Shown here one piece after another: positions 1-64,000 of a stretch of 64,000 nt of DNA (position 1 is the first letter of the stretch; every line of letters begins with the position of its first letter). The stretch comes from Bacillus sp. FSL H8-0547. GTDB taxonomy: Bacteria; Bacillota; Bacilli; Bacillales; Bacillaceae. Made by a program: the position numbers and the translations under genes. A model generated the notes under the pieces. That model saw only the letters and a list, made by a program, of their open reading frames with translations. It ran no database searches and was not told the DNA's origin. The stretch spans positions 372,001 to 436,000 of the forward strand of contig JBBODD010000001.1 in the NCBI GenBank assembly GCA_038002745.1, given 5' to 3'.

Positions 1-712
<712 letters not shown>

Positions 713-777
713 TTAGTCAATGTCCAGCTGATCTTCCTTTGACAAAAACCGGCTGGAGTACAGCCGGCTTTTGACCA

Positions 778-1236
778 TCATGCCTGAAGTCTTTTTTCAG
801 AAGCTGCCTGGAAATCCGGTTCCGCTTTAACCACATATGTATCTGCCATCATATCGTGCAGGGCTCGTTTTCTGTCCGTAAAAGCAGCCATGATGTAGCC
901 AACATAAAAAATACTGCTTACTATGTATCCGAGGTATCTGATCCACGATTGACCCATGGAAATTTTCCCTCCGGAATCGTTAACGACTTTCAGCCCCAGC
1001 ATCTTTTTTCCAAGCGTTCCCTGAAAGGAGGTTGCCGGCATCATTCCAAAGTACAGGATTGTTCCTATTAATAGTACAAGAGTTAAAAACCCTACTAATG
1101 CTGGAAGGACCCCTTCTGTTTCTCCAGATACCATTAAAAAAATGATGGGAACGAAAAAAATGACGTTCGTTATCAGCCCATCGATCGTTGCGGCGGCAAA
1201 CCGAATCCAGAATCCTGCAGGTCTTTGTTCATTCAT
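778..1236 (-). CDS. RDD family integral membrane protein
   Basis: About 152 residues with the RDD signature near the N-terminus (GFWIRFAAATIDGLI), three to four hydrophobic segments, and the conserved late motif LGKKMLGLKVV. RDD proteins are small membrane proteins of Gram-positive bacteria; some have been linked to cation/proton exchange, but most have no known role. Upstream TTG and ATG codons at 1245 and 1242 are possible. The ATG at 1236 is preferred because AAAGAGGA lies 9 bases before it. The gene stands alone between the LacI regulator and the YkgA-type enzyme. Confidence 0.8.
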   Translation of the reverse strand: MNEQRPAGFWIRFAAATIDGLITNVIFFVPIIFLMVSGETEGVLPALVGFLTLVLLIGTILYFGMMPATSFQGTLGKKMLGLKVVNDSGGKISMGQSWIRYLGYIVSSIFYVGYIMAAFTDRKRALHDMMADTYVVKAEPDFQAASEKRLQA

Positions 1237-1341
1237 CAACATCAATCCTCTTTCACGTTTATTTTTCTTGAATCTGGAAATCTTTTACCCTTATTTCCCA
1301 TTTAATAAACAGACTATTTACCTATTCATTTAGAACATAAA

Positions 1342-1366
1342 AAAACAGCTGCCAGAAGCAGCTGTT
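1342..1366 (-). terminator. Rho-independent terminator of the YkgA-type gene
   Basis: The stem AACAGCTGC/GCAGCTGTT with a short loop is followed on the minus strand by a run of seven T, just after the stop codon at 1371. Confidence 0.85.
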
Positions 1367-1370
1367 TCAA

Positions 1371-2228
1371 TCATACCGTTCTTAAGATGGGCATCGTACA
1401 GCATCTGAACGAGCCGCCCGATTTTATAATTTCGGAGATGTCCACTTCGATGACATTAAATCCCTTTTCCCTCAGCCTGCTGTTTACTTCCTTGTTGACT
1501 GGAAGACTGATAACGGTTCTGTTTCCAATAGAAAGGACATTTGTTCCCATTGTAAATTGTTCAGATTCATTTATTTCAATCAGCGTGTATCTTTCCTTAA
1601 GCATGTTGAGTTCATTTTCTTCAAAAGCTGGTTTGTAAACAAGTGCCTCATTTTCAGAAAGGACATTAAACACGCAGTCGAGATGGAGATATTTTTCTTT
1701 AAAAGGCACTGGTATCACTTGAAACGCCGGCGCTTCCGCCTGGAGTTTTTCGATGGCACTCATGCACGTTCTGCCGCTTACGCCTGCGAAAATGGTTGTG
1801 CAGTCAATGATCACATCACCGCCTTCAATCCGGTGGTCATTAAGGCAAACCATTGGATAGCCCTGAACATCCAGCCATTCTCTGAGCACAGTCTCCTCAC
1901 CTTTTCTAATATCCTGGCCCATTTCGGAAACAAAGACCGTCTTTCCGATCGTAAAGCCTATATCTCTTGTAAAAACCTGCTCTGGATACCGCTCATCAGG
2001 CTGAAGCTTTATCACTTCTGCTCCGTTTTCAGTTAAGGTACGTACAAATTGGCGGTGCTGCTCTGCTGCAAGCTTCTTATTGATATTTTCATTGGCATAG
2101 TGCCTTTGCGTTTCGTTAATGACTTCAGTAATGCGCATATAATGAGGTTCACAAACAAGCACCCTCTTTAAAGAATCATATTCACTGAAGCAAGCTAATG
2201 TTTCTTCCGGTTTTCTGATGGCTGTCAA
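1371..2228 (-). CDS. ykgA: YkgA-type amidinotransferase / dimethylarginine-dimethylaminohydrolase-fold protein (copy 1)
   Basis: 285 residues of the pentein (GME) superfamily, which hydrolyses or transfers guanidino groups such as those of arginine derivatives. Visible family features are the FTRDIGFTIG segment (about residues 86-95), the EGGDVI motif that binds the guanidino substrate, a catalytic His in LHLDCVF, and the C-terminal nucleophile loop SGGSFRCCTMP with the expected Cys. The start is TTG at 2228, six bases after GGGGGA. A clear paralogue sits at 59527-60375. In B. subtilis ykgA lies beside the ykf genes, and here it is also near them (separated by the kinase and bla-like gene). 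The substrate is not known. The single-gene unit ends in its own terminator. Confidence 0.85.
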   Translation of the reverse strand: MTAIRKPEETLACFSEYDSLKRVLVCEPHYMRITEVINETQRHYANENINKKLAAEQHRQFVRTLTENGAEVIKLQPDERYPEQVFTRDIGFTIGKTVFVSEMGQDIRKGEETVLREWLDVQGYPMVCLNDHRIEGGDVIIDCTTIFAGVSGRTCMSAIEKLQAEAPAFQVIPVPFKEKYLHLDCVFNVLSENEALVYKPAFEENELNMLKERYTLIEINESEQFTMGTNVLSIGNRTVISLPVNKEVNSRLREKGFNVIEVDISEIIKSGGSFRCCTMPILRTV

Positions 2229-2412
2229 ATGAATTCCCCCATAAAAAGTATGCTTTTATGAGATTATTCCCTATTCCTGCAAAATATTAAACTACCTTGT
2301 TATAAAATCTTACGCCTATTTTCGCAAACTCTACTGTTAGGAATTGTCAACCAACCCAATATGTTATATAGTCTTATAGGTTAAACTAATTTTTTCCTAA
2401 TGAGGAAGGTAC

Positions 2413-3651
2413 ATGAAACCAGAAAACGAAATGGAAGCTCTGAAAAAAGAAAATCAGATGTTACGGGAACTTCTTGCCGAATGGCCCGCTGCCTTTACAT
2501 ATGTGAATACGGAGCATGAGCTTTCAGTCAGCAAGACCAAAAAGCACAGCCCTCCCGAAATCCGGACGCTTACATATGAAGATAAGCAGGCTTACACAGA
2601 ACAGCGCATCTTCTTATCTGCATCTGAAACCGGTTCTTTTTTACAGACAGAAAAATTCTTATCCGATATTTTTGACCTTGTTGCCCATCATATCGTCTTC
2701 ATCGACGAATCGGGCATCATTACATTATGCAATCTTCAGGCAGCCAGAGATCATGGCGTTGACAGAGATACAATCGTAGGAAAACATTTGCGCGAGCTCG
2801 TCCAGATCCCTGATGAGCAGCTGTTGACCCTGGAAACCGCCCGAACAGGCATTGAGTTTGTTGACCGGGAAGTGCTTGATAAAAATTACGGCATCCTGAA
2901 CACGCGCATTCTTAGGGACGCAGATGGATCGATCATGCGCGTCATAGGCACCTTTTACTTTTTAAATGCCATTAAAGAAGCAGAAAAGCAGGCAATCGCA
3001 GGAAGGATTGCAGCCGGCATAGCCCATGAAATCCGCAACCCCCTTACAACAGTGCGGGGATTTTTGCAGGTGCTGAAGGAATCTGCTGACCCGGATACTA
3101 AAGCGCTGTTTCAGTCTGTGCTTATTCCTGAAATCGACCGCGCCAATAAGATCATTACCGATTTTCTAAGTATCGCAAAGCCTGTGGAGATCAGGTCTGA
3201 AACCTTTAAAATAGCCGACTTTCTGGAAATTCACCTCGGAAGAATCTTGAAAAGTGAAGCTCTATTATATGGGGTTGAAGTTGAAATTGTCATTGATTCA
3301 CAGGCAAGAGAAGCGGCAGTTCTCGGAAATAAAGATGAACTGCTTCAAGTTTTTCTCAACCTGTTTCAAAACTCATTTCAGGCAAAAAAGAAAGAGCCGC
3401 TCATCATACAGCTAACTGCAGCTGTGACCGGCGACCGTCTTCAGGTTGCTTTCAAGGATAACGGCAGCGGCATCATCCCTTCTGCGATCCGCCATATTTT
3501 TGATCCTTTTTTCTCTACAAAAGACAGCGGCACAGGCCTTGGACTGTCCGTTTCAAAAAAAATCATTGAGAATCACAAGGGGACAATGTCAGCAGAAAGT
3601 GATGAAAACGGAACGGTTTTCTATATGGAATTTCCTGTGGTGACGGAGTAA
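2413..3651 (+). CDS. PAS-domain sensor histidine kinase (orphan, sporulation-kinase type)
   Basis: 412 residues with no membrane segment, so cytosolic. A short coiled start is followed by a PAS domain (about residues 80-185). The HisKA dimerisation domain carries the phospho-acceptor His205 in AGIAHEIRNPLTTVRGF. The HATPase domain has an N box (LFQNSFQA), G1 (DNGSGI), an F box (DPFFSTK) and G2 (GTGLGLSVSKKI). No response regulator is adjacent, as is usual for KinA-KinE kinases feeding the Spo0F phosphorelay. That role is inferred only from architecture. The ATG at 2413 follows GAGGAAGGTAC. Confidence 0.88.
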   Translation: MKPENEMEALKKENQMLRELLAEWPAAFTYVNTEHELSVSKTKKHSPPEIRTLTYEDKQAYTEQRIFLSASETGSFLQTEKFLSDIFDLVAHHIVFIDESGIITLCNLQAARDHGVDRDTIVGKHLRELVQIPDEQLLTLETARTGIEFVDREVLDKNYGILNTRILRDADGSIMRVIGTFYFLNAIKEAEKQAIAGRIAAGIAHEIRNPLTTVRGFLQVLKESADPDTKALFQSVLIPEIDRANKIITDFLSIAKPVEIRSETFKIADFLEIHLGRILKSEALLYGVEVEIVIDSQAREAAVLGNKDELLQVFLNLFQNSFQAKKKEPLIIQLTAAVTGDRLQVAFKDNGSGIIPSAIRHIFDPFFSTKDSGTGLGLSVSKKIIENHKGTMSAESDENGTVFYMEFPVVTE

Positions 3652-3667
3652 ATACTCTTTATAACGA

Positions 3668-3703
3668 AACAACCGGCAGCTTGGTAACAGCTGCCGGTTG
3701 TTT
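3668..3703 (+). terminator. Terminator of the histidine kinase gene
   Basis: The 11-bp stem CAACCGGCAGC/GCTGCCGGTTG is followed by TTT, directly after the kinase stop. The tandem array begins a few bases later. Confidence 0.8.
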
Positions 3704-3705
3704 AT

Positions 3706-4114
3706 GTGCCATCAAATCAGTTTTTCCTTCTATTGATGGTTGTGAACTCTGTGATAAGTGCCATCAAATCAGAATTCCTACCGCTTGATGGTTCCGAACT
3801 CAGACATAAGTGACATCAAATCAGATTTCCTACCGCTTGATGGTTCTGAACTCCGCGATAAGGGACATCAAATCAGATTTCCGTGCGCTTGATGGTTCCT
3901 ATCTCACCGATAAGGGACATCAAAACTGATTTCCCTCCGCTTGATGGTTCCGATCTCCGCGATAAGTGCCTTCAAATCAGAATTCCTACCGCTTCATGGT
4001 TCCGAACTCAGACATAAGTGACATCAAGTAAGAATTCCTACCGCTTCATGGTTCCAATCTCCGCGATAAGTTCCATCAAATCAGATTCCCAACCGCTTGA
4101 TGGTTCCAATCCTC
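3706..4114. repeat. Tandem array 1: about 8 copies of a 52-bp unit
   Basis: Units begin GTGCCATCAAATCAG at 3706, 3758, 3810, 3862, 3914, 3966, 4018 and 4070, an exact 52-base period. Copies differ at scattered positions (GTGCC, GTGAC, GGGAC; TTGATGG or TTCATGG). Each unit holds an inverted pair CCATCAA...TTGATGG around a spacer of about 17 bases. The array fills the space between two convergent genes (kinase on plus, bla-like on minus). No unique spacers are present, so it is not a CRISPR. Confidence 0.95.
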
Positions 4115-4119
4115 ACTCT

Positions 4120-4905
4120 TCAGCTTTTCCCATCCAGCAGCCTCTTATAAATCAGCTTCCCTATTTCACTGATTGCTTTTCTTCCCCATTCTTTCTGTTC
4201 AAGCTGATCGATCATTACAGCAGCATACACGCATGAATCTCTGTACTTTATGATCGCGCAGTCGTGCTCAATTCCGTGAAGTTCTCCTGTTTTGTTCCCT
4301 GCGTACAGCAGTTCTTTATCCATGCTGTAAGGAAGTTTATCAGTAAACTGCTGTTTTTGCAGGATATCAAGCATCTTCTGCCTGCTGTCATCAGAGACAA
4401 AGTCACCTTCGTTAATGGCATGAAGGCATCTCACCATATCTGCCGGTGATGTGAAATTATCGATTCCTGACCCGATGGCATCAAGGTCCATCATTTTCCG
4501 ATTAAGCTTCGTGTTGACAAGACCAAGCCCCTCAATGGTCTCATTGATTTTAGGCATCCCGATTTTTTCAATCACCCAATTGGTTGCGGCGTTGTCAGAA
4601 ACCGTGATCATCAGCGCCAAAAGATCCTGTACAGATAAGACGGCATTCTCAGATAAAACCTGAAGGACACCCGCTCCGCCAGTTCTTTCAATATCATCCA
4701 ATTTCACCTTTTCATTTAAATCCAGACTTCCCTTTTCAGCCTGCCTGAATGCTGTAAGCAGAATCGGCAGCTTGATTAAGCTTGCAGATGAGAAAACATC
4801 CCCGCTGCCGGCTTCGAGCCATTCACCGTTCCACGAGAAACATGCACCGGCCCTTCCAGGACAATTCGATAATATGTCAGCTGTATTCTTTAGAAAATCG
4901 TTCAT
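4120..4905 (-). CDS. Class A beta-lactamase-fold serine hydrolase, cytosolic, last gene of the dpp-ykf operon
   Basis: 261 residues with three penicillin-recognising motifs: S42-L-I-K45 (SxxK), S103-D-N105 (SDN) and K205-T-G207 (KTG). There is no signal peptide, unlike secreted beta-lactamases. The loop that normally carries the catalytic Glu166 (ExxLN) reads NTKLN at residues 131-135, so the deacylating Glu is absent. It is therefore more likely a transpeptidase- or peptidase-like hydrolase than a drug-resistance enzyme. The ATG overlaps the ykfD stop (ATGA), so it is translationally coupled to muropeptide genes. A role in handling imported cell-wall peptides is an inference. Confidence 0.82.
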
Positions 4906-5909
4906 TTTTTTGCAGCTGCAATCTGCTCTGAGCCGCGGCTGCCGACTATGCCGGCATCATATAAATGGCAGGCAACGTAGTGATTTTCTTCCACTTCCTG
5001 AAACTCCGGTTTTTTGACAGCACATGCTTCCATTGCATAGGCGCAACGTGTTCTGAAGACACATCCGCTTGGAGGATTCATTGGACTCGGCAGTTCTCCC
5101 TGAAGAATAATCCGCTCCCGCTTATCTTCAACATCAGGATCCGGAATCGGGATGGCTGTCAGGAGTGCCTGAGTGTATGGGTGAAGCGGCTTTTTATAAA
5201 GGCTGCTGCTTTCCGTAAGCTCGACCATCTGCCCAAGATACATTACGCCGATACGGTCGCTGATTTGTTTCACCATGGACAAATCATGCGCAATGAATAC
5301 ATAAGTCAGACCTTTTTCCTTTTGCAGGCGTTTCATCAAATTGACAACTTGGGCCTGGACGGAAACATCAAGTGCTGAAATCGGCTCGTCCGCAATAATC
5401 AGCTGGGGATCAAGGGCGAGGGCTCTCGCAATTCCGATCCGCTGTCTTTGTCCTCCGCTGAATTCGTGCGGATAGCGGTTGGCATGATCCCGGTTCAGGC
5501 CGACATCCTCGAGGAGCTGATGCACTTTTTCTGTCCGCCCTTTTTTGCTGCCGTACATCCCGTGAACTTCCATCGGTTCAGAAATAATCTCAAGAACGGT
5601 AGACCTTGGATTCAGTGAGGCATACGGATCCTGAAAAATCATTTGCATTTGGCGGTAAAAGGAAAATTTCTCTTTTCCTTTGAGCTGATGAATGTTCTTT
5701 CCGTTAAAAATCACTTCTCCATCTGTCTGATCGTAAAGTCCGAGAATGGTTCTTCCGGCTGTTGATTTGCCGCATCCTGATTCTCCTACGATCCCGAATG
5801 TTTCTCCTTTTTTCACTGAAAAGGTAATTCCGTCCACCGCTTTCAGCGATGCCCCTTTGCCAAGATGAAAATGTTTTTTCAGATTGCGCACTTCAAGCAA
5901 ATTCTCCAC
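4902..5909 (-). CDS. ykfD: Oligopeptide ABC transporter ATP-binding protein YkfD (DppF-like)
   Basis: 335 residues of the OppF/DppF ATPase family. Walker A is GESGCGKS, the signature is [15 protein letters not shown], Walker B is LIIADEP, and the C-terminal oligopeptide extension carries the Cys cluster ([14 protein letters not shown]). It would pair with DppD to energise the DppBC permease. An ATG at 5949-5951 would extend it into ykfC, but the GTG at 5909 is preferred. GTG has GGAGGG six bases upstream and begins two bases after the ykfC stop, and the protein then starts with the usual [11 protein letters not shown]. Confidence 0.92.
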
Positions 5910-5911
5910 TG

Positions 5912-6832
5912 TTATCCCTCCGTCTTCTGAAAGTAGCGTCTGGCTGCACATAGTTCTTTCTCGTAAATCGTTCCTGCCATTTCCAGTATTTCAATTGTTT
6001 TTCCTGTGTTAGGGGAGTGCAGAAGTTTTCCATCTCCATAATAGATCCCGACATGATGCAGGCTGCCTTTTCCTTCTTCATAGGCAAAAAACAGCAGGTC
6101 CCCGGGCTCAAGCTGATGGAGTTCAACCTTCTCTCCTGATGCTGCCTGATCATGGGCATCGCGGGGGATGATATACCCGTTTGCTTTGCACATCGTATAG
6201 CTGAAACCTGAACAGTCAAAGCCAAAACTGCTCATTCCCCCCCAGAGATATGGAAGGCCGAGAAATCGCTCGCCATCTTTTACAATGTCTGTACCGTCTC
6301 CTTTGGGGATCTCCTCAAAGGAACCGGAAATGGATACATCTTCTGCTTTTAAAAGACAGCTGCCAAGAGGCGTATTCACTCTGATCCATTCAGTGTCTTC
6401 CTTTTCAACCGGCAAAATCGTCTGAAAGCTCAGCTCGAATAAAGGGGATTTTTCTTTAGAGAACAGCATCGTCTTATTGCTTTGCACAACGGCGATTGGT
6501 CCAGTGCTCTCCTCTTTCCCTACGGCAATTTGGGCGATCGGCATCCAGCCCGGGTATCCACGGTCATCTTTTGAGGAAGCCTGGCTCGGCACGATGACGT
6601 GCGCGTAGCCATCTTCTTCTGCAAGAATCAGAACCTCTTCTCCAAAAAGGGCCTGCGTCTGAATCCGGTTTTCATCACATAGCGCAAGTCTTGTTTCATG
6701 CGTTAGCCCCTTCAGCCAGCCATCAAGATCGGCCGGATTTGATACGGCTTTTTCATCCAGTTCCCTCGGTGAGTGCTTATCCGTCCAGATAGTTGCTGCT
6801 GCAACTGTTACTCTTCCTTTTTTTACTGTCAT
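5912..6832 (-). CDS. ykfC: Gamma-D-glutamyl-L-diamino acid endopeptidase YkfC (NlpC/P60)
   Basis: 306 residues: SH3b-like domains over about the first 175 residues, then an NlpC/P60 cysteine peptidase domain. The catalytic residues are visible as Cys207 in FDCSGF, His260 in LHHVGIYY and His272 in LLHSP. The family cleaves the D-Glu to diamino acid bond of L-Ala-gamma-D-Glu peptides released from peptidoglycan. No signal peptide is present, so it acts on imported muropeptides in the cytosol. The ATG at 6832 overlaps the ykfB stop by four bases. Its product, L-Ala-D-Glu, is the substrate of the neighbouring epimerase. Confidence 0.93.
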
Positions 6833-7938
6833 ATTGAGAGCGCCTCCCCGTCATTTATCCATACATCCGTAATGCCAAGGCCATTTCCTTTTGAAAAAGT
6901 GATATGCCTGCCGTCATATTTGATGCCGCCTTCTACGATTTCTTTAGCAAGCATCAGCGGCGCATCAAAATCAAAGCGGGTAATGTTTTTCCTTGCTGCG
7001 GCAAAATGAGCAGCAGCGGTTATGCCGACTTTCGTTTCGATCATGCTTCCGGTCATGCATTCTACCCCGCATATTTCTGCAAGCCGGCTGATCATTGACG
7101 CCTGATAGATTCCGCCTGCTTTCATAAGCTTGATGTTGATCATGTCGGCACTTCTCGTTTTCAGCACGTCAAATGCCTGTTTTGGAGTAAACACGCTTTC
7201 ATCCGCCATAATCGGTGTTTCCACGGCATCTGTTACTTGCTTAAGACCTTCGATATCATGTGCCTTAACCGGCTGCTCCACAAGTTCGATATCAAGACCC
7301 AAATCCTCCATTTTCTGAATAACCTTCACAGCTTCTTTCGGCTTCCATCCCTGGTTGGCATCAAGGCGGACCTTAATATCCTGGCCGACCCTGCTGCGTA
7401 TTTCCTGCACTCTTGCAATGTCGAGACTGCTGTCTCCGAGACCCACTTTAATTTTCAGGACGTTGAAGCCCTTTTGGACGTACGAAACGGCATCCTCTCC
7501 CATTTCCTTCACATCATTCACACTTACTGTAAAATCGGTTTCAAGCTCCTGCCTGTATCCGCCGAGATATTGATAAAGAGGGAGCCTGCTGTATTTTGCA
7601 AGACAGTCATAAAGAGCGATATCAACTGCTGCTTTTGCACTGGAATTCCCTGCAAGAACCGTTTGAATTCCCTGGAAAACATCTTCATAGTTTACTAGAT
7701 CTTTTCCGATTAAAAATGGTTTGAGAACGTGATGGATGGCGCCTTCAATACTGCTTGTGCTGTCACCTGTGATGACATGTGTAGGGGGTGCTTCCCCCCA
7801 CCCGGTTATGCCTTCTGAACAAGTCACTTTCACAAGGACGGTTTCAGCAGTGACAACCGTTCTGAGGGCCGTTTTAAAAGGTTTGATGAGAGGCACCGCG
7901 GCTTTGAATGTTTCGATTCTTTCAATTTTCATCATCAT
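6829..7938 (-). CDS. ykfB: L-Ala-D/L-Glu epimerase YkfB
   Basis: 369 residues of the enolase superfamily (muconate lactonising subgroup). The catalytic lysines are K162/K164 in the KIK motif and K270. The metal ligands are D193 (RLDANQ), E221 (VEQP) and D246 (ADES). It interconverts L-Ala-D-Glu and L-Ala-L-Glu so that ordinary peptidases can finish degradation of cell-wall peptides. The start lies in a run of three ATG codons overlapping the ykfA stop (TGATGATGATG). The third ATG gives the best ribosome spacing, but the first is listed. Confidence 0.94.
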   Translation of the reverse strand: MMMKIERIETFKAAVPLIKPFKTALRTVVTAETVLVKVTCSEGITGWGEAPPTHVITGDSTSSIEGAIHHVLKPFLIGKDLVNYEDVFQGIQTVLAGNSSAKAAVDIALYDCLAKYSRLPLYQYLGGYRQELETDFTVSVNDVKEMGEDAVSYVQKGFNVLKIKVGLGDSSLDIARVQEIRSRVGQDIKVRLDANQGWKPKEAVKVIQKMEDLGLDIELVEQPVKAHDIEGLKQVTDAVETPIMADESVFTPKQAFDVLKTRSADMINIKLMKAGGIYQASMISRLAEICGVECMTGSMIETKVGITAAAHFAAARKNITRFDFDAPLMLAKEIVEGGIKYDGRHITFSKGNGLGITDVWINDGEALSI

Positions 7939-8867
7939 CAGACTCCCGAGATTCCGCTTTGAATGGTTAAGGTTTTCGTTTTTGTATTCATGACAGCTTT
8001 CGTTCCGAGCGGCACAGCAATATTGGGACTGCAGTGCCCGATTTTGAACCCTTTCATGGCAGGTTTGCCTGATAGACCAACATAGTGTTCCAGCACTTCG
8101 TCAAGCGGAATAGAGCGTTTTCGTTTTTGAGGAACACAATTGTGAAAGTCTGCCGCGACAATGCCTGCTGCCTCGGTCAGCTTGCCTGCTGAATAAAGCT
8201 GGTTCATCATCCGGTCAATCGCGTAAGGTTCTTCATCAATATCTTCGATTAGAAGCAGTTTTCCGGCAGTATCAATTTCAAAAGGCGTTCCAAGTGAGCT
8301 TGCAAGCAGTGAAAGATTGCCTCCCGTAAGCTCCCCGTCAGCCTCCCCTTCTGTCATGACCTCAAGAGGTGAAATGGATTCGTCATATGTGATGCTGCTG
8401 CCGTCAAACAGCTGCTGAAAATAGGATTCTGTCAGCGGCAAAACGCCTTTTTCTTCTCCAAAATCAGAACTCAGCATCGGTCCGTGGAAGGTGACAAGGC
8501 CGGTATTTTGTCTGATGGCTGTATGTAAAAATGTAATATCACTGTATCCCCAGAAAATTTTAGGATACTTCTTAATAAGGTCATAGTCTAAGAGAGATGC
8601 CATTCTCGCCGTGCCAAATCCGCCGCATGCGCAAATAATCGCTTGGATGCTTTCGTCTGCAAACATGCTGTTCACGTCTGCCGCCCTGTCTTCATCTTTT
8701 CCTGCAAGGTAGCCGTACTCGTCCTGAGCGTGCTTTCCAAACCGGTAAGACAGACCGTTTTTTTCCAGAAATGAGAGAGAGCGTTTAAGGTTTTCTTTAT
8801 TCGGGGGACTTGCCGGGGAAATAATTCCGACGGTGTCTCCCTTTTTTAATGCTTGAGCTTTGATCAT
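7938..8867 (-). CDS. ykfA: LD-carboxypeptidase YkfA (peptidase S66)
   Basis: 309 residues of the MccF/LdcA S66 family. The N-terminal segment is GDTVGIISPASPP; the nucleophile Ser sits in FWGYSDITFLH, followed by the TFHGPM loop. The C-terminal domain carries the Glu (LLIEDIDEEPY) and a late His (KIGHCSPN), completing the Ser-Glu-His triad. It removes the terminal D-Ala from murein tri/tetrapeptides in the cytosol. It lies downstream of dppE, separated by a strong hairpin that may lower expression of the ykf half of the operon. Confidence 0.93.
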   Translation of the reverse strand: MIKAQALKKGDTVGIISPASPPNKENLKRSLSFLEKNGLSYRFGKHAQDEYGYLAGKDEDRAADVNSMFADESIQAIICACGGFGTARMASLLDYDLIKKYPKIFWGYSDITFLHTAIRQNTGLVTFHGPMLSSDFGEEKGVLPLTESYFQQLFDGSSITYDESISPLEVMTEGEADGELTGGNLSLLASSLGTPFEIDTAGKLLLIEDIDEEPYAIDRMMNQLYSAGKLTEAAGIVAADFHNCVPQKRKRSIPLDEVLEHYVGLSGKPAMKGFKIGHCSPNIAVPLGTKAVMNTKTKTLTIQSGISGV

Positions 8868-8888
8868 CGTTCATTCTCCTTTATAGAC

Positions 8889-8918
8889 AAAAGGGGTGTT
8901 CATGTGAACACCCCTTTT
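8889..8918 (-). terminator. Strong intra-operon hairpin between dppE and ykfA
   Basis: The near-perfect stem AAAAGGGGTGTTCA/TGAACACCCCTTTT is followed on the minus strand by TTTTGTCT. It is either a leaky terminator or a processing/stability hairpin that sets the ratio of binding protein DppE to the ykf enzymes. Confidence 0.75.
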
Positions 8919-8925
8919 GCACAGC

Positions 8926-10545
8926 TTACTTCTTATCTGCCCATTTCAGTTCAAGGTATCCGACAGGGTGACGGACGATGCCTGATACATCTTCATTTTG
9001 AAGGTACACTTGGTTGTAGAAATGAATTGGAATGATTGGTGCTTCATCAAACAAGATCTTTTCAGCTTTGTAAAGCATTTCAAAGCGTTTTGTTTCATCT
9101 GACTCATTTTTTGAGTCCTTAATAAGCTGATCGTACTCAGCGTTTGTCCAGCCTGTGCGGTTCATGCTGTGGCCAGTCTGGAAGTTCTCAAGGAAGTTCA
9201 CAGGATCTGCATAGTCTGCCAGGAACGAACTGCGTGACAATTGGAATTTCAGTGCTTTTTGGTCTGTTGCAAATACATTTGCTTCAAGATTTGCAAGCTT
9301 CACGTCCACGCCAAGGTTCTCTTTGAACATTTGCTGCAGAGCTTCAGCAATCTTTTTGTGTGTGTCATCTGTGCTGTACGTAAGTGTTACTTCAGGAAGT
9401 GTTTCATAGCCTTCTTCCTTCATGCCTTTTTCTAAAAGGGCCTTCGCCTCAGCTGCGTCAGTTTTAACGAGATCGCCGCTGACTTCACGGAAATCTTTTC
9501 CTGAAGGATCTTTAAAGCCCGGCGATACAAAGCCGTAAGCTGCTGTTTCCTGGTTCTTCGTTACAAAATCAACGATTTGCTTTTGGTCAACAGCCATTGC
9601 GAACGCTTTGCGGATGTTGACATTCTGGAATGGTTCAAGTGTGACATTCATACGGTAGAAATAATCTCCCGCCTGCTCCTCAACATTTGCTTTTCCTTCT
9701 TCAAAAAGTGTATCCGCAAGGTCAGCAGGTACGTCAGACGAATCTAGCTCACCTGTCTGGTAAAGCTGGTATTCTGTGTTTGTATCTTCTACAATTGCCC
9801 AGTGGACGCCGTCAAGCTTCACGTTTTTTGCATCCCAGTACTGATCATTTTTCTTCATGACAAATTCTTTATCATGCTCCCACGACTCAAGCGTGAAAGG
9901 TCCGTTGCTTACAAATGAATCGGCTTCTGCAAACCACTCAGGATTTTCTGTAGCCACTTTCTCGTTGACCGGGAAAAAGGCAGGATTTGCAATAACACTA
10001 AGGAAATAAGCCTGCGGGCTGATTAATGTCACTTCAAATTTTTTCTCGTCAACTGCTTTTACTTTCACATCGTCTGCTGATCCAGTTCCGCTATTATAGG
10101 CTTCTCCGCCTTCAATGAAGTAACCGAGGAAAGCTGCCCCTGATCCAGTTTCAGGATTTAAGAGACGCTTCCAGGCAAAAACGAAATCGTTTGCTGTCAA
10201 ATCGTCGCCATTTGACCATTTGGCGTCTTCGCGAATGTGGAATGTGTATGTTTTGCCATCTTCCGACACATCCCATTTCTCAGCGATTGCCGCTTCAGGC
10301 TCGTGATCTTTGCCAAGACGGGTAAGACCTTCCATAAGGTTGTTCAGCGCATTCCAGGAAACTGCATCAAATCCGATGACCGGATCAAAGGATGTTGGTT
10401 CAGCCCCGTTATTTAAATACAGAATCTTCTCTTCGTCTTTTTCTTTTTTGTCTGTCTCATTTCCTGCACTCTCATTGGCCGTACATGCTGCAAGCACAAA
10501 TACAAGCATGGCCGTCAGGAACATTGCCAACCACTTTTTCATCAT
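8926..10545 (-). CDS. dppE: Dipeptide ABC transporter substrate-binding lipoprotein DppE
   Basis: 539 residues of the SBP_bac_5 family. The N-terminal signal ends in a lipobox (LVFVLAAC), so the mature protein is a diacylglyceryl-Cys lipoprotein on the outer face of the membrane. The family segment ALNNLMEGLTRLGKD follows. It binds dipeptides or murein peptides and delivers them to DppBC. The frame is open farther upstream into dppD, but AGAGGGGG just before the tandem ATG codons at 10545/10542 and the signal peptide fix the start there. Confidence 0.93.
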   Translation of the reverse strand: MMKKWLAMFLTAMLVFVLAACTANESAGNETDKKEKDEEKILYLNNGAEPTSFDPVIGFDAVSWNALNNLMEGLTRLGKDHEPEAAIAEKWDVSEDGKTYTFHIREDAKWSNGDDLTANDFVFAWKRLLNPETGSGAAFLGYFIEGGEAYNSGTGSADDVKVKAVDEKKFEVTLISPQAYFLSVIANPAFFPVNEKVATENPEWFAEADSFVSNGPFTLESWEHDKEFVMKKNDQYWDAKNVKLDGVHWAIVEDTNTEYQLYQTGELDSSDVPADLADTLFEEGKANVEEQAGDYFYRMNVTLEPFQNVNIRKAFAMAVDQKQIVDFVTKNQETAAYGFVSPGFKDPSGKDFREVSGDLVKTDAAEAKALLEKGMKEEGYETLPEVTLTYSTDDTHKKIAEALQQMFKENLGVDVKLANLEANVFATDQKALKFQLSRSSFLADYADPVNFLENFQTGHSMNRTGWTNAEYDQLIKDSKNESDETKRFEMLYKAEKILFDEAPIIPIHFYNQVYLQNEDVSGIVRHPVGYLELKWADKK

Positions 10546-10574
10546 CTTCCCCCTCTTATTGTTTGATTTATATG

Positions 10575-11570
10575 TTATTTCATTGATGCTGCGGCTAAAG
10601 CCCGGCTGTCCTGCAGCCAGCAGTCTACGTGGTGCTCTTTGCTCAGGGCTGACGTATATGGATAGATCCTGTCGCAAACCTCCATCGCATGCTCGCATCT
10701 TGCGGAAAACGGGCATCCCTGCGGAGGCGAAAAGAGATCAGGAGGCGAACCCGCAATCGGGATAAGCTCTTCCCCTTCGATATCAAGTCTCGGTATCGAG
10801 CGGAGAAGTCCTTTTGTGTACGGGTGCTGCGGCTGATAGAAGATTTCTCTTCTTGAGCCTGCCTCCACCACTTTCCCTGCATACATGACCGCCACTCTGT
10901 CCGCGACTTGGGCGACAACTCCCAGGTCATGTGTGATCAGGATAATCGAGACACCTGTTTTTTTCTGAATGTCTCTGAAAAGATCAAGGATCTGGGCCTG
11001 TATGGTGACATCAAGGGCTGTTGTCGGCTCGTCTGCAATCAGTACCTCAGGTTCGCAGACAAGAGCCATCGCAATGACGATCCGCTGTCTCATCCCTCCG
11101 CTGAACTGATGAGGGTATTGCTTCATACGGCTTTCAGGACTTGGTATGCCGACGAGGTTCATCATCTCAAGCGCTTTTTTCTTTGCTTCGCTCTTTGACA
11201 TGCTCTCATGCTGCATGATGCCTTCCATAATTTGATCGCCGATTGTCAGGGTAGGATTCAGTGCTGTCATCGGATCCTGAAAAATCATCGAGATATCAGC
11301 GCCCCTTATTTTCCGGAGGTCTTTTTCCTTCAGCTTTGTCAGATCCTTCCCCTTAAAGAGAATAGAACCTGAGTCAATGCTGCCTGGCGGTTCGGGAATC
11401 AGACGCATAATGCTTTGGGATGTAACGCTTTTTCCGCAGCCTGATTCTCCGACGATGGCAAGAGTCTCTCCTTTGCGGAGGTCAAATGTTACTCCGCGGA
11501 CAGCTTTTACAGTGCCTCCATACGTCTGAAACGAAACATGGAGATCATTTACTTCAAGTACTTTCGTCAT
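10575..11570 (-). CDS. dppD: Dipeptide ABC transporter ATP-binding protein DppD
   Basis: 331 residues. Walker A is GESGCGKS, the Q loop is MIFQDPMTALNP, the signature is FSGGMRQRIVIAMAL, Walker B is VLIADEPTTALD, and the switch His is in ITHDLG. The C-terminal Cys-rich oligopeptide tail (CPFSARCEHAMEVC) is present. It is the first of two ATPases of the Dpp system; the second, ykfD, is at the far end of the operon. It starts five bases after dppC. Confidence 0.94.
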   Translation of the reverse strand: MTKVLEVNDLHVSFQTYGGTVKAVRGVTFDLRKGETLAIVGESGCGKSVTSQSIMRLIPEPPGSIDSGSILFKGKDLTKLKEKDLRKIRGADISMIFQDPMTALNPTLTIGDQIMEGIMQHESMSKSEAKKKALEMMNLVGIPSPESRMKQYPHQFSGGMRQRIVIAMALVCEPEVLIADEPTTALDVTIQAQILDLFRDIQKKTGVSIILITHDLGVVAQVADRVAVMYAGKVVEAGSRREIFYQPQHPYTKGLLRSIPRLDIEGEELIPIAGSPPDLFSPPQGCPFSARCEHAMEVCDRIYPYTSALSKEHHVDCWLQDSRALAAASMK

Positions 11571-11574
11571 GCTG

Positions 11575-12528
11575 CTACCTCCTTAGCTTTGGATCAAGCG
11601 CATCCTGCAGTCCGTCTCCAAGCACGTTAAACGCAAACATCGTCAGGGAGATGCACAGGGCAGGAAAAAAGAGGCGCCACCAATGTCCAGTTAGAATTGT
11701 CGAGAGGGCATCACTTGCCATAACGCCCCAGCTCGCAAACGGAGCCTGAATACCGAGACCGAGAAAGCTTAGAAATGCTTCTGCGAAAATGGCAGACGGG
11801 ACAGTAAGCGTGATTTGCACGATGATTGGACCCATCGTATTCGGAAGCAGGTTTTTCCTGATGATTCTGCTTGTTTTCGTGCCGAATGATTTTGAAGCAT
11901 GCACAAATTCATAGTTTTTGATCTGCAGGACCTGTCCACGCACGATTCGTGCCATGCCGATCCATCCGGTCACTGTTAGTGCAACAATGATGGTGAAAAG
12001 ACCGGGTCCCATCACAACCATCAAAAGAATGACGACAAGAAGGTACGGAAGCCCGTATAAAACTTCGACCACGCGCATCATATAATGATCTGTCTTTCCG
12101 CCTTTGTAGCCGGCAATCCCGCCGTACAGAACTCCGATTGCAAAATCAATCAGAGCAGCAATGGCCGCTACAAACAGGGAGATTCTTGCCCCGTACCACG
12201 TTCTTGTAAACACATCGCGGCCAAGCTCGTCTGTACCGAACCAGTATTTCGCAGACGGCGGCAGGTTTTGATCTGTCAGCACCTGGGTTCTGACGGAGTG
12301 AGGTGAAATCAATGGGCCGAAAATGGCCATTAACGTTATAAAAATCAAAAAGATGAGGCCTGTCATAGCCAGTTTATTTTTCCGGAGCCTTCTCCAGGCA
12401 TCGTGCCAGTAGGAGAGACTAGGTCTTACAACCGCTTCTGCTGCTTTGCTGTCTTTGCCTTTAGGGGCAAACCATGCATCAGGAATATCCCGGGACAGGT
12501 GCGGATCTTGCTGTTTGTTCAGTTCCAT
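11575..12528 (-). CDS. dppC: Dipeptide ABC transporter permease DppC
   Basis: 317 residues with an N-terminal cytoplasmic tail, then about six membrane helices. The first is LAMTGLIFLIFITLMAIFG, and the family motif FGTDELGRDVFTR follows. The EAA loop is in the EAFLSFLGLG region. It forms the channel with DppB. Its start codon touches the stop of dppB (12528), consistent with coupled translation. Confidence 0.94.
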   Translation of the reverse strand: MELNKQQDPHLSRDIPDAWFAPKGKDSKAAEAVVRPSLSYWHDAWRRLRKNKLAMTGLIFLIFITLMAIFGPLISPHSVRTQVLTDQNLPPSAKYWFGTDELGRDVFTRTWYGARISLFVAAIAALIDFAIGVLYGGIAGYKGGKTDHYMMRVVEVLYGLPYLLVVILLMVVMGPGLFTIIVALTVTGWIGMARIVRGQVLQIKNYEFVHASKSFGTKTSRIIRKNLLPNTMGPIIVQITLTVPSAIFAEAFLSFLGLGIQAPFASWGVMASDALSTILTGHWWRLFFPALCISLTMFAFNVLGDGLQDALDPKLRR

Positions 12529-13460
12529 TATCGTCCCCCCCGTTTTGCCACTTGAATTCTCGGATCAAGAATTCCGTACGCTATGTCTACTAAAAACAGC
12601 ATCACGATTAAGATGGTGCTGTAAAAGACTGTCGTTCCCATAATGACGGGATAGTCTCTCGTGCCGATGCTTTCAATGAAATATTTTCCCATACCCGGTA
12701 TTGCAAAGATTTTTTCGATGACGAATGTTCCTGTCAAAATACTTGCTGCGAGCGTTCCAAGGACAGTCACAACCGGCAAAAGAGCATTTCTCAAGGCATG
12801 CTTGAAAACGATTTTGACTGGAGAAAGTCCTTTGGCCCGCGCTGTTCTTATGTAGTCCTGAGTAAGCACTTCAAGCATGCTTGAGCGCGTCAGACGGGCA
12901 ATAATCGCCATTGGCCCAGTTGCAAGCGCAAGGGTCGGCAAAATCATATGCAGCGGGCTTGACCACGTAGCAGCAGGTAGGATGTTCCAGTTAACCGCAA
13001 AGTTTTGAATAAGCAGTGTGGCCATAATGAAGTTTGGAACAGAAATTCCAAGCACCGCTATGGTCATGGCAAGATAATCAATAAATCCGTTATGCCGCAA
13101 TGCAGCAATCACGCCAAGAGCAATTCCTGAAAAAACGGCAACTGTCAAGGTGACAATTCCAAGCTCAAACGACACCGGAAATCCTCGGCCGAGAAGCTCG
13201 TTAACCGTCTGTGACGACTTTTTGATTGAAGGGCCAAAATCAAATGTGACAAGCGACTTCATGTACATCGCATATTGAACCGGCAGCGGCTCATCCAGGT
13301 GATAAAAAGCTTCAAGATTACGCTGGACAGCTTCGCTCGTGCCTCTCTCTTCGTTAAAAGGAGAACCCGGGATTGTATGCATCAGAACAAATGTAAGAGT
13401 AATAATCAGCCAGATTGTCAAAACCATAGAAATCAGGCGTTTTACAAAGTATGTATTCAT
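12528..13460 (-). CDS. dppB: Dipeptide ABC transporter permease DppB
   Basis: 310 residues with six predicted membrane helices. It begins YFVKRLISMVLTIWLIITLTF, the usual DppB/OppB N-terminus, with a large outer loop carrying the LDEPLPVQY motif and a C-terminal EAA-type region (ARAKGLSP). It partners DppC. The gene follows dppA by 13 bases. Confidence 0.94.
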   Translation of the reverse strand: MNTYFVKRLISMVLTIWLIITLTFVLMHTIPGSPFNEERGTSEAVQRNLEAFYHLDEPLPVQYAMYMKSLVTFDFGPSIKKSSQTVNELLGRGFPVSFELGIVTLTVAVFSGIALGVIAALRHNGFIDYLAMTIAVLGISVPNFIMATLLIQNFAVNWNILPAATWSSPLHMILPTLALATGPMAIIARLTRSSMLEVLTQDYIRTARAKGLSPVKIVFKHALRNALLPVVTVLGTLAASILTGTFVIEKIFAIPGMGKYFIESIGTRDYPVIMGTTVFYSTILIVMLFLVDIAYGILDPRIQVAKRGGR

Positions 13461-13473
13461 GCTATCCCACTTC

Positions 13474-14298
13474 CTAACAGAATGTCGTTCTCATAGCCAG
13501 TTCCGTCATCACAAGCATTGCGCGGTAGGCTTCCAGGATGTCCCTGGCCTGGAACGTGACAATCGTGGTGTTTTCTTTATGCTCTGTTCCCGGCATGAGC
13601 GCTGCCCATTCAGCCTGTCCATAATTGGCAAATTCAATGGCCATGAGGGGACGGTCTGGAGGAGTGAGCGGTTTTACATGTTCTCTATTCTTAATGGCAA
13701 GTGCCGTCTTCTCTTTTAACAGCTCCTGTGCTCTTTGAGGAGTAAGTGATTTAACAACTGATCGTGAAATCGTCTCCTTTACAATTGCGGTTGTGACGTT
13801 CGGAATAAGAGCCTCCGCTTCCATAGCTGCCTGGTCATCTCCTGCAACCATGATGACCGGAACTCCGTGATAGCCTGCAACATAGGCGTTAAATCCCAGT
13901 TCACCGACGGCCACATCATTGATCCAGATTTCTCTCACACCGAAAATCATCGTATGGGACATAACCCCTTTTTTTGAAGCACGTGCATGATAACCCGTGA
14001 AAACAGCTCCCCTGAAACTGCCGTCGAGCCCCTGAACCATACTGTACGGCTTTACATCACCCGTGATCAGCTGTGTATCGGGGTGCAGGTCTTCAATCAG
14101 GAGGTTGTTCATTTTCGAATGGCTGTCATTGACCACGACTTCATTTGCCCCCGATTCAAAAGCCGCTTCTATTACCGCATTCGCTTCCCCTGTCATGATT
14201 TTTCGGCCTCTTTCATAATTGAGCTTAGATGAATTCACATGTGTCTCATCAGCGAGTCCAGTGATTCCTTCCATGTCAACTGAGACATATACCTTCAC
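13474..14298 (-). CDS. dppA: D-aminopeptidase DppA (zinc, self-compartmentalising)
   Basis: 274 residues of the M55 family. The N-terminal metal motif SVDMEGITG supplies Asp8 and Glu10; further zinc and active-site histidines lie in VVNDSHSKMNN and in GYHARASKKGVMSHTM. It releases N-terminal D-residues such as D-Ala from peptides, fitting the murein-peptide theme of the operon. The start is GTG at 14298 with GGAGG seven bases upstream. It is the first gene after the CodY-overlapped promoter. Confidence 0.94.
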   Translation of the reverse strand: MKVYVSVDMEGITGLADETHVNSSKLNYERGRKIMTGEANAVIEAAFESGANEVVVNDSHSKMNNLLIEDLHPDTQLITGDVKPYSMVQGLDGSFRGAVFTGYHARASKKGVMSHTMIFGVREIWINDVAVGELGFNAYVAGYHGVPVIMVAGDDQAAMEAEALIPNVTTAIVKETISRSVVKSLTPQRAQELLKEKTALAIKNREHVKPLTPPDRPLMAIEFANYGQAEWAALMPGTEHKENTTIVTFQARDILEAYRAMLVMTELAMRTTFC

Positions 14299-14323
14299 CT
14301 GTATTCCTCCTGTTTTTATTTCT

Positions 14324-14338
14324 AATTTTCTTAAAATT
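14324..14338. promoter_or_regulatory. CodY box in the dpp-ykf promoter
   Basis: AATTTTCTTAAAATT matches the CodY consensus AATTTTCWGAAAATT at 14 of 15 positions. It overlaps the end of the -10 element and the likely start point, a repressing position. The dpp operon of B. subtilis is a classic CodY target, so amino-acid and GTP-responsive repression is expected. Confidence 0.85.
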
Positions 14339-14364
14339 ATAAATTATAAATCATTACTTTACAA
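14336..14364 (-). promoter_or_regulatory. Sigma-A promoter of the dpp-ykf operon
   Basis: On the minus strand -35 TTGTAA (14364-14359) is followed by a 17-base spacer and a perfect -10 TATAAT (14341-14336), about 38 bases before the dppA start. Confidence 0.82.
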
Positions 14365-14540
14365 TAACATTTACATAAACATGCAGAATAACGAATGAAA
14401 TTCCTTCTTCTCCCATGATTCATAAGACCTAATATATTCCATATCCCCTGAAAGCAAACGTGCATACCATCCTATCTCGCTTGCCTTTTGATAGAGTAAA
14501 AGAATGAGTTTATGCGCTGTTTCAAAAAACAATAATGTTC

Positions 14541-14583
14541 AAAAAAAGAGAAAGAATCCTTGATAACAAAGGAACTCTTTCTC
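14541..14583 (-). terminator. Terminator of the beta-oxidation operon
   Basis: The stem GAGAAAG/CTTTCTC continues through an inner TCCTT/AAGGA pairing, with seven T on the minus strand. It is the first good terminator after the last gene of the operon (stop at 14731). Confidence 0.8.
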
Positions 14584-14613
14584 TTTCCCGCAGAAGGAAT
14601 ATCCATTTTAAAG

Positions 14614-14688
14614 ATGACTGTTTTCCTTTTTCCCATCCGCATACTTTGGATTGTCAGTCTATTGTTTCGGCAGCCGAAAAACAGTCAT
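14614..14688. repeat. 11-bp perfect inverted repeat enclosing a second hairpin
   Basis: ATGACTGTTTT (14614-14624) and AAAACAGTCAT (14678-14688) are exact reverse complements. Between them, near the right arm, is TTTCGGCAGCCGAAA. It lies in the 3' untranslated stretch between the thioesterase stop and the terminator, so the operon mRNA may carry a structured tail. The rest of the 14365-14730 gap shows no gene. Confidence 0.6.
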
Positions 14689-14730
14689 TTAGACTCCCTG
14701 TCTTTTTTCATGTGCATAAATTTCGTCTGC

Positions 14731-15150
14731 CTAATCATTTTCCCCTTCTCTTATCAGCTTGAACGTTCCGGAGCCTTTTGCAAGCAGCTTCCCCTCTGAA
14801 TCTCTTATTTCACCTTCCATAAAAGCCGTCTTATATCCCAGCTGAAGAATCTTTCCTTCCGCATAGATTTCTCCTTCCGTGCTCGGTGCAAGGTACTGGA
14901 TGCTGGAATTCATGGTTGCACACCTTGTTTTCGACACAGACCTGAGGAGCATGCCCTGTACATAGTCAAGCATGGTGGCATGTACGCCTCCGTGCAGTGT
15001 GCCGTTTGCATTCAGGACATACTCTTTCATCTCAAGCTTGATTTTCACTTCATTTTCCTCAAAGTGCACGATGTCGATTCCCATGTGCTGAAAAAAAGGA
15101 CTTTCCTCAAAGCTCCGCCTTATTTCTTTCACGTCCATTGCCGTTGCCAT
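14731..15150 (-). CDS. Hotdog-fold acyl-CoA thioesterase (PaaI family), last gene of the beta-oxidation operon
   Basis: 139 residues of the 4HBT/PaaI family, with the characteristic helix motif NGTLHGGVHATMLD followed by an active-site acidic residue. PaaI-type enzymes hydrolyse aryl- or acyl-CoA esters and can release CoA trapped in dead-end intermediates. The ATG at 15150 is preceded by AGAAGGGGGGG. It follows the enoyl-CoA hydratase by 16 bases, so it is co-transcribed. Confidence 0.85.
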   Translation of the reverse strand: MATAMDVKEIRRSFEESPFFQHMGIDIVHFEENEVKIKLEMKEYVLNANGTLHGGVHATMLDYVQGMLLRSVSKTRCATMNSSIQYLAPSTEGEIYAEGKILQLGYKTAFMEGEIRDSEGKLLAKGSGTFKLIREGEND

Positions 15151-15166
15151 AAAACGTCCCCCCCTT

Positions 15167-15949
15167 CTACATTGACGTAAACTGCGGCTTCCGTTTTTCT
15201 AAAAAAGCTGCCGTTCCTTCATTTTTATCCTCTGTGGAAAACAGAACGGCCTGGGCGAGCTTCTCAATCAGGAGACCCGTTCTCTGATCAGCGTCAAAGC
15301 CCGCATGCACGGCAAGTTTGGCAAGCTTCACAGCAAGCGGCCCTTTCGATAGAATCTCCTTTGCCGCTTCTTCTGTTTGCGCCTGCAGCTGTCCGTTTCC
15401 TGCAACCTCAGACACTAAGCCTATGCGATAGGCTTCAGTTGCATCAATGATCTTCCCTCTCAGAATCATGTTCATCGCTGGGCCTTTTCCTATCAGTCTT
15501 GCAAGCCGCTGGGTTCCTCCCGCACTTGGGATAATGGACAGATTCAGTTCCGGCAGGCCGAACTTCGCATGTTCAGAAGCAATGCGGATGTCACAGGCCA
15601 TAGCAAGCTCGCAGCCTCCTCCTAATGCAAACCCATTGACCATGGCAATCGTCGGCTTTTCATATGACTCTATGTAGTCGTATACCTGCTGCATGCCTCC
15701 AGGATTAAAGACATCCAGGGCAGTCCGCGTTTTCAGCTGGCCAATATCAGCTCCTGCAGCAAATGATTTTTCGCCGCTTCCTGTAAAGATGACGCAGCCT
15801 GTTTCATCGTCTTTTGCCAGTTCCTGAAGAGCTTCGGTCATTTCATCAAGCGTTTCTTTGTTTAATGCATTCCTGCGCTCAGGACGGTTAATAATCAAAT
15901 AGGCAAGGTTCCCCGATTTTTTAACTTCAATATTTGCAAAAGCATTCAT
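15167..15949 (-). CDS. Enoyl-CoA hydratase/isomerase
   Basis: 260 residues of the crotonase family. The CoA-binding segment is FAAGADIGQL and the oxyanion/active-site segment is NGFALGGGCELAMACD. The PELNLSIIPSAGGTQRL segment supplies the second catalytic Glu region, as in true hydratases. It adds water to 2-enoyl-CoA in beta-oxidation. The start overlaps the end of the upstream hotdog gene, with AAGGGG before the ATG. Confidence 0.9.
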   Translation of the reverse strand: MNAFANIEVKKSGNLAYLIINRPERRNALNKETLDEMTEALQELAKDDETGCVIFTGSGEKSFAAGADIGQLKTRTALDVFNPGGMQQVYDYIESYEKPTIAMVNGFALGGGCELAMACDIRIASEHAKFGLPELNLSIIPSAGGTQRLARLIGKGPAMNMILRGKIIDATEAYRIGLVSEVAGNGQLQAQTEEAAKEILSKGPLAVKLAKLAVHAGFDADQRTGLLIEKLAQAVLFSTEDKNEGTAAFLEKRKPQFTSM

Positions 15950-15953
15950 CGTT

Positions 15954-16343
15954 TCAGCCCCTTTTTTTCAGTAATTTAAAATCTCCGTGGCCAATTGCTG
16001 CCAATGTCTGATCTGATCTGTATACCCAGCCTTCTGCAGACGACATCCCGTCCCTGGAGCAAATAACCTTAGCTGTACAGGTAAAAAAAGGAGAAGGTGA
16101 CGGGTCTAGAATCAATGTACTCAAAACGATTGTTGCAGTCGGAGCTGCTCCTGCCTGTGATGCTGCCGTCCCCATGGCAATATCAAGCAGTGTGTAAAAC
16201 ACACCGGTCCCAACCGTTTCATCATCAAGCAAATGCTCCCTGCTCGTTTCAACTGAAACAACAACAGCATCCCCTTGATCCTCTTCTCTTTTCATCGATA
16301 GATGGCTGAAAAACGAGGAATGCACCATGTCCGGAGCTTTCAT
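15954..16343 (-). CDS. Second hotdog-fold thioesterase-like protein
   Basis: 129 residues with a hotdog core: the helix TGVFYTLLDIAMGTAAS followed by beta strands (ATIVLSTLILDP). It lacks the usual HGG motif of PaaI enzymes, having VGTGVFYTLLD there, so its activity is less certain. The ATG at 16343 follows the thiolase TAA with no gap. It may be a thioesterase or a MaoC-like/structural hotdog protein tailored to the operon's substrate. Confidence 0.7.
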   Translation of the reverse strand: MKAPDMVHSSFFSHLSMKREEDQGDAVVVSVETSREHLLDDETVGTGVFYTLLDIAMGTAASQAGAAPTATIVLSTLILDPSPSPFFTCTAKVICSRDGMSSAEGWVYRSDQTLAAIGHGDFKLLKKRG

Positions 16344-17525
16344 TTATACGAGCTCCAGCATCAGTGCCATACCCTGTCCGCCGCCGATGCAGAGAGTTGA
16401 AATGCCGGTCTTTTTGCCGGACCGCTTCATTTCATGCAGCAGAGAGACCGTTATTCTTGCACCTGTAGCCCCAAGCGGATGTCCGAGTGCAATCGCTCCG
16501 CCGTTTACGTTTACTTTCGAAGAATCGAGTCCAAGTTCTCTTATGACGGCCAGAGCCTGGGAAGCAAAGGCTTCGTTCACTTCGAATAAATCGATGTCTT
16601 CTATGGATTTTCCCGTTCTCTCGAGCAGTTTTCTTACGGCCGGAACGGGTCCGATCCCCATAATTTCCGGGGAAACGCCAGCTGCTGCCCAATCCGTGAT
16701 TCTTGCCATCGCCGTAATACCAAGCTCTTTTGCTTTACTCTCTTTCATCAGAACAACGGCTGCAGCCCCGTCATTTCTTCCGCACGCATTTCCTGCTGTC
16801 ACAGTTCCTGATTTGCGGAAAGCGGGCTTTAGCTGTGACAGTTTTTCATAGGTTGATTCCGGACGGGGGTGCTCATCTGTATTGAATAAAACCGAGCCTT
16901 TTTTATTCGGCACTTCAACAGGTACGATTTCCTCTTCAAAAACCTTTTGATTAACGGCTTCCGCTGTTCTCCGCTGGCTTTCAATTGCGAAAGCATCCTG
17001 ATCTTCCCTTGAAACGCCATACTTTTCTGCTACATTTTCAGCTGTTATTCCCATTCCGAGGTGCTCACCGTATATTTCTCTAGGCTGCTGCCCATTCTCT
17101 TTGTTTGAATCTACAAGAACAGCAGTATCTCCTCCAAAGCGTGATCCTCTCAAATAAATGGGAGCCTGGCTCATGTTTTCGGTACCGCCGGCAACGACAA
17201 CTTCGGCCTGCCCTGACATGATCTGCTGGACTCCTGATGCGATGGCCTGCATGCCGGATGCACAGAGGCGGTTGATGGAAAAGGCGGGTGAAGATTCAGG
17301 AATTCCCGCACGGAGCGCTGCCACCCTGGCAACATTTGATGCCATAGTCGTTTGTCTCACTTCTCCTAAAATGACTTCATCAACCTGTTCCGGCGTTATA
17401 CCCGCGCGGACAATCGATTCCTGAATGACCCTGGTCGCGAGCACGCTTGCCTCTACGTCCTTCAAAGTCCCTCCATACCGTCCAATCGCTGTCCGGACAG
17501 CACTTGCAATAATAATCGGATCCAT
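16344..17525 (-). CDS. Acetyl-CoA C-acyltransferase (thiolase)
   Basis: 393 residues, the usual thiolase length. The nucleophile Cys88 sits in [11 protein letters not shown], the NEAFA motif and the [16 protein letters not shown] His motif follow, and the second Cys is in CIGGGQGMA. It cleaves 3-ketoacyl-CoA to acetyl-CoA. A GTG at 17534 is possible, but the ATG at 17525 has GGTGAGG three bases before it and gives the standard N-terminus [15 protein letters not shown]. Confidence 0.92.
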
Positions 17526-17545
17526 ACCCCTCACCCTTTCAATTG

Positions 17546-18694
17546 TTACTGATACTGCTTTTTCAGCTGGCCTGCAATGATGTTCTTCTGGATCTCGGAC
17601 GTGCCTTCATAAATCCTTGTGATTCTTGCATCACGGAAAAAACGTTCAATCGGATAATCCGCAATGTATCCGATTCCGCCGTGCACCTGAACCGCCTTGT
17701 CAGCAATTCTGTTGTACACCTCTGATCCAAACAGCTTCAGCATGGCTGCTTCTTTAATGACCTTCATGCCTTCATCAACCATCCAGGCGACCCTGTAAGT
17801 AAAAGAACGCAAAGCTTCAATTTCCATGGCCATCTCCGCAATCATGTGAGAAACGGCCTGATGCTCAAAGATCGGGACATCAAATTGCACCCTGTCCTTT
17901 GCATAAAGCATGGAAAGGTCGAGCAATTTTTGACATGAACCAAGGTTTCTCGCAGCAAGGCCCGCTCTTCCATTGGCAAGAATTTTCAGGGCATTCACAT
18001 ACCCCTGTCCTTCCTCGCCCAGCACATTTTCAGCAGGAACCTCACAATCCTCCATGATGATTTCAGCCGAATGTGACCCGCGAAGACCCATTTTCTTTTC
18101 AACAGCCCCTACTTGAAAGCCGGGGAAATCTTTTTCCACAATAAAGGAGGTGATTCCCTTCGGCCCTTTTGCAGGATCCGTAACAGCCATTACAGTGAAA
18201 ACACCAGCTTCCGTGGCATTTGTAATGTAATGCTTCGTCCCGTTCAGGATGTATTTATCGCCTCTTTTTACAGCTGTTGTTTTCAGGTTTGTCGCATTGG
18301 ATCCGGCGCTCGGCTCGGTCAGTGCAAACGCCCCGATCTGCTCTCCGGCTGCCATTTTGGGGAGATATCTTTGTTTTTGCTCTTCATTTCCCATCTCCAC
18401 AATTCCAACGGTGCCGATTCCTGTATGAGCGCCAATCAGAGTGGTGTAACCGTTATGTGTAGCGCCGATCTCTTCGTACAGGGCACACTTTCCAACCATA
18501 CCAATGCCGAGGCCGCCGTATTCTTCCGGAATACTTAATCCAAATAAGCCGAGTTCTTTTGACATGGCAATGATCCGTTCAGGGATCGCATTTGATTCTT
18601 CAATTTCCATCGCAGCAGCTTCAACCTCTGTTTGAACAAAGTCCCGGACACCCCGCTTTAACAGCTGAATATCCTCATCCAATTGAAAATTCAT
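17546..18694 (-). CDS. Acyl-CoA dehydrogenase (operon copy 2)
   Basis: 382 residues. FAD/substrate motifs are [12 protein letters not shown] and the [10 protein letters not shown] loop, and the catalytic Glu lies in [14 protein letters not shown], typical of short/medium-chain acyl-CoA dehydrogenases. It introduces the trans-2 double bond and passes electrons to ETF; no etf genes are in the window. ATG at 18694 is chosen over 18700 because AGGAGG then stands eight bases away. Confidence 0.92.
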
Positions 18695-18706
18695 ATGCAT
18701 GGCCTC

Positions 18707-19525
18707 CTAGCTGTAAGTATAAAAACCGCGGCCGCTTTTCTTTCCAAGCCAGCCGGCCTTCACGTATTTCACAAGAATCGGGCAGGGGCGGAATTTTTCA
18801 CCGAGTGTTTGATGCAAATATTCCATGTTGCGAAGCCTTGTATCAAGTCCTACCAGATCCGCTAATTCGAGAGGGCCCATAGGGTGATTTAATCCAAGCT
18901 TCATTGCTTTATCGATGTCTTCAGCAGATCCGACACCCTCCATAAGCATGGTCATTGCCTCATTGCCGATCAGGCAGTTCATCCTGCTGACCGCAAAACC
19001 CGGATATTCATTAATTCTCACGCATTCTTTTCCAAGTTTTTCGCCAAAATGAAAGCAGCTTTCAACCGTTTCATCAGATGTTTCAAGTCCGCATATGACT
19101 TCAATCAGCTTCATCTTAGGGACAGGGTTGAAAAAGTGCAGGGCAATGCACTGCTTCGGTCTGCCTGTCTGCGCGGCAATTTCAGTCGGGCTCATGGTTG
19201 ATGTATTCGTCGCAAGAATGGCTGAAGGCTTTGCATACCGGTCAAGCTCTTTAAACACACTGATTTTAAGATCCATTAATTCAAGAACGGCTTCTATAAT
19301 TAAGTCTGCGTCCTCTGCGGCTGATTTCATGTCAGTTGTAAATGCAAGGTTTGCTTTCTCTATGCTTAAACCGGCTTTTTCAGCTTGTCTGCTGATATAA
19401 AATCGCGCCATTTCCAAAGATTGTTCTGAAATGTCCTGAACGGTCACTTCATAGCCTGCAGCAGCACACGCATAGGCAATTCCGCGCCCCATCGTTCCTG
19501 CACCGATCACACTGATTTTTTTCAC
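18707..19525 (-). CDS. 3-hydroxyacyl-CoA (3-hydroxybutyryl-CoA) dehydrogenase, copy 2
   Basis: 272 residues. The N-terminal Rossmann motif is VIGAGTMGRGIA, the catalytic HFFNPVPKMKLIEV segment holds the His, and the C-terminal 3HCDH domain (NHPMGPLELADLVGLD) follows. It oxidises 3-hydroxyacyl-CoA with NAD. The frame is open further upstream into the neighbouring gene, but the GTG at 19525 directly follows that gene's stop and has GGAGGG upstream. Confidence 0.9.
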   Translation of the reverse strand: MKKISVIGAGTMGRGIAYACAAAGYEVTVQDISEQSLEMARFYISRQAEKAGLSIEKANLAFTTDMKSAAEDADLIIEAVLELMDLKISVFKELDRYAKPSAILATNTSTMSPTEIAAQTGRPKQCIALHFFNPVPKMKLIEVICGLETSDETVESCFHFGEKLGKECVRINEYPGFAVSRMNCLIGNEAMTMLMEGVGSAEDIDKAMKLGLNHPMGPLELADLVGLDTRLRNMEYLHQTLGEKFRPCPILVKYVKAGWLGKKSGRGFYTYS

Positions 19526-19526
19526 A

Positions 19527-20399
19527 CTATCCCTCCACAGGGGCCTTTTCGTACGTATAGAAGCCTTTTCCGGTCTTCCGGCCGAGTTCTCCGTTCTGCA
19601 CTTTTTCACGGACTATTTTTGCTGGCATGTCCCGTTCATCCCCGCTCTCTTCATAGCGCTGCATGCGGACAAAGTAATTGACGTCAATACCTGTCAGGTC
19701 CATCAGGGCAAAAGGACCGATCGGATGGTTCAAAGCTTTCGTGCACACAAGATCAATTTCTTCGTGAGAGGCATAGCCGTTCTCAAGCAGAAAGACAGCT
19801 TCATCCATGAGCTTGCCTAATATGCGGTTGGCTATAAAACCAGAAATCTCTTTTTTTAATAAAACAGGAGTCTTTTTAATGGTTTTAACAAATTCCATCG
19901 CCGTATTTGCTGTTTCTTCTGATGTATGCGGCCCTTTTACCACTTCTACAAGCTCCATGACGAGGGCGGGGTTAAAGAAGTGAATGTTGCAGACTTTTTC
20001 AGGGCGGTTTGTTGCATCAGCTAGTTTCGAGCTTACGATTGTCGAGCTGTTTGTAGCCAAAATGGCATGCGGCTGCGTGAGGTCATCCAGCTGCCTGAAC
20101 AGTTCTCTTTTCACATCCAGCTTTTCAACAATTGCCTCAATGACAAGGTCGGCATCCCTAACATCTGCCAAGCTTGAGGTAAATAAAATTCTGCTGAATG
20201 CAGCATCCGTTTCTTCGGCTGTATATCTCCCCTTTTTCACCCGCTTATCCATCTGCTGCTGAAGAAAATCCTTTGCTTTTGCCAGACTCTCCTCACTCAC
20301 ATCCTGAAGCGTTACAGGATAGCCGGAAAGCGCACACACCATAGCAATCTGCGATCCCATTGTTCCTGAACCAATCACAGCAATCTCATGAACCTTCAT
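19527..20399 (-). CDS. 3-hydroxyacyl-CoA (3-hydroxybutyryl-CoA) dehydrogenase, copy 1
   Basis: About 290 residues with VIGSGTMGSQIA, the HFFNPALVMELVEV catalytic segment and NHPIGPFALMDLTGID. It is a homologue of the next gene but clearly diverged, which suggests two substrates (for example different chain length or stereochemistry) or two rounds of one pathway. The ATG at 20399 (second of two) gives nine bases to AGGGG and overlaps the ligase end by 14 bases. Confidence 0.9.
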   Translation of the reverse strand: MKVHEIAVIGSGTMGSQIAMVCALSGYPVTLQDVSEESLAKAKDFLQQQMDKRVKKGRYTAEETDAAFSRILFTSSLADVRDADLVIEAIVEKLDVKRELFRQLDDLTQPHAILATNSSTIVSSKLADATNRPEKVCNIHFFNPALVMELVEVVKGPHTSEETANTAMEFVKTIKKTPVLLKKEISGFIANRILGKLMDEAVFLLENGYASHEEIDLVCTKALNHPIGPFALMDLTGIDVNYFVRMQRYEESGDERDMPAKIVREKVQNGELGRKTGKGFYTYEKAPVEG

Positions 20400-22005
20400 T
20401 TTCATTCTCCCCTCTTTCGCTTTCTTCTTTAATCAGCAGCCGCTTCAGAAGTTTTCCCACTGTGTTTCTCGGGAGGCTCTCCCTGACTTCAAACTGCTTC
20501 GGCACTTTATAAGGTGTCAGCTTTGTATAGCAGTATCCTTTTAATTCCTCTGCATCTACTATTCTTCCGTCTTTAGGAACAACGTAAGCTTTGACTCTCT
20601 CTCCGTGCTCTTCATCCGGCAAACCCACTACAGCAGCTTCTTTTACATCCGGATGCTCATAAAGGACACCTTCAACCTCCTGTGGATAAATATTAAATCC
20701 GCCAAGAATGATCATTTCCTTTTTCCGGCCGACGATGTAAAAATAGCCTTCTTCATCCATCGTCGCGAGGTCTCCCGTGTACAGCCAGCCGTTTTGGAGG
20801 GCTGCATGTGTTTCGCTTTCATTTTTCCAGTAGCCCTTCATAATCTGGGGCCCCTTGATCAGCAGCTCCCCTACGCTTTTTGGACCAAGCTCCCTGTTGT
20901 CTTCATCTACAATCATGCAGTCTGTCAGGGGAACAGGAATGCCGATGCTGCCGATTTTCCTCTTTCCAAAAGGCGGATTGCGGTGGGTGGAAGGTGAAGC
21001 TTCGGAAAGACCGAATCCTTCTCCGATTCTTGTGCCTGTCAGCTTTTCAAAGCGCTGAATGATTTCAACGGGAAGCGGAGCGGATCCTGATGAGCACAGC
21101 TTTAGGCAATGGAGCTTAGCTTCCTCAATTTTAGGATGATTGACAAAGGCAATGTACATCTTTGGAACACCCGGAAAGAAAGTCGGTCTGTGTTCCTTGA
21201 TTTTTTCAAGAACATCATCAATCTCAAACTTTCTGAAAAGCAGAAGCCTTCCGCCTATGAAAATGCCGAGATTCATCCCGCTTGTCATCGCGTAAACGTG
21301 GTAGAGAGGCGTTGCAATGAGTACGGTTTCCTCTCCTTGAATCATGGAGTCGCCATACATCAGATAGCTTTGATAGACATTTGCGGTCAGGTTGTAGTGA
21401 GTAAGCATGGCACCTTTCATTTTCCCGGTTGTCCCGCCTGTGTACTGAATGACCGCCACATCTTCCGCTGCATCAATTCCTTCCGGCTGATGGAGAGGCT
21501 TCCCGGATTCAATCAGCTGATCAAGATCGTAAAATGAATCATCCTGCTGCTCCAGCTGAGAACCAAATGTATAGGTGAATGTGAAGATATCACTGATTTT
21601 CCTGATGGTTTCTCTTCCGGCTGCATCAGCTACAATAGATGTTACTTCTGCATCCATCACAATCTGGATCAGTTCTCGTGCCGTATACATCGGATTAATT
21701 TGAACCACAACAAGACCGAGTGCATGTGCAGCATAGTACGAAACAACATAATCAGGGTGATTGGCAAGCATGAGGCCAATACGGTTCCCTTTTGCGAGTC
21801 CCAGTTCCTTCCAGGATCCTGCCAGCCTGTCAACCCTGTCCTTAAGCTCCAAATAAGACATCTCTTCCCCTTCAAACAAAATGGCCGTCTGATTTCCGTA
21901 TCTCTCTGCTGTATTCTGCAGCAGCATGTAGAGAGATTCCTCAGGCAGATGGACATCCCTGTGCTGATAAAAAGAGTTCCAGGGCCGTTCTTTTTCTTTT
22001 TTCAA
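20386..22005 (-). CDS. Acyl-CoA synthetase (AMP-forming ligase)
   Basis: 539 residues of the ANL superfamily. The phosphate-binding loop is YTGGTTGKMKGAMLTHYN, the A5 motif is EGFGLSEASP, and A7/A8 are YTGDLA and GRKKEMIILGGFNIYP. The C-terminal catalytic Lys is in PRNTVGKLLKRLL. It activates the imported acid to its CoA ester at the cost of ATP, the entry step to this operon. The start is TTG with AGGAGGG eight bases upstream. Chain-length preference cannot be read. Confidence 0.92.
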   Translation of the reverse strand: MKKEKERPWNSFYQHRDVHLPEESLYMLLQNTAERYGNQTAILFEGEEMSYLELKDRVDRLAGSWKELGLAKGNRIGLMLANHPDYVVSYYAAHALGLVVVQINPMYTARELIQIVMDAEVTSIVADAAGRETIRKISDIFTFTYTFGSQLEQQDDSFYDLDQLIESGKPLHQPEGIDAAEDVAVIQYTGGTTGKMKGAMLTHYNLTANVYQSYLMYGDSMIQGEETVLIATPLYHVYAMTSGMNLGIFIGGRLLLFRKFEIDDVLEKIKEHRPTFFPGVPKMYIAFVNHPKIEEAKLHCLKLCSSGSAPLPVEIIQRFEKLTGTRIGEGFGLSEASPSTHRNPPFGKRKIGSIGIPVPLTDCMIVDEDNRELGPKSVGELLIKGPQIMKGYWKNESETHAALQNGWLYTGDLATMDEEGYFYIVGRKKEMIILGGFNIYPQEVEGVLYEHPDVKEAAVVGLPDEEHGERVKAYVVPKDGRIVDAEELKGYCYTKLTPYKVPKQFEVRESLPRNTVGKLLKRLLIKEESERGENENEGS

Positions 22006-22017
22006 ATTGCATCCCTC

Positions 22018-23283
22018 CTACTTGCCAATTGCGGCCTGCTGATCGGGCGCAAGATCGATTTTCTGCTGCGGTCTGACAAATGCAGTAAATAAGACTCCGA
22101 ACAAAACGATCAGGCCGGCCATAAATAAGATGGACCAGTCGAACCCCGCTGAACTGTTTTCTCCGCCGGCAGCAACGATATACCCTGTAATAAGCGGACC
22201 TACAATTCCGGCAAGATTCCCTGAAGACGTCAGAATACTCGTCATAAGATTTCCTCTGTCAGGCAGCAGCTGAATCATAATCGTCGGTCCTATCGTCAGA
22301 ATGCCATATGTAAGACCTTTCGCAAGGCACATAGCGATGATGACCCAGACTGCGTTTGTGATAAGAGCAGTAGAAGCAAGAAGCACGGCCCCGATAATCA
22401 TGGCGTAACCGACAACGTATACGCGCGAGGTCTTCCAGTCTTTGTTTTTCTTAAACATTCTGTCTGATAAAACAGATACTCCGATATAAACGCCAACTGA
22501 AACGAGACCGATTCCTGATACGGCGTAACCCATTTCCATGCTGCTCATATTGACAACCTTCACAAGGTAAACAGGCAGCCAGACGGCAAACCAGACGACA
22601 AGAAGATAGGTTGAAAAATAAGCAAGAGTCGTAAAAAGAGCGGAAGGCTTTGACAGCATCAGCATAAAGGCTTTCAAATCAAGCTTTTCAAGTTTCTTCA
22701 CTTTCGGCTTTTCGTTTTCTTCAAGCTCATCTGCACGAGGAACATCTCTGGTAAACTGAATCGCCACAAACCAGACAATGCTTGCCAGACCAAGGACGGC
22801 AAACGCAACCCTCCAGCCGAACATGTGAATCAGTGCGACTAAAATCGGAGCGGCGACCATTGCTCCAAGAGTTGCTCCTGATACGACTACGGAATTCGCC
22901 AGGCCGCGAAGCTTCGGCGGAAACCACGTATTGGCGTGATTATAGGCAATCGGACTGAACGGACCTTCAAACGCTCCGAGCAAAAACCTGTAAAGCAAAA
23001 GCAGCGGAAGACCGGCAATGGCCAGCACTCCAATCTGCAGCACAGCCCATGTAAGCATCAGGAAACCAAGCACTTTCTTTGCTCCGACCCTGTCTGCCCA
23101 GGCAGCCCCGAAAATACCCGTCACCGGATACAGCCAGTAATAGCTGCTTCCCACAAGACCCCAGTCGGCATAGGAAAGGTTAAATTCCTTCATGATCGGC
23201 ACAGCCGCAAGTCCAGTGATGGATTTATCAGCAAAGTTAATGAACATTCCGAAAAACAGCAGTACAAGCACAGTCCAGCGCAT
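22018..23283 (-). CDS. MFS transporter, anion:cation symporter-like (probable carboxylate uptake)
   Basis: About 421 residues with 12 membrane helices. The signature between helices 2 and 3 is WADRVGAKKVLG, and a long N-terminal half motif (YRFLLGAFEGPFSP) is typical of the anion:cation symporter family that takes up organic acids. It sits between an acyl-CoA dehydrogenase and a CoA ligase, so it probably imports the acid that the ligase activates. The ATG at 23283 has GGGGGG seven bases upstream; a longer frame from 23331 has no ribosome site. Confidence 0.85.
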   Translation of the reverse strand: MRWTVLVLLFFGMFINFADKSITGLAAVPIMKEFNLSYADWGLVGSSYYWLYPVTGIFGAAWADRVGAKKVLGFLMLTWAVLQIGVLAIAGLPLLLLYRFLLGAFEGPFSPIAYNHANTWFPPKLRGLANSVVVSGATLGAMVAAPILVALIHMFGWRVAFAVLGLASIVWFVAIQFTRDVPRADELEENEKPKVKKLEKLDLKAFMLMLSKPSALFTTLAYFSTYLLVVWFAVWLPVYLVKVVNMSSMEMGYAVSGIGLVSVGVYIGVSVLSDRMFKKNKDWKTSRVYVVGYAMIIGAVLLASTALITNAVWVIIAMCLAKGLTYGILTIGPTIMIQLLPDRGNLMTSILTSSGNLAGIVGPLITGYIVAAGGENSSAGFDWSILFMAGLIVLFGVLFTAFVRPQQKIDLAPDQQAAIGK

Positions 23284-23302
23284 GTTGATTCCCCCCAGTC
23301 GC

Positions 23303-24451
23303 CTAATTTTCTTCAAGCACGCGTCTTGCAATGATCAGACGCTGAATTTCGTTCGTTCCTTCATAAATCTTTGTAATTCGCGCATCACGGTAAAAGCGCT
23401 CAACCGGATAGTCGGAAACATAGCCCATGCCGCCATGGATCTGTACCGCTTTATCCGCAACACGGTTAAAAACGTCTGATGCAAAAAGCTTAGCCATCGA
23501 TGCTTCTTTGATTACTTTTTTCCCTTCATCAATCATCGCTGCAGCCATGTACGTCAAAGTCCGTGCCGCCTCTGTTTCTGTTGCCATATCTGCAAGCATC
23601 CACTGAATCGCCTGATTGTCGGCAATCGGTTTTCCGAATTGAACCCTTTCTTTCGCGTACGATGCTGAAAGCGCTATCAGTTTGTCGCATGACCCGACGG
23701 CCCTTGCTGCAAGCCCAACCCTTCCCTCACTCAGAATTTTCAGTGCCGACATGTATCCCATCCCGACTTCGCCGATTACATTCTCCTCAGGAACAATACA
23801 GTCTTCAAAAATCAGCTGCGCAGTATGAGACCCGCGAAGGCCCATTTTTTTATCTTTTTTTCCAAGAGAAAAACCCGGGAAATCCTTTTCGATTAAAAAC
23901 GCGGTGATGCCGCCTTTAGCTCCCTTTTCCTTGTCTGTCAGAGCAAAAACCGTGAACACATCCGCAACAGGTGCATTCGTAATAAAATGCTTTGTTCCGT
24001 TCAGGACCCACTGATTGCCTCTTTTTTCTGCACGAGTTGAAAGATTTGTCGCATCAGACCCTGCACCCGGCTCAGATAAAGCAAACGCAGCAATCTTTTT
24101 CCCCGCTGCCATTTCCGGCAAATATTTTTGTTTTAAGTGTTCTGATGCGAGCTTCACCAGTCCTGTGCTTCCAATTCCTGTGTGAGCACTGATCAGACTC
24201 ACAAACCCGTTGTGGGTATGGCCAAGCTGTTCAAGCACGACCGCCTTTCCGACCGCATTCAGTCCAATGCCGCCGTACTCTTCAGGAATGCTGATCCCAA
24301 ACAGTCCCAGATCCTTCGCCTGCTCCACAAGATGATCCGGAATTCTGTCCTCATCCTCAATCTGCTGAGCGTAAGGTTCGACCTCCTGATCAACAAAACT
24401 CCTAACCATTTTCCTCATTTGTTCAATTTCCGGTGTAACGGTTGCCTGCAT
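23303..24451 (-). CDS. Acyl-CoA dehydrogenase (operon copy 1, first gene)
   Basis: 382 residues. FALSEPGAGSDATN and MGLRGSHTAQL are the FAD/substrate loops, and the catalytic Glu is in RITKIYEGTNEIQ. It resembles the other dehydrogenase of the operon but differs throughout, again pointing to two oxidation steps. It is the first gene after the sigma-54 promoter, with about 35 bases between the -12 element and the start (AAGGGGGA before the ATG). Confidence 0.92.
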   Translation of the reverse strand: MQATVTPEIEQMRKMVRSFVDQEVEPYAQQIEDEDRIPDHLVEQAKDLGLFGISIPEEYGGIGLNAVGKAVVLEQLGHTHNGFVSLISAHTGIGSTGLVKLASEHLKQKYLPEMAAGKKIAAFALSEPGAGSDATNLSTRAEKRGNQWVLNGTKHFITNAPVADVFTVFALTDKEKGAKGGITAFLIEKDFPGFSLGKKDKKMGLRGSHTAQLIFEDCIVPEENVIGEVGMGYMSALKILSEGRVGLAARAVGSCDKLIALSASYAKERVQFGKPIADNQAIQWMLADMATETEAARTLTYMAAAMIDEGKKVIKEASMAKLFASDVFNRVADKAVQIHGGMGYVSDYPVERFYRDARITKIYEGTNEIQRLIIARRVLEEN

Positions 24452-24486
24452 CCTTAAATCCCCCTTTTGTGTTGTTGCTTATATTG

Positions 24487-24503
24487 ATGCAAGAAGTGTG
24501 CCA
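24487..24503 (-). promoter_or_regulatory. Sigma-54 (SigL) -24/-12 promoter of the beta-oxidation operon
   Basis: On the minus strand TGGCAC-N5-TTGCAT matches the sigma-54 consensus TGGCAC-N5-TTGCW at every fixed position. It is well placed before the acyl-CoA dehydrogenase start at 24451, so the operon should need an AAA+ activator. Confidence 0.92.
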
Positions 24504-24544
24504 AGATGAAAAACGGGGATTCTTTTGGGTATTGAAAAAGAGGT

Positions 24545-24624
24545 GATTCATTTTTGAATTGAATTTGTCGAGAATACGGGGTATTTGCGATTCAATTTTG
24601 AATCAGATGATTCAGTAATGAATG
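24545..24624. promoter_or_regulatory. Three palindromic upstream activator sites GATTCA-N4-TGAATC
   Basis: The copies are at 24545-24560 (GATTCATTTTTGAATT), 24589-24604 (GATTCAATTTTGAATC, perfect) and 24609-24624 (GATTCAGTAATGAATG). They start about 40 to 120 bases upstream of the -24 element, the usual zone for sigma-54 activators. The last two are 20 bases apart, close to two helical turns. Confidence 0.8.
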
Positions 24625-24702
24625 ATAGAGGGGACTGTTTGAGGGTACTATGCCAAACCTTCGGGAGCATCAAGGGCTGATTGGTGCTAGCTTGGGGTAA
24701 TC

Positions 24703-25370
24703 ATGAATTAGCTTCACAAACTCAATGCGGATCCCCGCCGAAAGTGTTCTAAACATGAGTTAGCTGCACAAACTCAGTGCGGGGCCAGCCCGAAAGTGTT
24801 CTATAAATGATTTAGCAACACAAACTCAGTGCGGGGCTCCGCCGAAAGTGTTCTAAGCATGAGTTAGCTGCACAAATTCAGTGCGATGGCCCGCCGAAAG
24901 TGTTCTAAACATGAGTTAGCTGCACAAACTCAGTGCGGGGCTCCGCCGAAAGTGTTCTATAAATGATTTAGCAACACAAACTCAGTGCGATACCCCGCCG
25001 AAAGTGTTCTAAACATGAGTTAGCTGCACAAACTCAGTGCGGGGCTCCGCCGAAAGTGTTCTATAAATGATTTAGCAACACAAACTCAGTGCGATACCCC
25101 GCCGAAAGTGTTCTAAACATGAGTTAGCTGCACAAACTCAGTGCGGGGCTCCGCCGAAAGTGTTCTATAAATGATTTAGCAACACAAACTTAGTGCGATG
25201 CTCCCCCAAAAGTGCTCTAAGCATGAGTTAGCTGCACAAACTCAGTGCGATGCCAGCCCAAATGTGTTCTATAAATGATTTAGCAACACAAACTCAGTGC
25301 GATGCTCCGCCGAAAGTGTTCTAAAAAGATTTAGCAACACAAACTCAGTAAGGGGCTCGCCCGAGGATGT
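24703..25370. repeat. Tandem array 2: about 13 copies of a 52-bp unit
   Basis: Units start at 24703, 24755, 24807, 24859, 24911 and so on with exact 52-base spacing to about 25327. Two subtypes, ATGAGTTAGCTGCACAAACTC and ATGATTTAGCAACACAAACTC, alternate through much of the array, making a 104-bp higher-order period. The first subtype has the inverted pair TGAGTT...AACTCA. Similar flanks (TGCTAGCTTGGGG near 24686, TGCTGGCTTGGGGG near 25395) border the array. It lies between two minus-strand genes, upstream of the sigma-54 sites. No coding potential. Confidence 0.95.
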
Positions 25371-25426
25371 TCATGACCAACAAGTACGGACTCCTGCTGG
25401 CTTGGGGGTTCTTTTCCGGTCGATCA

Positions 25427-25464
25427 GGACCATCAAACACAGGCAGAACCAGATTTGATGTCAC
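25427..25464. repeat. Solitary relative of array 1
   Basis: GGACCATCAA...GATTTGATGTCAC resembles the reverse complement of the array 1 unit (GAACCATCAA...GATTTGATGGCAC), with almost the same spacing. A further ACCATCAAC follows at about 25481. It shows the array 1 family is dispersed. Confidence 0.6.
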
Positions 25465-25503
25465 TATTCCAAATCTATAAACCATCAACAGCCCTCACTA
25501 AAA

Positions 25504-25530
25504 ATGCCCCCAACTATAGGTTGGGGGCAT
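25504..25530 (-). terminator. Terminator of the ECF sigma/DUF4179 operon
   Basis: The stem ATGCCCCCAAC/GTTGGGGGCAT (one mismatch tolerated in the loop) is followed by TTTTTAG on the minus strand. Confidence 0.88.
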
Positions 25531-25555
25531 CATTTTATATTAGATACAAACCGGT

Positions 25556-26887
25556 CTATTGCAGTTCAACCTTTATCGGCTCCATTTTTTCAGAAGACCT
25601 GTTCATGCTAAGTACACCAAATGGCACAAACAATGTTAAATCACTCAGATCGGATTCAGAAGGGATTGCATAAACCGACTGAAAGCGGAGTTCCTTCTGA
25701 TCAGCAGCTATGCTTATTTTGCCCTTTATAAGGGTCTCTGTGTTAATAGAAACTTCTTCTGCAAAGTTCTGAAATACGTCCTTTTTGAACTCCTCACCAA
25801 AATCATTTGAAAGCTGATAATCAACAATGAGCTGATCTCCATCTCTTTTCACCTGTTCCACATGCAGCTGATAGCCAAATCGGCTGCTCTCAACGACAAG
25901 CGAAGGTGAAAGTTTAGCCATTGCCGGAGGCTCATCCCGGTCTATTAAAGGAAGAAGGCTTAATACATCTGCATTTTTCAAAAGATCATCCGTGTATAAC
26001 ACGCGCCAGTCTGTAACTGTCATTCCATCTTTTTTTTCTGAACGAATCACCTCGCTGCTGACTGGAAGCTGTTCCTTGCCCCCAGCATCCTTTATCTTAA
26101 AAGAAAGGTTATCAGATTCGTTTGAAAGAACCGTTTTGTATTCAATCACGGTTGTCGCTTTCCCTTTTGCGACAGTTTGAATAGTCACCGATTCGCTTCC
26201 CGATCTCGACACTTTATTTACGCCAAGTACCTCAGGTTCAATCCGCTTTAAAGGTACATCAAATCGCCAGTCTCCTTTTTCGCCGGCAATGGAAGTGAAT
26301 CTCACCGGAAGAGTAAAATCTGAGGGAAGCTTCTTTTCATCCAAATAATACTCAGCCGTTCCAATGTATCCATCTTCTGTTTCAACCAGGGAATGACTGC
26401 CCGCCAACTGACTGGACTCTTTGCCGTCAAATAAAGACAGACTGTAGTCGGAAGCGGGATCATTCGGGCCTTCTTTCCATTTCTCCGGCAGATTTTCCCC
26501 TTCGGCTTTAAACGTGATTCCGACAACATTTCCTTCATAATAAGCACTTGTCAGCGTCACACTTATTCCTCCGCTTTCAGCCTTTTCGTTCAGTTCATTC
26601 ACGAGTCCTGCTGAAGCAAGTTCTTTTCCTATGGTAAAGGAGGAAAACGGCTCATAAAGTGACCCAATGAGAGGAACACTCGCGAGCACCCCATTAACTG
26701 GCGCAAAGAAAAACCCTGTTCCAAGAATGATGGCAGCTGCAGATCCTGACAAAACACCGGCAGAAGCGAACATTTTCTTCTTTTTTTGTTTTTTACCTTC
26801 AAGTATTCCGCGGGACACGGCTGCCATCATGTCGTCTTCCGGTACGGCAATTTGATCAATCTGACTGTCAAACCAGCTTTTGTTCAT
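25556..26887 (-). CDS. DUF4179-type membrane anti-sigma-like protein
   Basis: 443 residues. A short cytosolic head (about residues 1-40, rich in Lys at its end) is followed by one membrane helix (GSAAAIILGTGFFFAPV) and a large outer domain that begins with the DUF4179 pattern. The gene overlaps the ECF sigma gene by 20 bases and is read from an ATG at 26887 with GGAGG eight bases upstream. This is the usual arrangement for a sigma factor and its membrane anti-sigma. The signal sensed is unknown. It ends at a strong terminator. Confidence 0.8.
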   Translation of the reverse strand: MNKSWFDSQIDQIAVPEDDMMAAVSRGILEGKKQKKKKMFASAGVLSGSAAAIILGTGFFFAPVNGVLASVPLIGSLYEPFSSFTIGKELASAGLVNELNEKAESGGISVTLTSAYYEGNVVGITFKAEGENLPEKWKEGPNDPASDYSLSLFDGKESSQLAGSHSLVETEDGYIGTAEYYLDEKKLPSDFTLPVRFTSIAGEKGDWRFDVPLKRIEPEVLGVNKVSRSGSESVTIQTVAKGKATTVIEYKTVLSNESDNLSFKIKDAGGKEQLPVSSEVIRSEKKDGMTVTDWRVLYTDDLLKNADVLSLLPLIDRDEPPAMAKLSPSLVVESSRFGYQLHVEQVKRDGDQLIVDYQLSNDFGEEFKKDVFQNFAEEVSINTETLIKGKISIAADQKELRFQSVYAIPSESDLSDLTLFVPFGVLSMNRSSEKMEPIKVELQ

Positions 26888-27395
26888 GGTCTTTTCCTCC
26901 TTCAAGGGCTGCTTTCAGCTCAGCTTTAGCTCTGCGCAAATAGGTTTTCACTGTATTTTCGGGTTTTTCCATCATGCCTGAAATCGTCCGGATTGGTAAA
27001 TCGTGATAATAAAACAAAATAATAACCGTCTGGTAGTTCTCACTAAGTCCTCCTATCGCATGGACAAGATCAAGGTCATTCTCCTTTTGCACAAAAGAAA
27101 CGTTCTCAAGAAACGCACTATCCATGGCCACAGTTTTCTTCTTTTTTCTCAGCAGCTCAAAGGCTGTCCTGATTAAAATTTTCATCAGCCACGTACGGAA
27201 ATATTCAGGCTGTTTTAACGTTCCAATTGATACAAACGCCTTGCAGACCGTCTCCTGAAGAACATCCAGTGCGTCTTCTTTGTTTCTCACATATATAAAA
27301 GCAGTTTTATAAAGCTTGGCACTCTCGAGTTTAATCAGCTGTTCAAAGGCTTTTTCATTGCCGTTAATCGCTTTTTTTACTGTATGTATGTCCAC
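26868..27395 (-). CDS. ECF RNA polymerase sigma factor (SigV-like group)
   Basis: About 175 residues. Region 2 (RNKEDALDVLQETVCKAF) and region 4 (PIRTISGMMEKPENTVKTYLRRAK) are clear. The internal segment TWLMKILIRTAFELLRKKKK resembles SigV and its relatives. The GTG at 27395 is preferred over the TTG at 27413 because AAAGGAGAGG then lies at proper distance. It is probably held inactive by the DUF4179 protein encoded next and may activate its own promoter (see site at 27422-27446). Confidence 0.88.
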   Translation of the reverse strand: MDIHTVKKAINGNEKAFEQLIKLESAKLYKTAFIYVRNKEDALDVLQETVCKAFVSIGTLKQPEYFRTWLMKILIRTAFELLRKKKKTVAMDSAFLENVSFVQKENDLDLVHAIGGLSENYQTVIILFYYHDLPIRTISGMMEKPENTVKTYLRRAKAELKAALEGGKDHEQKLV

Positions 27396-27421
27396 TTCTT
27401 CCTCTCCTTTCAAAAGTTAGA

Positions 27422-27446
27422 GGCGTTTGATCAAAAAAAAGTTTCA
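27422..27446 (-). promoter_or_regulatory. Candidate ECF autoregulatory promoter
   Basis: On the minus strand TGAAAC (27446-27441) is followed 15 bases later by CGCC (27425-27422), including an eight-T run. The -35 is the standard ECF form. The -10 is close to CGTC, and the spacing is one base short of the common 16. It lies 27 bases before the sigma start. Confidence 0.5.
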
Positions 27447-27534
27447 TATTTCAAAAAAATTGAGGGGAATGTCCATGCAATTATCCTGTTATGCACATAG
27501 TCTGTTTTAGTTCGAAAATTCAAGGAGGTTTTTG

Positions 27535-28491
27535 ATGGGAAAAGCATATTTCAATGGGAAATGTCCATCGTGCGGGTATGAAGAGTGCAAGTGTAAAGAA
27601 GAGAGAAAGTGCGGCAAATGCGGCAAAGAGAAATGCAAATGCAAAAAAGAAAAGTGTGATGAATGCGGTCATAGAAAGTGTGAATGCAAAAAGAAATGTC
27701 CTGATTGCGGTAAATCAAAGTGCAAATGTGAAATCACATTTAAGCCCAAAATTAATGTTAATGTGAACGTGCCGCAATGTCCTTGTCCGCCTTGTCCTCC
27801 AGGGCCGACGGGACCTCAGGGGCCAACTGGACCTTCCGGGGCTACTGGTGCTACCGGCGCCACTGGTGCCACTGGTGCCACTGGTGCCACTGGTGCCACT
27901 GGACCTCAGGGACCAACCGGACCAGCAGCTCAGGGATGCTGTCCGTGCAATAACCTTTTAGATAATCCAGGTTTTGACGAACCGGGGGTAACAGGTGATC
28001 CTGTGCCCGGATGGAACCAGTCAGTAGCAGGCGTTGCTGAAGTGGGATTCCCTAATGCACACAGTGGACGATTTTTACCGGACGGCACCCTAAGCATTCA
28101 GTCTGTCCGAATACTCCCTACACGATTTGTTACACAGACTGTAATGGTGGATGAAGGCTGCTGCTATACTTTGTCATTTGCTGCCAATGTAAGAGATAAC
28201 GGGAGGCTCGTGGCATCGGTATCGTTTCCTGAACTGGAACAGGATTGTCCCCCGGAACCATCTACGCTTGGTCCAAACGGGATACCGCACATCGTGCCTG
28301 TTGACAACCAGCCGCAGTCATTATTCCAGCACTACACGCTTGTCGTGTGTATACCAGAAGATGTGACAATGGCATGCATCTCATTTCAGAACATATCTAC
28401 CAGCGGTGGCGTAGGAGCTGCTTCTTATGTCGACAACGTAGTATTCCAGCCAACCGGCGGTCCGTGTACAGACTGCTCGCAAAATTTCTAA
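27535..28491 (+). CDS. Cys-rich/collagen-like surface or exosporium protein
   Basis: 318 residues in three parts. Residues about 1-70 hold four repeats of the form CxxCGxxxCxC, rich in Lys. Residues about 85-135 are collagen-like GXY triplets ([13 protein letters not shown], then seven GAT in a row, then GPQGPTGPA). The C-terminal 180 residues form a compact domain starting [12 protein letters not shown] that looks like a carbohydrate-binding jelly roll. No signal peptide is present, as for many spore coat/exosporium proteins. The DNA of the GAT run is a 9-bp repeat prone to slippage. ATG at 27535 has AAGGAGG upstream; the gene is divergent from the ECF sigma operon. Confidence 0.8.
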
Positions 28492-28503
28492 ACATGAAAG
28501 AAA

Positions 28504-28533
28504 GATGGTCCAGCTCAGCTGGACCATCTTTTT
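28504..28533. terminator. Bidirectional terminator between the collagen-like gene and ctaM
   Basis: A perfect 12-bp stem GATGGTCCAGCT/AGCTGGACCATC with TTTTT on plus and TTTCTTTC on minus. Confidence 0.92.
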
Positions 28534-29074
28534 AATAATAAGGTGAGATCATTAAATACACAACTACACCTGTAAAGCTTACATAAAGCCAGATCGGCAT
28601 GCTCCAGCGGACAATTTTGCGGTGCTTGTCAAGCTGGCCTGTCCAACCCCAAACGAGTGAGAAAAGCGCAAGCGGCACGATGATGGCTGCAAGGAAACTG
28701 TGTGTAATCAGGATAAAGAAATAAACGCTGCGGATGATTCCTTCTCCGCCGAACCGCGTTGTTTCAACTGAAAGGTAATGATAGGTCAAATACGACACGC
28801 AGAAAAGCAGGGTTGTCGTAAAGGCCGCCAGAATGAAGCCTTTGTGGAGCTTGACGTTTTTCTTAATAATCGATACGAGCGCAATAACTAAAAAGACAAA
28901 TGTAAAACTGTTCAGTACGGCATTGATGCGCGGGAAAATATGAATATCGAATGTAACCTCGCCGCCGTATCCGATCGGCAAAAAGAATAAACCGAGGATA
29001 ACCGCATTGACGACAAGGGAAAGGGTTACGATAATCGCCGTGTAATTCTTGCCTGAGCGATGTGTCTGTTCCAT
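28532..29074 (-). CDS. ctaM: DUF420 membrane protein, CtaM/YozB (cytochrome aa3/caa3 oxidase maturation)
   Basis: 180 residues with five predicted membrane helices. It has the DUF420 features: PRINAVLNSFTFVFLV, the HKGFILAAFTTTLLFCVSYLTYHY segment, and later HSFLAAIIVPLAL, with membrane-placed histidines. In B. subtilis and Staphylococcus, CtaM is needed to make active heme A-containing oxidase. The ATG at 29074 has AAGGAGAG six bases upstream; the longer open frame from 29209 runs through the promoter region. A TACAAT -10-like element lies near 29110. Confidence 0.82.
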   Translation of the reverse strand: MEQTHRSGKNYTAIIVTLSLVVNAVILGLFFLPIGYGGEVTFDIHIFPRINAVLNSFTFVFLVIALVSIIKKNVKLHKGFILAAFTTTLLFCVSYLTYHYLSVETTRFGGEGIIRSVYFFILITHSFLAAIIVPLALFSLVWGWTGQLDKHRKIVRWSMPIWLYVSFTGVVVYLMISPYY

Positions 29075-29183
29075 AAAATTCTCTCCTTGTGTTTCAATAT
29101 GCTTTATTGTACCACGGAGAGAGCGCAGAATATTCGACAATTGTATGAAGGATGTGCTGCTGATGGGCCGTTCCGCAGGCAAA

Positions 29184-30863
29184 TTAGTGGACAGGCTGCC
29201 TGACTGCAAGTCCGTACTTTTTCAGTTTCCTGACAATCGTAGGCTGGCTGCTGTCCAGAGCTTCTGCAATTTCATACGTTGTCCTGTATTTTTGAACAGC
29301 AAGAGTCAGGATTTTTTCTTCCGCAAGTTCGGCTGCTTCTTTTAATGTGACAATTTCAGAAAGCTTGATCGGCCCTTCCTCTCTGTACTCATTCGGCAGA
29401 TTCTTATGAGTCAGCACATCCTCTTCACTGATCAGCACAAGCCTCTCCACTAAATTGGCGAGCTCGCGGACATTGCCGGGCCAGCTGTACGTGTAAAAGA
29501 AATCTTTCAGCGCTGCTTCCATCCGTTTGCTCTTGCCGTACTTCAAATTGGCTTTTTCCAAAAAGAAAGAAACGATCGGCAGTATGTCGTTTTTCCGGTT
29601 CCGGAGAGGAGGAATGAAAATTGGAACAACATTGAGACGGTAAAACAAATCTTCGCGGAACTCTCCGTTATGAACCATTTCTTTTAAGTCCTTATTTGTC
29701 GCAGCAAGAATCCGGACATCCGCTTTTTTAGAAACCGTTGCACCGACCCGCTGAATTTCTTTCTCCTGAATGACCCGAAGCAGCTTGACCTGCAGATTCA
29801 GCGGAAGCTCACCCACCTCATCCAGAAAAAGGACGCCTCCATCTGCAAGCTCAAACATCCCGGGCTTTCCATGTTTATTAGCGCCTGTAAAGGCTCCGCC
29901 TTCATAGCCAAACAGTTCAGACTCCAGAAGATCCGGGGGGATTGCTCCGCAGTTCACTTTAATAAACCGTCCTTTATCTGACCGCCCGCTCCTGTTGTAA
30001 ATATAGCGGGCAAGCACATCTTTCCCGACACCTGTCTCTCCCAAAATGAGAACGGTCGCTTCCACGTTGACAATTCTGTCAGCCGTTTCATAAATGGCGG
30101 CAAGCTCTTCGCTCTCGATAATGACGTCACTGCTGCTGTTTTTTCTTTTCAGCCGTTCAATTTCTTTTTTATAGCTGTCATTGAGTTTTGTCGCTTTTCT
30201 GAGAGCGTTCTGCAAATCGTTGAGTTCGGACAGGTCTCTGATATTCGTGACGATGCTCTCAATTTCACCATTGTCATTAAAGACAGGGTTTCCTGTCAGC
30301 AGTGTTTCCTTTCCTGTCCGGTTGAGCTGCACAACTGACACGCTTCTTCGTTTTTCCATCACTTTATGGGTCACCGAATTTTCTAGGATTCCGCGCTCAA
30401 TAAGAGCGTTTACATTTTTCCCCGCGTAATATTCCTTTGGTATGCCTGTAATCCGCTCAATAGCCCGGTTCGTTCTGAGCGTGACCCCATCTTTATCTGT
30501 TATATAAATGCCGTCATAGGAATTATCAATAATCGCATCCAGTTCACGGTTTATCCGTTGTGATTCCTTCAGTTCATCGATCAATGATACAAGCTCAGTC
30601 GAAATCGTGCCGATATACAGGCAGTCCGCTGAATCCTGTATGGACGTTTTGATAAAAATACAGCTGGTATTCCCGCACGCAGCGTGAATCAGCTTCCCGC
30701 CGCCCAGCTTTTCCCACACATCAAACACTTGATTAATATGACGGCTCTTAGTTTCCATGCCGCCACTCAGCTTCTTTAAAGAGGCATTGGCCTGTACAAT
30801 CACTTGCTCTTCTGTAGTCATCATGCACGGAAAAGGGATATTCATCAGGGTCTCTGCTTTCAT
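29184..30863 (-). CDS. Sigma-54-dependent transcriptional activator (PAS, AAA+, Fis-type HTH)
   Basis: 559 residues. An atypical N-terminal sensory region (about 1-95) and a PAS domain (about 105-215) are followed by a short coiled linker. The AAA+ domain has Walker A GETGVGKD (275-282), the sigma-54 contact motif GAFTGA (323-328) and Walker [12 protein letters not shown]. It ends in a Fis-type helix-turn-helix ([25 protein letters not shown]). It is the only sigma-54 activator in the window, and the only sigma-54 promoter found lies before the beta-oxidation operon 5 kb away. It is therefore the leading candidate for the protein that binds GATTCA-N4-TGAATC. It is co-transcribed with the DUF3870 gene. 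Confidence 0.92.
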
Positions 30864-30867
30864 GTCC

Positions 30868-31188
30868 TCACCGTTCGATCTTCAGCTGCTGATACTGAAA
30901 ATGCAGATCTGACAGCGCAGCGGTGATGGCATGGATGGCTTTTCCGCAATAATGTTCCCTGACATGCTCAGTGACTTCGTCCACCCCGTTCTGAAGGCTG
31001 TAGCCCCGGAGAAGGCGACCGACAAAATCCCTTCCGTGCTCCGTTGCAAGCGTGCAGGAAGCTTCCAGTATCACCGCGTATCTTTTATCAATTTCAACCG
31101 TGATCGTCAGCATATCGTATACGTTCTTCGCCGCCATTCCTGCCGGCAGGCGCGCATGTCCCGCAATAAACATCGTCTGTGAGTGCAT
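30868..31188 (-). CDS. DUF3870 domain protein, upstream partner of the sigma-54 activator
   Basis: About 106 residues, soluble, beginning with MFIAGHARLPAGMAAK and holding GRDFVGRLLRGYSL, the DUF3870 pattern. The family is of unknown function, and from general knowledge tends to sit beside sigma-54 regulators of acyl-CoA or ketone pathways in Bacillales. The ATG at 31188 follows GAGAGGGACCTCACC; the longer frame to 31311 has no ribosome site. It ends four bases before the activator start, so the two are coupled. Confidence 0.75.
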   Translation of the reverse strand: MHSQTMFIAGHARLPAGMAAKNVYDMLTITVEIDKRYAVILEASCTLATEHGRDFVGRLLRGYSLQNGVDEVTEHVREHYCGKAIHAITAALSDLHFQYQQLKIER

Positions 31189-31311
31189 GGTGAGGTCCCT
31201 CTCTTTCAATAAATGAATTCGTTTCTTAAACCTTACTTCTTTACAATTTGCGAATATCCTTCCTTTTGAATCAAAAACGTACAGTCGTTTACTTATGAAA
31301 ATACAGCTCAT

Positions 31312-31342
31312 AAAAAATGCCCCTCAGCATAAGCATAAGGGG
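31312..31342 (-). terminator. Terminator of the class C serine hydrolase gene
   Basis: GCCCCT/AGGGGC stem with a loop of about 12 bases, followed on the minus strand by ATTTTTTAT. Confidence 0.75.
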
Positions 31343-31349
31343 CTGCAGT

Positions 31350-32432
31350 TTACTTCTGTTTGTTCATTACACTGTTTTTAGCGAGCTCAAAAACGTCCCT
31401 GACATCTGAATAAGGTTCCTCCCCTCCATCAAATGTGCGGTACCAGAACACTCCCAATGGAGAAGTCCCCGTGTTGTTCATCATCGCAAGAGAGATTTTG
31501 CTTTCTCTGTCTACAACAATATACTGTCCCCCTGAACCAACCGCCCATTGCAGCGTTTGATCCTTTTGCTTTTCCAGCCACCATAAATAGCCGTACCCCG
31601 TAAATCTGTCTACATCGGTTATTTCAGAGTACGCTTCAAAACTGGCATCAATCCAATTTTTCGGAATGATTTGCTTATCTTTCCATTTCCCGTCATTGGC
31701 ATAAAGCGAGCCGAATCTTGCCAGGTCTTCTGCACACATATAGAATCTGTACATTGGCATGGAAGTCTCTTCCGACTCTTGATAAACCACATTTGAGGGC
31801 TGAAACTTTTTCATCTTTGTCGGTTTGGCAATCCATTCATAGAAAGCTTCCCCTAGGGATTTACCTGTCTCCTTTTCAAAAATGACGCCGAGCGTATTAA
31901 AATCCCAGTTGTTATAGTAGTAGTGCTCGTTATGGCTGTGGCTGCCTCTCTCAGGTCTTTTTTCTTTCATGGCTTTTGATTCGCCCAAGGAAGTAATGTA
32001 AATGCCGGAACGGGCTTTCAGCAGATCTTCTACGGTCGCCTGTTTCTCCTTTTCAGAAAGCGGATTTTTCGTGTCATCTATCCCCAGGTCCCCCAGTGTT
32101 CGATCCAAATTGATTACTCCTTTTGACTCGGCAATTCCAAAAAGAGCACTGATAAGACTTTTTCTGACAGAAGCCACATTTGAAATTTGATCACTTTCTC
32201 CGGATTCCGCAAGCACGTTCTGGCCTTCCATTATAAACAACGAGTCCGCCTCATTCTTGTCCATGATTTCTGTTATTCTGTTCATTGTTTTCTGACTGTC
32301 ATGCTCAGACTGATTTAGCTGTTTATGAAACTCATTGTTTTCTGAACTTGTAAATGGAATGGATAAATAACCCGTAGCTCCTGCTCCGATAAATAGAAGG
32401 ACTGCTGTGAGTAATACCGCTTTTTTCTTCAC
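31350..32432 (-). CDS. Class C beta-lactamase-family serine hydrolase, membrane-anchored
   Basis: 360 residues. The N-terminus is a signal/anchor helix (KAVLLTAVLLFIGAGATGYL). The nucleophile motif SVRK (SxxK) is in SNVASVRKSLISALFG, the Tyr motif is YNNW, and the KTG-equivalent region includes GSGGQYIVVD. The family contains D-Ala-D-Ala carboxypeptidases and esterases as well as lactamases; the true substrate is unknown. The start is GTG at 32432 after GGAGA. The promoter is the MerR-type one at 32467-32497, so the divergent MerR regulator probably controls it. Confidence 0.85.
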   Translation of the reverse strand: MKKKAVLLTAVLLFIGAGATGYLSIPFTSSENNEFHKQLNQSEHDSQKTMNRITEIMDKNEADSLFIMEGQNVLAESGESDQISNVASVRKSLISALFGIAESKGVINLDRTLGDLGIDDTKNPLSEKEKQATVEDLLKARSGIYITSLGESKAMKEKRPERGSHSHNEHYYYNNWDFNTLGVIFEKETGKSLGEAFYEWIAKPTKMKKFQPSNVVYQESEETSMPMYRFYMCAEDLARFGSLYANDGKWKDKQIIPKNWIDASFEAYSEITDVDRFTGYGYLWWLEKQKDQTLQWAVGSGGQYIVVDRESKISLAMMNNTGTSPLGVFWYRTFDGGEEPYSDVRDVFELAKNSVMNKQK

Positions 32433-32466
32433 GTCAAAATCTTCTCCTTATTGATTGATAACCATG

Positions 32467-32497
32467 ATTATCAGCCTTAAAGCAGCTTTAAGGTCAA
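32467..32497 (-). promoter_or_regulatory. MerR-type promoter with 19-bp spacer and operator palindrome
   Basis: On the minus strand -35 TTGACC (32497-32492) and -10 GATAAT (32472-32467) are 19 bases apart, the over-long spacing used by MerR activators. The perfect palindrome CCTTAAAGCAGCTTTAAGG (32475-32493) fills the spacer. It drives the serine hydrolase gene and lies upstream of the divergent MerR gene. Confidence 0.88.
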
Positions 32498-32565
32498 CCT
32501 CTTTTTTTAAAAAAGCATTATTTGTTATACTTTTCTCAGCGCAGGAGAAGACAAGAGGTGTCAAT

Positions 32566-33450
32566 ATGGAGGAAAAAAACTACTACACAATCGGCGAGGC
32601 TGCAAAGCTATGCGGCACAGCTGCTTCAACATTACGCTATTACGACCAAATCAGCTTGCTGAAACCAGCAGGGCTGAACAAGATCACAAACTACCGCTAC
32701 TATACCTTTAAGGATATTGCCAAAATCAGAATCATCCAAAATTTGCGAGAGCTGCATTTTTCCATTGGGGATATAAGCAAGATACTTGAGGAAGACAGCC
32801 TTTCAAATCAGCTGTCTGTCATGAAAAAAAAGCGTGATGAAATCGTGGATGAAATAAACGAGCTAAAGAAAACAGCAGAATCCATTAATCAACGAATTAA
32901 AAATATGGAAAAGGAATTGAAAATGTCCTATTCTCATTCTCCCTCTGAACCCGTCATTACCGCTGCCTGGCAGCCTGCAAGGAAAATCCTTTCTTTAAGA
33001 AAGCAAACTGAACGTGCTAATTTAGATGTGTACGTCCATTATTTTAATGAACTGATTGAACTTGCAAAAAAAGAAAAAATCATTCCATCAGGAAACCTTG
33101 TGTTAATTCATCATCATATAAATGTGAATCACGCATTCAATGAGAGGGAATTTCAAAGCATGATGAAAGATCTTGAGGTCGGCTTGCCGGCAGGACAGCT
33201 CCAGGATTCTCCCTTTTTAAGTGAAATACCTGAAGGATTGTACTTATCGATGATTAGAAAAGGCATGGCAGGCAAAGATACGTTCATTGACATTTATTCA
33301 AGAATCCAGAAATGGCTTATAGAAAACAACTACAGAGCTGCCGGTCCGCTGATTGATTTACTGCACACCGATTTGACGAGCCTGCAGCCCGATCAAATTG
33401 TGGAGAACATTTTAACAGAGATTCAAATTCATATAGAAAAATTAGATTAA
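32566..33450 (+). CDS. MerR-family regulator with GyrI-like effector domain
   Basis: 294 residues. The N-terminal winged helix is YTIGEAAKLCGTAASTLRYYDQISLL, followed by a coiled dimerisation helix (about residues 85-125). The C-terminal domain of about 150 residues (PVITAAWQPARKILSLRK onward) is of the GyrI/BmrR drug-binding type, so it may bind an aromatic or cationic compound. The ATG at 32566 has AAGAGGTG five bases upstream; an earlier frame from 32455 crosses the operator. The divergent serine hydrolase is the expected target. Confidence 0.88.
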   Translation: MEEKNYYTIGEAAKLCGTAASTLRYYDQISLLKPAGLNKITNYRYYTFKDIAKIRIIQNLRELHFSIGDISKILEEDSLSNQLSVMKKKRDEIVDEINELKKTAESINQRIKNMEKELKMSYSHSPSEPVITAAWQPARKILSLRKQTERANLDVYVHYFNELIELAKKEKIIPSGNLVLIHHHINVNHAFNEREFQSMMKDLEVGLPAGQLQDSPFLSEIPEGLYLSMIRKGMAGKDTFIDIYSRIQKWLIENNYRAAGPLIDLLHTDLTSLQPDQIVENILTEIQIHIEKLD

Positions 33451-33455
33451 TTCTA

Positions 33456-33495
33456 GAAAAAGAAGCAGACTGAGAGATTCAGCCTGCTTCTTTTT
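33456..33495. terminator. Bidirectional terminator between MerR gene and acyl-CoA dehydrogenase
   Basis: AAAAAGAAGCAG and CTGCTTCTTTTT are perfect inverted arms between two convergent genes. Confidence 0.88.
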
Positions 33496-33511
33496 GCTTA
33501 AATTATATTCT

Positions 33512-34729
33512 TCAGTTCTTAACCTTCTCCCTCTCCTCCTCAAACGGCCAGCTCGGCAGCATATGGCTCAGCGTTTTATCTTCTCTGTAACCTAACACAT
33601 ACTCCGCCTGCATCACGGTATGAATTTCTCTTGTTCCCTCGTAAATAACAGGTGCTTTAGAGTTTCTAAGGAATCGTTCAACCGGATATTCATTGGAGTA
33701 ACCGTACGCACCGTGGATCTGTACTGCATCGTTCGCCGCTTCGTTTGCGAAATCACAGGATTGCCACTTGGCGAGGGACGTTTCCCTTGTGTTTCGTTTT
33801 CCTTCGTTTTTAAGACACCCTGCTCTGAAGACAAGCAGGCGGGACATGTGATAGCCTGCTTCCATTTTGGCGATCATCTGCTGAACAAGCTGGTGTTTGC
33901 CAATCTCTTTTCCAAATGTTTTCCGCTCATGGCAGTAGTTGACGCTCTGTTCAATACATGCCTGAATGAGTCCGCAGGCACCGGCCGCAACGGTAAACCG
34001 TCCATTATCAAGAGCGGACATGGCAATTTTAAAGCCGTCCCCTTCCTGTCCAAGAAGGTTTTCTTTCGGCACCCGGATGTTGTCAAAGAAGATTTCACCT
34101 GTGTTCCCTGCGCGAATGCCAAGCTTCCCTTTAATAGCTTTGGAGGAAAAGCCAGGCATCGTGCGCTCTACAATAAACGCCGAAATGCCGTGGTGCTTTT
34201 TGCTTTTATCCGTGTAAGCGAATACAAGAAAGTGGTCAGCATAGTCGCAAAGAGAAATCCATGTCTTCTGACCATTCAGTATGTAATGATCGCCTTCCAA
34301 AACGGCTGAAGTCTGCAAAGCCGCAACGTCCGATCCTGCATTCGGTTCTGTTAAGCCGAACGCTCCAACTTTCTCCCCTTTAGCCTGCGGAGTAAGATAT
34401 TTCTGCTTCTGCTCCTTATTTCCCCACTGCATCAGCGTCAGGCTGTTTAAGCCGGTGTGGACGGAAACGGCTGTACGGTAGGCTGTATCCCCGCGTTCAA
34501 GCTCCTCACACACAATCGCGAGAGTGTTATAATCCATGGCACTGCCGCCGTATTGTTCCGGCACGCAGATTCCCATCAGGCCGAGATCTGCAAGTTTTTT
34601 CAAAATGGACGGTTCGAAATGACCTTCTGCATCCCACTCGGCAATGTACGGGTTAATCTCTTTATCAACGAAATCGCGGACCATTTTTCTTACAGCGTTC
34701 TGTTCTTCAGACAAGTTAAAATTCATCAT
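33512..34729 (-). CDS. Acyl-CoA dehydrogenase, solitary third copy
   Basis: 405 residues. FGLTEPNAGSDVAAL and LGIRAGNTGEIFFDN are the FAD/substrate loops, and the catalytic Glu is in APVIYEGTREIHTVMQAEY. The C-terminus is about 20 residues longer than in the two operon copies and is closer to the glutaryl/isobutyryl type, but the substrate is not certain. ATG at 34729 has AGGGGA seven bases upstream. The frame is open 47 codons further to 34870, but that stretch includes a terminator hairpin and has no ribosome site. It has its own promoter and leader. Confidence 0.9.
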   Translation of the reverse strand: MMNFNLSEEQNAVRKMVRDFVDKEINPYIAEWDAEGHFEPSILKKLADLGLMGICVPEQYGGSAMDYNTLAIVCEELERGDTAYRTAVSVHTGLNSLTLMQWGNKEQKQKYLTPQAKGEKVGAFGLTEPNAGSDVAALQTSAVLEGDHYILNGQKTWISLCDYADHFLVFAYTDKSKKHHGISAFIVERTMPGFSSKAIKGKLGIRAGNTGEIFFDNIRVPKENLLGQEGDGFKIAMSALDNGRFTVAAGACGLIQACIEQSVNYCHERKTFGKEIGKHQLVQQMIAKMEAGYHMSRLLVFRAGCLKNEGKRNTRETSLAKWQSCDFANEAANDAVQIHGAYGYSNEYPVERFLRNSKAPVIYEGTREIHTVMQAEYVLGYREDKTLSHMLPSWPFEEEREKVKN

Positions 34730-34756
34730 TGCTTCATCCCCTTTTAGTAGATATAA

Positions 34757-34790
34757 AAAAGCCGGCTGCGCAAAAAGGCAGCCGGCTTTT
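34757..34790 (-). terminator. Intrinsic terminator in the leader of the acyl-CoA dehydrogenase gene (attenuator candidate)
   Basis: The stem GCCGGCTGC/GCAGCCGGC is extended by AAAA/TTTT pairing and followed by TTTTTT on the minus strand. It ends about 20 bases before the ribosome site of the dehydrogenase, and no gene precedes it on that strand. Confidence 0.8.
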
Positions 34791-34921
34791 GTCAACGTTA
34801 AGAAATCTCTTCCATAGACAAAACAGCAATCAGGTTTAAACATATGTTCACTGGTGCTAACCGTCATCACGGATCACAGGAAGGCTAATTCCATAGGCGT
34901 GAAATGCGATTAGTTACTAGA

Positions 34922-34950
34922 AGTATATCCAGTAATCCGAAAACAGGCAA
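34922..34950 (-). promoter_or_regulatory. Sigma-A-like promoter upstream of the leader
   Basis: Minus-strand -35 TTGCCT (34950-34945), 17-base spacer, -10 TATACT (34927-34922). A transcript would begin near 34915 and carry a leader of about 185 bases ending in the terminator described above. Confidence 0.65.
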
Positions 34951-35069
34951 CCTTTTTTTGAAAATTCTATATATTTATAGTCTATCAGACTGCCGCTCCT
35001 CCATTCGGATTGACTCCCCAAGGCCAATCTTTTACACTTGAAGAACTGAAAAAGAAGCAGGTGAATCCA

Positions 35070-36137
35070 GTGGAATTTAAGATTAACTATCTCTCTTTCT
35101 ATTTGATCCAGGTGGACGGAAAAGACGAGAATGCCAATAAGCAGTACAAACACTTTCAAACATTAACGGCGGAGGAGTACGAGCAGAACGCGCTGAAGGA
35201 TTTTCTGGACGGCGAGCTGAAAAAAATTGTGAAACGGAAAGTGGAGAAGCATCCTAAGAGCGAGCAGGTTCCCACAAAACTTGGCCACTTTGTTGTGGAA
35301 CCGGGATATGAACTGGATTCTAATCCAAATTACAACCTCTTTCACAGAGCACTTACAGCAGAAACAAAGGAAGCTTTTAAAGAAGCAGGCGAACGGTTCG
35401 TCTCTGCCTATCTCGATGCAAGTGCCGTCCGGGGCGGTGCATTCCTTGTTTTGTCGGCAACTCCTGAGAAGTATTTCGAGGATACATTTGTATTTATTTT
35501 AAAATGTGATTTTGAACCTAAAGTGGCTTCCATTTCAGATGAATCAACCCTGATCCGCAATGTGCAGATGGCGATCACGACGAAAAATATGAAATCCATC
35601 CAATACCCCCACATGCCTGAAGAAGGCATGACAGAGCCCGGTGAGCTTAAAATTCATCAGGCGTCACATGCCCGCTACTTTGAAGACTTTCTGAAGTTTG
35701 TCGAATACGGCGAATCCATGCCTGAGATCATGAAAACTCAAGTCATGAGCATGGTCCAGGAGCATGTCCTTGAGACGTATGAAGAGAACAGCCAGGAACG
35801 CCAGCAGTTCGAACAGGACATGGAAATCTGGGAAGCAAGCGAGAAGCGGGAAATCCAGGAGCGTCTGGATACCCATCAGGTCATTGAAGCGGCTGCCCAA
35901 ATTGTGGAGCATACACCCGAAGCCGAGCTGAAGATGAAGCTCGGGGAAACTTCTGTAAAAGGACTCCTTGCAGACTACGGGGAAAACATTCATTTAGGAA
36001 AGATCAACGGAAGATATGTTCTTCTCGTAGAAGCGGACAGCATCCAATTTGAAAAAGGGGTATCTCCGATTGAATTTCACCGTCCTGACGAGCTGGGAGC
36101 GATAATTGAAAGGATATCAAAGAAAGGGGAGTCATAA
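35070..36137 (+). CDS. DUF3900 domain protein
   Basis: About 355 residues, soluble, starting with the family segment EFKINYLSFYLIQVDGKDE. It is rich in Glu and Lys, with a helical stretch at about residues 235-290 (EENSQERQQFEQDMEIWEASEKRE). The function is not known; the family appears confined to Bacillales. GTG at 35070 is chosen because AGGTGA precedes it and the conserved part starts at once. The frame opens earlier at 35010, adding a non-conserved stretch. No obvious operon partner. Confidence 0.75.
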   Translation: MEFKINYLSFYLIQVDGKDENANKQYKHFQTLTAEEYEQNALKDFLDGELKKIVKRKVEKHPKSEQVPTKLGHFVVEPGYELDSNPNYNLFHRALTAETKEAFKEAGERFVSAYLDASAVRGGAFLVLSATPEKYFEDTFVFILKCDFEPKVASISDESTLIRNVQMAITTKNMKSIQYPHMPEEGMTEPGELKIHQASHARYFEDFLKFVEYGESMPEIMKTQVMSMVQEHVLETYEENSQERQQFEQDMEIWEASEKREIQERLDTHQVIEAAAQIVEHTPEAELKMKLGETSVKGLLADYGENIHLGKINGRYVLLVEADSIQFEKGVSPIEFHRPDELGAIIERISKKGES

Positions 36138-36240
36138 CTCCCATTAGATCGCACGATTAAATTTTCTCTCCCCTCATCTGTCTATTTCCCTTTCAATCCT
36201 ATATACTTAACCTATTCAATCGGTTAAAAGGGGAACTTTC

Positions 36241-37071
36241 ATGAAAGATGAGCTGCATTATATAGGCAATAAGATTCAGGAAAACGCACGTGAAATTACT
36301 TTGAATATCCCGAGCGCCCAAGATGCCAAGCATACTCAGCAGCTGGAGCATTCGGGATTCCCATTAGAAGAGCGAATTGCCTACCGGGAAGAACTGGTCG
36401 GTTATTTGGGACAGGCTCTGTGTGATGTGAAGGTTGAGGAAAAAGTAGACCAGTGGAGCATAAAAATAGCAAAAAGAGCCATCCATTTTGACGTCCCGCT
36501 GGCCCAGTGTCTCCGTGCGATCGGGGCATACAGGACGGCTCTGTGGGACACTCTGACCGAAGAGCTTCACAAAAACAACTTCTACGCCGTTACGATGCTG
36601 GATGTTTCCAAAATGATTGATCCGCTGATTGACAGAGCCTGCAGTGTGACAGGCAGCGTCTATGAAAACCACAGCAATGAATTAATGGAAGTGGCTTATT
36701 CAGCATTGGAAGAGCTTTCTGTTCCGGTTGTGCCGGTGGCAGAAGGAATTGCCGTTATTCCTCTTGTTGGAGCGGTTGACACAAGAAGGGCCGCACTGAT
36801 CATGGAAGTTTCCCTTAGAGAGGGCGCCCGCCTGAATCTCGAAGAAGTCATCCTGGATGTATCCGGAGTTCCCATTATTGATACTATGGTGGCAGACCAG
36901 ATTTTCAAAATCGTCAGCGCACTCAAGATCAGCGGCATCCACACCGTTCTCACCGGCCTCCGTCCTGAAATCGCCCAGACCATCATGAGTCTCGGCCTTG
37001 ATTTTAATCATATCGAAACCAAATTCAACATGAGAAAAGCTTTGTATGACCTTGGATTCAGACGACAATAA
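36241..37071 (+). CDS. RsbR-type stressosome protein (STAS domain), copy 1
   Basis: 276 residues. The N-terminal half is a helical RsbR-type sensor domain. The C-terminal STAS domain (about residues 160-270) runs from VPVVPVAEGIAVIPLVGAVDT, with the RsbT-phosphorylated Thr expected in VSGVPIIDTMVA and a second in HTVLTGLRPEIA. RsbR paralogues co-assemble with RsbS and RsbT to gate the general stress response. No rsbS, rsbT or sigB genes are in the window. ATG at 36241 has AAGGGGAAC upstream. A terminator follows. Confidence 0.88.
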   Translation: MKDELHYIGNKIQENAREITLNIPSAQDAKHTQQLEHSGFPLEERIAYREELVGYLGQALCDVKVEEKVDQWSIKIAKRAIHFDVPLAQCLRAIGAYRTALWDTLTEELHKNNFYAVTMLDVSKMIDPLIDRACSVTGSVYENHSNELMEVAYSALEELSVPVVPVAEGIAVIPLVGAVDTRRAALIMEVSLREGARLNLEEVILDVSGVPIIDTMVADQIFKIVSALKISGIHTVLTGLRPEIAQTIMSLGLDFNHIETKFNMRKALYDLGFRRQ

Positions 37072-37091
37072 ATGAAGCTGATATGTATCGT

Positions 37092-37129
37092 AAAATCCGA
37101 ACTATGAATCAATTAGTTCGGATTTTTTC
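37092..37129 (+). terminator. Terminator of the rsbR-like gene
   Basis: AAAATCCGAACTA/TAGTTCGGATTTT stem and a six-T run. Confidence 0.9.
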
Positions 37130-37149
37130 TGTTTCTACCTGTGGAGTAT

Positions 37150-37765
37150 TAGCCGGAGTGCTGCCACTTTTCCAGGTCATGATTCCTCACTTGTGGCGCC
37201 ACTCACCGGAATGCTGCCACTTTTACAAGTCATGATTCCTCACTTGTGGCGCCATTCAGCAGAGTGCTGCCACTTTTTCAGGTCACGAATCCTCTTTTGT
37301 GGCGCCACTCACCAGAGTGCTGCCACTTTTTCCGATCACGAATCCTCTTTTGTGGTGCCACTCACCGGAGTGCTGCCACTTTTTCAGGTCACGAATCCTC
37401 TTTTGTGGCGCCACTCACCAGAGTGCTCCCACTTTTTCAGGTCATGATTCCTCACTTGTGGCGTCATTCACCAGAGTACTCCCACTTTTTCAGGTCACGA
37501 ATCCTCTTTTGTGGCGCCACTCATCGGAGAGCTGCCACTTTTTCCGATCACGAATCCTCTTTTGTGGTGCCACTCACCGGAGTGCTGCCACTTTTTCAGG
37601 TCACGAATCCTCTTTTGTGGCGCCACTCACCAGAGTGCTGCCACTTTTTCAGGTCATGATTCCTCACTTGTGGCGTCATTCACCAGAGTGCTGCCACTTT
37701 TTCCGGTCAAGAATCCTCTTTTGTGGCGCCACTCACCGGAGAGCTGCCGCTTTCCCAATTTTTAA
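37150..37765. repeat. Tandem array 3: about 11 copies of a 53-bp unit
   Basis: The palindrome GTGGCGCCAC recurs at 37193, 37246, 37299, 37352 and onward with 53-base spacing to about 37730. Each unit also has TGCTGCCACTTTTTCAGGTCA and a variable ATTCCTCACTT or GAATCCTCTTTT part. Because the period is not a multiple of three and stop codons are rare, all plus frames look open for long distances, but these are not genes. It lies between convergent genes (rsbR-like on plus, SDR on minus). Confidence 0.95.
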
Positions 37766-37808
37766 TTGAACACCGGCTTTCCTGTTAATAACATACTGTG
37801 CCGTATCC

Positions 37809-37907
37809 TTAGTCAATAAAAGCGGAATGAAAAACAACTCCCCCATAACCCAAATACTCTATTACTGGAGCGGTTCTTTTCAGGATAGATTCAAAATCAA
37901 AAAGCAT
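37809..37907 (-). pseudogene. 32-codon ORF with a strong ribosome site, possible remnant of a DedA-like gene
   Basis: On the minus strand AGGGAGG precedes an ATG at 37907 by a normal gap. The frame reads MLFDFESILKRTAPVIEYLG and so on for 32 residues, then stops at 37809, just before array 3. The phrase IEYLGYGGVVFHSAFID resembles the N-terminus of DedA membrane proteins, but the body of such a protein is absent. It may be the leftover start of a gene destroyed when array 3 expanded, or a small peptide. The rest of the 37770-38130 gap shows nothing else recognisable. Confidence 0.35.
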
Positions 37908-38134
37908 AAATTGCCTCCCTTCATTATTGAGTTTGACCGAACGGCCGGCTGCGTGCATCCGGTTTAAAGCAGATTAGAGAGTGTACCATGCGTTTTATGA
38001 ATCTCTGATTTTATAAACTAGCTAATCGAACTCAGATTTGAATAGAATATTCGTCTGAATGCATGTCACGAAAGAAGTCTATTCCCCATTATGCGATTTC
38101 CTGTTCTTAAAAGTGCAAGTATTGTTCTCCTTTT

Positions 38135-38902
38135 TTAAACTAGAGCGGTTATGCCGCCATCCACAACAAAAACCTGGCCGACAATATAATCCGATGCTTT
38201 CCCGGAGAGCAGCAGAATAACACCGTCTAGGTCGCCTTCTGTACCGAAACGGCCGGCAGGCACCCCTTTTAAAATCCCAGCATTATCTTTTTCTAGAATC
38301 ATTTTTGTCAATTTCGTCGGGAAATATCCCGGTGCGATTGCATTAACCTGAATATTGTCCGGGGCAAGTTTTACTGCAAGATCCTTCGTGAAACTGATGA
38401 CAGCGCCTTTGCTTGTGCTGTAGGCAATCGTATCCATAAGCTCTGCCGGAGTTCCTCCCATTCCCGTAACTGAGGCGATATTGATGATCTTGCCCGAGCC
38501 CTGGCTTTTCATTACTTTTGCAGCAGCCTGGCTGAAAAGGAAGACTCCCCTGACATTGACATTCATGACTTTGTCCCATTTATCGGCAGGCAGTTCAAGC
38601 GCAGGCGCCATCCATGAGGTACCGCTGTTGTTGATTAAAATATCAATTGTTCCAAAGTGAGCCAACGTCTGGTCGATGACATTCTGGATATCCTTCTGGC
38701 TCGTTACATCACAGGCAATCGCAAGGGACTTAACACCGAGAGCAACAAGTTCTCCCCTGACCTTCTCGCATGCTTCAAGATCCCTTGAACACACGACAAC
38801 ATTAGCGCCTGCAAGTGCAAGCACTCTTGCCATTTGTGCGCCAAGCCCCTTTCCTCCGCCGGTAACAATAGCCGTTTTATTTTTCAAGCTGAATAGATTC
38901 AA
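38135..38902 (-). CDS. Short-chain dehydrogenase/reductase (SDR)
   Basis: 255 residues. The cofactor motif is TGGGKGLG near the N-terminus, with NNSG in the middle, the catalytic Ser in INIASVTG, and YSTSK (Tyr-x-x-x-Lys). The C-terminus ends VFVVDGGITALV. CSRDLEAC after the second strand suggests NADP preference. It is similar in style to gluconate 5-dehydrogenase and 3-oxoacyl reductase; the substrate is not certain. The start is TTG at 38902 with GGAGCAAGGA just before it. It stands alone. Confidence 0.85.
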   Translation of the reverse strand: MNLFSLKNKTAIVTGGGKGLGAQMARVLALAGANVVVCSRDLEACEKVRGELVALGVKSLAIACDVTSQKDIQNVIDQTLAHFGTIDILINNSGTSWMAPALELPADKWDKVMNVNVRGVFLFSQAAAKVMKSQGSGKIINIASVTGMGGTPAELMDTIAYSTSKGAVISFTKDLAVKLAPDNIQVNAIAPGYFPTKLTKMILEKDNAGILKGVPAGRFGTEGDLDGVILLLSGKASDYIVGQVFVVDGGITALV

Positions 38903-39111
38903 ATTCCTTGCTCCTTTCTAAAATCAGTGTGATCCTTTAATATCTTAGTAAGAGTTTGTCTAAGAGGTTACACTATTTGATGCGTTAGCCCCCGCCCTTT
39001 TCGACAAAAATAGACGTTTTCGGTAGACAAGGATATGGGTATACGGATAATAACTTGATTTGGCGGGATTTATGCTAAAATAAGGTCATACCAATTAGAG
39101 GAGGATAAAAG

Positions 39112-40158
39112 ATGAAATACAGCGGGTATATCGGTACATATACAAAGGGAGACAGCAAAGGCATTTACTCCTTTACACTTGATACAGATGCAAAAAAACT
39201 GAGTGAACCAAGCGTTGCTGCTGAAATCGGCAGTCCTACATACTTGAATTTAAGCAAAGATAACCGTTTCGTATATGCGATTGGAAAAGACGGGGACGCA
39301 GGAGGGTTGGTTGCCTACTCAAGAAATGCGAATACAGGGGAATTGACGGAGCTTAACAGACAGCTTCGCGAAGGAGCATCACCCTGCCACGTAAGTGTTG
39401 ATTCAACCAACCGGTTTGTTGTATCTGCAAATTACCATAACGGGACAATTGAATCCCATGAGATGGATGTGATCAGCGGAACTCTCTCATCCGCCCTTTC
39501 CATCCGCAAGCATGAAGGTTCAGGGCCTAATGAAGAAAGACAGGACGCTCCGCACGCCCACTATGCAGGCTTCACGCCTGAGGAAAAGTATGTCGCTGCT
39601 ATTGATCTTGGCACTGACAAACTGTACACATATGAGCTCAATGACGGTGAACTTTATGAAGTTCACAGCCTTCACCTGAAGAGAGGAAGCGGACCAAGAC
39701 ATCTGACGTTCCACCCGAACGGGAAGATTGCATATCTGCTCACAGAGCTCAGCAACGAAGTAGTTGTTCTTGATTATAAGGAAGACGGCAGCTTCACAGA
39801 GCTTCAGTATATCTCCACTCTTCCGGAGGATTTTACAGAAAACAGCCAGGGTTCTGCGATTCACATCTCATCTGATGGACAATTCGTGTATGCCGGCAAC
39901 CGCGGGCACGACAGCATCGCCGTTTTCAAAACTGACAGCGACACAGGTAAACTGACATTCGTAGAACGCACGTCCACTGAAGGAAACTGGCCGCGTGACT
40001 TTGCACTCGATCCAACTGAAAACTTCCTGATTGCATCCAACCAGGAAAGCAGTAGCCTGATCCTGTTTGAAAGAAACCGCGAAACAGGAAAACTGTCTCT
40101 TCTGCAGTCAGATGTTCATGTGCCTTATCCGGTTTGCGTAAAATTCTTAAATCAATAA
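39112..40158 (+). CDS. pgl: 6-phosphogluconolactonase-type beta-propeller lactonase (YkgB)
   Basis: 348 residues of the seven-bladed lactonase family, with repeated blade motifs (GIYSFTLDTDAKKL, GGLVAYSRNANTGELTEL, DSIAVFKTDSDTGKLTFV). The conserved HAHY/H-G segment DAPHAHYAGF and the GSGPRHLTFHPNGK motif fit the active-site groove. In B. subtilis the homologue YkgB hydrolyses 6-phosphogluconolactone in the pentose phosphate pathway. The AGGAGG site is seven bases before the ATG; TTGATT with an extended TGCTAAAAT -10 lies just upstream. Confidence 0.88.
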   Translation: MKYSGYIGTYTKGDSKGIYSFTLDTDAKKLSEPSVAAEIGSPTYLNLSKDNRFVYAIGKDGDAGGLVAYSRNANTGELTELNRQLREGASPCHVSVDSTNRFVVSANYHNGTIESHEMDVISGTLSSALSIRKHEGSGPNEERQDAPHAHYAGFTPEEKYVAAIDLGTDKLYTYELNDGELYEVHSLHLKRGSGPRHLTFHPNGKIAYLLTELSNEVVVLDYKEDGSFTELQYISTLPEDFTENSQGSAIHISSDGQFVYAGNRGHDSIAVFKTDSDTGKLTFVERTSTEGNWPRDFALDPTENFLIASNQESSSLILFERNRETGKLSLLQSDVHVPYPVCVKFLNQ

Positions 40159-40195
40159 AAAGATCTCAGAGCCTGAGCGGCTCTGAGATCTTTTT
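40157..40195. terminator. Bidirectional terminator after pgl
   Basis: AAAAAGATCTCAGAGCC/GGCTCTGAGATCTTTTT. It overlaps the 3' end of the minus-strand GNAT pseudogene. Confidence 0.92.
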
Positions 40196-40726
40196 ATATT
40201 CTTCCCTCGTAATTCCAAACAGGAGCAGGTCATGATAGCTGCCTTGCGTATAAATCATGTTCCGCATTCTGCCTTCTTCTTGAAAGCCCAGATTTCTGTG
40301 CAGGCTGATCGAAGCCTCATTAAAACTGTACACATGAGCATTTGCTTTTTGATAGCGCAGTTCTTCAAATAAATAGCGAAGCACAATTCTGATGGCATCT
40401 CCTGCATATCCCTTTCACCAGTGCTCTCTGAATATACTGATGCCATAGCTGAATGTGCCGTTTCGGGTATCACACTTATCCGTGCTGATGCTGCCAGCAA
40501 ATTCCCCCGCTGCATTCTCTATAGAAAGTCTGACAGCATCCTCGTTCCAGCCTTTTTCCGCCTCGGCCTCAGTCCATCTTCTTGTGCCCTCTTCAGATCT
40601 TGGACCATAAATGGCATCCTTTGAGTCTAGCTATCTCTGAATCCATGCCGTCTTTGTGAAACATCACGGCTGAACAGGCCTGAGTCTGACAAGCTCCCCC
40701 TTCCAGATGCTGTTGCTTTCAGCCAT
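40166..40726 (-). pseudogene. Decayed GNAT N-acetyltransferase (RimJ/RimL-like)
   Basis: A former gene of about 187 codons starts at the ATG at 40726 with a good AGGAGAGG site (MAESNSIWKGELVRLRPVQ) and ends at 40166. It is broken by a stop and frameshift soon after the RLRPVQ segment and by another frameshift before DAIYGPRSEEG. An in-frame TGA also stands where the acetyl-CoA loop should read HWGKGYAGDA (here HW-stop-KGYAGDA). The C-terminal part (LRYLFEELRYQKANAHVYSFN, RNLGFQEEGRMRN) is intact. At least three lesions make recoding unlikely. Confidence 0.88.
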
Positions 40727-40742
40727 TTAGAGCCTCTCCTTT

Positions 40743-40970
40743 TCATTCCACTTCCTTCAGCATTTTTTCAATTGAAGTCAGTCTTTGATTTAATTCTTCG
40801 TTTACTTTTACTTGTTTCTGCTGAAAAGCCGCGTGATCTCTCTCCAGTTTCAGTCTCTCTTCGGCTCTCGCTTCCATCCGTTTAAAATAGCGGATGATAA
40901 AGATTAAGGGAAGAATGATGAGGATGATCCAAAATAATAATGGCCCTAGCGTAGTAATAATATCCCCCAT
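40743..40970 (-). CDS. Small single-pass membrane protein with coiled tail
   Basis: 75 residues: one strong N-terminal membrane helix (LLFWIILIILPLIFIIRYF) followed by a charged, helical cytosolic tail (MEARAEERLKLERDHAAFQ) likely to form a coiled coil. ATG at 40970 has AAGGAG six bases upstream; the frame opens earlier at 40994. It follows the ArsR-like regulator by 26 bases and is probably co-transcribed with it. No family is recognised. Confidence 0.7.
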   Translation of the reverse strand: MGDIITTLGPLLFWIILIILPLIFIIRYFKRMEARAEERLKLERDHAAFQQKQVKVNEELNQRLTSIEKMLKEVE

Positions 40971-40996
40971 AAAAATCTCCTTTTCGTTCTGCACAT

Positions 40997-41317
40997 TTAT
41001 TCTTTCTTTTTTTCAGATATGCTTTCTGATGCTTCCGCAATGATTCCGGCATCGAGCGGAACACTGAATGGAACAAGCTCAAAATATTTCATTGCTTTCC
41101 CATCGTCTGAAATTTCATGCTCCCCCTTTATGAGTCCGGCTTCTTCAAGCTTTTTCAGATGCAAATACACAAGCGGACGGCTGATGCCAAGCTCCCTTGC
41201 AAGCTGGCTGACATACTGACGCTCCCTGTGCAGAATAGCAATAATCTTCATCCGATACGGATTGGAGAGCGCATCAAGAAGCTTAATCAAATCGTCACCA
41301 TTCATTTGTTTTTTCAT
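40997..41317 (-). CDS. ArsR-family winged-helix regulator, possibly translated from a leaderless mRNA
   Basis: 106 residues. Winged helix: LLDALSNPYRMKIIAILH, then QLARELGISRPLVYLHLKKLEEAGL (recognition helix) and a wing with HEISDDGKAMKYFEL. No Cys-rich metal motif is seen, so it is not a classic metal sensor. The ATG at 41317 has no ribosome site and lies only eight bases after a perfect TATAAT. An internal ATG four codons on also lacks one. The operator-like palindrome over its promoter suggests self-repression. The small membrane protein next to it is the other likely target. Confidence 0.82.
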   Translation of the reverse strand: MKKQMNGDDLIKLLDALSNPYRMKIIAILHRERQYVSQLARELGISRPLVYLHLKKLEEAGLIKGEHEISDDGKAMKYFELVPFSVPLDAGIIAEASESISEKKKE

Positions 41318-41318
41318 A

Positions 41319-41336
41319 TGTAATAATTATATTACA
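41319..41336. promoter_or_regulatory. 18-bp palindrome over the -10 element of the ArsR-like gene
   Basis: TGTAATAATTATATTACA is a full palindrome apart from its centre and covers the minus-strand -10. Confidence 0.78.
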
Positions 41337-41354
41337 GGTGTAAGTAACAAGCAA
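41326..41354 (-). promoter_or_regulatory. Sigma-A promoter of the ArsR-like gene
   Basis: Minus strand: -35 TTGCTT (41354-41349), 17-base spacer, -10 TATAAT (41331-41326). The expected start point falls at or within a base or two of the ATG. Confidence 0.75.
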
Positions 41355-41462
41355 GAAAATATTGGAATATATGCTTAATAATTGAAGTTCGTTATCTATC
41401 ATGCAGGATTCTCATACATTAAAAAAGAACTATAAACCTATAATGACCAGGAGGTGCTGTGC

Positions 41463-41669
41463 TTGGAAACTGTTTATCTGATTTGCGTCGTTGCTGCCGT
41501 CGGGTTTTTCATTTTCAATCTGCTTAGACAAAACCGCAGGCTGCCTAACAATGAGTACACACCCATGAATGATATTGACAACGGCCTCGTCCGAAACTAT
41601 CAGAATGAAATTCCCCTAAGTGAAAGCAAACATGAAGCAAGATATGAAGAATACGAGGAGAGAAAATAA
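41463..41669 (+). CDS. Small single-pass membrane protein
   Basis: 68 residues with one N-terminal membrane helix (VYLICVVAAVGFFIFNLL) and a polar tail ending in ESKHEARYEEYEERK. The start is TTG at 41463, six bases after AGGAGGTG; an open GTG at 41454 lies inside that ribosome site. It is followed after three bases by the next gene, so the two form an operon. No family is recognised. Confidence 0.65.
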   Translation: METVYLICVVAAVGFFIFNLLRQNRRLPNNEYTPMNDIDNGLVRNYQNEIPLSESKHEARYEEYEERK

Positions 41670-41672
41670 GGA

Positions 41673-42152
41673 ATGCCTAAAACTATGAAAAGGAGCAATC
41701 GTGATTTGAACCGAAATGTACTGCTTGCAATCCCTTCTTATTCACCCGATGATTCAGGCTTTCAGTCTCCCATTGGAGAAACCTATGACTATTGGGAGAA
41801 AATCATTTCTTATTTCCTGACTAAGGCAGATACGGTTGAGATTCATTGCTGGAAAGATGAGAAAGCATCAATGAATGAACTCAGTCATTTTGAAGAGAAA
41901 GCTGCTGCTGATGACGGGGATCTCATTATATTTACCGTAAAGAAAACACCCGCTCTGTCTGAGTTCCTGGTTAAGAGCCATTTAAAAAACGGCCGGATGA
42001 AATGGTTTACGGTGAACTTGATCCTCAGGGGTGAGACTGTTCTTCATTCCGGACACTGGGGCACTGAACTTGCCGTTTACGGTCTTTCAGAAGAAGACCT
42101 TTCATTTATCACGAACACAGTTCCATCTGAAACTGATTTCACCTGGTGGTAA
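41673..42152 (+). CDS. Hypothetical protein of a two-gene unit
   Basis: 159 residues, soluble, with no clear signal peptide. It has a segment NVLLAIPSYSPDDSGFQSPI and an alternating beta-alpha look further on (ADTVEIHCWKDE, GDLIIFTVKKTPALSEFLV). The C-terminus is rich in aromatic residues (TDFTWW). No family is recognised. It directly follows the small membrane protein gene, which may anchor or partner it. Confidence 0.65.
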   Translation: MPKTMKRSNRDLNRNVLLAIPSYSPDDSGFQSPIGETYDYWEKIISYFLTKADTVEIHCWKDEKASMNELSHFEEKAAADDGDLIIFTVKKTPALSEFLVKSHLKNGRMKWFTVNLILRGETVLHSGHWGTELAVYGLSEEDLSFITNTVPSETDFTWW

Positions 42153-42358
42153 AATCAGTTTTTTTATGCATTTTTATCCTGTCCTACAAGCTCCAAAAGC
42201 CTCAATTAAATGTTTTTCACTTTAAAGAAACAGGGCGTGTGAATAGGATTCATTAAAATCCGGGCATAATGTCGCATATTTAAGCTGAATTTAAGGTTTC
42301 ATTCAGCATGGTTTAATGACCATGAAATAAAATTTTCAGTGGAGCCGTACACGCAGAA

Positions 42359-42372
42359 AGAAAGCGCTTTAA
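42359..42372. promoter_or_regulatory. Possible cre-like palindrome upstream of the AbrB-family gene
   Basis: AGAAAGCGCTTTAA matches the CcpA site consensus TGWAARCGYTWNCW at 12 of 14 positions, missing the outer T and C. It lies about 35 bases before the gene start. The remainder of the 42153-42405 gap shows no gene. Confidence 0.3.
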
Positions 42373-42405
42373 AACTGTACAAATACATAACTAGGATGGA
42401 AAACA

Positions 42406-42696
42406 ATGAGAACACAGACCGTGCTAAGAAAAATGGATTCAGAAGGCAGAGTCACATTGCCTCAAAAATGGAGAAAGTACTTAGGCATTAAACGCTATGA
42501 TCATGTTGAAATATTCGCAGACCATCATTCCATCACGATCAGAAAATTTGAGCCCCAGAAAAAATGCTTCATTACAGGAAAAATTGATCCGGACAATTTT
42601 GTTTGCTGCGATGGAAAAGTTGTCCTCAGTCCTGAGGGAGTTGACATCTTAAAAAACAGACTGGCAGGCAGCACGAGCTTTATGATCCGGCCATAA
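42406..42696 (+). CDS. AbrB/Abh-family transition-state regulator
   Basis: 96 residues. The N-terminal swapped-hairpin DNA-binding domain is recognisable: RKMDSEGRVTLPQKWRKYLGIKRYDHVEIFAD. The C-terminal half (KCFITGKIDPDNFVCCDGKVVLSPEG) resembles the Abh/AbrB C-terminal domain, with its CFITG motif. Such proteins repress stationary-phase genes. It is a stand-alone gene closed by a strong terminator. Confidence 0.88.
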   Translation: MRTQTVLRKMDSEGRVTLPQKWRKYLGIKRYDHVEIFADHHSITIRKFEPQKKCFITGKIDPDNFVCCDGKVVLSPEGVDILKNRLAGSTSFMIRP

Positions 42697-42698
42697 AA

Positions 42699-42731
42699 CC
42701 CCCTGCCGCCATGGCAGGGGGTAAGCTTTTT
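42699..42731. terminator. Terminator between the AbrB-family and cyclophilin genes
   Basis: A nine-bp stem CCCCCTGCC/GGCAGGGGG, with TTTTT a few bases later on plus and TTTTATGG on minus. Confidence 0.8.
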
Positions 42732-43353
42732 ATTCTGCTTTTTCCGGCTCGCTGTATTCCTCGCCAAATGTTTCAACAGTAACAGATTTCATTTTCTGGT
42801 CTTCCAGCGGCTTATCGTTCTCCGTTTGGACAGAAACGATTTCATCGACCACTTCCATACCCTCCGTTACTTTTCCAAAGGATGCGTACTCGCCGTCAAG
42901 GCTTGGATAGTCAGCAACCATAATAAAAAACTGCGAACCTCCGCTGTCAGGCTCCTGTGAGCGGGCCATTGAGATCACGCCGCGTTCGTGTTTCAGGCTG
43001 TTTTCAAAACCATTTGAACTGAACTCTCCTTTAACCGAATAGCCTGGACCGCCTGTTCCATTTCCGTCAGGGTCTCCCCCCTGAATCATAAACTCAGGAA
43101 TCACACGGTGAAAAATCAGTCCGTCATAAAACTTATCGTTAATCAGCGAAATAAAGTTAGCAACCGTATTTGGCGCGACTTCAGGATACAGCTCTACTTT
43201 GATTTGCTTGTCATTTTCCATTGTAATGGTGACAATTGGATTTTTATCTACTTTTTTTACAGGCTCCTCAGCGCTTTGCTCCTGATCTTTGTTTCCGCAT
43301 GCTGTCAGGATGAGCAAAAGCATGGCCATGATCAGTACTGCCGTCTTTTTCAT
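42730..43353 (-). CDS. Cyclophilin-type peptidyl-prolyl isomerase lipoprotein
   Basis: 207 residues. The signal ends in a lipobox (LLLILTAC), so it is anchored outside the membrane. The cyclophilin domain has FHRVIPEFMIQGGDP (the Arg and Phe/Met of the active site), the GSQFFIM segment and the FGKVTEGMEVVD end. It should help fold exported proteins, beside PrsA. The ATG at 43353 overlaps the stop of the upstream oxidoreductase (ATGA), so it is co-translated with it. Confidence 0.9.
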   Translation of the reverse strand: MKKTAVLIMAMLLLILTACGNKDQEQSAEEPVKKVDKNPIVTITMENDKQIKVELYPEVAPNTVANFISLINDKFYDGLIFHRVIPEFMIQGGDPDGNGTGGPGYSVKGEFSSNGFENSLKHERGVISMARSQEPDSGGSQFFIMVADYPSLDGEYASFGKVTEGMEVVDEIVSVQTENDKPLEDQKMKSVTVETFGEEYSEPEKAE

Positions 43354-44363
43354 GTCATCATCTCTCCCATTTCATTTGCAATCAGTTCATACGACCTCAG
43401 CCTGTCCTCATAGCTGTGTGTAATTGTAACAATCATGATTTCGTTCACGCCGTATTTTCCCGCTATGCCGATCAGTTTCCTTTTTACTTCTGCGGGATTG
43501 CCTGCGATTAATTTGCCTTCTGAGCTCTGCAGCATCTCACGTTCTTCCCGGCTGTATGTATAGGATTTTGCTTCTTCAACCGACGGAATGCCTCCGGTGA
43601 TCCCCTTTAGCTGCTGAATTCGCCAAAGTCTGAGACTTCCGGCTAACTCTTTTGCTTTTTCAGTGGAATCGGCGCAAATAGCACTCACGGTAAGAAGGGA
43701 TTTCGGCTGTTTCAGCTCATATTTAGGCTGAAAGCGGGTTTTGTATTCTTTTAGCATGTCCACCCCGTCTTTGTCGCTCATAAACTCTCCAAAGGCATAG
43801 GCCGTTCCCGTCTGCGCAGCAAGCCTTCCGCTCTTTATGCTCGTCCCAAGAAGCCACACTTCAGGCGGGATTCCAGGCACCGGCGCTGCTTTCAGAGTGG
43901 AATAGAAATTTTCTGCAGGAAAATCACCATGAATAAAATGAAGCAGCTCTTTAAATTTGTGCGGCATTGTACGGACATTTTCCAGGAAATTGTCTGATAA
44001 TGCCATTGTTGCTTCTGCCGATCCCCCTGGTGCCCTGCCGATGCCAAGATCTATCCTTCCCGGAAAAAGCACAGAGAGCATATGAAAGGTTTCTGCGATT
44101 TTATAGGGCTTATAATGCGGGAGCAAAACAGCACCGGCACCGATGCGGATTTTTTCGGTGTCTGCCCCGATATAACTCAGCATAATTTCAGGCGCAGGAC
44201 AGGCAAGACCGGGCATGTCATGATGCTCCGCTATCCAGTAGCGGTGATACCCCATTTTTTCAGCCGCCCTGGCAAGACGTGCTGATTCCCTCAGAGCTGT
44301 TCCCGCTGAGGATCCGGATGAAATCGGGGACTGATCGAGTATACTGAGTTTCAATCCTTCCAC
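43350..44363 (-). CDS. LLM-class (luciferase-like) flavin oxidoreductase
   Basis: 337 residues of the bacterial luciferase-like family. The N-terminus is LKLSILDQSPISSGSSAGTAL, with RYWIAEHHDMPGLACPAPEIM (His-His motif typical of the LLM group that includes YceB/YtmO relatives) and RIDLGIGRAPGG. It uses reduced flavin on an unknown substrate. The start is GTG at 44363 with only a weak AGAAAGAA site; a TTG four codons on is an alternative. It is coupled with the cyclophilin gene by ATGA overlap, an odd pairing. Confidence 0.88.
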   Translation of the reverse strand: MEGLKLSILDQSPISSGSSAGTALRESARLARAAEKMGYHRYWIAEHHDMPGLACPAPEIMLSYIGADTEKIRIGAGAVLLPHYKPYKIAETFHMLSVLFPGRIDLGIGRAPGGSAEATMALSDNFLENVRTMPHKFKELLHFIHGDFPAENFYSTLKAAPVPGIPPEVWLLGTSIKSGRLAAQTGTAYAFGEFMSDKDGVDMLKEYKTRFQPKYELKQPKSLLTVSAICADSTEKAKELAGSLRLWRIQQLKGITGGIPSVEEAKSYTYSREEREMLQSSEGKLIAGNPAEVKRKLIGIAGKYGVNEIMIVTITHSYEDRLRSYELIANEMGEMMT

Positions 44364-44492
44364 TTCTTTCTAATGTGAGATGGGTTCATTATACTGGCTG
44401 ACAGACTGAATGATGAACTGCATGATCTTCATTATTTTACCACGAATAACAGCGGAATACAGGGCACATCCTGTTAAAAGGAGGTGACAGGT

Positions 44493-44891
44493 TTGACACA
44501 GATTACCCTTATCTTTCTGATTTTAATATGGATGCCGCTATTTATTGTCCTGTTCTGTTTTCATATGAACCCGGATCCTCATTTAAACAAAGAGGCGATC
44601 TCCTTTGAAAACAGGGTGCAGCAGCGCCTCTACACAACTCTCCGGAACAATGGCTATTATGTCAGGGTCAAAGAAAAGTGCGGACCTTACACGCTTGATT
44701 TGGTCCTTCCCTATTACAGAGTTGCACTCCGCTGTATGATGGATGCAGAAAAAATAGAAGACCTCGGCAAAAGGAAATATATCCGGAAACAGGGCTGGAA
44801 AGTAGTCGGTGTAACGAAAAAGGATATAGACGGGAAAATGACGACGGTTTTGCATAAAATTGAAGCTGCAGTTCTTGAGAAAATAAAATGA
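44493..44891 (+). CDS. Membrane-anchored protein with DUF559/very-short-patch-repair-like (PD-(D/E)XK) domain
   Basis: 132 residues. One N-terminal membrane helix (ITLIFLILIWMPLFIVLFCF) is followed by a soluble domain: SFENRVQQRLYTTLRNNGYYV, then YTLDLVLPYYRVALRCM, then GKRKYIRKQGWKVVGVTKKDI. This pattern follows the DUF559/Vsr-like nuclease fold. The acidic residue normally placed in the second strand (xIEiDG) is not there (VALRCMMD), so catalysis is doubtful. TTG at 44493 is chosen because the full AAAGGAGGTGA site stands eight bases before it. Assignment is tentative. Confidence 0.6.
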   Translation: MTQITLIFLILIWMPLFIVLFCFHMNPDPHLNKEAISFENRVQQRLYTTLRNNGYYVRVKEKCGPYTLDLVLPYYRVALRCMMDAEKIEDLGKRKYIRKQGWKVVGVTKKDIDGKMTTVLHKIEAAVLEKIK

Positions 44892-44921
44892 GAGCGGACG
44901 ACATGTCCGCTCTCATTTTAT
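44883..44921. terminator. Bidirectional terminator
   Basis: AAAATGAGAGCGGAC/GTCCGCTCTCATTTT between the convergent nuclease-like and rsbR-like genes. Confidence 0.9.
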
Positions 44922-45754
44922 TTATTTTCTTCTTCAAGCGCTTTTGACAAGGTTGATTTAATCGAAACATTTTCAAACGTCAGCCCAAGCTGCATGGACG
45001 TAAGCGCGATTTCAGGGCGGATACCTGAGAGAGTCGATTTAATGCCGATTAAATTCAGAGCATCAATCAGCTGGAAGATCTGATGTGCAACCATTGTATC
45101 GATCATCACTACGCCTGAGAGATCAATAAACAAATGAGCAACACCTTTTTCCGTGCACTGCTTCAGTGTATTTTCGAGTATCATTTTTGCACGTGCTGTA
45201 TCTATATCTCCTACTAGAGGAAGCAGGGCCGATTCACCTTTCAATTTAATCACGGGTGAACTCAGTTCATAAATCATTTCCTGCTGGGCTTTCAGCTGCA
45301 GCTCTGACGTTCTTTGCGTTTCAACGACAAAATGATAGATCACTCTGTCATGAGCTCGTACAATCAGATCTTTTATTGCCTCTATTTTCTCGCTTGTGTA
45401 CTCATTCGGATGCATTTGAATAAATGCTTCGACCTCTTTTAAATACTGGCTTCGTGTACGCATAAACTCTTTTATCACAAATTGAATCGGTGTGCTTAAA
45501 TGCTCGCCGTCCTTTGCAATGCGTACAATCCACTCCTCGAACAATTCCATAAAGTCTACATCTTCTTCAGAGAAGACTTGAATAAACCGCTGGTGAAATT
45601 CCTGATTTTGCGCTTTAAGAGCTTTTATGACCCCCGGATCATTTGATACGTAAACGCCTCCAGTATCTGACCGGTCAATTGATTCGTACCATTCCTCTGT
45701 TAACTGCGGAGCACGCTGCTGCAAATAGGTGTAGAATTTCTGGTTTCTGTGCAC
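44918..45754 (-). CDS. RsbR-type stressosome protein (STAS domain), copy 2
   Basis: 278 residues. The N-terminal all-helical sensor domain (about 1-140) has RsbR-like segments (PQLTEEWYESI, QVFSEEDVDFMELFEEWI). The STAS domain starts near SPVIKLKGESALLPLVGDIDT, with the expected phospho-Thr in VVMIDTMVA and the second in LSGIRPEIA. It is only distantly similar to copy 1 in its N-terminus, so it should sense a different input. The start is GTG at 45754 with AGGAGG upstream. It lies convergent to the nuclease-like gene and divergent from an ECF sigma. Confidence 0.9.
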   Translation of the reverse strand: MHRNQKFYTYLQQRAPQLTEEWYESIDRSDTGGVYVSNDPGVIKALKAQNQEFHQRFIQVFSEEDVDFMELFEEWIVRIAKDGEHLSTPIQFVIKEFMRTRSQYLKEVEAFIQMHPNEYTSEKIEAIKDLIVRAHDRVIYHFVVETQRTSELQLKAQQEMIYELSSPVIKLKGESALLPLVGDIDTARAKMILENTLKQCTEKGVAHLFIDLSGVVMIDTMVAHQIFQLIDALNLIGIKSTLSGIRPEIALTSMQLGLTFENVSIKSTLSKALEEENK

Positions 45755-45956
45755 GATGTTTCTCCTCCTGCTTCTAGCTCATTTCCTTCTCTTATTTTAC
45801 TTCAATCTTTAAAAAAGCGCCAAATGAATGATTTTGTAAGGCATGCCAAAGAACCCCCAAAAATTGGGTAGTTGTTTAATTTCCCTGTTTTATATCAACT
45901 TAAACCTAATAAATGAATTTTTTATAGAAAAAATGACCAATAAAGGCGTTTTCCTC

Positions 45957-45965
45957 TGCTATAAT
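45957..45965 (+). promoter_or_regulatory. Extended -10 promoter of the ECF sigma/anti-sigma operon
   Basis: TGCTATAAT is a perfect extended -10, with only a poor -35 upstream. It lies about 100 bases before the sigma gene start. Confidence 0.5.
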
Positions 45966-46065
45966 GACAGATGTTTGATAAATTTCTTACATTCTTTACA
46001 TATTACCGAAACAATTTGAAATGAAATACGTCAAGTCAGTAAGGCAAAAGGGTGGGAAGAAGAAC

Positions 46066-46578
46066 GTGAATGTTGAAAAACTGATTGAAACGCACCGGCC
46101 CAGAATGGAGAGAACAATCAGAAAAATCATAAAAAATCCCTCTCTGGCCGATGATATTTTCCAGGATGCTTCCATCAAGATATTCCGGTATTTCTCGGAT
46201 TCAACAAAAGCACTACCTGAAAACATGGAAGCATGGATCACCATCCTCTCGAAAAATACAGCCTACGATCACTTGCGGAAACTTAAACGCACCCAGGATG
46301 CTGTTTCGCACGCAAGCGAAGAATTGAAACGCCATGGCTCCATGGACAGCGAAACTCCTGAACGTGCTTTTCTCTCAAAAGAAATGATGCTAGAAGTAAA
46401 AGAAGTTTTTCAATCACTTGATCAAGAAACGAAAAACATTCTGATTCTGCGAAACCAGGGCCATTCGTATGATGAAATCGCCTCTGTGCTCAATATTACC
46501 CTTGCAAAGGTCAAAACTAGAGTATTCAGGGGACGCAAGAAACTATTGGAAGCACTTAAAAGTAAGGGGGTGCTCTAA
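46066..46578 (+). CDS. ECF RNA polymerase sigma factor (with zinc anti-sigma)
   Basis: About 170 residues. Region 2 (LADDIFQDASIKIFRYF, then AWITILSKNTAYDHLRKLKR) and region 4 (LILRNQGHSYDEIASVLNITLAKVKTRVFRGRKKL) are clear. The GTG at 46066 follows GGTGGGAAGAAG; the frame opens earlier at 46021 without a ribosome site. It is directly followed by a gene for a zinc-type anti-sigma, its likely inhibitor. Confidence 0.88.
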   Translation: MNVEKLIETHRPRMERTIRKIIKNPSLADDIFQDASIKIFRYFSDSTKALPENMEAWITILSKNTAYDHLRKLKRTQDAVSHASEELKRHGSMDSETPERAFLSKEMMLEVKEVFQSLDQETKNILILRNQGHSYDEIASVLNITLAKVKTRVFRGRKKLLEALKSKGVL

Positions 46579-47487
46579 ATGAACTGCGAAACGTGCCGGG
46601 ACCGGATTCTCATTTTTGACCAGCTTTCTGAAGCAGAACAGGATACCTTGCTTGAACATATTGGGGAGTGTGACGGATGCTCTCAGACTTTTGAGGAATA
46701 TTTGCAGCTTGAAGAAGCGCTAGACCTCATTTTGGAAGAGGAAGCTGTCTTGATTCCTGCCAGAAAGAAACAGCATCCATATAAATATCTCAAACGTGCA
46801 GCTCTCATATGCGCATCCCTTTTCATCCTTTGCCTTGCAGCCTGGAATACCCCTCCGGTAAAAGCAGCCATCGAAAAAGCGCTGAACGAGCTGATTGGGG
46901 ACAAATTCCTTGAGATGGACAAACCTCTTGAGCATAAAGAGGATGATAAAGAAAAAGAAAAAGAAACTGTGCCTGTCATCTATACAGTCAAAGTATCACC
47001 CCAAGGAAAAAAGACAATTTCCTATATGTCAGGCCGAAAAAACAGGCAGGAGTATGAAAACGGGAATTACGAAGTCTCAGATGGAACCACACGCCTTACT
47101 TATTATAAAGATGACCATGTCTACACATCTGAAAAACTTGATAACACCATCTCCCAGATGACACAGGATATTTTTAATGGACTCGATTCCGACCAAATAA
47201 AAAAACTGGGAGAAACCACGTATGTCGGAAGAAAGGCAGACATGTACGAAATTACGTTTGATGACGGGTCGAAGGTTGAATACTGGTTTGACCAGGAAAC
47301 GAATTGGGTGATCAATGAGTTCAGTTTTGAAGACGGAGTGAAGATATCGAACGACGACCTGCCACAGCTTGTTGAATTCAAAGTGATTGAAGCAGAGAAA
47401 AACCATTCGCTTTTCGATGCCGGTCCACCTGAAGGAGCAAAGGAAATTGAGTTTGATCCGATGAGGATTTTGGAGCTGGAAGATTAA
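46579..47487 (+). CDS. Membrane zinc-finger anti-sigma factor
   Basis: 302 residues. The cytosolic N-terminus has the anti-sigma zinc motif HIGECDGC (Hx3Cx2C) preceded by CETC, with one membrane helix (AALICASLFILCLAAW) and an outer domain of about 190 residues with a highly charged linker. The outer part from TYVGRKADMYEITFDDGSKVEYWF resembles the outer-membrane-lipoprotein carrier/DUF4367-like fold. It starts at the sigma stop with AAGGGGG before the ATG, so it is coupled. Confidence 0.85.
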   Translation: MNCETCRDRILIFDQLSEAEQDTLLEHIGECDGCSQTFEEYLQLEEALDLILEEEAVLIPARKKQHPYKYLKRAALICASLFILCLAAWNTPPVKAAIEKALNELIGDKFLEMDKPLEHKEDDKEKEKETVPVIYTVKVSPQGKKTISYMSGRKNRQEYENGNYEVSDGTTRLTYYKDDHVYTSEKLDNTISQMTQDIFNGLDSDQIKKLGETTYVGRKADMYEITFDDGSKVEYWFDQETNWVINEFSFEDGVKISNDDLPQLVEFKVIEAEKNHSLFDAGPPEGAKEIEFDPMRILELED

Positions 47488-47520
47488 AAAACAGGGTGCC
47501 CGGGCACCCTGTTTTCCCTT
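47486..47520. terminator. Bidirectional terminator
   Basis: AAAACAGGGTGCCC/GGGCACCCTGTTTT closes the sigma/anti-sigma operon and the convergent ssuE-like gene. Confidence 0.9.
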
Positions 47521-48080
47521 TATTTCTGCTCTAATTTTGCTTCACTGCTCATTTTCAGAGAAATTTCAAGGAATTGTCCCAATTGAACTTCAATTTTAGA
47601 TTGCACTTCTTCATCTTTAACAGGACTGTTTAAATCCGCTTTATCAACAAATTTATCAAGTACATAAACGCCTTTAAGAATCGTCTGTGCACTTAGAGCA
47701 GCCAAAAGAGGCTTTAGAGAATAATCAATCGCAAGCAGGTGAGCAAAGCTTCCACCTACCATTAACGGAAAGACAGGTTTATCTTTAAAGGCATCCTGAG
47801 GAAGAAGATCGAGCAGCGCCTTCAGAGCACCTGTGTAGGCTGCCTTGTAGACAGGAGACACAATAATAACCCCGCTCGCCCCGCGCAATACTTCTCCAAT
47901 ATTCACGATAGATGGATCATCATATTTTCCGTGAATTAATACGGCAGGATCAAAATCAAGAACAGAGAACTCTCTTACCTCTGTTCCTTTTTGTTCAGCT
48001 TCCCTCCGAAGGAAACTTGATAATACGGCAGATCTTGATTCTGCTGAAGGACTTCCTGATATTGACACAATATATCCCAA
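47520..48080 (-). CDS. ssuE: NADPH-dependent FMN reductase, SsuE-like
   Basis: 186 residues with a flavodoxin-like fold: SISGSPSAESRS at the flavin phosphate site, then GVIIVSPVYKAAYTGALKALLDLLP, a close fit to SsuE. The MVGGSFAHLLAIDYSLKPLL segment also fits. SsuE supplies reduced FMN to alkanesulfonate monooxygenase, but no ssuABCD genes are near. It could serve an LLM oxidoreductase such as the one at 43350-44363. The start appears to be TTG at 48080 after AAGGGATGAG. Confidence 0.85.
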   Translation of the reverse strand: MGYIVSISGSPSAESRSAVLSSFLRREAEQKGTEVREFSVLDFDPAVLIHGKYDDPSIVNIGEVLRGASGVIIVSPVYKAAYTGALKALLDLLPQDAFKDKPVFPLMVGGSFAHLLAIDYSLKPLLAALSAQTILKGVYVLDKFVDKADLNSPVKDEEVQSKIEVQLGQFLEISLKMSSEAKLEQK

Positions 48081-48110
48081 CTTTTCTCATCCCTTCCCAG
48101 TAAAAGAAAA

Positions 48111-48146
48111 GCCTCAATACAGCATGACAATGCAGTAAGTGAGGCC
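48111..48146 (-). terminator. Terminator of the peptidoglycan-binding protein gene
   Basis: The stem GCCTCA...TGAGGC encloses an inner GCAT/ATGC pair, with TTTTCTTTT on the minus strand. Confidence 0.7.
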
Positions 48147-48216
48147 TTTATTTTACAAATTAGCATAAATTTTCAATTGTCTGTATTTTACACGAATGAA
48201 ACGGATGCGGTCAAAC

Positions 48217-48615
48217 TTAATACCTTGCAGTTGAAAGACAGTAATACGTATCTTTCCCGACAATGCCGTCAGAAGACAAGCCTTTATCAGCTTGAAATGC
48301 CTTTACGGCACGTTCCGTCATACTTCCGAAAATCCCGTCAGCAGAACCCGGCGAATAGCCGAGGCAGGAGAGTGTCCGCTGAATGGCGGCGACATAGGCG
48401 GACTTGTTTCCCGAATAACCATCCTTAGCAAGATACGCATGGCTGAAATCAATCACGATATTGCTGAGGACAACTCCGCATATGATTCCGCCGGACCGGA
48501 CAAAGCCTTTATCCGACTTGCTGATAATCCACTGATAACCTTCATTTTCTGTACGGGCATTTTCTTCCCATGCACTTCTCCCGTTGCACGAATACGCTTT
48601 TGCATCTAATGACAT
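48217..48615 (-). CDS. Peptidoglycan-binding (PG_binding_1) domain protein
   Basis: 132 residues. The C-terminal half is a PG_binding_1 domain: VAAIQRTLSCLGYSPGSADGIFGSMTERAVKAFQADKGLSSDGIVG. The N-terminal half (SLDAKAYSCNGRSAWEENA and more) has no recognised domain and no signal peptide. No hydrolase domain is attached. It may be a spore or cell-wall accessory protein exported another way, or a truncated relative of spore cortex enzymes. Confidence 0.75.
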   Translation of the reverse strand: MSLDAKAYSCNGRSAWEENARTENEGYQWIISKSDKGFVRSGGIICGVVLSNIVIDFSHAYLAKDGYSGNKSAYVAAIQRTLSCLGYSPGSADGIFGSMTERAVKAFQADKGLSSDGIVGKDTYYCLSTARY

Positions 48616-48752
48616 ATGTACTTCCCCCTAAAAAAATCATTCCGTTCATGTACTCTGACTGCCGTTCCATTCTTTATGTATTCCCAGAAAGTACTTGAAC
48701 CTCCATATAGGTACGAATGATGGGGCTGATTGGTTTCAAATTTCCATATGAG

Positions 48753-50183
48753 TTAATTCTCAGATGCCCGCTGTGTAAACAAACTCGCAAGGACATAAGC
48801 ACAGAGTGAAATCAGAATAGGGAGAACGACTGTGTGCATGCCGAGCGCATTTGGATAAAGCCTGTCAAACAAAATGTAGGATCCCATTCCGAAAATCATT
48901 GATGCAAGCGCTCCGTATTTGTTTCCAAGGGTCCAGTACAAACCAAAAATAACAGGCCAGATAAAAACAGACTGCAGGCCTCCGAATGAAAAAAGATTCA
49001 GCCAGATCAACAAATCCGGCGGACTCAGGGCAAACAGCACAACAGACACTCCTATAATACTTGTCACCCAGAAACTTGCTGTTTTCACTTGTTTTTCACT
49101 CGCATCAGGCTTGATATAATTCAGGTAAATATCTTTTACAACAGCCGAGCTGACAAGAATCAGCAGAGAGTCAACCGTTGACATGATTGCTGCCATCGGT
49201 GCTGCCAGGACAAGTCCTGCAAGCAGCGGCGGAAGCACTTCAAGCGTCAGCGTCGGCATCACCTGATCTCCGACTTCGATTCCCGGAAGAACAGAACGTG
49301 CAAAAACACCAATAAGATGCATGCCGAGCATAATAAAGCCGATGACGCCCGTCCCAATAATGATGGCCTTGTGCATCGACCTTGAATCCTTGTAAGACAT
49401 CGCACGGACAGTAATTTGCGGAAGGCCCACTACTCCAACCCCGACAAGAATCCAGAAGGAGGAAACATAAAGCGGCGTCAAGTCCCGCTCAGCACCAAAC
49501 GGAGACACAAAATCAGGATTTTCAGCTGCGAGATCTGCCATAATCGCAGGTATACCTCCACCGGCTATGATTACGGCAACCAAAAGCACAAGCGTTCCAA
49601 TAAACATGATGACACCCTGGACAGCATCTGTGAGCGCAACTGCCCTGAAACCGCCGATAATGACGTAAACAAGGACAGATACTGCGAAAATAAACAATGC
49701 GGTTGTATATGACACTCCGGTGAGAGACTCAATTAACCTTGCCCCTCCAACCCATTGTGCCGCCATGGCTGAAAATAAAAAGACAATGATGCTTACCGCA
49801 GAAAGAATAACAACGGCATGACTCTGATACCGTTCTTTCAGAAAGTCTATAAGCGTGATCGCTTTATACTGCCTTGCCATAATGGCAAATTTTTTGCCGA
49901 GCACCATCAGGACAAAATACCCTGTCGCAAGCTGGGCCATTGACAAAAGCACCCATCCAAGGCCTTTAGTGTAAGCAACACCCGGACCGCCAATGAAGGA
50001 GCTTGCACTTCCGTATGTAGCAATCATTGTCATCGCAAGAACAAAGCCCCCCAGCTGTCTTCCTCCCAGAAAATACTCCTGCAGGAACGAATCAGCGGAC
50101 TTCACGTGACGGTTTGCCAAGAATCCAACTAAAAAAATCAGAACTAAAAACAGCAAAAGAGGAAAAATAACTTGCCAGTTCAA
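48753..50183 (-). CDS. panF: Sodium/pantothenate symporter PanF
   Basis: 476 residues of the SSS family with about 13 membrane helices. Features include YFLGGRQLGGFVLAMTMIATYGSASSFIGGPG, typical of PanF, and AAPMAAIMSTVDSLLILVSSAVVKDIY near the sodium site. It imports pantothenate with sodium. The upstream gene yhdT overlaps it by four bases, the same pairing as in many bacteria. Confidence 0.88.
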   Translation of the reverse strand: MNWQVIFPLLLFLVLIFLVGFLANRHVKSADSFLQEYFLGGRQLGGFVLAMTMIATYGSASSFIGGPGVAYTKGLGWVLLSMAQLATGYFVLMVLGKKFAIMARQYKAITLIDFLKERYQSHAVVILSAVSIIVFLFSAMAAQWVGGARLIESLTGVSYTTALFIFAVSVLVYVIIGGFRAVALTDAVQGVIMFIGTLVLLVAVIIAGGGIPAIMADLAAENPDFVSPFGAERDLTPLYVSSFWILVGVGVVGLPQITVRAMSYKDSRSMHKAIIIGTGVIGFIMLGMHLIGVFARSVLPGIEVGDQVMPTLTLEVLPPLLAGLVLAAPMAAIMSTVDSLLILVSSAVVKDIYLNYIKPDASEKQVKTASFWVTSIIGVSVVLFALSPPDLLIWLNLFSFGGLQSVFIWPVIFGLYWTLGNKYGALASMIFGMGSYILFDRLYPNALGMHTVVLPILISLCAYVLASLFTQRASEN

Positions 50184-50458
50184 TTTGAATCCCCCTCTTC
50201 TGCATCATCAAAGGGCACTTCTTTAAAAAAGAATCCAACAATCAGCGCAACAAGGACAAGCATCACAATAAACCCGAGCACGCAGCTGTAGAAAAACCAT
50301 TCCGGCAAACCGAGCACGTATTTGTAGGATTCAGGATCGCCCGAACCGAGGCCGTACGCGAAGCCAAACCACCAGATAAAATTAAAAATAACAAGAACAA
50401 GTCCGATTTTCGCTTCCCTGTGGGCAATCTTAAATCGCCAGTCACTGCTTTTTTTCAT
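50180..50458 (-). CDS. yhdT: YhdT family (DUF997) membrane protein
   Basis: About 92 residues with two membrane helices. It carries the DUF997 core HREAKIGLVLVIFNFIWWFGFAYGLGSG and a C-terminal acidic tail. YhdT commonly precedes PanF and is presumed to be its partner. The ATG at 50458 has AAGGAGAG seven bases upstream; the longer frame to 50521 lacks a ribosome site. Confidence 0.85.
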   Translation of the reverse strand: MKKSSDWRFKIAHREAKIGLVLVIFNFIWWFGFAYGLGSGDPESYKYVLGLPEWFFYSCVLGFIVMLVLVALIVGFFFKEVPFDDAEEGDSN

Positions 50459-50602
50459 ACCCGCTCTCCTTTCAAAAGAAATTCTAGTATTCATTATAGC
50501 TATCTTCACTGGAAGAATCATCAGGGTTTTTCGAGCGTTCTTTCGAAAAAAACAGGTTTAGAGCCCTCCGGCATAGGGAATTGTACTCAGAGGTCTGCTT
50601 CA

Positions 50603-50931
50603 AAAACACAAAAACATGCAAAATCTTTTTCTCACTTTCTATCACGATTCAAGTCACGATGAGACAAGTCCGGAAAGATGCGTTATACTGTTCAAGTGCC
50701 TTTTTTGCCCCTTCCTGCAGCGGACATCATGTTTACTGGCGCGCACGGCGCAATCATCCATCCGGTATTTTTGCCTGCGAGAGCAGGCAGCTTAGTGTTC
50801 ATGAGCAAATAATAGCTAAGTGAGAATGATTTGGTTAATGCATTTTTTTAACGCAATCTTTAAGGGTTAGTTACTATTGCTTCATAGAAATGAAAAAAGA
50901 GATTTGTTGGTTTTGCATGTTTTTGTGTTTT
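50603..50931. repeat. Intergenic region framed by a 21-bp perfect inverted repeat
   Basis: The arms are 50603-50623 (AAAACACAAAAACATGCAAA plus one A) and its exact reverse complement 50911-50931. The next inner bases remain similar (TCTTTTTCTCACTTTCTAT against TCTTTTTTCATTTCTAT on the other strand). Read toward each flanking gene, the element has the same orientation, about 145 bases before yhdT and 50 bases before opuD. A small hairpin TGCCTGCGAGAGCAGGCA lies at 50772-50789. No gene is seen in this gap of 522 bases. Confidence 0.8.
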
Positions 50932-50980
50932 CCAATTGAAGTAAACCCTCTGCGAATCTATCAAAGATGGGAGTTTTTAA

Positions 50981-52522
50981 TTGAATATGAAAAAAGTTTC
51001 AGCAGTATTTTACGTATCGGCTGCCATTCTCTCTCTTCTTGTGCTTGCGGGTGTCGCTGCACCTAAAACACTTGAGAGTGTGACTGGAAGTCTGCAAGGA
51101 ATGATTACAGATAAATTTGGATGGTATTATTTGATTGTCGTGACCGCGTTTGTGTTTGTTTGTTTATATTTACTCGTAAGTCCGATTGGCCGGATTAAAC
51201 TTGGGAAACAGGAGGATAAGCCTGAGTTTTCACGTCCAACCTGGCTTGCCATGCTGTTCAGTGCAGGAATGGGAATAGGCCTTGTCTTCTGGGGAGCAGC
51301 TGAGCCAATCAGCCATTATGCAATCAGCTCGCCTACCGGAGAGACAGGCACAGATCAGGCAATCCGAAACTCTATGCGTTTTACGTTTTTTCACTGGGGA
51401 ATTCATGCATGGGCTATTTACGGGATTGTTGCACTCGTTCTCGCATATTTCACCTTCCGTAAAGGTGAGCGGGCACTCATAAGCGCTACATTGAGACCTC
51501 TAATAGGCCGCCATGCAGATGGGCCTGTCGGCAAGGCGATTGATGTCATCGCTGTTATCGCTACTGTTATTGGAGTAGCAACTACTCTTGGCTTTGGAGC
51601 TGTTCAAATTAATGGGGGTCTGACGTTCCTGTACGGGATTCCTTCAAATCTTTGGGTACAGTTTGTCATTGTGGCTGTGTTTACCATCCTTTTTATAGCC
51701 TCTGCGCTCAGCGGACTTGGAAAAGGAATCAAAATCCTGAGCAATGCGAACATGATTTTGGCATTCGCCCTGTTCATGCTGATGTTTATCTTTGGTCCAA
51801 CACTCTTTACGCTTAATTTATTTACAGATACAATCGGAACTTACCTTCAGAACCTGCTGAATATGAGCTTCCGCATTTCGCCTCTTGACGAAGAAAACCG
51901 GAGCTGGATCAACGGCTGGACCATCTTCTACTGGGCCTGGTGGATCGCATGGTCACCTTTTGTCGGCATCTTTATTGCCCGTGTATCAAAAGGAAGAACC
52001 ATTCGTGAATTTATTGTATTCGTCCTGCTAATCCCGTCACTTATTGGATTCATTTGGTTTTCGACGTTCGGGGGATCGGCTGTTTTACTCGAGCATGAAG
52101 GAATTGCAAAAATTTCAGCACTTGCCACAGAAGAATCACTGTTCGGTGTGTTTGAAAACTATCCGATGGGAACCGTTCTTTCCATCATTGCCATGCTGCT
52201 TGTAGGAACATTCTTCATCACATCTGCGGACTCCGGAACATTCGTACTCGGTATGATGACAACCAACGGCTCACAGAACCCGAGCAACAGCGTCAAAGTG
52301 ATCTGGGGCATTTTCCTTGCTGCCATCGCACTTGTCCTCCTAAACTCGGGCGGACTGCAGGCCCTGCAGAACACGATGATTATTGCTGCTCTGCCGTTCT
52401 CAGTCATTATGGCGCTAATGACCATAAGCTTAATGAAGTCGTTATCAAAAGAAGCAAAAGAACTCGGAATGACACAAGTTCCTGTGAAAAAGCAGAAGAA
52501 GAAAGTAGAGACTCCTGCATAA
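50981..52522 (+). CDS. opuD: BCCT-family glycine betaine transporter OpuD
   Basis: 513 residues with 12 membrane helices. It has the BCCT signatures SAGMGIGLVFWGAAEPISHY, the betaine-box region WAWWIAWSPFVGIFIARVSKGRT, and a C-terminal charged tail rich in Lys. It takes up glycine betaine with sodium for osmotic protection. The start is TTG at 50981, seven bases after GGGAG; an ATG two codons on is possible. It is divergent from yhdT-panF, and the shared inverted repeat lies between them. Confidence 0.9.
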   Translation: MNMKKVSAVFYVSAAILSLLVLAGVAAPKTLESVTGSLQGMITDKFGWYYLIVVTAFVFVCLYLLVSPIGRIKLGKQEDKPEFSRPTWLAMLFSAGMGIGLVFWGAAEPISHYAISSPTGETGTDQAIRNSMRFTFFHWGIHAWAIYGIVALVLAYFTFRKGERALISATLRPLIGRHADGPVGKAIDVIAVIATVIGVATTLGFGAVQINGGLTFLYGIPSNLWVQFVIVAVFTILFIASALSGLGKGIKILSNANMILAFALFMLMFIFGPTLFTLNLFTDTIGTYLQNLLNMSFRISPLDEENRSWINGWTIFYWAWWIAWSPFVGIFIARVSKGRTIREFIVFVLLIPSLIGFIWFSTFGGSAVLLEHEGIAKISALATEESLFGVFENYPMGTVLSIIAMLLVGTFFITSADSGTFVLGMMTTNGSQNPSNSVKVIWGIFLAAIALVLLNSGGLQALQNTMIIAALPFSVIMALMTISLMKSLSKEAKELGMTQVPVKKQKKKVETPA

Positions 52523-52534
52523 CATTAAACTAAC

Positions 52535-52570
52535 AAAAGGCTCAGAGCATTCGCTCTGAGCCTTTTGTCT
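52535..52570. terminator. Terminator after opuD
   Basis: AAAAGGCTCAGAGC/GCTCTGAGCCTTTT with a TGTCTTT tail on plus; convergent with the next gene. Confidence 0.9.
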
Positions 52571-52584
52571 TTATGAGTTTCTTT

Positions 52585-54255
52585 TTAATTATTACCTATT
52601 TGATTAACCGAAACAGTTCCGCTGACTTCATTCCCAATTAGGACCAGCGGTTTGCCGGTTGGGCTGATCTTTGCCGGAATGAACTCAAGTCCTTCTGGAG
52701 AAACATCCCCTGCGATGGCTGCTGAAAAATCCCGTGTGTTAAAGTAATTGGCAAACTCCGGAGAGGCGGGATTTGACACGTTATATGTCATAACGCCACC
52801 GATGCGCTCAAGACCGATAAACGCATAGACGTCTCTGCCGATTTTTCCGATTTTTACATCCTCAGGTTCAGGCCCTTTTTTCGCACTGCGCTTTTCAAAA
52901 GCTGTATCGTCATTTGACCAGTTGAAGACGTCCGGAAAGCGCTTTGAGGTCACGTTCTCAAAGTCGCTGCCGCTGTCATAGACAAGCTCCATCGTATTTG
53001 CATTCCAGATGGAAAAAGATCTTCCACCAAGAGTATACACGGCATCCGTACCGCGGTCTGTCAAAACCTCAAGCTTATCAAATTTGCCTGATTGCTTCAT
53101 CTGAGCGAGCGCTTCCTTGGATTCTGCTTCTGACATCCCTTTAAAAAGCGATGAGTCGAGTGAAATGCTGTTTTTCACATCCTTGAAATCAGCAATGTTT
53201 TCAAATTCTTCCCATTCGGTAGCATCTCCTTCGTTTGCCGTAACAAGATACTCCTTACCCTTAATCTTAATATAAGCGACGCTGTCAGGCATGTATGCTC
53301 CAAGAACCGGAAGCCGTTCAAGCTCAATTTGGTCATTCCGCGCTGCATCAAGCTCGTTACCAGGCAGGGAATGGTCTTTATAGCCAAGTGATTTAACAGA
53401 TTTGACCTTCCCCGTCTTTAGATCGACTGCGGCAATGGCGTTGTTTTCCTGAAGAGTCACATAAGCAGTGCTTCCACCTTTATCTAGGGCGATGTATTCA
53501 GGTTCAAAATCCCTTGCTGCATCTGCTTTTGTTCCGTTGTTGCGGATATGAACATCGCTGTTAATAACTTCAGAATCATTAAACCCTGCACGCTTTACGC
53601 TTCCGGTCCTCAGATCTGCAATCGTAACAGAACCCTCAGGATCAATGCCCTTTTCAAGTCCTTCGCGCGGTTCGCCTTCATCAGCCGATACGATATATCG
53701 CCCGTTTTCAGAGATTTTGACCATATCAGGCTGAACGCCGGCATCAAAGGTTTTAAGCAGGTTGCCTTCATAATCCATAACTGCAATTTTTCCGGATTTT
53801 GCATAGTCTGCTTCCTGAATGGCAACGGCAATGATGTTCTTTTTCGTGTGAATGTCAATGCTTGTTACATCTCCATACTGAAAGGAAGCTGAGTTTACAG
53901 CATCCGCGATATTTAAAGATTTCTCTTTTTTAAGCTCCTGCTTTTTCCCCGAAGCGAGTTTTGAAAGACTGACGATATCAATCGTCTGCTGCTTACCGTT
54001 GATGACATAAAATTTCTTGTTGTCTGAGTTGTATTTGACAATCTCAGCGACTCCGCCATCTTCATCTGTCATTCCAGTGCTGAAGTTTCCGATCTTCTCA
54101 AGCTGAAGGCTGTCCGTAAAACGCGGATCAGCTGAAGAATCTCCTTTTAATTTGGCTTCTGCAGGATAATTCCCCAAAAAACCCGATGACAGCATCACAC
54201 CTGCTAAAGAAAAGGCACCTAATTTACTGTACAGACTTGAACGTTTCAACTTCAT
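52585..54255 (-). CDS. Secreted choice-of-anchor I / alkaline-phosphatase-like beta-propeller protein
   Basis: 556 residues. A Sec signal with AEA cleavage site (SGFLGNYPAEA) is followed by a long beta-propeller body with repeated strands (GGVAEIVKYNSDNKKFYVING, GVQPDMVKISENGRYIVSADEGEP, DFEPEYIALDKGGSTAYVTLQENN). The late motif is GPEPEDVKIGKIG. This is the choice-of-anchor I family, often found with secreted phosphatases and nucleases. No LPXTG or SLH anchor is visible, so it is free or held by cofactors. The enzyme role is unknown. Confidence 0.85.
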   Translation of the reverse strand: MKLKRSSLYSKLGAFSLAGVMLSSGFLGNYPAEAKLKGDSSADPRFTDSLQLEKIGNFSTGMTDEDGGVAEIVKYNSDNKKFYVINGKQQTIDIVSLSKLASGKKQELKKEKSLNIADAVNSASFQYGDVTSIDIHTKKNIIAVAIQEADYAKSGKIAVMDYEGNLLKTFDAGVQPDMVKISENGRYIVSADEGEPREGLEKGIDPEGSVTIADLRTGSVKRAGFNDSEVINSDVHIRNNGTKADAARDFEPEYIALDKGGSTAYVTLQENNAIAAVDLKTGKVKSVKSLGYKDHSLPGNELDAARNDQIELERLPVLGAYMPDSVAYIKIKGKEYLVTANEGDATEWEEFENIADFKDVKNSISLDSSLFKGMSEAESKEALAQMKQSGKFDKLEVLTDRGTDAVYTLGGRSFSIWNANTMELVYDSGSDFENVTSKRFPDVFNWSNDDTAFEKRSAKKGPEPEDVKIGKIGRDVYAFIGLERIGGVMTYNVSNPASPEFANYFNTRDFSAAIAGDVSPEGLEFIPAKISPTGKPLVLIGNEVSGTVSVNQIGNN

Positions 54256-54367
54256 TCCTCCTGTCCTTTTAAAAAACTACCTTAAGAGTATCGGAAAAAA
54301 CGGGTCGATTACGGTTAAGTTTCTGTAAAGAAATATTGAGGCTTTGTAAAAGTAAATAAGAGCATAC

Positions 54368-54396
54368 AAAAAAAGGCTTTTCCGATAGGAAGCCTT
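54368..54396 (-). terminator. Terminator of the orphan ECF sigma gene
   Basis: AAGGCTT...AAGCCTT stem with seven T on the minus strand. Confidence 0.8.
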
Positions 54397-54401
54397 GTTT
54401 G

Positions 54402-54935
54402 TCATGACGCAAGAGCAGCCTTCATCTGCTTTCTCGCTCTATGTATTTTCGTTTTAACAGTCGGAAGCTTTAAGGAAAGCTGTTCGGCTATTTCCTGATC
54501 CTTCATGCCAAGAAACAGCTTCATCATCATAATCTCGCGTTCTTCCGCTTTCAGCTCATTCAGCACTCCTTTTGCTTTTTCTTTCAAAAACGCATAATCA
54601 GCGGTTTCCTCCACGCACTCTCTTCCATCCGCAAGTACAAGGTCTTCGAGGGACGTCTCATTTCTCTTTTTCCTGATAAACAGATCAATCGCCGTTCTTC
54701 TTGCAATCGAGGAAAGCCAGTTTTTCAGTTTGTCTTTTTCAAAAATGGTATCAAGCTTCAAGAATGCCTTAATAAAGGTTTCCTGGACAATATCCTCCGC
54801 CATGTGGGGATCTCTTGTCATTCTCAAAGCAATTCGATAAATAACGGTATAGTAAGTTTGATAGATTTCATTAAATGACGGCTTTTCATACGCCAGTGCT
54901 GCTGGGGGCATCTGACACTCACCCATCCTTCTCAT
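54402..54935 (-). CDS. Orphan ECF RNA polymerase sigma factor
   Basis: 177 residues. Region 2 (YYTVIYRIALRMTRDPHMAEDIVQETFIKAF) and WLSSIARRTAIDLFIRKKR are followed by region 4 (LFLGMKDQEIAEQLSLKLPTVKTKIHRARKQM). No anti-sigma gene lies on either side, so control may be by transcription or an unlinked partner. The start is uncertain between ATG codons at 54935, 54926 and 54911; the last has GGTGAG nearby. Confidence 0.88.
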   Translation of the reverse strand: MRRMGECQMPPAALAYEKPSFNEIYQTYYTVIYRIALRMTRDPHMAEDIVQETFIKAFLKLDTIFEKDKLKNWLSSIARRTAIDLFIRKKRNETSLEDLVLADGRECVEETADYAFLKEKAKGVLNELKAEEREIMMMKLFLGMKDQEIAEQLSLKLPTVKTKIHRARKQMKAALAS

Positions 54936-55030
54936 ATTCTGTTTTCTCTCTTCCTGTATGATTATAAGCCAGCAGCACGTGGCGTTAAAGGAAACTTTTT
55001 CTTAAGATTTTTTAAAGAAGATTTAAGAAA

Positions 55031-55591
55031 TTATAGATTGAACGTATGTTTAATTCGGAGAGCTGTTTCCTCGGCCGGGAGATTCGTATTATTAATCCTT
55101 GTATAATTTGTTCTTTTTATTTCTCCCTCGTCCGAGTTCAGTCTGTAGATCTCCATGCTAGACAGCAAATCATTTTCAGACCAATCAAGATTGCGCTTAG
55201 TTGGTTTATGTGCAAGGCGGTGTTCACTCTTGTTGCGGAGGAGTCTTACATCTGTATCCGCTTCGAGCTCTGCAAAGTATACGTCCGCTCCTTTTGACTC
55301 AAAAACAGCGCAGATCTCTTCTACATAGTCCCAATCCGTCTGTTGATCAAACGCCCATACATATGTAAAAATCAAACCGGGCAAATCACTCCCCGCCACT
55401 TCCTCGAAGATTCTCTTCCTGAACTCACCAACCAGCTTTTTCCCTTGCACAGTCCCATAATTGAAAAAAGGAGCTACAAGGTCAATGGTCATGTGATTAT
55501 GAAAAAGCTTCAAATCCGTCATTTTTTCAAGCTGCTGTCCAACCGTCATTTTCCCGACAGCCTGTGGGCCGAAAATCAATACAAATTTCAT
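55031..55591 (-). CDS. P-loop nucleotide kinase-like protein
   Basis: 186 residues. It starts with the Walker A loop FGPQAVGKMTVG, then FHNHMTIDLVAPFF, and has a lid-like basic segment (LRNKSEHRLAHKPTKRNLDW). It resembles small shikimate- or gluconate-kinase-type phosphotransferases that many Bacillus genomes carry without known substrate. One base separates it from the acetyltransferase upstream, so they form an operon, possibly modifying a common small molecule or antibiotic (inference only). Confidence 0.78.
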   Translation of the reverse strand: MKFVLIFGPQAVGKMTVGQQLEKMTDLKLFHNHMTIDLVAPFFNYGTVQGKKLVGEFRKRIFEEVAGSDLPGLIFTYVWAFDQQTDWDYVEEICAVFESKGADVYFAELEADTDVRLLRNKSEHRLAHKPTKRNLDWSENDLLSSMEIYRLNSDEGEIKRTNYTRINNTNLPAEETALRIKHTFNL

Positions 55592-55592
55592 C

Positions 55593-56060
55593 TTAACTCT
55601 CCTTATTTATCAGGGACTTTTTCATGCACAGACTGGCGGATTTGCCGATATAGGGACCATAGTTTGGAATGGAGCTGTATCCGACCCTTTTATATAGATT
55701 AATAGCTTCGTGTTGCTTTGTACCTGTTTCCAGAACCGCATCAGTATACCCTTTTTCTGCTCCCGTCTGTTCGAGCTGACGCACAATCTCCTTTGACAGC
55801 CCCTGTCCGCGGAACGTTTTTTCAACGAAAATCCGTTTCAATTCAATCGTGCTGCTGTCGAATTCTTTGAAGGCTCCGCAGGCTGCTGCCACGCCATCTT
55901 TATAAATCAAAACCACATCGTGAATATCATCCAGCTGATTATGGGGAGTGTATTCTTTTTGCAGATCCCCGTACCGTTCATGCAGATCCTGATCAAGCAG
56001 CTTAACGAGGCTCAGAAAATCATCATTGCGGCCATTTGTTTTAACTAGTTTCATTGTCAT
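55593..56060 (-). CDS. GNAT-family N-acetyltransferase
   Basis: 155 residues. The acetyl-CoA motif is ELKRIFVEKTFRGQGLSKEIV (R/QxxGxG/A), followed by AVLETGTKQHEAINLYKRVGYSSIPNYGPY, the common C-terminal pattern of the family. The substrate is unknown. The ATG at 56060 lies after GGGGTGG; the ATG two codons later has better spacing. It is the first gene of a two-gene unit with the P-loop kinase. Confidence 0.88.
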   Translation of the reverse strand: MTMKLVKTNGRNDDFLSLVKLLDQDLHERYGDLQKEYTPHNQLDDIHDVVLIYKDGVAAACGAFKEFDSSTIELKRIFVEKTFRGQGLSKEIVRQLEQTGAEKGYTDAVLETGTKQHEAINLYKRVGYSSIPNYGPYIGKSASLCMKKSLINKES

Positions 56061-56118
56061 GTTCCACCCCGGAAATTAGAATACTTTCTATTTTCAGGCA
56101 ACAGAAGGACAATTACAA

Positions 56119-56153
56119 GAAAAAAAAACATGTCAGCCTAAAAGCTGACATGT
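56119..56153 (-). terminator. Terminator of the sigma-clpP unit
   Basis: ACATGTCAGC/GCTGACATGT with nine T on the minus strand, just after the clpP stop. Confidence 0.92.
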
Positions 56154-56160
56154 CTTAGAT

Positions 56161-56742
56161 CTACTTCTCTCCAATAATCTCATCAATAATGCCGTATTCC
56201 TTTGCTTCCGCTGCACTCAAATAGTAATCACGGTCAGAATCTCGGGCGACTTTTTCGATTGGCTGTCCTGTCCGTTCAGCAATGATTTTATTGATGTGCT
56301 CGCGGAGCTTTAGAATGCGGCGCGCTGAAATTTCAATCTCTGCAGCCTGGCCTCTTGCCCCGCCGAGCGGCTGGTGGATCATGACTTCACTGTTTGGAAG
56401 TGCAAAACGTTTTCCTTTTGTTCCGGCCAAAAGCAGCAAGGCCCCGAAAGATGCGGCCATACCTGTACAGATCGTTCTGACGTCAGGTTTGATATATTGC
56501 ATCGTATCAAAAATGGAGAAGCCTGCAGTGATTGAGCCGCCTGGACTGTTAATGTAAATAGATATATCCTTATCAGGATCTTCTGCAGCCAGGAATAACA
56601 GCTGAGCCACTGTCACGTTTGCCGTGTGATCATTAATTTCATCGCCAATCATAATAATCCTGTCTTTCAGCAGGCGGGAATAAATATCATAGGAACGCTC
56701 ACCGCGGCCTGAACTTTCAATGACGTAAGGGATCGTACTCAT
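56161..56742 (-). CDS. clpP: ATP-dependent Clp protease proteolytic subunit (ClpP paralogue)
   Basis: 193 residues with the full Ser-His-Asp triad: Ser98 in [11 protein letters not shown], His123 in [13 protein letters not shown], Asp172 in [11 protein letters not shown]. The oxyanion loop [11 protein letters not shown] is intact. The [20 protein letters not shown] segment differs from the housekeeping ClpP pattern (GMAASMGAFLL), so this is probably a second, specialised copy. No CtsR-type direct-repeat operator was noticed. It begins 21 bases after an ECF sigma gene and shares its terminator, so the two seem co-transcribed. Confidence 0.9.
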
Positions 56743-56763
56743 CCTTTTTCCTCCTTCATAAGG

Positions 56764-57447
56764 CTATGCAGCCATTTTCAGAGAAGCAGACGAAGACCGT
56801 CTGAACGGAATGTACACAAGTGCAGGGCTGTCAGTGTTTTTAAATGTGAGGATATCAGGCAATGCCTTCAGCAGCGGCGCAGGATCCTGAAACTGCAGTG
56901 ACGTATACATCAAATCCGACAGCCATTCCCTCTCCACCTCATCCCAATACGAATCTGCTTCGCCCTTTTCTTTGGATAACCGCTTTTTCGCTCTGAATAC
57001 AGCTGATTTGACGGACGTTTCTGATGTTCCAAGGATCTCCGCCAGTTCATTCGCCTGATAGTGAAAGACTTCCTTCAGCAAAAAGAGAACCGCCTGCTTT
57101 GGCGTGCATTTTGAGAGAAGATGCTCAAGCAAGCTCCGCCGTTCAATCATCTGATTCGCATGATCCGCACCGCTCATTTCAGGAAGCTCGCACGGAGTCT
57201 CTTTCTTGCGCTTTCTGACCACATCTATCCAGTGATGATAAGCCATTTTGTTTAACAATGCAGAGCTCAAGGCACTCTGATCATAGGTCAAGTACGCCTT
57301 CAGCATCACTTCCTGGGCTGCATCCTCACCGTCATATTTATCCTGGGTCAAGAACCGGCAGTATTGCTGCAGCTTCCTGTACAGCTCTTTCATATTGGGA
57401 TGTTCCTGCTTCTTTTCCTGATTAGTTGACAGCCTGTTGCCTTGCAT
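56764..57447 (-). CDS. ECF-type sigma factor with C-terminal extension, directly upstream of clpP
   Basis: 227 residues. Region 2 (FLTQDKYDGEDAAQEVMLKAYL, then KMAYHHWIDVVRKRKK) and region 4 (LKEVFHYQANELAEILGTSETSVKSAVFRAKKRL) are followed by about 65 extra residues ending SSSASLKMAA. The two-residue small/hydrophobic end resembles tails seen by Clp proteases, which is notable next to clpP. No anti-sigma gene is adjacent. ATG at 57447 has AAAGGAG seven bases upstream. Confidence 0.82.
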   Translation of the reverse strand: MQGNRLSTNQEKKQEHPNMKELYRKLQQYCRFLTQDKYDGEDAAQEVMLKAYLTYDQSALSSALLNKMAYHHWIDVVRKRKKETPCELPEMSGADHANQMIERRSLLEHLLSKCTPKQAVLFLLKEVFHYQANELAEILGTSETSVKSAVFRAKKRLSKEKGEADSYWDEVEREWLSDLMYTSLQFQDPAPLLKALPDILTFKNTDSPALVYIPFRRSSSASLKMAA

Positions 57448-57654
57448 GCTCTCACTCCTTTTTGCCTCTCTGCTTTATAAACGGATGAAAACGGATAAAA
57501 AGATACGGGGTATGATACTTTTTATTTTATACAATTGCGCCTGGATATGACCAGAGACAGAAAAATTGGTAATTTCAAGAATGTATGATATGGCATGAAA
57601 TAGGCAGTGAATTATGGTAAGCTTGCCGTATCTTTTAGGAGAGGGAGTTTTTGC

Positions 57655-58221
57655 ATGCTGCTGCAGGCGCTGTTAATCTTTATTCTGCAACTGATTTTCG
57701 TACCGGTTTTGACGATGCGGACCATCCTTTTGGTGAAAAATCAAACAAAATCAGCCGCTGGTGTAGGATTGCTTGAAGCAATCATTTACATCATCAGTTT
57801 AGGAATTGTTTTTCAGGATCTATCAAACTTCTATAACATCAGTGCCTATGTACTCGGGTTCAGCATTGGGCTGCTGCTCGGCGGCATGCTTGAGAAGAAG
57901 CTTGCGATCGGCTACATCACGTACCAAGTAAACATACCGGAAAAAAACACTGAGCTAGTTACTGACTTAAGAAATGCCGGTTTTGGCGTGACGGTTTTCG
58001 AAGGACAGGGAATGAATTCTGTCCGCTACCGTCTTGACATTGTATCCAAGAGATCACGTGAAGAAGAGCTTCAGGAAATCATCCACTTGAGGGAGCCTTC
58101 AGCCTTTATGATGTCTTATGAAATCCGTTCATTTAAGGGCGGTTACTTAACAAAGTCGATGAAAAAAAGACAGAATATGAAAAAAAATAAACAGGTAAAA
58201 CAGGAAGGCCACTCTATATAA
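57655..58221 (+). CDS. UPF0316 / DUF2179-type membrane protein
   Basis: 188 residues. Three membrane helices ([21 protein letters not shown] and following) are followed by a cytosolic DUF2179-like domain ([22 protein letters not shown]). This matches the UPF0316 (YebE) family; its role is unknown, though cyclic-nucleotide binding has been discussed for the soluble domain. ATG at 57655 has GAGAGGGAG seven bases upstream. A terminator overlaps its end. Confidence 0.85.
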
Positions 58222-58236
58222 GGAGCGGCCTTTTTT
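58205..58236 (+). terminator. Terminator after the UPF0316 gene
   Basis: AAGGCCACTC/GGAGCGGCCTT (one mismatch) and six T. Confidence 0.8.
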
Positions 58237-58304
58237 CTATTCATGCATATTTAACGGAACATGCAATAGCTTGTAATAAGGACATCAAACAGGAGGGATC
58301 TTTC

Positions 58305-58451
58305 ATGTGGGTGATCACCCTTTTTCTGAAAGAATCGGTCAAAATGTATGAATTCAGTACAGAAGAAGAAGCGAGGGATGCATTTAAGCGTTTGAAAGGG
58401 TGCAAGTTTTTATCCGAGATTGTTTATTTTAATGATCCTTGCTTCTTATAG
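58305..58451 (+). CDS. 48-residue small protein
   Basis: ATG at 58305 is five bases after a strong AGGAGGG site and the frame runs 48 codons: MWVITLFLKESVKMYEFSTE at the start, then a helical acidic segment EEEARDAFKRLKG, then a hydrophobic end with two Cys. It is followed by its own terminator. No family is recognised. The good ribosome site, charged amphipathic composition and terminator support a real gene. Confidence 0.7.
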   Translation: MWVITLFLKESVKMYEFSTEEEARDAFKRLKGCKFLSEIVYFNDPCFL

Positions 58452-58471
58452 AAAAAGGAAGATCTCAGGGG

Positions 58472-58491
58472 GGCCGCTTGCGGCCTTTTTT
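58472..58491 (+). terminator. Terminator of the 48-residue gene
   Basis: GGCCGC-TT-GCGGCC followed by six T. Confidence 0.85.
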
Positions 58492-58569
58492 CGTTGTCCT
58501 AAAAATATGTCGTACAGGCCCTTTTTCAGGAATAGGATGACATATAGAGAGTGTATAGGAGGCTGTTAA

Positions 58570-59199
58570 ATGACCGTTTTTCTGACGTACATCCTTCTTG
58601 GAATTTCGCTAGCGGCACCTGTTGGCCCTGTGAATGCTGCTCAGCTGAACCGTGGAATTAAAAAAGGATTTTTTCATGCGTGGGTGTTTGGAATAGGAGC
58701 TTTGTCAGCTGATATTTTGTACATGCTCCTTGTTTTTTTAGGTGTGTCTCAGCTGATTGAAAATTCTTTCGTGCAGGTGTTTCTTTGGTTATTTGGTTTT
58801 TTTGTCCTTATGTATACAGGGGTGGAGGGTTTAAAAGGTGCCGGGGAATTACATATTGATAACCGGAAAGATGCAGGAGACTCCCTTTTCAGCTCTTTTT
58901 CTTCCGGTTTTATCATGTCCATTTCAAATCCGCTTACGGTGATGTTCTGGCTGGGCATTTTCGGGTCTGTTCTTGCGAAAACGGCTTCGGCATCGAGCGT
59001 GCAGGATTTAATCGGCTATAGTGCGGCCATCATCCTCGGCATTTTGCTTTGGGATTTTGCCATGGCCCTTGCTTCAAGCTTTGCGAGGCGCTTTCTGCAT
59101 TCTAAGCTGCTTATTCTGATTTCCATCCTGTCTTCTGTGTCAATGATCGGCTTTGGCATCTATTTTGGCTGGCATGCGATGATTGTGCTGTTTTTCTGA
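58570..59199 (+). CDS. LysE/RhtB-family amino acid exporter
   Basis: 209 residues with about six membrane helices. The signature GISLAAPVGPVNAAQLNRGIKKGFFHAW is typical of LysE, and SFSSGFIMSISNPLTVMFWLGIF is the second conserved region. It exports an amino acid or related small solute. ATG at 58570 has AGGAGG four bases upstream. The gene is followed by a small protein gene and a YkgA-type enzyme on the same strand. Confidence 0.87.
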   Translation: MTVFLTYILLGISLAAPVGPVNAAQLNRGIKKGFFHAWVFGIGALSADILYMLLVFLGVSQLIENSFVQVFLWLFGFFVLMYTGVEGLKGAGELHIDNRKDAGDSLFSSFSSGFIMSISNPLTVMFWLGIFGSVLAKTASASSVQDLIGYSAAIILGILLWDFAMALASSFARRFLHSKLLILISILSSVSMIGFGIYFGWHAMIVLFF

Positions 59200-59264
59200 G
59201 TTTTTGTATGAGGCATCTTTTGCCTGTACAGACTAGAAAGAGCAAATCAGCAGGAGGAATGGTA

Positions 59265-59513
59265 ATGGAACAATCTGAAATGAATCAGATGCAGGAATTG
59301 GTCAAGCAGGCGCGTGAAGCAGTTATTGGGGCACAAATGAATTTTAATCCGGAAGAATATCAAAAAGCCTTTAAAGCACTGACTCTGGCAAAAGAGCATG
59401 TGAACGCCGCCAGGGCACACGAGGAAGACTCACCGGACATTCTGCATGCAAGTGAGCATTTGATGCATTTAAACGAAACGCTGACTGCCCTTCAAAGCAC
59501 GAATTCTTTCTAA
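59265..59513 (+). CDS. Small helical Bacillus protein (DUF2564-like)
   Basis: 82 residues, all helical and soluble: MNQMQELVKQAREAVIGAQ, then FNPEEYQKAFKALTLAKEHV and EHLMHLNETLTAL. The composition fits the DUF2564 family of short Bacillus cytosolic proteins, but this is uncertain. ATG at 59265 is preferred to 59259 by distance from AGGAGG. It precedes the YkgA-type gene by 13 bases, so they are probably co-transcribed. Confidence 0.65.
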   Translation: MEQSEMNQMQELVKQAREAVIGAQMNFNPEEYQKAFKALTLAKEHVNAARAHEEDSPDILHASEHLMHLNETLTALQSTNSF

Positions 59514-59526
59514 GGAGCGCTGAACT

Positions 59527-60375
59527 ATGAATCCGTCTAAAATAAGCTGCCATACTGAATACGATGTAATGGAAAGTGTCGTGTTGTGCAAACCTGAATT
59601 TATGAGAATCCATCATGTCATCAATGAAACACAGCGGCGCTACCATAAGGAAAATATTAATGTAGAAACGGCGATTGCCCAGCATACGGCGTTTATGAAT
59701 GTACTGAAGGAAAATGGCATTGAAGTGCACCATCTGCCCCCAAAAAAAGAATTTCCGGAACAGGTTTTCACAAGAGACATTGGTTTTACAATCGGGGATA
59801 CCATTTTCATCTCAGCCATGAGCATGCCGGTCAGGCAGGGAGAAGAACAGATTTTAAAGGACTGGCTGAAAAATCATGATCTTCCCTTCATTGATCTTAC
59901 AGAAGACCAGACTGAAGGCGGAGATGTCATCATCCATCAAAAGACCGTTTACATAGGCATCAGCGAACGGACAACTGAGCATGCGATTGAACATATTCAG
60001 GCCGGGATTCCTGATTATACGATCATCCCAATCCCAATTAAGCAGGAAATTCTGCATTTGGACTGTATTTTCAATATCCTGTCCCCTACTGAAGCCCTTA
60101 TCCACAAAGAAGGAATGGAAGAAGCTGAATACGAGCTGCTCAAATCACATTTTGACCTGATTGAAGTATCAGAGGAAGAACAATTTGCCATGGGCGCAAA
60201 TGTTCTATCGATCGGCCATAAAAAAGTCATCAGTCTTCCTCAGAATAAAGGCGTCAATGGCGAACTGAAAAAACGGGGATATGACGTGATTGAAGTTGAT
60301 TTCAGTGAGATTATTAAATCAGGCGGGTCGTTCAGGTGCTGCACCATGCCTTTAAGCCGGAGAACTGAAGCATGA
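59527..60375 (+). CDS. YkgA-type amidinotransferase / dimethylarginine-dimethylaminohydrolase-fold protein (copy 2)
   Basis: 282 residues, a clear paralogue of 1371-2228. The shared blocks are INETQRRYHKENIN, PEQVFTRDIGFTIG, EGGDVII, the His in LHLDCIFNILSP, and the C-terminal SGGSFRCCTMP with the nucleophile Cys. All expected catalytic residues remain, so both copies should be active. It differs in the lid region (MSMPVRQGEEQILKDWLKNH). It shares a strand and close spacing with the LysE exporter and small gene upstream, which may mean export of an arginine-like product (inference). AAGGAGCGC precedes the ATG. Confidence 0.85.
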   Translation: MNPSKISCHTEYDVMESVVLCKPEFMRIHHVINETQRRYHKENINVETAIAQHTAFMNVLKENGIEVHHLPPKKEFPEQVFTRDIGFTIGDTIFISAMSMPVRQGEEQILKDWLKNHDLPFIDLTEDQTEGGDVIIHQKTVYIGISERTTEHAIEHIQAGIPDYTIIPIPIKQEILHLDCIFNILSPTEALIHKEGMEEAEYELLKSHFDLIEVSEEEQFAMGANVLSIGHKKVISLPQNKGVNGELKKRGYDVIEVDFSEIIKSGGSFRCCTMPLSRRTEA

Positions 60376-60377
60376 GG

Positions 60378-60409
60378 AAAAGCCAGGGAATATCCCTGGC
60401 TTTTTCATG
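60378..60409. terminator. Bidirectional terminator
   Basis: AAAAGCCAGGGA/TCCCTGGCTTTTT between the convergent YkgA-type and ZIP genes. Confidence 0.9.
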
Positions 60410-61142
60410 TGAAAATGCTGATGATTGCAAGCATCATCCCAAGTCCGCCTATAAACGCATAGGTCGAATACCGTTCATTTCCGTCCCCGTGGCTTTCAGG
60501 AATCAGTTCTTTATAGACAATAAAGAGCATGGCACCTGCCGCAAACGATAAACCGTAGGGAATCAAATCATCAATATAGTTCGTCAGTGAGTAGCCAAGG
60601 AGAGCTGCTGCAATTTCGATGCTGCCTGTTAAAGCAGCAAATAAAAAGGCTTTTAGTTTAGACATGTTCTGGTTCACAAGATAAAGAGCAACAAGCAGAC
60701 CTTCCGGGGCATTCTGCAGGCCAATCGCAAGGGCAATGATTCCTCCAAGCCCTCCGGAATCACCGGCATAGCTGACTCCAACAGAAAGTCCTTCAGGAAT
60801 ATTGTGAAGCGTAAGGGCGGAAACAATTAAAAACGTCTTTTTGTCAAGGTTGGGCATATAACTGAGATTTTCACGTTCGGGATGGCTGTGCGGGATGTAT
60901 TTTTCCATGCGGTCAAGCACAAATGTACCAATTAAAAGGCCTGTTAAGACAACCCATACATTTGATTTGACAAGCGCTTCCGGTATTAGACTGAAGCTGC
61001 ACGCGGTCACCATAATGCCTGCTGTAAAGGCAAGCAGCATATCCCTGAACTTATGCGACAGACGGTTAAAAAGCAATATGGGCAGAGCACCGAGAGCAGT
61101 GGCAAACGCAGAGATGGAACTGCCGATTATCATATCCAGCAA
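60405..61142 (-). CDS. ZIP-family metal (zinc/iron) transporter
   Basis: About 245 residues with eight membrane helices. The metal-site helices carry HNIPEGLSVGVSYAG and NAPEGLLVAL, and a His-rich loop (KYIPHSHPERENL) lies between helices 3 and 4. The family imports divalent metals. The start is uncertain: TTG at 61142 lies four bases after AAGGTGA, ATG at 61133 is slightly far. The frame continues open to 61295 but crosses the opposing gene's promoter. Confidence 0.85.
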   Translation of the reverse strand: MLDMIIGSSISAFATALGALPILLFNRLSHKFRDMLLAFTAGIMVTACSFSLIPEALVKSNVWVVLTGLLIGTFVLDRMEKYIPHSHPERENLSYMPNLDKKTFLIVSALTLHNIPEGLSVGVSYAGDSGGLGGIIALAIGLQNAPEGLLVALYLVNQNMSKLKAFLFAALTGSIEIAAALLGYSLTNYIDDLIPYGLSFAAGAMLFIVYKELIPESHGDGNERYSTYAFIGGLGMMLAIISIFT

Positions 61143-61279
61143 GAGATCACCTTCCTGCTTAAATGTATTCACGACACTATGGTATGTATGATTGTTTAAA
61201 ATTGCCCCCTTCTGTTTTTTCACCTCATACATAATTGCCCCCCCATATTCGAACAATACCACTGTATAGGAGGGATTGT

Positions 61280-62641
61280 ATGAGCAGCTGTACACCAGCA
61301 GGCAAAAACAAAAGCCCGGCTAAAGGTGATCTTGCATGGTGGCAATTATCCCTTATCGGCATCGGCTGCACGATCGGCACAGGGTATTTCCTTGGATCCG
61401 GCATCGGAGTTAAAATCACCGGGCCATCGATTGTCCTTTCGTTTCTTTTGGCAGCACTCGGTACATATATCGTCTTTAACGTACTGGCAAAAATGACAGC
61501 AGCCGATCCACAGACAGGCAGTTTCTGCTACTATGCAGGAAAAGCGTTCGGCAAGTGGGCGGCCTTCAGCTGCGGCTGGAATTACTGGGCTTCAAACATT
61601 CTGATTATGGGCAGTCAGCTCACGGCCCTCTCGATTCTTTCGCAGTTCTGGTTTCCGCATGTCCCGCTGTGGCTCTTTGCCACCGGTTATGCCATATTGT
61701 CCATCCTTGTCGTGCTGACCGGAACAAAAGGGTTTGATAAGACGGAAAATCTGTTTGCCGTGATTAAATTTGCGGCCATCCTCATGTTCATTGTGCTTGC
61801 CGTTGCGGCGCTCGCTGGAATGCTGTCAAGTTCAAAGGAACCAGTGGTCCGAAGTGGACTTCCCTCGCTTTTCACTGGAGGACTTTCAGGTTTTTGGGCC
61901 TCCCTCACCTACGCATTTTATGCATATGGAGGAATTGAAGTCATTGGACTTATGGCCATGCAGCTGAAAAAGAAAGAAGATGCACCTAAATCCGGAACAG
62001 TGATGCTGATTTGTCTTGCGGCTGTTTATGTTGCATCTCTTGCGCTTGCCGTTCTCATCGTTTCTGCAGATGTGTTTCACGAAAATGAAAGTCCTTTTGT
62101 CACTGCCCTTTCAGCTTACAATCTGCCCTTTTTCCCTCATGTTTTTAACGGGGCCATTATTATTGCAGGCTTTTCTGCGATGACGGCATCTTTGTTCGGC
62201 GTAACCAACCTTCTTGTCATTTTGGCAGACGATGGCGACGCACCGGCCTTTTTTTCCAAAAAGAGCAGGAAATTAAAAGACCTGCCGCTGCCTTCTCTTG
62301 GACTTGCCGTCATCGGTCTGATTGCTTCTATTATTACAGCACTGCTATTGCCCGGGAAAATTTATGAGTATATTACAACGGCAGCTGGCATTCTGCTTTT
62401 ATACAACTGGTTCTTCATTGTGATCTCGTCGCTTAAGCTGCTGAAGCAATCCGTTCTCATGAAGATTGCCTCCTGGACCGGCCTTGTGCTGATTGTGTTT
62501 GCTGTCAGCGGAACCCTGCTTGATCATGAAGTAAGACCGGGATTTTATGTAAGCCTGCTTTTTGTGATGATCATAGCAATTGTCTGTCTGTTTATGAAGA
62601 AAAAATGGAAAGTGAAAAAGACAACGCCTAAATATTTTTAA
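61280..62641 (+). CDS. APC-family amino acid permease
   Basis: 453 residues with 12 membrane helices. Helix 1 has LSLIGIGCTIGTGYFLGSGIGVKITGPS, the GxGxxG-type substrate loop of the APC superfamily. Helix 6 is FWASLTYAFYAYGGIEVIGLMAMQLKKKEDAPKS. It should import an amino acid; no more can be read. ATG at 61280 has TAGGAGGG six bases upstream. It is divergent from the ZIP gene. Confidence 0.88.
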   Translation: MSSCTPAGKNKSPAKGDLAWWQLSLIGIGCTIGTGYFLGSGIGVKITGPSIVLSFLLAALGTYIVFNVLAKMTAADPQTGSFCYYAGKAFGKWAAFSCGWNYWASNILIMGSQLTALSILSQFWFPHVPLWLFATGYAILSILVVLTGTKGFDKTENLFAVIKFAAILMFIVLAVAALAGMLSSSKEPVVRSGLPSLFTGGLSGFWASLTYAFYAYGGIEVIGLMAMQLKKKEDAPKSGTVMLICLAAVYVASLALAVLIVSADVFHENESPFVTALSAYNLPFFPHVFNGAIIIAGFSAMTASLFGVTNLLVILADDGDAPAFFSKKSRKLKDLPLPSLGLAVIGLIASIITALLLPGKIYEYITTAAGILLLYNWFFIVISSLKLLKQSVLMKIASWTGLVLIVFAVSGTLLDHEVRPGFYVSLLFVMIIAIVCLFMKKKWKVKKTTPKYF

Positions 62642-62655
62642 GGAAGGTGCGAAAC

Positions 62656-63069
62656 ATGGCAAATGCCAAAAAAGAGCAGGCAACAACCGAGGATGCAGTC
62701 CTGCTGATGTTCCTCTCGCTTGCAGAGAATGACGGGATTGAAATGAATGTCACACTGAATGTACAGGGCACACTGGTTTCGGGGGTATTAATCGGTTCCA
62801 GGGCTTATTACGACGGAATTACAGAATCCGCTCATCATCTCCGCGATGACACAATGTCACGCATTATCGGAAAGCGGTTTGAAGATTTAAAAGACGAATA
62901 TGTGAAACAAAAACAAGAGCAGGGTGATAAAAAAGCAGACGAACAAGAACCTCCTGCTTATATCCACCTGAGAAATGCAAAATATCAGCATACGCAGCCG
63001 GCCAATCCGGCATGGTGGCGGGGGAAAGTTTCATCAGTTGATGCTTTTTCTTTTGATTCGTTAATATGA
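62656..63069 (+). CDS. GvpU-like protein (gas vesicle accessory family)
   Basis: 137 residues. It matches the GvpU pattern: DAVLLMFLSLAENDGIEMNVTLNVQGTLVSGVLIGSRAYYDGI and a C-terminal YIHLRNAKY segment. GvpU is found in the gas vesicle cluster of Bacillus megaterium, yet no other gvp gene is in the window; stand-alone homologues are common in Bacillaceae. ATG at 62656 has AAGGAAGG seven bases upstream. It follows the permease by 14 bases and may be co-transcribed. Confidence 0.75.
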   Translation: MANAKKEQATTEDAVLLMFLSLAENDGIEMNVTLNVQGTLVSGVLIGSRAYYDGITESAHHLRDDTMSRIIGKRFEDLKDEYVKQKQEQGDKKADEQEPPAYIHLRNAKYQHTQPANPAWWRGKVSSVDAFSFDSLI

Positions 63070-63097
63070 GGCTGGGACATCACTGTTTTAGCCATAA

Positions 63098-63134
63098 AAA
63101 ACCGGACTAGGGTATAGCAGCTAGTTCGGTTTTG
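63098..63134 (+). terminator. Terminator after the permease-gvpU unit
   Basis: AACCGGACTAG/CTAGTTCGGTT with TTTGTT. The GT pair is the only mismatch. Confidence 0.8.
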
Positions 63135-63185
63135 TTATGTTAAAGGACTAAAATAGATTCCCATTTGCAGGTATCAATCGCCTTA

Positions 63186-63255
63186 GTGGCACCACTTTTT
63201 TCAGAAATGGATGCTCGTCGTGGCGGTATTCGATGTAGTGGCGCCATATCTGAAC
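63186..63255. repeat. Degenerate solitary relative of array 3
   Basis: GTGGCACCACTTTTTTCAG, a later GTGGCGG and GTGGCGCCATA resemble the array 3 unit (TGCCACTTTTTCAG and GTGGCGCCAC) with shifted spacing. It again lies between convergent genes. No gene is seen in 63070-63321. Confidence 0.4.
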
Positions 63256-63292
63256 CCGTTATAATATGTTTTGGCCTGCCTTTTTTTTCACG

Positions 63293-63323
63293 AAAAAAAA
63301 GCATCCTTTTCAGAATGCTTTTT
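63293..63323 (-). terminator. Terminator at the 3' end of the MFS gene
   Basis: AAAAAGCAT/ATGCTTTTT overlapping the stop codon, with T run on the minus strand. Confidence 0.75.
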
Positions 63324-64000
63324 AGAAAAATTTCGGTTTCAGCGGTTTGGGTTTTGCTTTAAAGTTTTTAAAAACAAAGATCAAAAGCAGAATGCCTGCA
63401 CAGCCTGCTGCGATAAAGGAAATCGTTAAGTAATTTTTCATAACAGCCGTCATGATCGGCGGGCCGGCTGCTACTCCTATAAACCTTGCTGAGCTGTAAA
63501 AAGAAGAAATCGTTCCTCTCTCTTCTTTTTCGATGTTTTCTGTAACCATCGCATCCAGGGTTGGCAGCATGGCGCCAATCGCGAGGCCGGCGATGCTGGT
63601 CACGAGAAACAGCAAAAACCATTCATCCTTCACAAAGCCAACAAATGCCGTACTAATCGATAAAATGACGAGGCAGAGCATCGTGATCGTTCTCATCACT
63701 TTCACATTTCCTTTAATCGTTTTCCCTGTAACATACGCTGAGATGCAAAGGACAAGCAGCGGGATAGCCAGCATAAATCCTTTTTTAATGCCAGTCACAC
63801 CGTACTCCTTTTCCAGATAATCGGACAAAAAGTACAAGATGGAAAACAGAATAAGCATGATAAAAGCACCGAGCATAAAAACCAGATACAGCCATTTCCC
63901 TTCTTTTTTAAACGTTTTTCTCGTTTTTGACAGGAACTCGCTGAAAGCAGGCGGTGTTTCTGTCTTTTTCGGCACCTTCACGAAAAAAAAGACCAAAACA
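63322..64000 (-). CDS. MFS drug/metabolite exporter, C-terminal half (cut by right edge)
   Basis: About 226 residues visible, continuing past 64000. The linker (PKKTETPPAFSEFLSKTRKTF) and six membrane helices of the second half are present. The motif GLAIGAMLPTLDAMVTENIEKEERGTISSFYSSARFIGVAAGP is like motif C/D of MFS multidrug exporters. The N-terminal half lies outside the window, so substrate class cannot be judged. Confidence 0.85.
   Translation of the reverse strand, partial: VLVFFFVKVPKKTETPPAFSEFLSKTRKTFKKEGKWLYLVFMLGAFIMLILFSILYFLSDYLEKEYGVTGIKKGFMLAIPLLVLCISAYVTGKTIKGNVKVMRTITMLCLVILSISTAFVGFVKDEWFLLFLVTSIAGLAIGAMLPTLDAMVTENIEKEERGTISSFYSSARFIGVAAGPPIMTAVMKNYLTISFIAAGCAGILLLIFVFKNFKAKPKPLKPKFF

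Follow-up and report, generated by a model that had tools for sequence, protein, structure and literature searches.

A sigma-54 enhancer-binding protein and conserved palindromes associated with a ten-gene acid beta-oxidation operon in Bacillus

A ten-gene minus-strand operon of Bacillus sp. FSL H8-0547 is very probably switched on by a nearby enhancer-binding protein (EBP) through palindromes that are shared among many Bacillus relatives. Taken together, the promoter, the palindromes and the EBP make it highly likely that this locus is an EBP-driven, sigma-54-dependent catabolic unit for the beta-oxidation of an acid. The analysis covered a stretch of 64,000 nucleotides (hereafter, the window), and positions are those of the window.

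The operon comprises ten tightly packed open reading frames (24451 to 14731) that cover acid uptake, CoA activation and beta-oxidation, which confirms the layout behind an exact TGGCAC-N5-TTGCAT element (24503 to 24487) reported in the first-pass annotation. Pfam and NCBIfam models back nine of the ten genes. These encode, in order, acyl-CoA dehydrogenase 1 (ACAD 1; 23303 to 24451), a major facilitator superfamily (MFS) organic-anion carrier of the SLC17/ACS type (22018 to 23283; PF07690), an AMP-forming acyl-CoA ligase (20386 to 22005; PF00501 and PF13193), two 3-hydroxyacyl-CoA dehydrogenases (19527 to 20405 and 18707 to 19528; both PF02737 and PF00725), ACAD 2 (17546 to 18700), a thiolase (16344 to 17534; TIGR01930 above its cut-off), an enoyl-CoA hydratase (15167 to 15949; PF00378) and a PaaI-like (4HBT) hotdog thioesterase carrying the HGG motif (14731 to 15150; TIGR00369 and PF03061). 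The remaining product, a hotdog protein without the HGG motif (15954 to 16343), gave no match in the Pfam and NCBIfam searches; the earlier hotdog call nonetheless stands, because most of the protein can be aligned, at 23 to 31% identity, with the PaaI-like hotdogs that related loci encode, HGG being replaced. Assuming a likely MFS start at 23283, the ten genes are separated in order by 19, 12, -20, -2, 6, 11, 0, 4 and 16 bases, and no terminator-like sites were listed on the minus strand from 14250 to the last operon gene. The presence of two ACAD and two hydroxyacyl-CoA dehydrogenase genes had been read as a clue to the type of chain; this doubling is kept in part of the family, but on its own it does not reveal the chain type.

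The promoter element, TGGCACACTTCTTGCAT (24487 to 24503, minus strand), is the sole exact TGGCAC-N5-TTGCAT match in the window and conforms to the GG-N10-GC type of -24/-12 site; a hand count from it places the predicted transcription start at approximately 24477. Allowing up to two mismatches gave 7 matches in the window versus a mean of 14.5 in shuffled sequences; since such matches are no commoner than in shuffles, the exact match alone is meaningful. We also considered that the element might be a chance match, given that its length is attainable by chance in a 4.2-Mb genome. The whole genome holds 11 exact matches, including that of the operon, and three of them are spaced 52 bases apart and therefore probably lie in a repeat. 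Four others, judging from the neighboring gene sequences, precede what we take to be rocD-, YfcC-permease-, ptb/bkd- and ablA-like genes that adjoin activator genes or lie close to them. Across the seven genomes of the genus that were compared, all 17 bases of the element stay the same while its surroundings change, and a strict site recurs in every EBP-linked locus of the survey described below, so that a chance origin is scarcely credible. Sigma-54 itself (sigL/rpoN) is encoded in the genome (PF04552, E value of 2.6e-60). As had been proposed, control of the operon by sigma-54 is strongly supported, because the promoter is conserved and a dedicated activator is present. The sigma-54 targets known in Bacillus have mainly concerned amino acids, acetoin and sugars.

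The candidate activator is a protein of 559 amino acids encoded at 29184 to 30863 on the minus strand, and its assignment draws on Pfam matches, an alignment of 23 relatives and conserved linkage. It consists of a divergent N-terminal stretch, a PAS domain, an AAA+ domain (PF00158) with the GAFTGA and Walker motifs, and a DNA-binding helix-turn-helix (HTH) of the TyrR type (HTH_50), as is characteristic of the EBP family. Upstream of the -24 element lie three palindromes that may serve as enhancer sites (UAS): UAS 1 (24545 to 24560; AATTCA-N4-TGAATC on the minus strand), UAS 2 (24589 to 24604; GATTCA-N4-TGAATC, with perfect arms) and UAS 3 (24609 to 24624; CATTCA-N4-TGAATC on the minus strand), centered at approximately -75, -119 and -139, respectively. 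UAS 2 is the only exact copy of GATTCA-N4-TGAATC genome-wide, and three ATTCA-N4-TGAAT sites precede the promoter in all seven of the compared genomes of the genus. By hand comparison, the strain's own genome contains no other PF00158 match within 150 kb of the EBP, nor does any other palindrome come within 1 kb of a -24/-12 site when one mismatch is allowed in each. Next to the EBP gene lies a DUF3870 gene (30868 to 31194, minus strand; PF12986), a recurrent partner. Within the window, the linkage of EBP and operon is loose, because a sigma/anti-sigma-like pair, a collagen-like gene on the opposite strand and a DUF420 gene intervene. Neither the EBP nor the palindromes figured in the first-pass annotation.

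To follow the association beyond this strain, we surveyed 80 named loci holding ACAD 1 (69 to 99% identity) in 79 genomes. The ligase alone was discarded as a family marker since it is too general, with relatives at about 40 to 53% outside the genus, and the EBP and ACAD 1 were used instead. A locus was considered EBP-linked when an EBP (at least 45%) lay upstream on the same strand within the 10-kb flank, as in 57 of the 80 loci; these 57 span 23 genera by a hand count of the genus names in their records. More broadly, the EBP occurs at an E value of at most 1e-140 in 39 of 348 genomes of the order and in 20 of 126 genera. All 57 EBP-linked loci carry a strict -24/-12 site. An exact ATTCA-N4-TGAAT lies at most 250 bases upstream of it in 47 and is missing in 10, and a palindrome with at most one mismatch is found in all 57, whereas other spacers from 0 to 12 reach at most 22 of 57. 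As a control, 66 promoter regions yielded 95 exact occurrences with a spacer of 4 and only 3 with spacers of 0 to 3 and 5 to 12 together.

Alternatively, a different regulator, such as the TetR repressor FadR, might use these palindromes as its operators, and the EBP might control something else. FadR of Bacillus subtilis represses beta-oxidation enzymes, a function class also present in the operon, and recognizes a TGAAT...ATTCA palindrome (FadR-type box, TGAATGA-N4-TCATTCA); the promoter regions do contain 25 occurrences of everted TGAAT-Nk-ATTCA with a k of 5 or 6. However, such counts are expected from neighboring sites 19 to 20 bases apart, and the FadR-type TGAAT-N8-ATTCA box is found neither in the 66 promoter regions nor in the window, as opposed to 11 times elsewhere in the 80 loci, in agreement with the earlier view that the operon departs from the usual FadR pattern. 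The exact palindromes also start 55 to 213 bases upstream of -24, an enhancer-like position, and their presence tracks that of the EBP. For loci with the palindrome before the operon and no EBP in the flank, an EBP is encoded in the genome in 13 of 13 cases, and eight of nine genomes without the palindrome lack the EBP at the thresholds used (Fisher, P = 2.8e-5, kinship ignored); in the L234 genome, an EBP relative is present and the palindrome is absent at ACAD 1. Control by another regulator is thus very unlikely.

The arrangement resembles that of BkdR, RocR and AcoR, sigma-54 activators of Bacillus that combine a SigL promoter, a nearby EBP gene, upstream sites and a catabolic operon. The system described here differs from them in its predicted target, the beta-oxidation of an imported acid, in its TyrR-type HTH and in its ATTCA-N4-TGAAT sites. 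CrbR of the Clostridiales controls butyrate synthesis through a UAS of TGT and ACA with a 10- to 12-base spacer, and its operon, as far as described in the parts of the report consulted, contains no ligase or carrier, unlike the present one (Nie et al. 2019, PMC6615313). CrbR membership was rejected on the conserved site, ATTCA-N4-TGAAT, a distinction that concerns the site and not the proteins. A link between sigma-54 and beta-oxidation genes in Bacilli is already published at the COG level: ACAD, hydroxyacyl-CoA dehydrogenase, thiolase and hydratase COGs are enriched in Clostridia and Bacilli, and acyl-CoA synthetases in Bacilli, and the sections consulted assign no EBP, enhancer site or substrate to these genes, unlike the present analysis (PLoS One 2025, PMC12316311). 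In our full-text literature searches, we recognized no paper in which this EBP, its sites or its substrate is named.

With regard to the substrate, neither ACAD, nor the ligase, nor the carrier reached any NCBIfam cut-off, and the acid could not be read from these models. For ACAD 1 and the ligase, the relatives of solved structure were likewise set aside as too distant or mixed to point to a substrate. The best solved relatives of the MFS carrier are DgoT, VGLUT and sialin, and the carrier slot varies among loci between MFS, TRAP-TAXI (TIGR02123 and TIGR02122 above cut-off) and Liv ABC systems. The Pim operon of Rhodopseudomonas, with a ligase, ACADs and beta-oxidation of dicarboxylates, offers a known parallel. 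The window proteins share this composition, but all remain below the corresponding cut-offs (PimA, 341/706 bits for the ligase; PimC and PimD, 107/624 and 130/653 bits for ACAD 1 and 124 and 107 bits for ACAD 2), which separates the locus from Pim-type operons. Dicarboxylate catabolism in beta-proteobacteria also involves a ligase, ACADs and beta-oxidation, in that case with LysR regulators and PimCD-like ACADs, and the portion of the report consulted describes glutaryl-CoA dehydrogenase as important on pimelate and azelate (PMC12543098).

A glutaryl-CoA dehydrogenase (GCDH)-like ACAD is encoded at 33512 to 34870 on the minus strand, a possible exit enzyme and putative member of the regulon. 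In an alignment, it shares an Arg and a KTWI motif with the glutaryl-CoA dehydrogenase 3mpi; we take that Arg to be the substrate-carboxylate Arg (human R94). Among 26 GCDH-like stretches, some from the same genome, 24 were readable, and these hold the Arg in 24 of 24 and KTWI in 23 of 24, with KAWI in L227. The protein scores 384 bits with NF045552, below the 470-bit cut-off, and 405/640 bits with an acryloyl-CoA reductase model. Clustering of neighboring genes that carried no label yielded a single clue: a gene named from its sequence as a CaiB/BaiF-like CoA-transferase precedes the GCDH-like gene in 5 of the 26 stretches. In the strain's own genome, no palindrome or -24/-12 site with at most one mismatch was found by the GCDH-like gene, and no GlaH was found.

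Across the order, GlaH is present in 17 of 39 EBP genomes versus 24 of 309 others (P = 5e-8), a count from which 8 of 49 genomes were excluded because their matches were weak and partial (E value above 1e-10), none of them an EBP genome; with these included, the comparison is 17/39 versus 32/309 (P = 1.2e-6). GlaH or the GCDH-like gene occurs in 30/39 versus 97/309 (P = 6e-8) and neither in 9 of the 39, while the GCDH-like gene alone is weakly associated (18/39 versus 84/309, P = 0.024); these are Fisher tests that ignore phylogeny. The flanks of the 57 EBP-linked loci hold the GCDH-like gene in 14 cases, GlaH in 6, both in none and neither in 37. Mutual exclusion of the two at loci was considered and rejected: the lack of joint loci proves nothing because about 1.5 would be expected by chance (hand estimate), and five genomes (G284, G348, G358, G368 and G407) carry both. 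At L143, GlaH and LhgO, above cut-off, lie directly upstream of the EBP, and at L177, duf3870-glaH-lhgO follows the operon on the same strand. Because glutarate genes (GCDH-like, GlaH and LhgO) recur beside the EBP, we tentatively favor a dicarboxylate as the substrate, the best guess being one of medium, odd chain length, such as pimelate or azelate. Of the unusual chain suggested earlier, perhaps branched or a dicarboxylate, the dicarboxylate part thereby gains indirect support, and the branched part gains none.

A short- or medium-chain monocarboxylate or a branched fatty acid, handled by the same regulator and promoter, is a serious possibility as well, the glutarate neighbors then reflecting chance catabolic clustering. 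Several short-chain enzymes are found among the solved ACAD 1 relatives, the best models of the ligase are fatty-acid ligases (below cut-off), and most EBP-linked flanks, as counted above, have neither glutarate gene; the co-occurrence of GlaH with the EBP, the glaH-lhgO pair behind the operon at L177 and the recurrence of organic-anion-type carriers argue against it. The PaaI-like thioesterase, the Liv-type ABC carriers of some relatives, and the feruloyl-CoA and 4-coumarate-CoA ligases among the solved ligase relatives would fit a cyclic or aryl-substituted acid (cyclohexanecarboxylate or a phenylalkanoate) that is shortened until the thioesterase releases the remainder. We regard such an acid as unlikely; the degradation of a cyclic acid could also pass via pimelyl- and glutaryl-CoA.

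We propose that the sensor part of the EBP would detect the acid or a derivative and that the EBP, bound to the three ATTCA-N4-TGAAT sites, would drive RNA polymerase-sigma-54 from the -24/-12 site, as suggested by sequence anatomy and comparative genomics. The MFS carrier would import the carboxylate and the ligase would join it to CoA, consistent with the earlier idea of an imported, ligase-activated acid. The two ACADs, the hydratase, the two 3-hydroxyacyl-CoA dehydrogenases and the thiolase would then shorten the chain by beta-oxidation, and the hotdog thioesterase may free CoA from an end product. A dicarboxylate would be shortened to glutaryl-CoA, leaving through the GCDH-like enzyme; in other genera, the exit may be as free glutarate through GlaH/LhgO. 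More speculatively, the EBP might represent a previously unnamed activator family with a Bacillales-wide regulon for odd-chain alpha,omega-diacids; the activator would sense the diacid or its CoA ester, its target operon would swap carriers freely (MFS, TRAP-TAXI or Liv ABC), and the C5 product would exit via GCDH or via glutarate hydroxylase and 2-hydroxyglutarate oxidase. Overall, these results tie a specific activator, an enhancer sequence and a promoter to a large beta-oxidation unit across 23 genera, and offer the EBP as a candidate regulator whose role in acid catabolism can be tested directly in laboratory bacilli. One of these is Priestia megaterium, a record of which (L191) contains the EBP, the palindrome, the -24/-12 site and the operon. 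Should the acid prove to be a dicarboxylate, this would show how Bacilli use C7 to C9 diacids, which are also plastic monomers.

The window occupies positions 372001 to 436000 of contig C1 in the 4.2-Mb genome (G000), and of the fetched loci that carry a name, the closest relative is Metabacillus indicus (L243), whose first operon gene product, the acyl-CoA dehydrogenase ACAD 1 (23303-24451 in the window), is 99% identical. ORF calls and gap measurements confirmed the ten minus-strand genes (24451-14731) in the order and with the tight spacing described by the first-pass annotation, and the -24/-12 element that it reported was found as an exact match at 24503-24487. The gene at 17546-18700, previously called a dehydrogenase, does encode one, which Pfam and NCBIfam refined to a second acyl-CoA dehydrogenase (ACAD). 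As read from the sequences, both operon ACADs carry an IYEGT motif, which we take to contain the usual catalytic Glu. The hotdog call at 15954-16343 was upheld, since the protein had no match in Pfam or NCBIfam yet aligns with PaaI-like hotdogs; its HGG is replaced by a GTG/GSG-type sequence, and the Asp is retained. Next downstream of the operon (10575-14298), transporter and aminopeptidase-like genes, presumably of an oligopeptide-type ABC transporter and a D-aminopeptidase-like protein, apparently form a separate unit. The window also contains three tandem arrays of 52- to 53-bp units differing in sequence (3706-4107, 24698-25358, and 37153-37753), one of them just upstream of the operon and two alternating as 104-bp double units. 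Elsewhere in the genome (2321583-2321755), -24/-12-like matches lie 52 bases apart, probably in such an array.

Among 12 PF00158 matches in the genome, seven, one of them short, were read from their sequences as sigma-54 activators. The enhancer-binding protein (EBP) gene at 29184-30863 is on the same strand as the operon and 4.7 kb upstream of its promoter; it encodes PAS, AAA+, AAA lid, and TyrR-type HTH_50 domains according to Pfam. In an alignment of 23 relatives, Walker A was nearly invariant, GAFTGA was retained or appeared as GAFSGA, and one HTH segment was largely conserved. The EBP gene is preceded by a DUF3870 gene (30868-31194). Between the operon and the EBP (25556-27413), a small sigma-70-like factor with regions 2 and 4 overlaps a DUF4179 protein as an anti-sigma-like pair, which is present in four of six congeners, while L076 has the sigma gene alone and L077 neither.

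The operon and the EBP are close together in all seven genomes of the genus set (the window's own and six others). These share an identical -24/-12 element, with the surrounding sequence otherwise changing, and three ATTCA-N4-TGAAT palindromes upstream of the operon. Across the genome, GATTCA-N4-TGAATC without mismatch occurs once, at this promoter, and with at most one mismatch in 25 places; a backward control gave one place but, because its letters are of another kind, carries no weight here. When genome-wide positions were compared, each palindrome outside this promoter with at most one mismatch was more than 1 kb from any -24/-12 site at the same tolerance. An exact GATTCA-N4-TGAATC was also seen near another CoA ligase region of a congener (L092, 16730).

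Beyond the genus, a search of 348 genomes from the order found the EBP in 39. Downstream of the EBP, 26 of the 27 stretches around it show a -24/-12-like site and 24 show a palindrome, followed by beta-oxidation, ligase, or carrier genes; no palindrome fitting the pattern used was found in L151 and L163, the L164 stretch stops at the EBP, and the palindrome of L145 and L149 precedes a second promoter only. Named loci were then taken for the best 80 of 159 ACAD 1 relatives (Thalassobacillus cyri twice), and in 57 of these 80 the same strand carries the EBP (at least 45%) upstream. Each of the 57 has TGG[CT]A[CT]N5TTGC[AT] between the EBP and the gene, in a search interval that varied with their distance (126 to 8278 bases), and an exact palindrome occurs within 250 bases upstream of that site in 47. 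With at most one mismatch, a spacer of 4 occurred in 57/57 loci and other spacers in at most 22 (spacers 0, 8, and 12 in 17, 21, and 22, respectively); with two mismatches, spacer 4 was no longer separable from the others. In the 66 loci (of 80) that have a site, the exact spacer of 4 occurred 95 times in 50 loci, and spacers 0 to 3 and 5 to 12 together three times. The everted form, TGAAT-Nk-ATTCA, was counted 29 times; k was 5 or 6 in 25 of these, as expected of palindromes 19 to 20 bases apart. Neighboring palindromes are spaced by 19 to 20, 42 to 48, or 51 to 65 bases, with the extended consensus T-[GA]-ATTCA-W4-TGAAT-[CT]-A. In 61/66 loci, the -24/-12 site is no more than 67 bases ahead of the ORF start or just inside a mechanically called start. 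Fourteen of the 80 loci lack a strict site by this rule; ten are of the Peribacillus type, where promoter and palindromes precede the ligase or another first gene.

Thirteen loci carry the operon palindrome without the EBP in the locus, and all 13 genomes hold the EBP; L197 begins near a contig end, where the EBP may be adjacent. Conversely, where ACAD 1 lacks the palindrome, the EBP was absent from eight of nine genomes, at a threshold of 1e-100 for L227 and 1e-140 for L213, L235, L236, L237, L239, L242, and L244. A more distant EBP-like protein (about 40%) is present in L236, L237, and L239, and absence there is therefore absence of this orthologue only. The L234 genome, also without the palindrome, has a 55% EBP relative with one internal stop, and L233, in a genome with the EBP, is another copy of ACAD 1 that has no palindrome. 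L242 (a Firmicutes MAG) and L244 (a Clostridiales bin), in which this EBP was not found at 1e-140, have a 69% ACAD 1 relative, a nearby -24/-12-like site, and TAXI/TRAP genes, and may represent a related system that uses a different activator. Overall, the comparative anatomy strongly supports the prediction that the operon is regulated by sigma-54 and this EBP. According to a 2025 survey (PMC12316311), COGs for ACAD, hydroxyacyl-CoA dehydrogenase, thiolase, hydratase, and acyl-CoA synthetase show sigma-54 enrichment in Clostridia and Bacilli, the term acyl-CoA is absent from the main text of Francke 2011 (PMC3162934), and the site of CrbR of Clostridiales, as given in Nie 2019 (PMC6615313), differs from ATTCA-N4-TGAAT. 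Full-text literature searches, covering a minority of the subscription journals and judged mostly from listings, turned up no paper recognized as describing this EBP, the palindromic site, or the acid.

The fetched flanks of the 57 EBP-linked loci, inside or outside the operon, contain TRAP (24), MFS (13), TRAP plus Liv (5), MFS plus Liv (3), or no recognized (12) carrier genes. Only Liv genes follow the EBP promoter in L150, as they do in L080 with a ligase first. The tested TRAP parts matched TIGR02123 and TIGR02122 (TAXI) over cut-off, and among solved structures those closest to the window's MFS protein are DgoT, VGLUT, and sialin. Unrelated carriers appear exchanged around one enzyme core, which points to an imported organic anion.

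Glutarate genes accompany several of these loci. Directly upstream of the EBP, L143 encodes the glutarate hydroxylase GlaH (NF002814, 440 bits; cut-off, 333) and L-2-hydroxyglutarate oxidase (LhgO; NF008726, 601 bits; cut-off, 299), relatives of both of which occupy that position in L191 and L204. In L177, the last hotdog gene is followed on the same strand by duf3870, glaH, and lhgO (gaps of 44, 259, and 27 bases), the called gene line being interrupted earlier by 413- and 811-base stretches. The window itself has a glutaryl-CoA-dehydrogenase-like (GCDH-like) ACAD at 33512-34870, which falls below the NCBIfam cut-off and has in common with the glutaryl-CoA dehydrogenase 3mpi a KTWI motif and an Arg, expected to contact the substrate carboxylate, both absent from the three other aligned ACADs. 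A CaiB/BaiF-like CoA-transferase match lies 48 to 74 bases before the start of the GCDH-like match in 5 of the 26 stretches that contain the latter (L144, L199, L209, L212, and L227; L144 and L212 are one species), and a CoA-transferase beside GCDH is an arrangement of known glutarate pathways. The flanks of the 57 EBP-linked loci contain a GCDH-like gene in 14, glaH in 6, both in none, and neither in 37, compared with 2 and 0 for GCDH-like and glaH in 23 loci without a linked EBP. In 348 genomes, with kinship ignored and the window's genus contributing four EBP genomes, the EBP co-occurred with GlaH (17/39 versus 24/309; p = 5e-8), weakly with GCDH-like (18/39 versus 84/309; p = 0.024), and with either (30/39 versus 97/309; p = 6e-8). 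Of the 18 EBP genomes with GCDH-like, 7 have it no more than 10 kb from the EBP; of the 17 with GlaH, 5 have it no more than 14 kb away. Beta-proteobacteria shorten pimelate and azelate as far as glutaryl-CoA, and mutation of GCDH leaves them strongly impaired on both acids (PMC12543098). Given this linkage, co-occurrence, and precedent, we tentatively chose an odd-chain dicarboxylate as the substrate; a plain or branched monocarboxylate is equally likely.

DUF3870 genes lie in the flanks of 16/57 EBP-linked loci, often adjoining EBP, GCDH-like, GlaH, or LhgO genes. We infer the identity of the acid, as we do the EBP sensor ligand and the thioesterase role. The protein families argue strongly that the operon would serve acid uptake and beta-oxidation, and DUF3870 is a candidate glutarate-linked protein worth attention.
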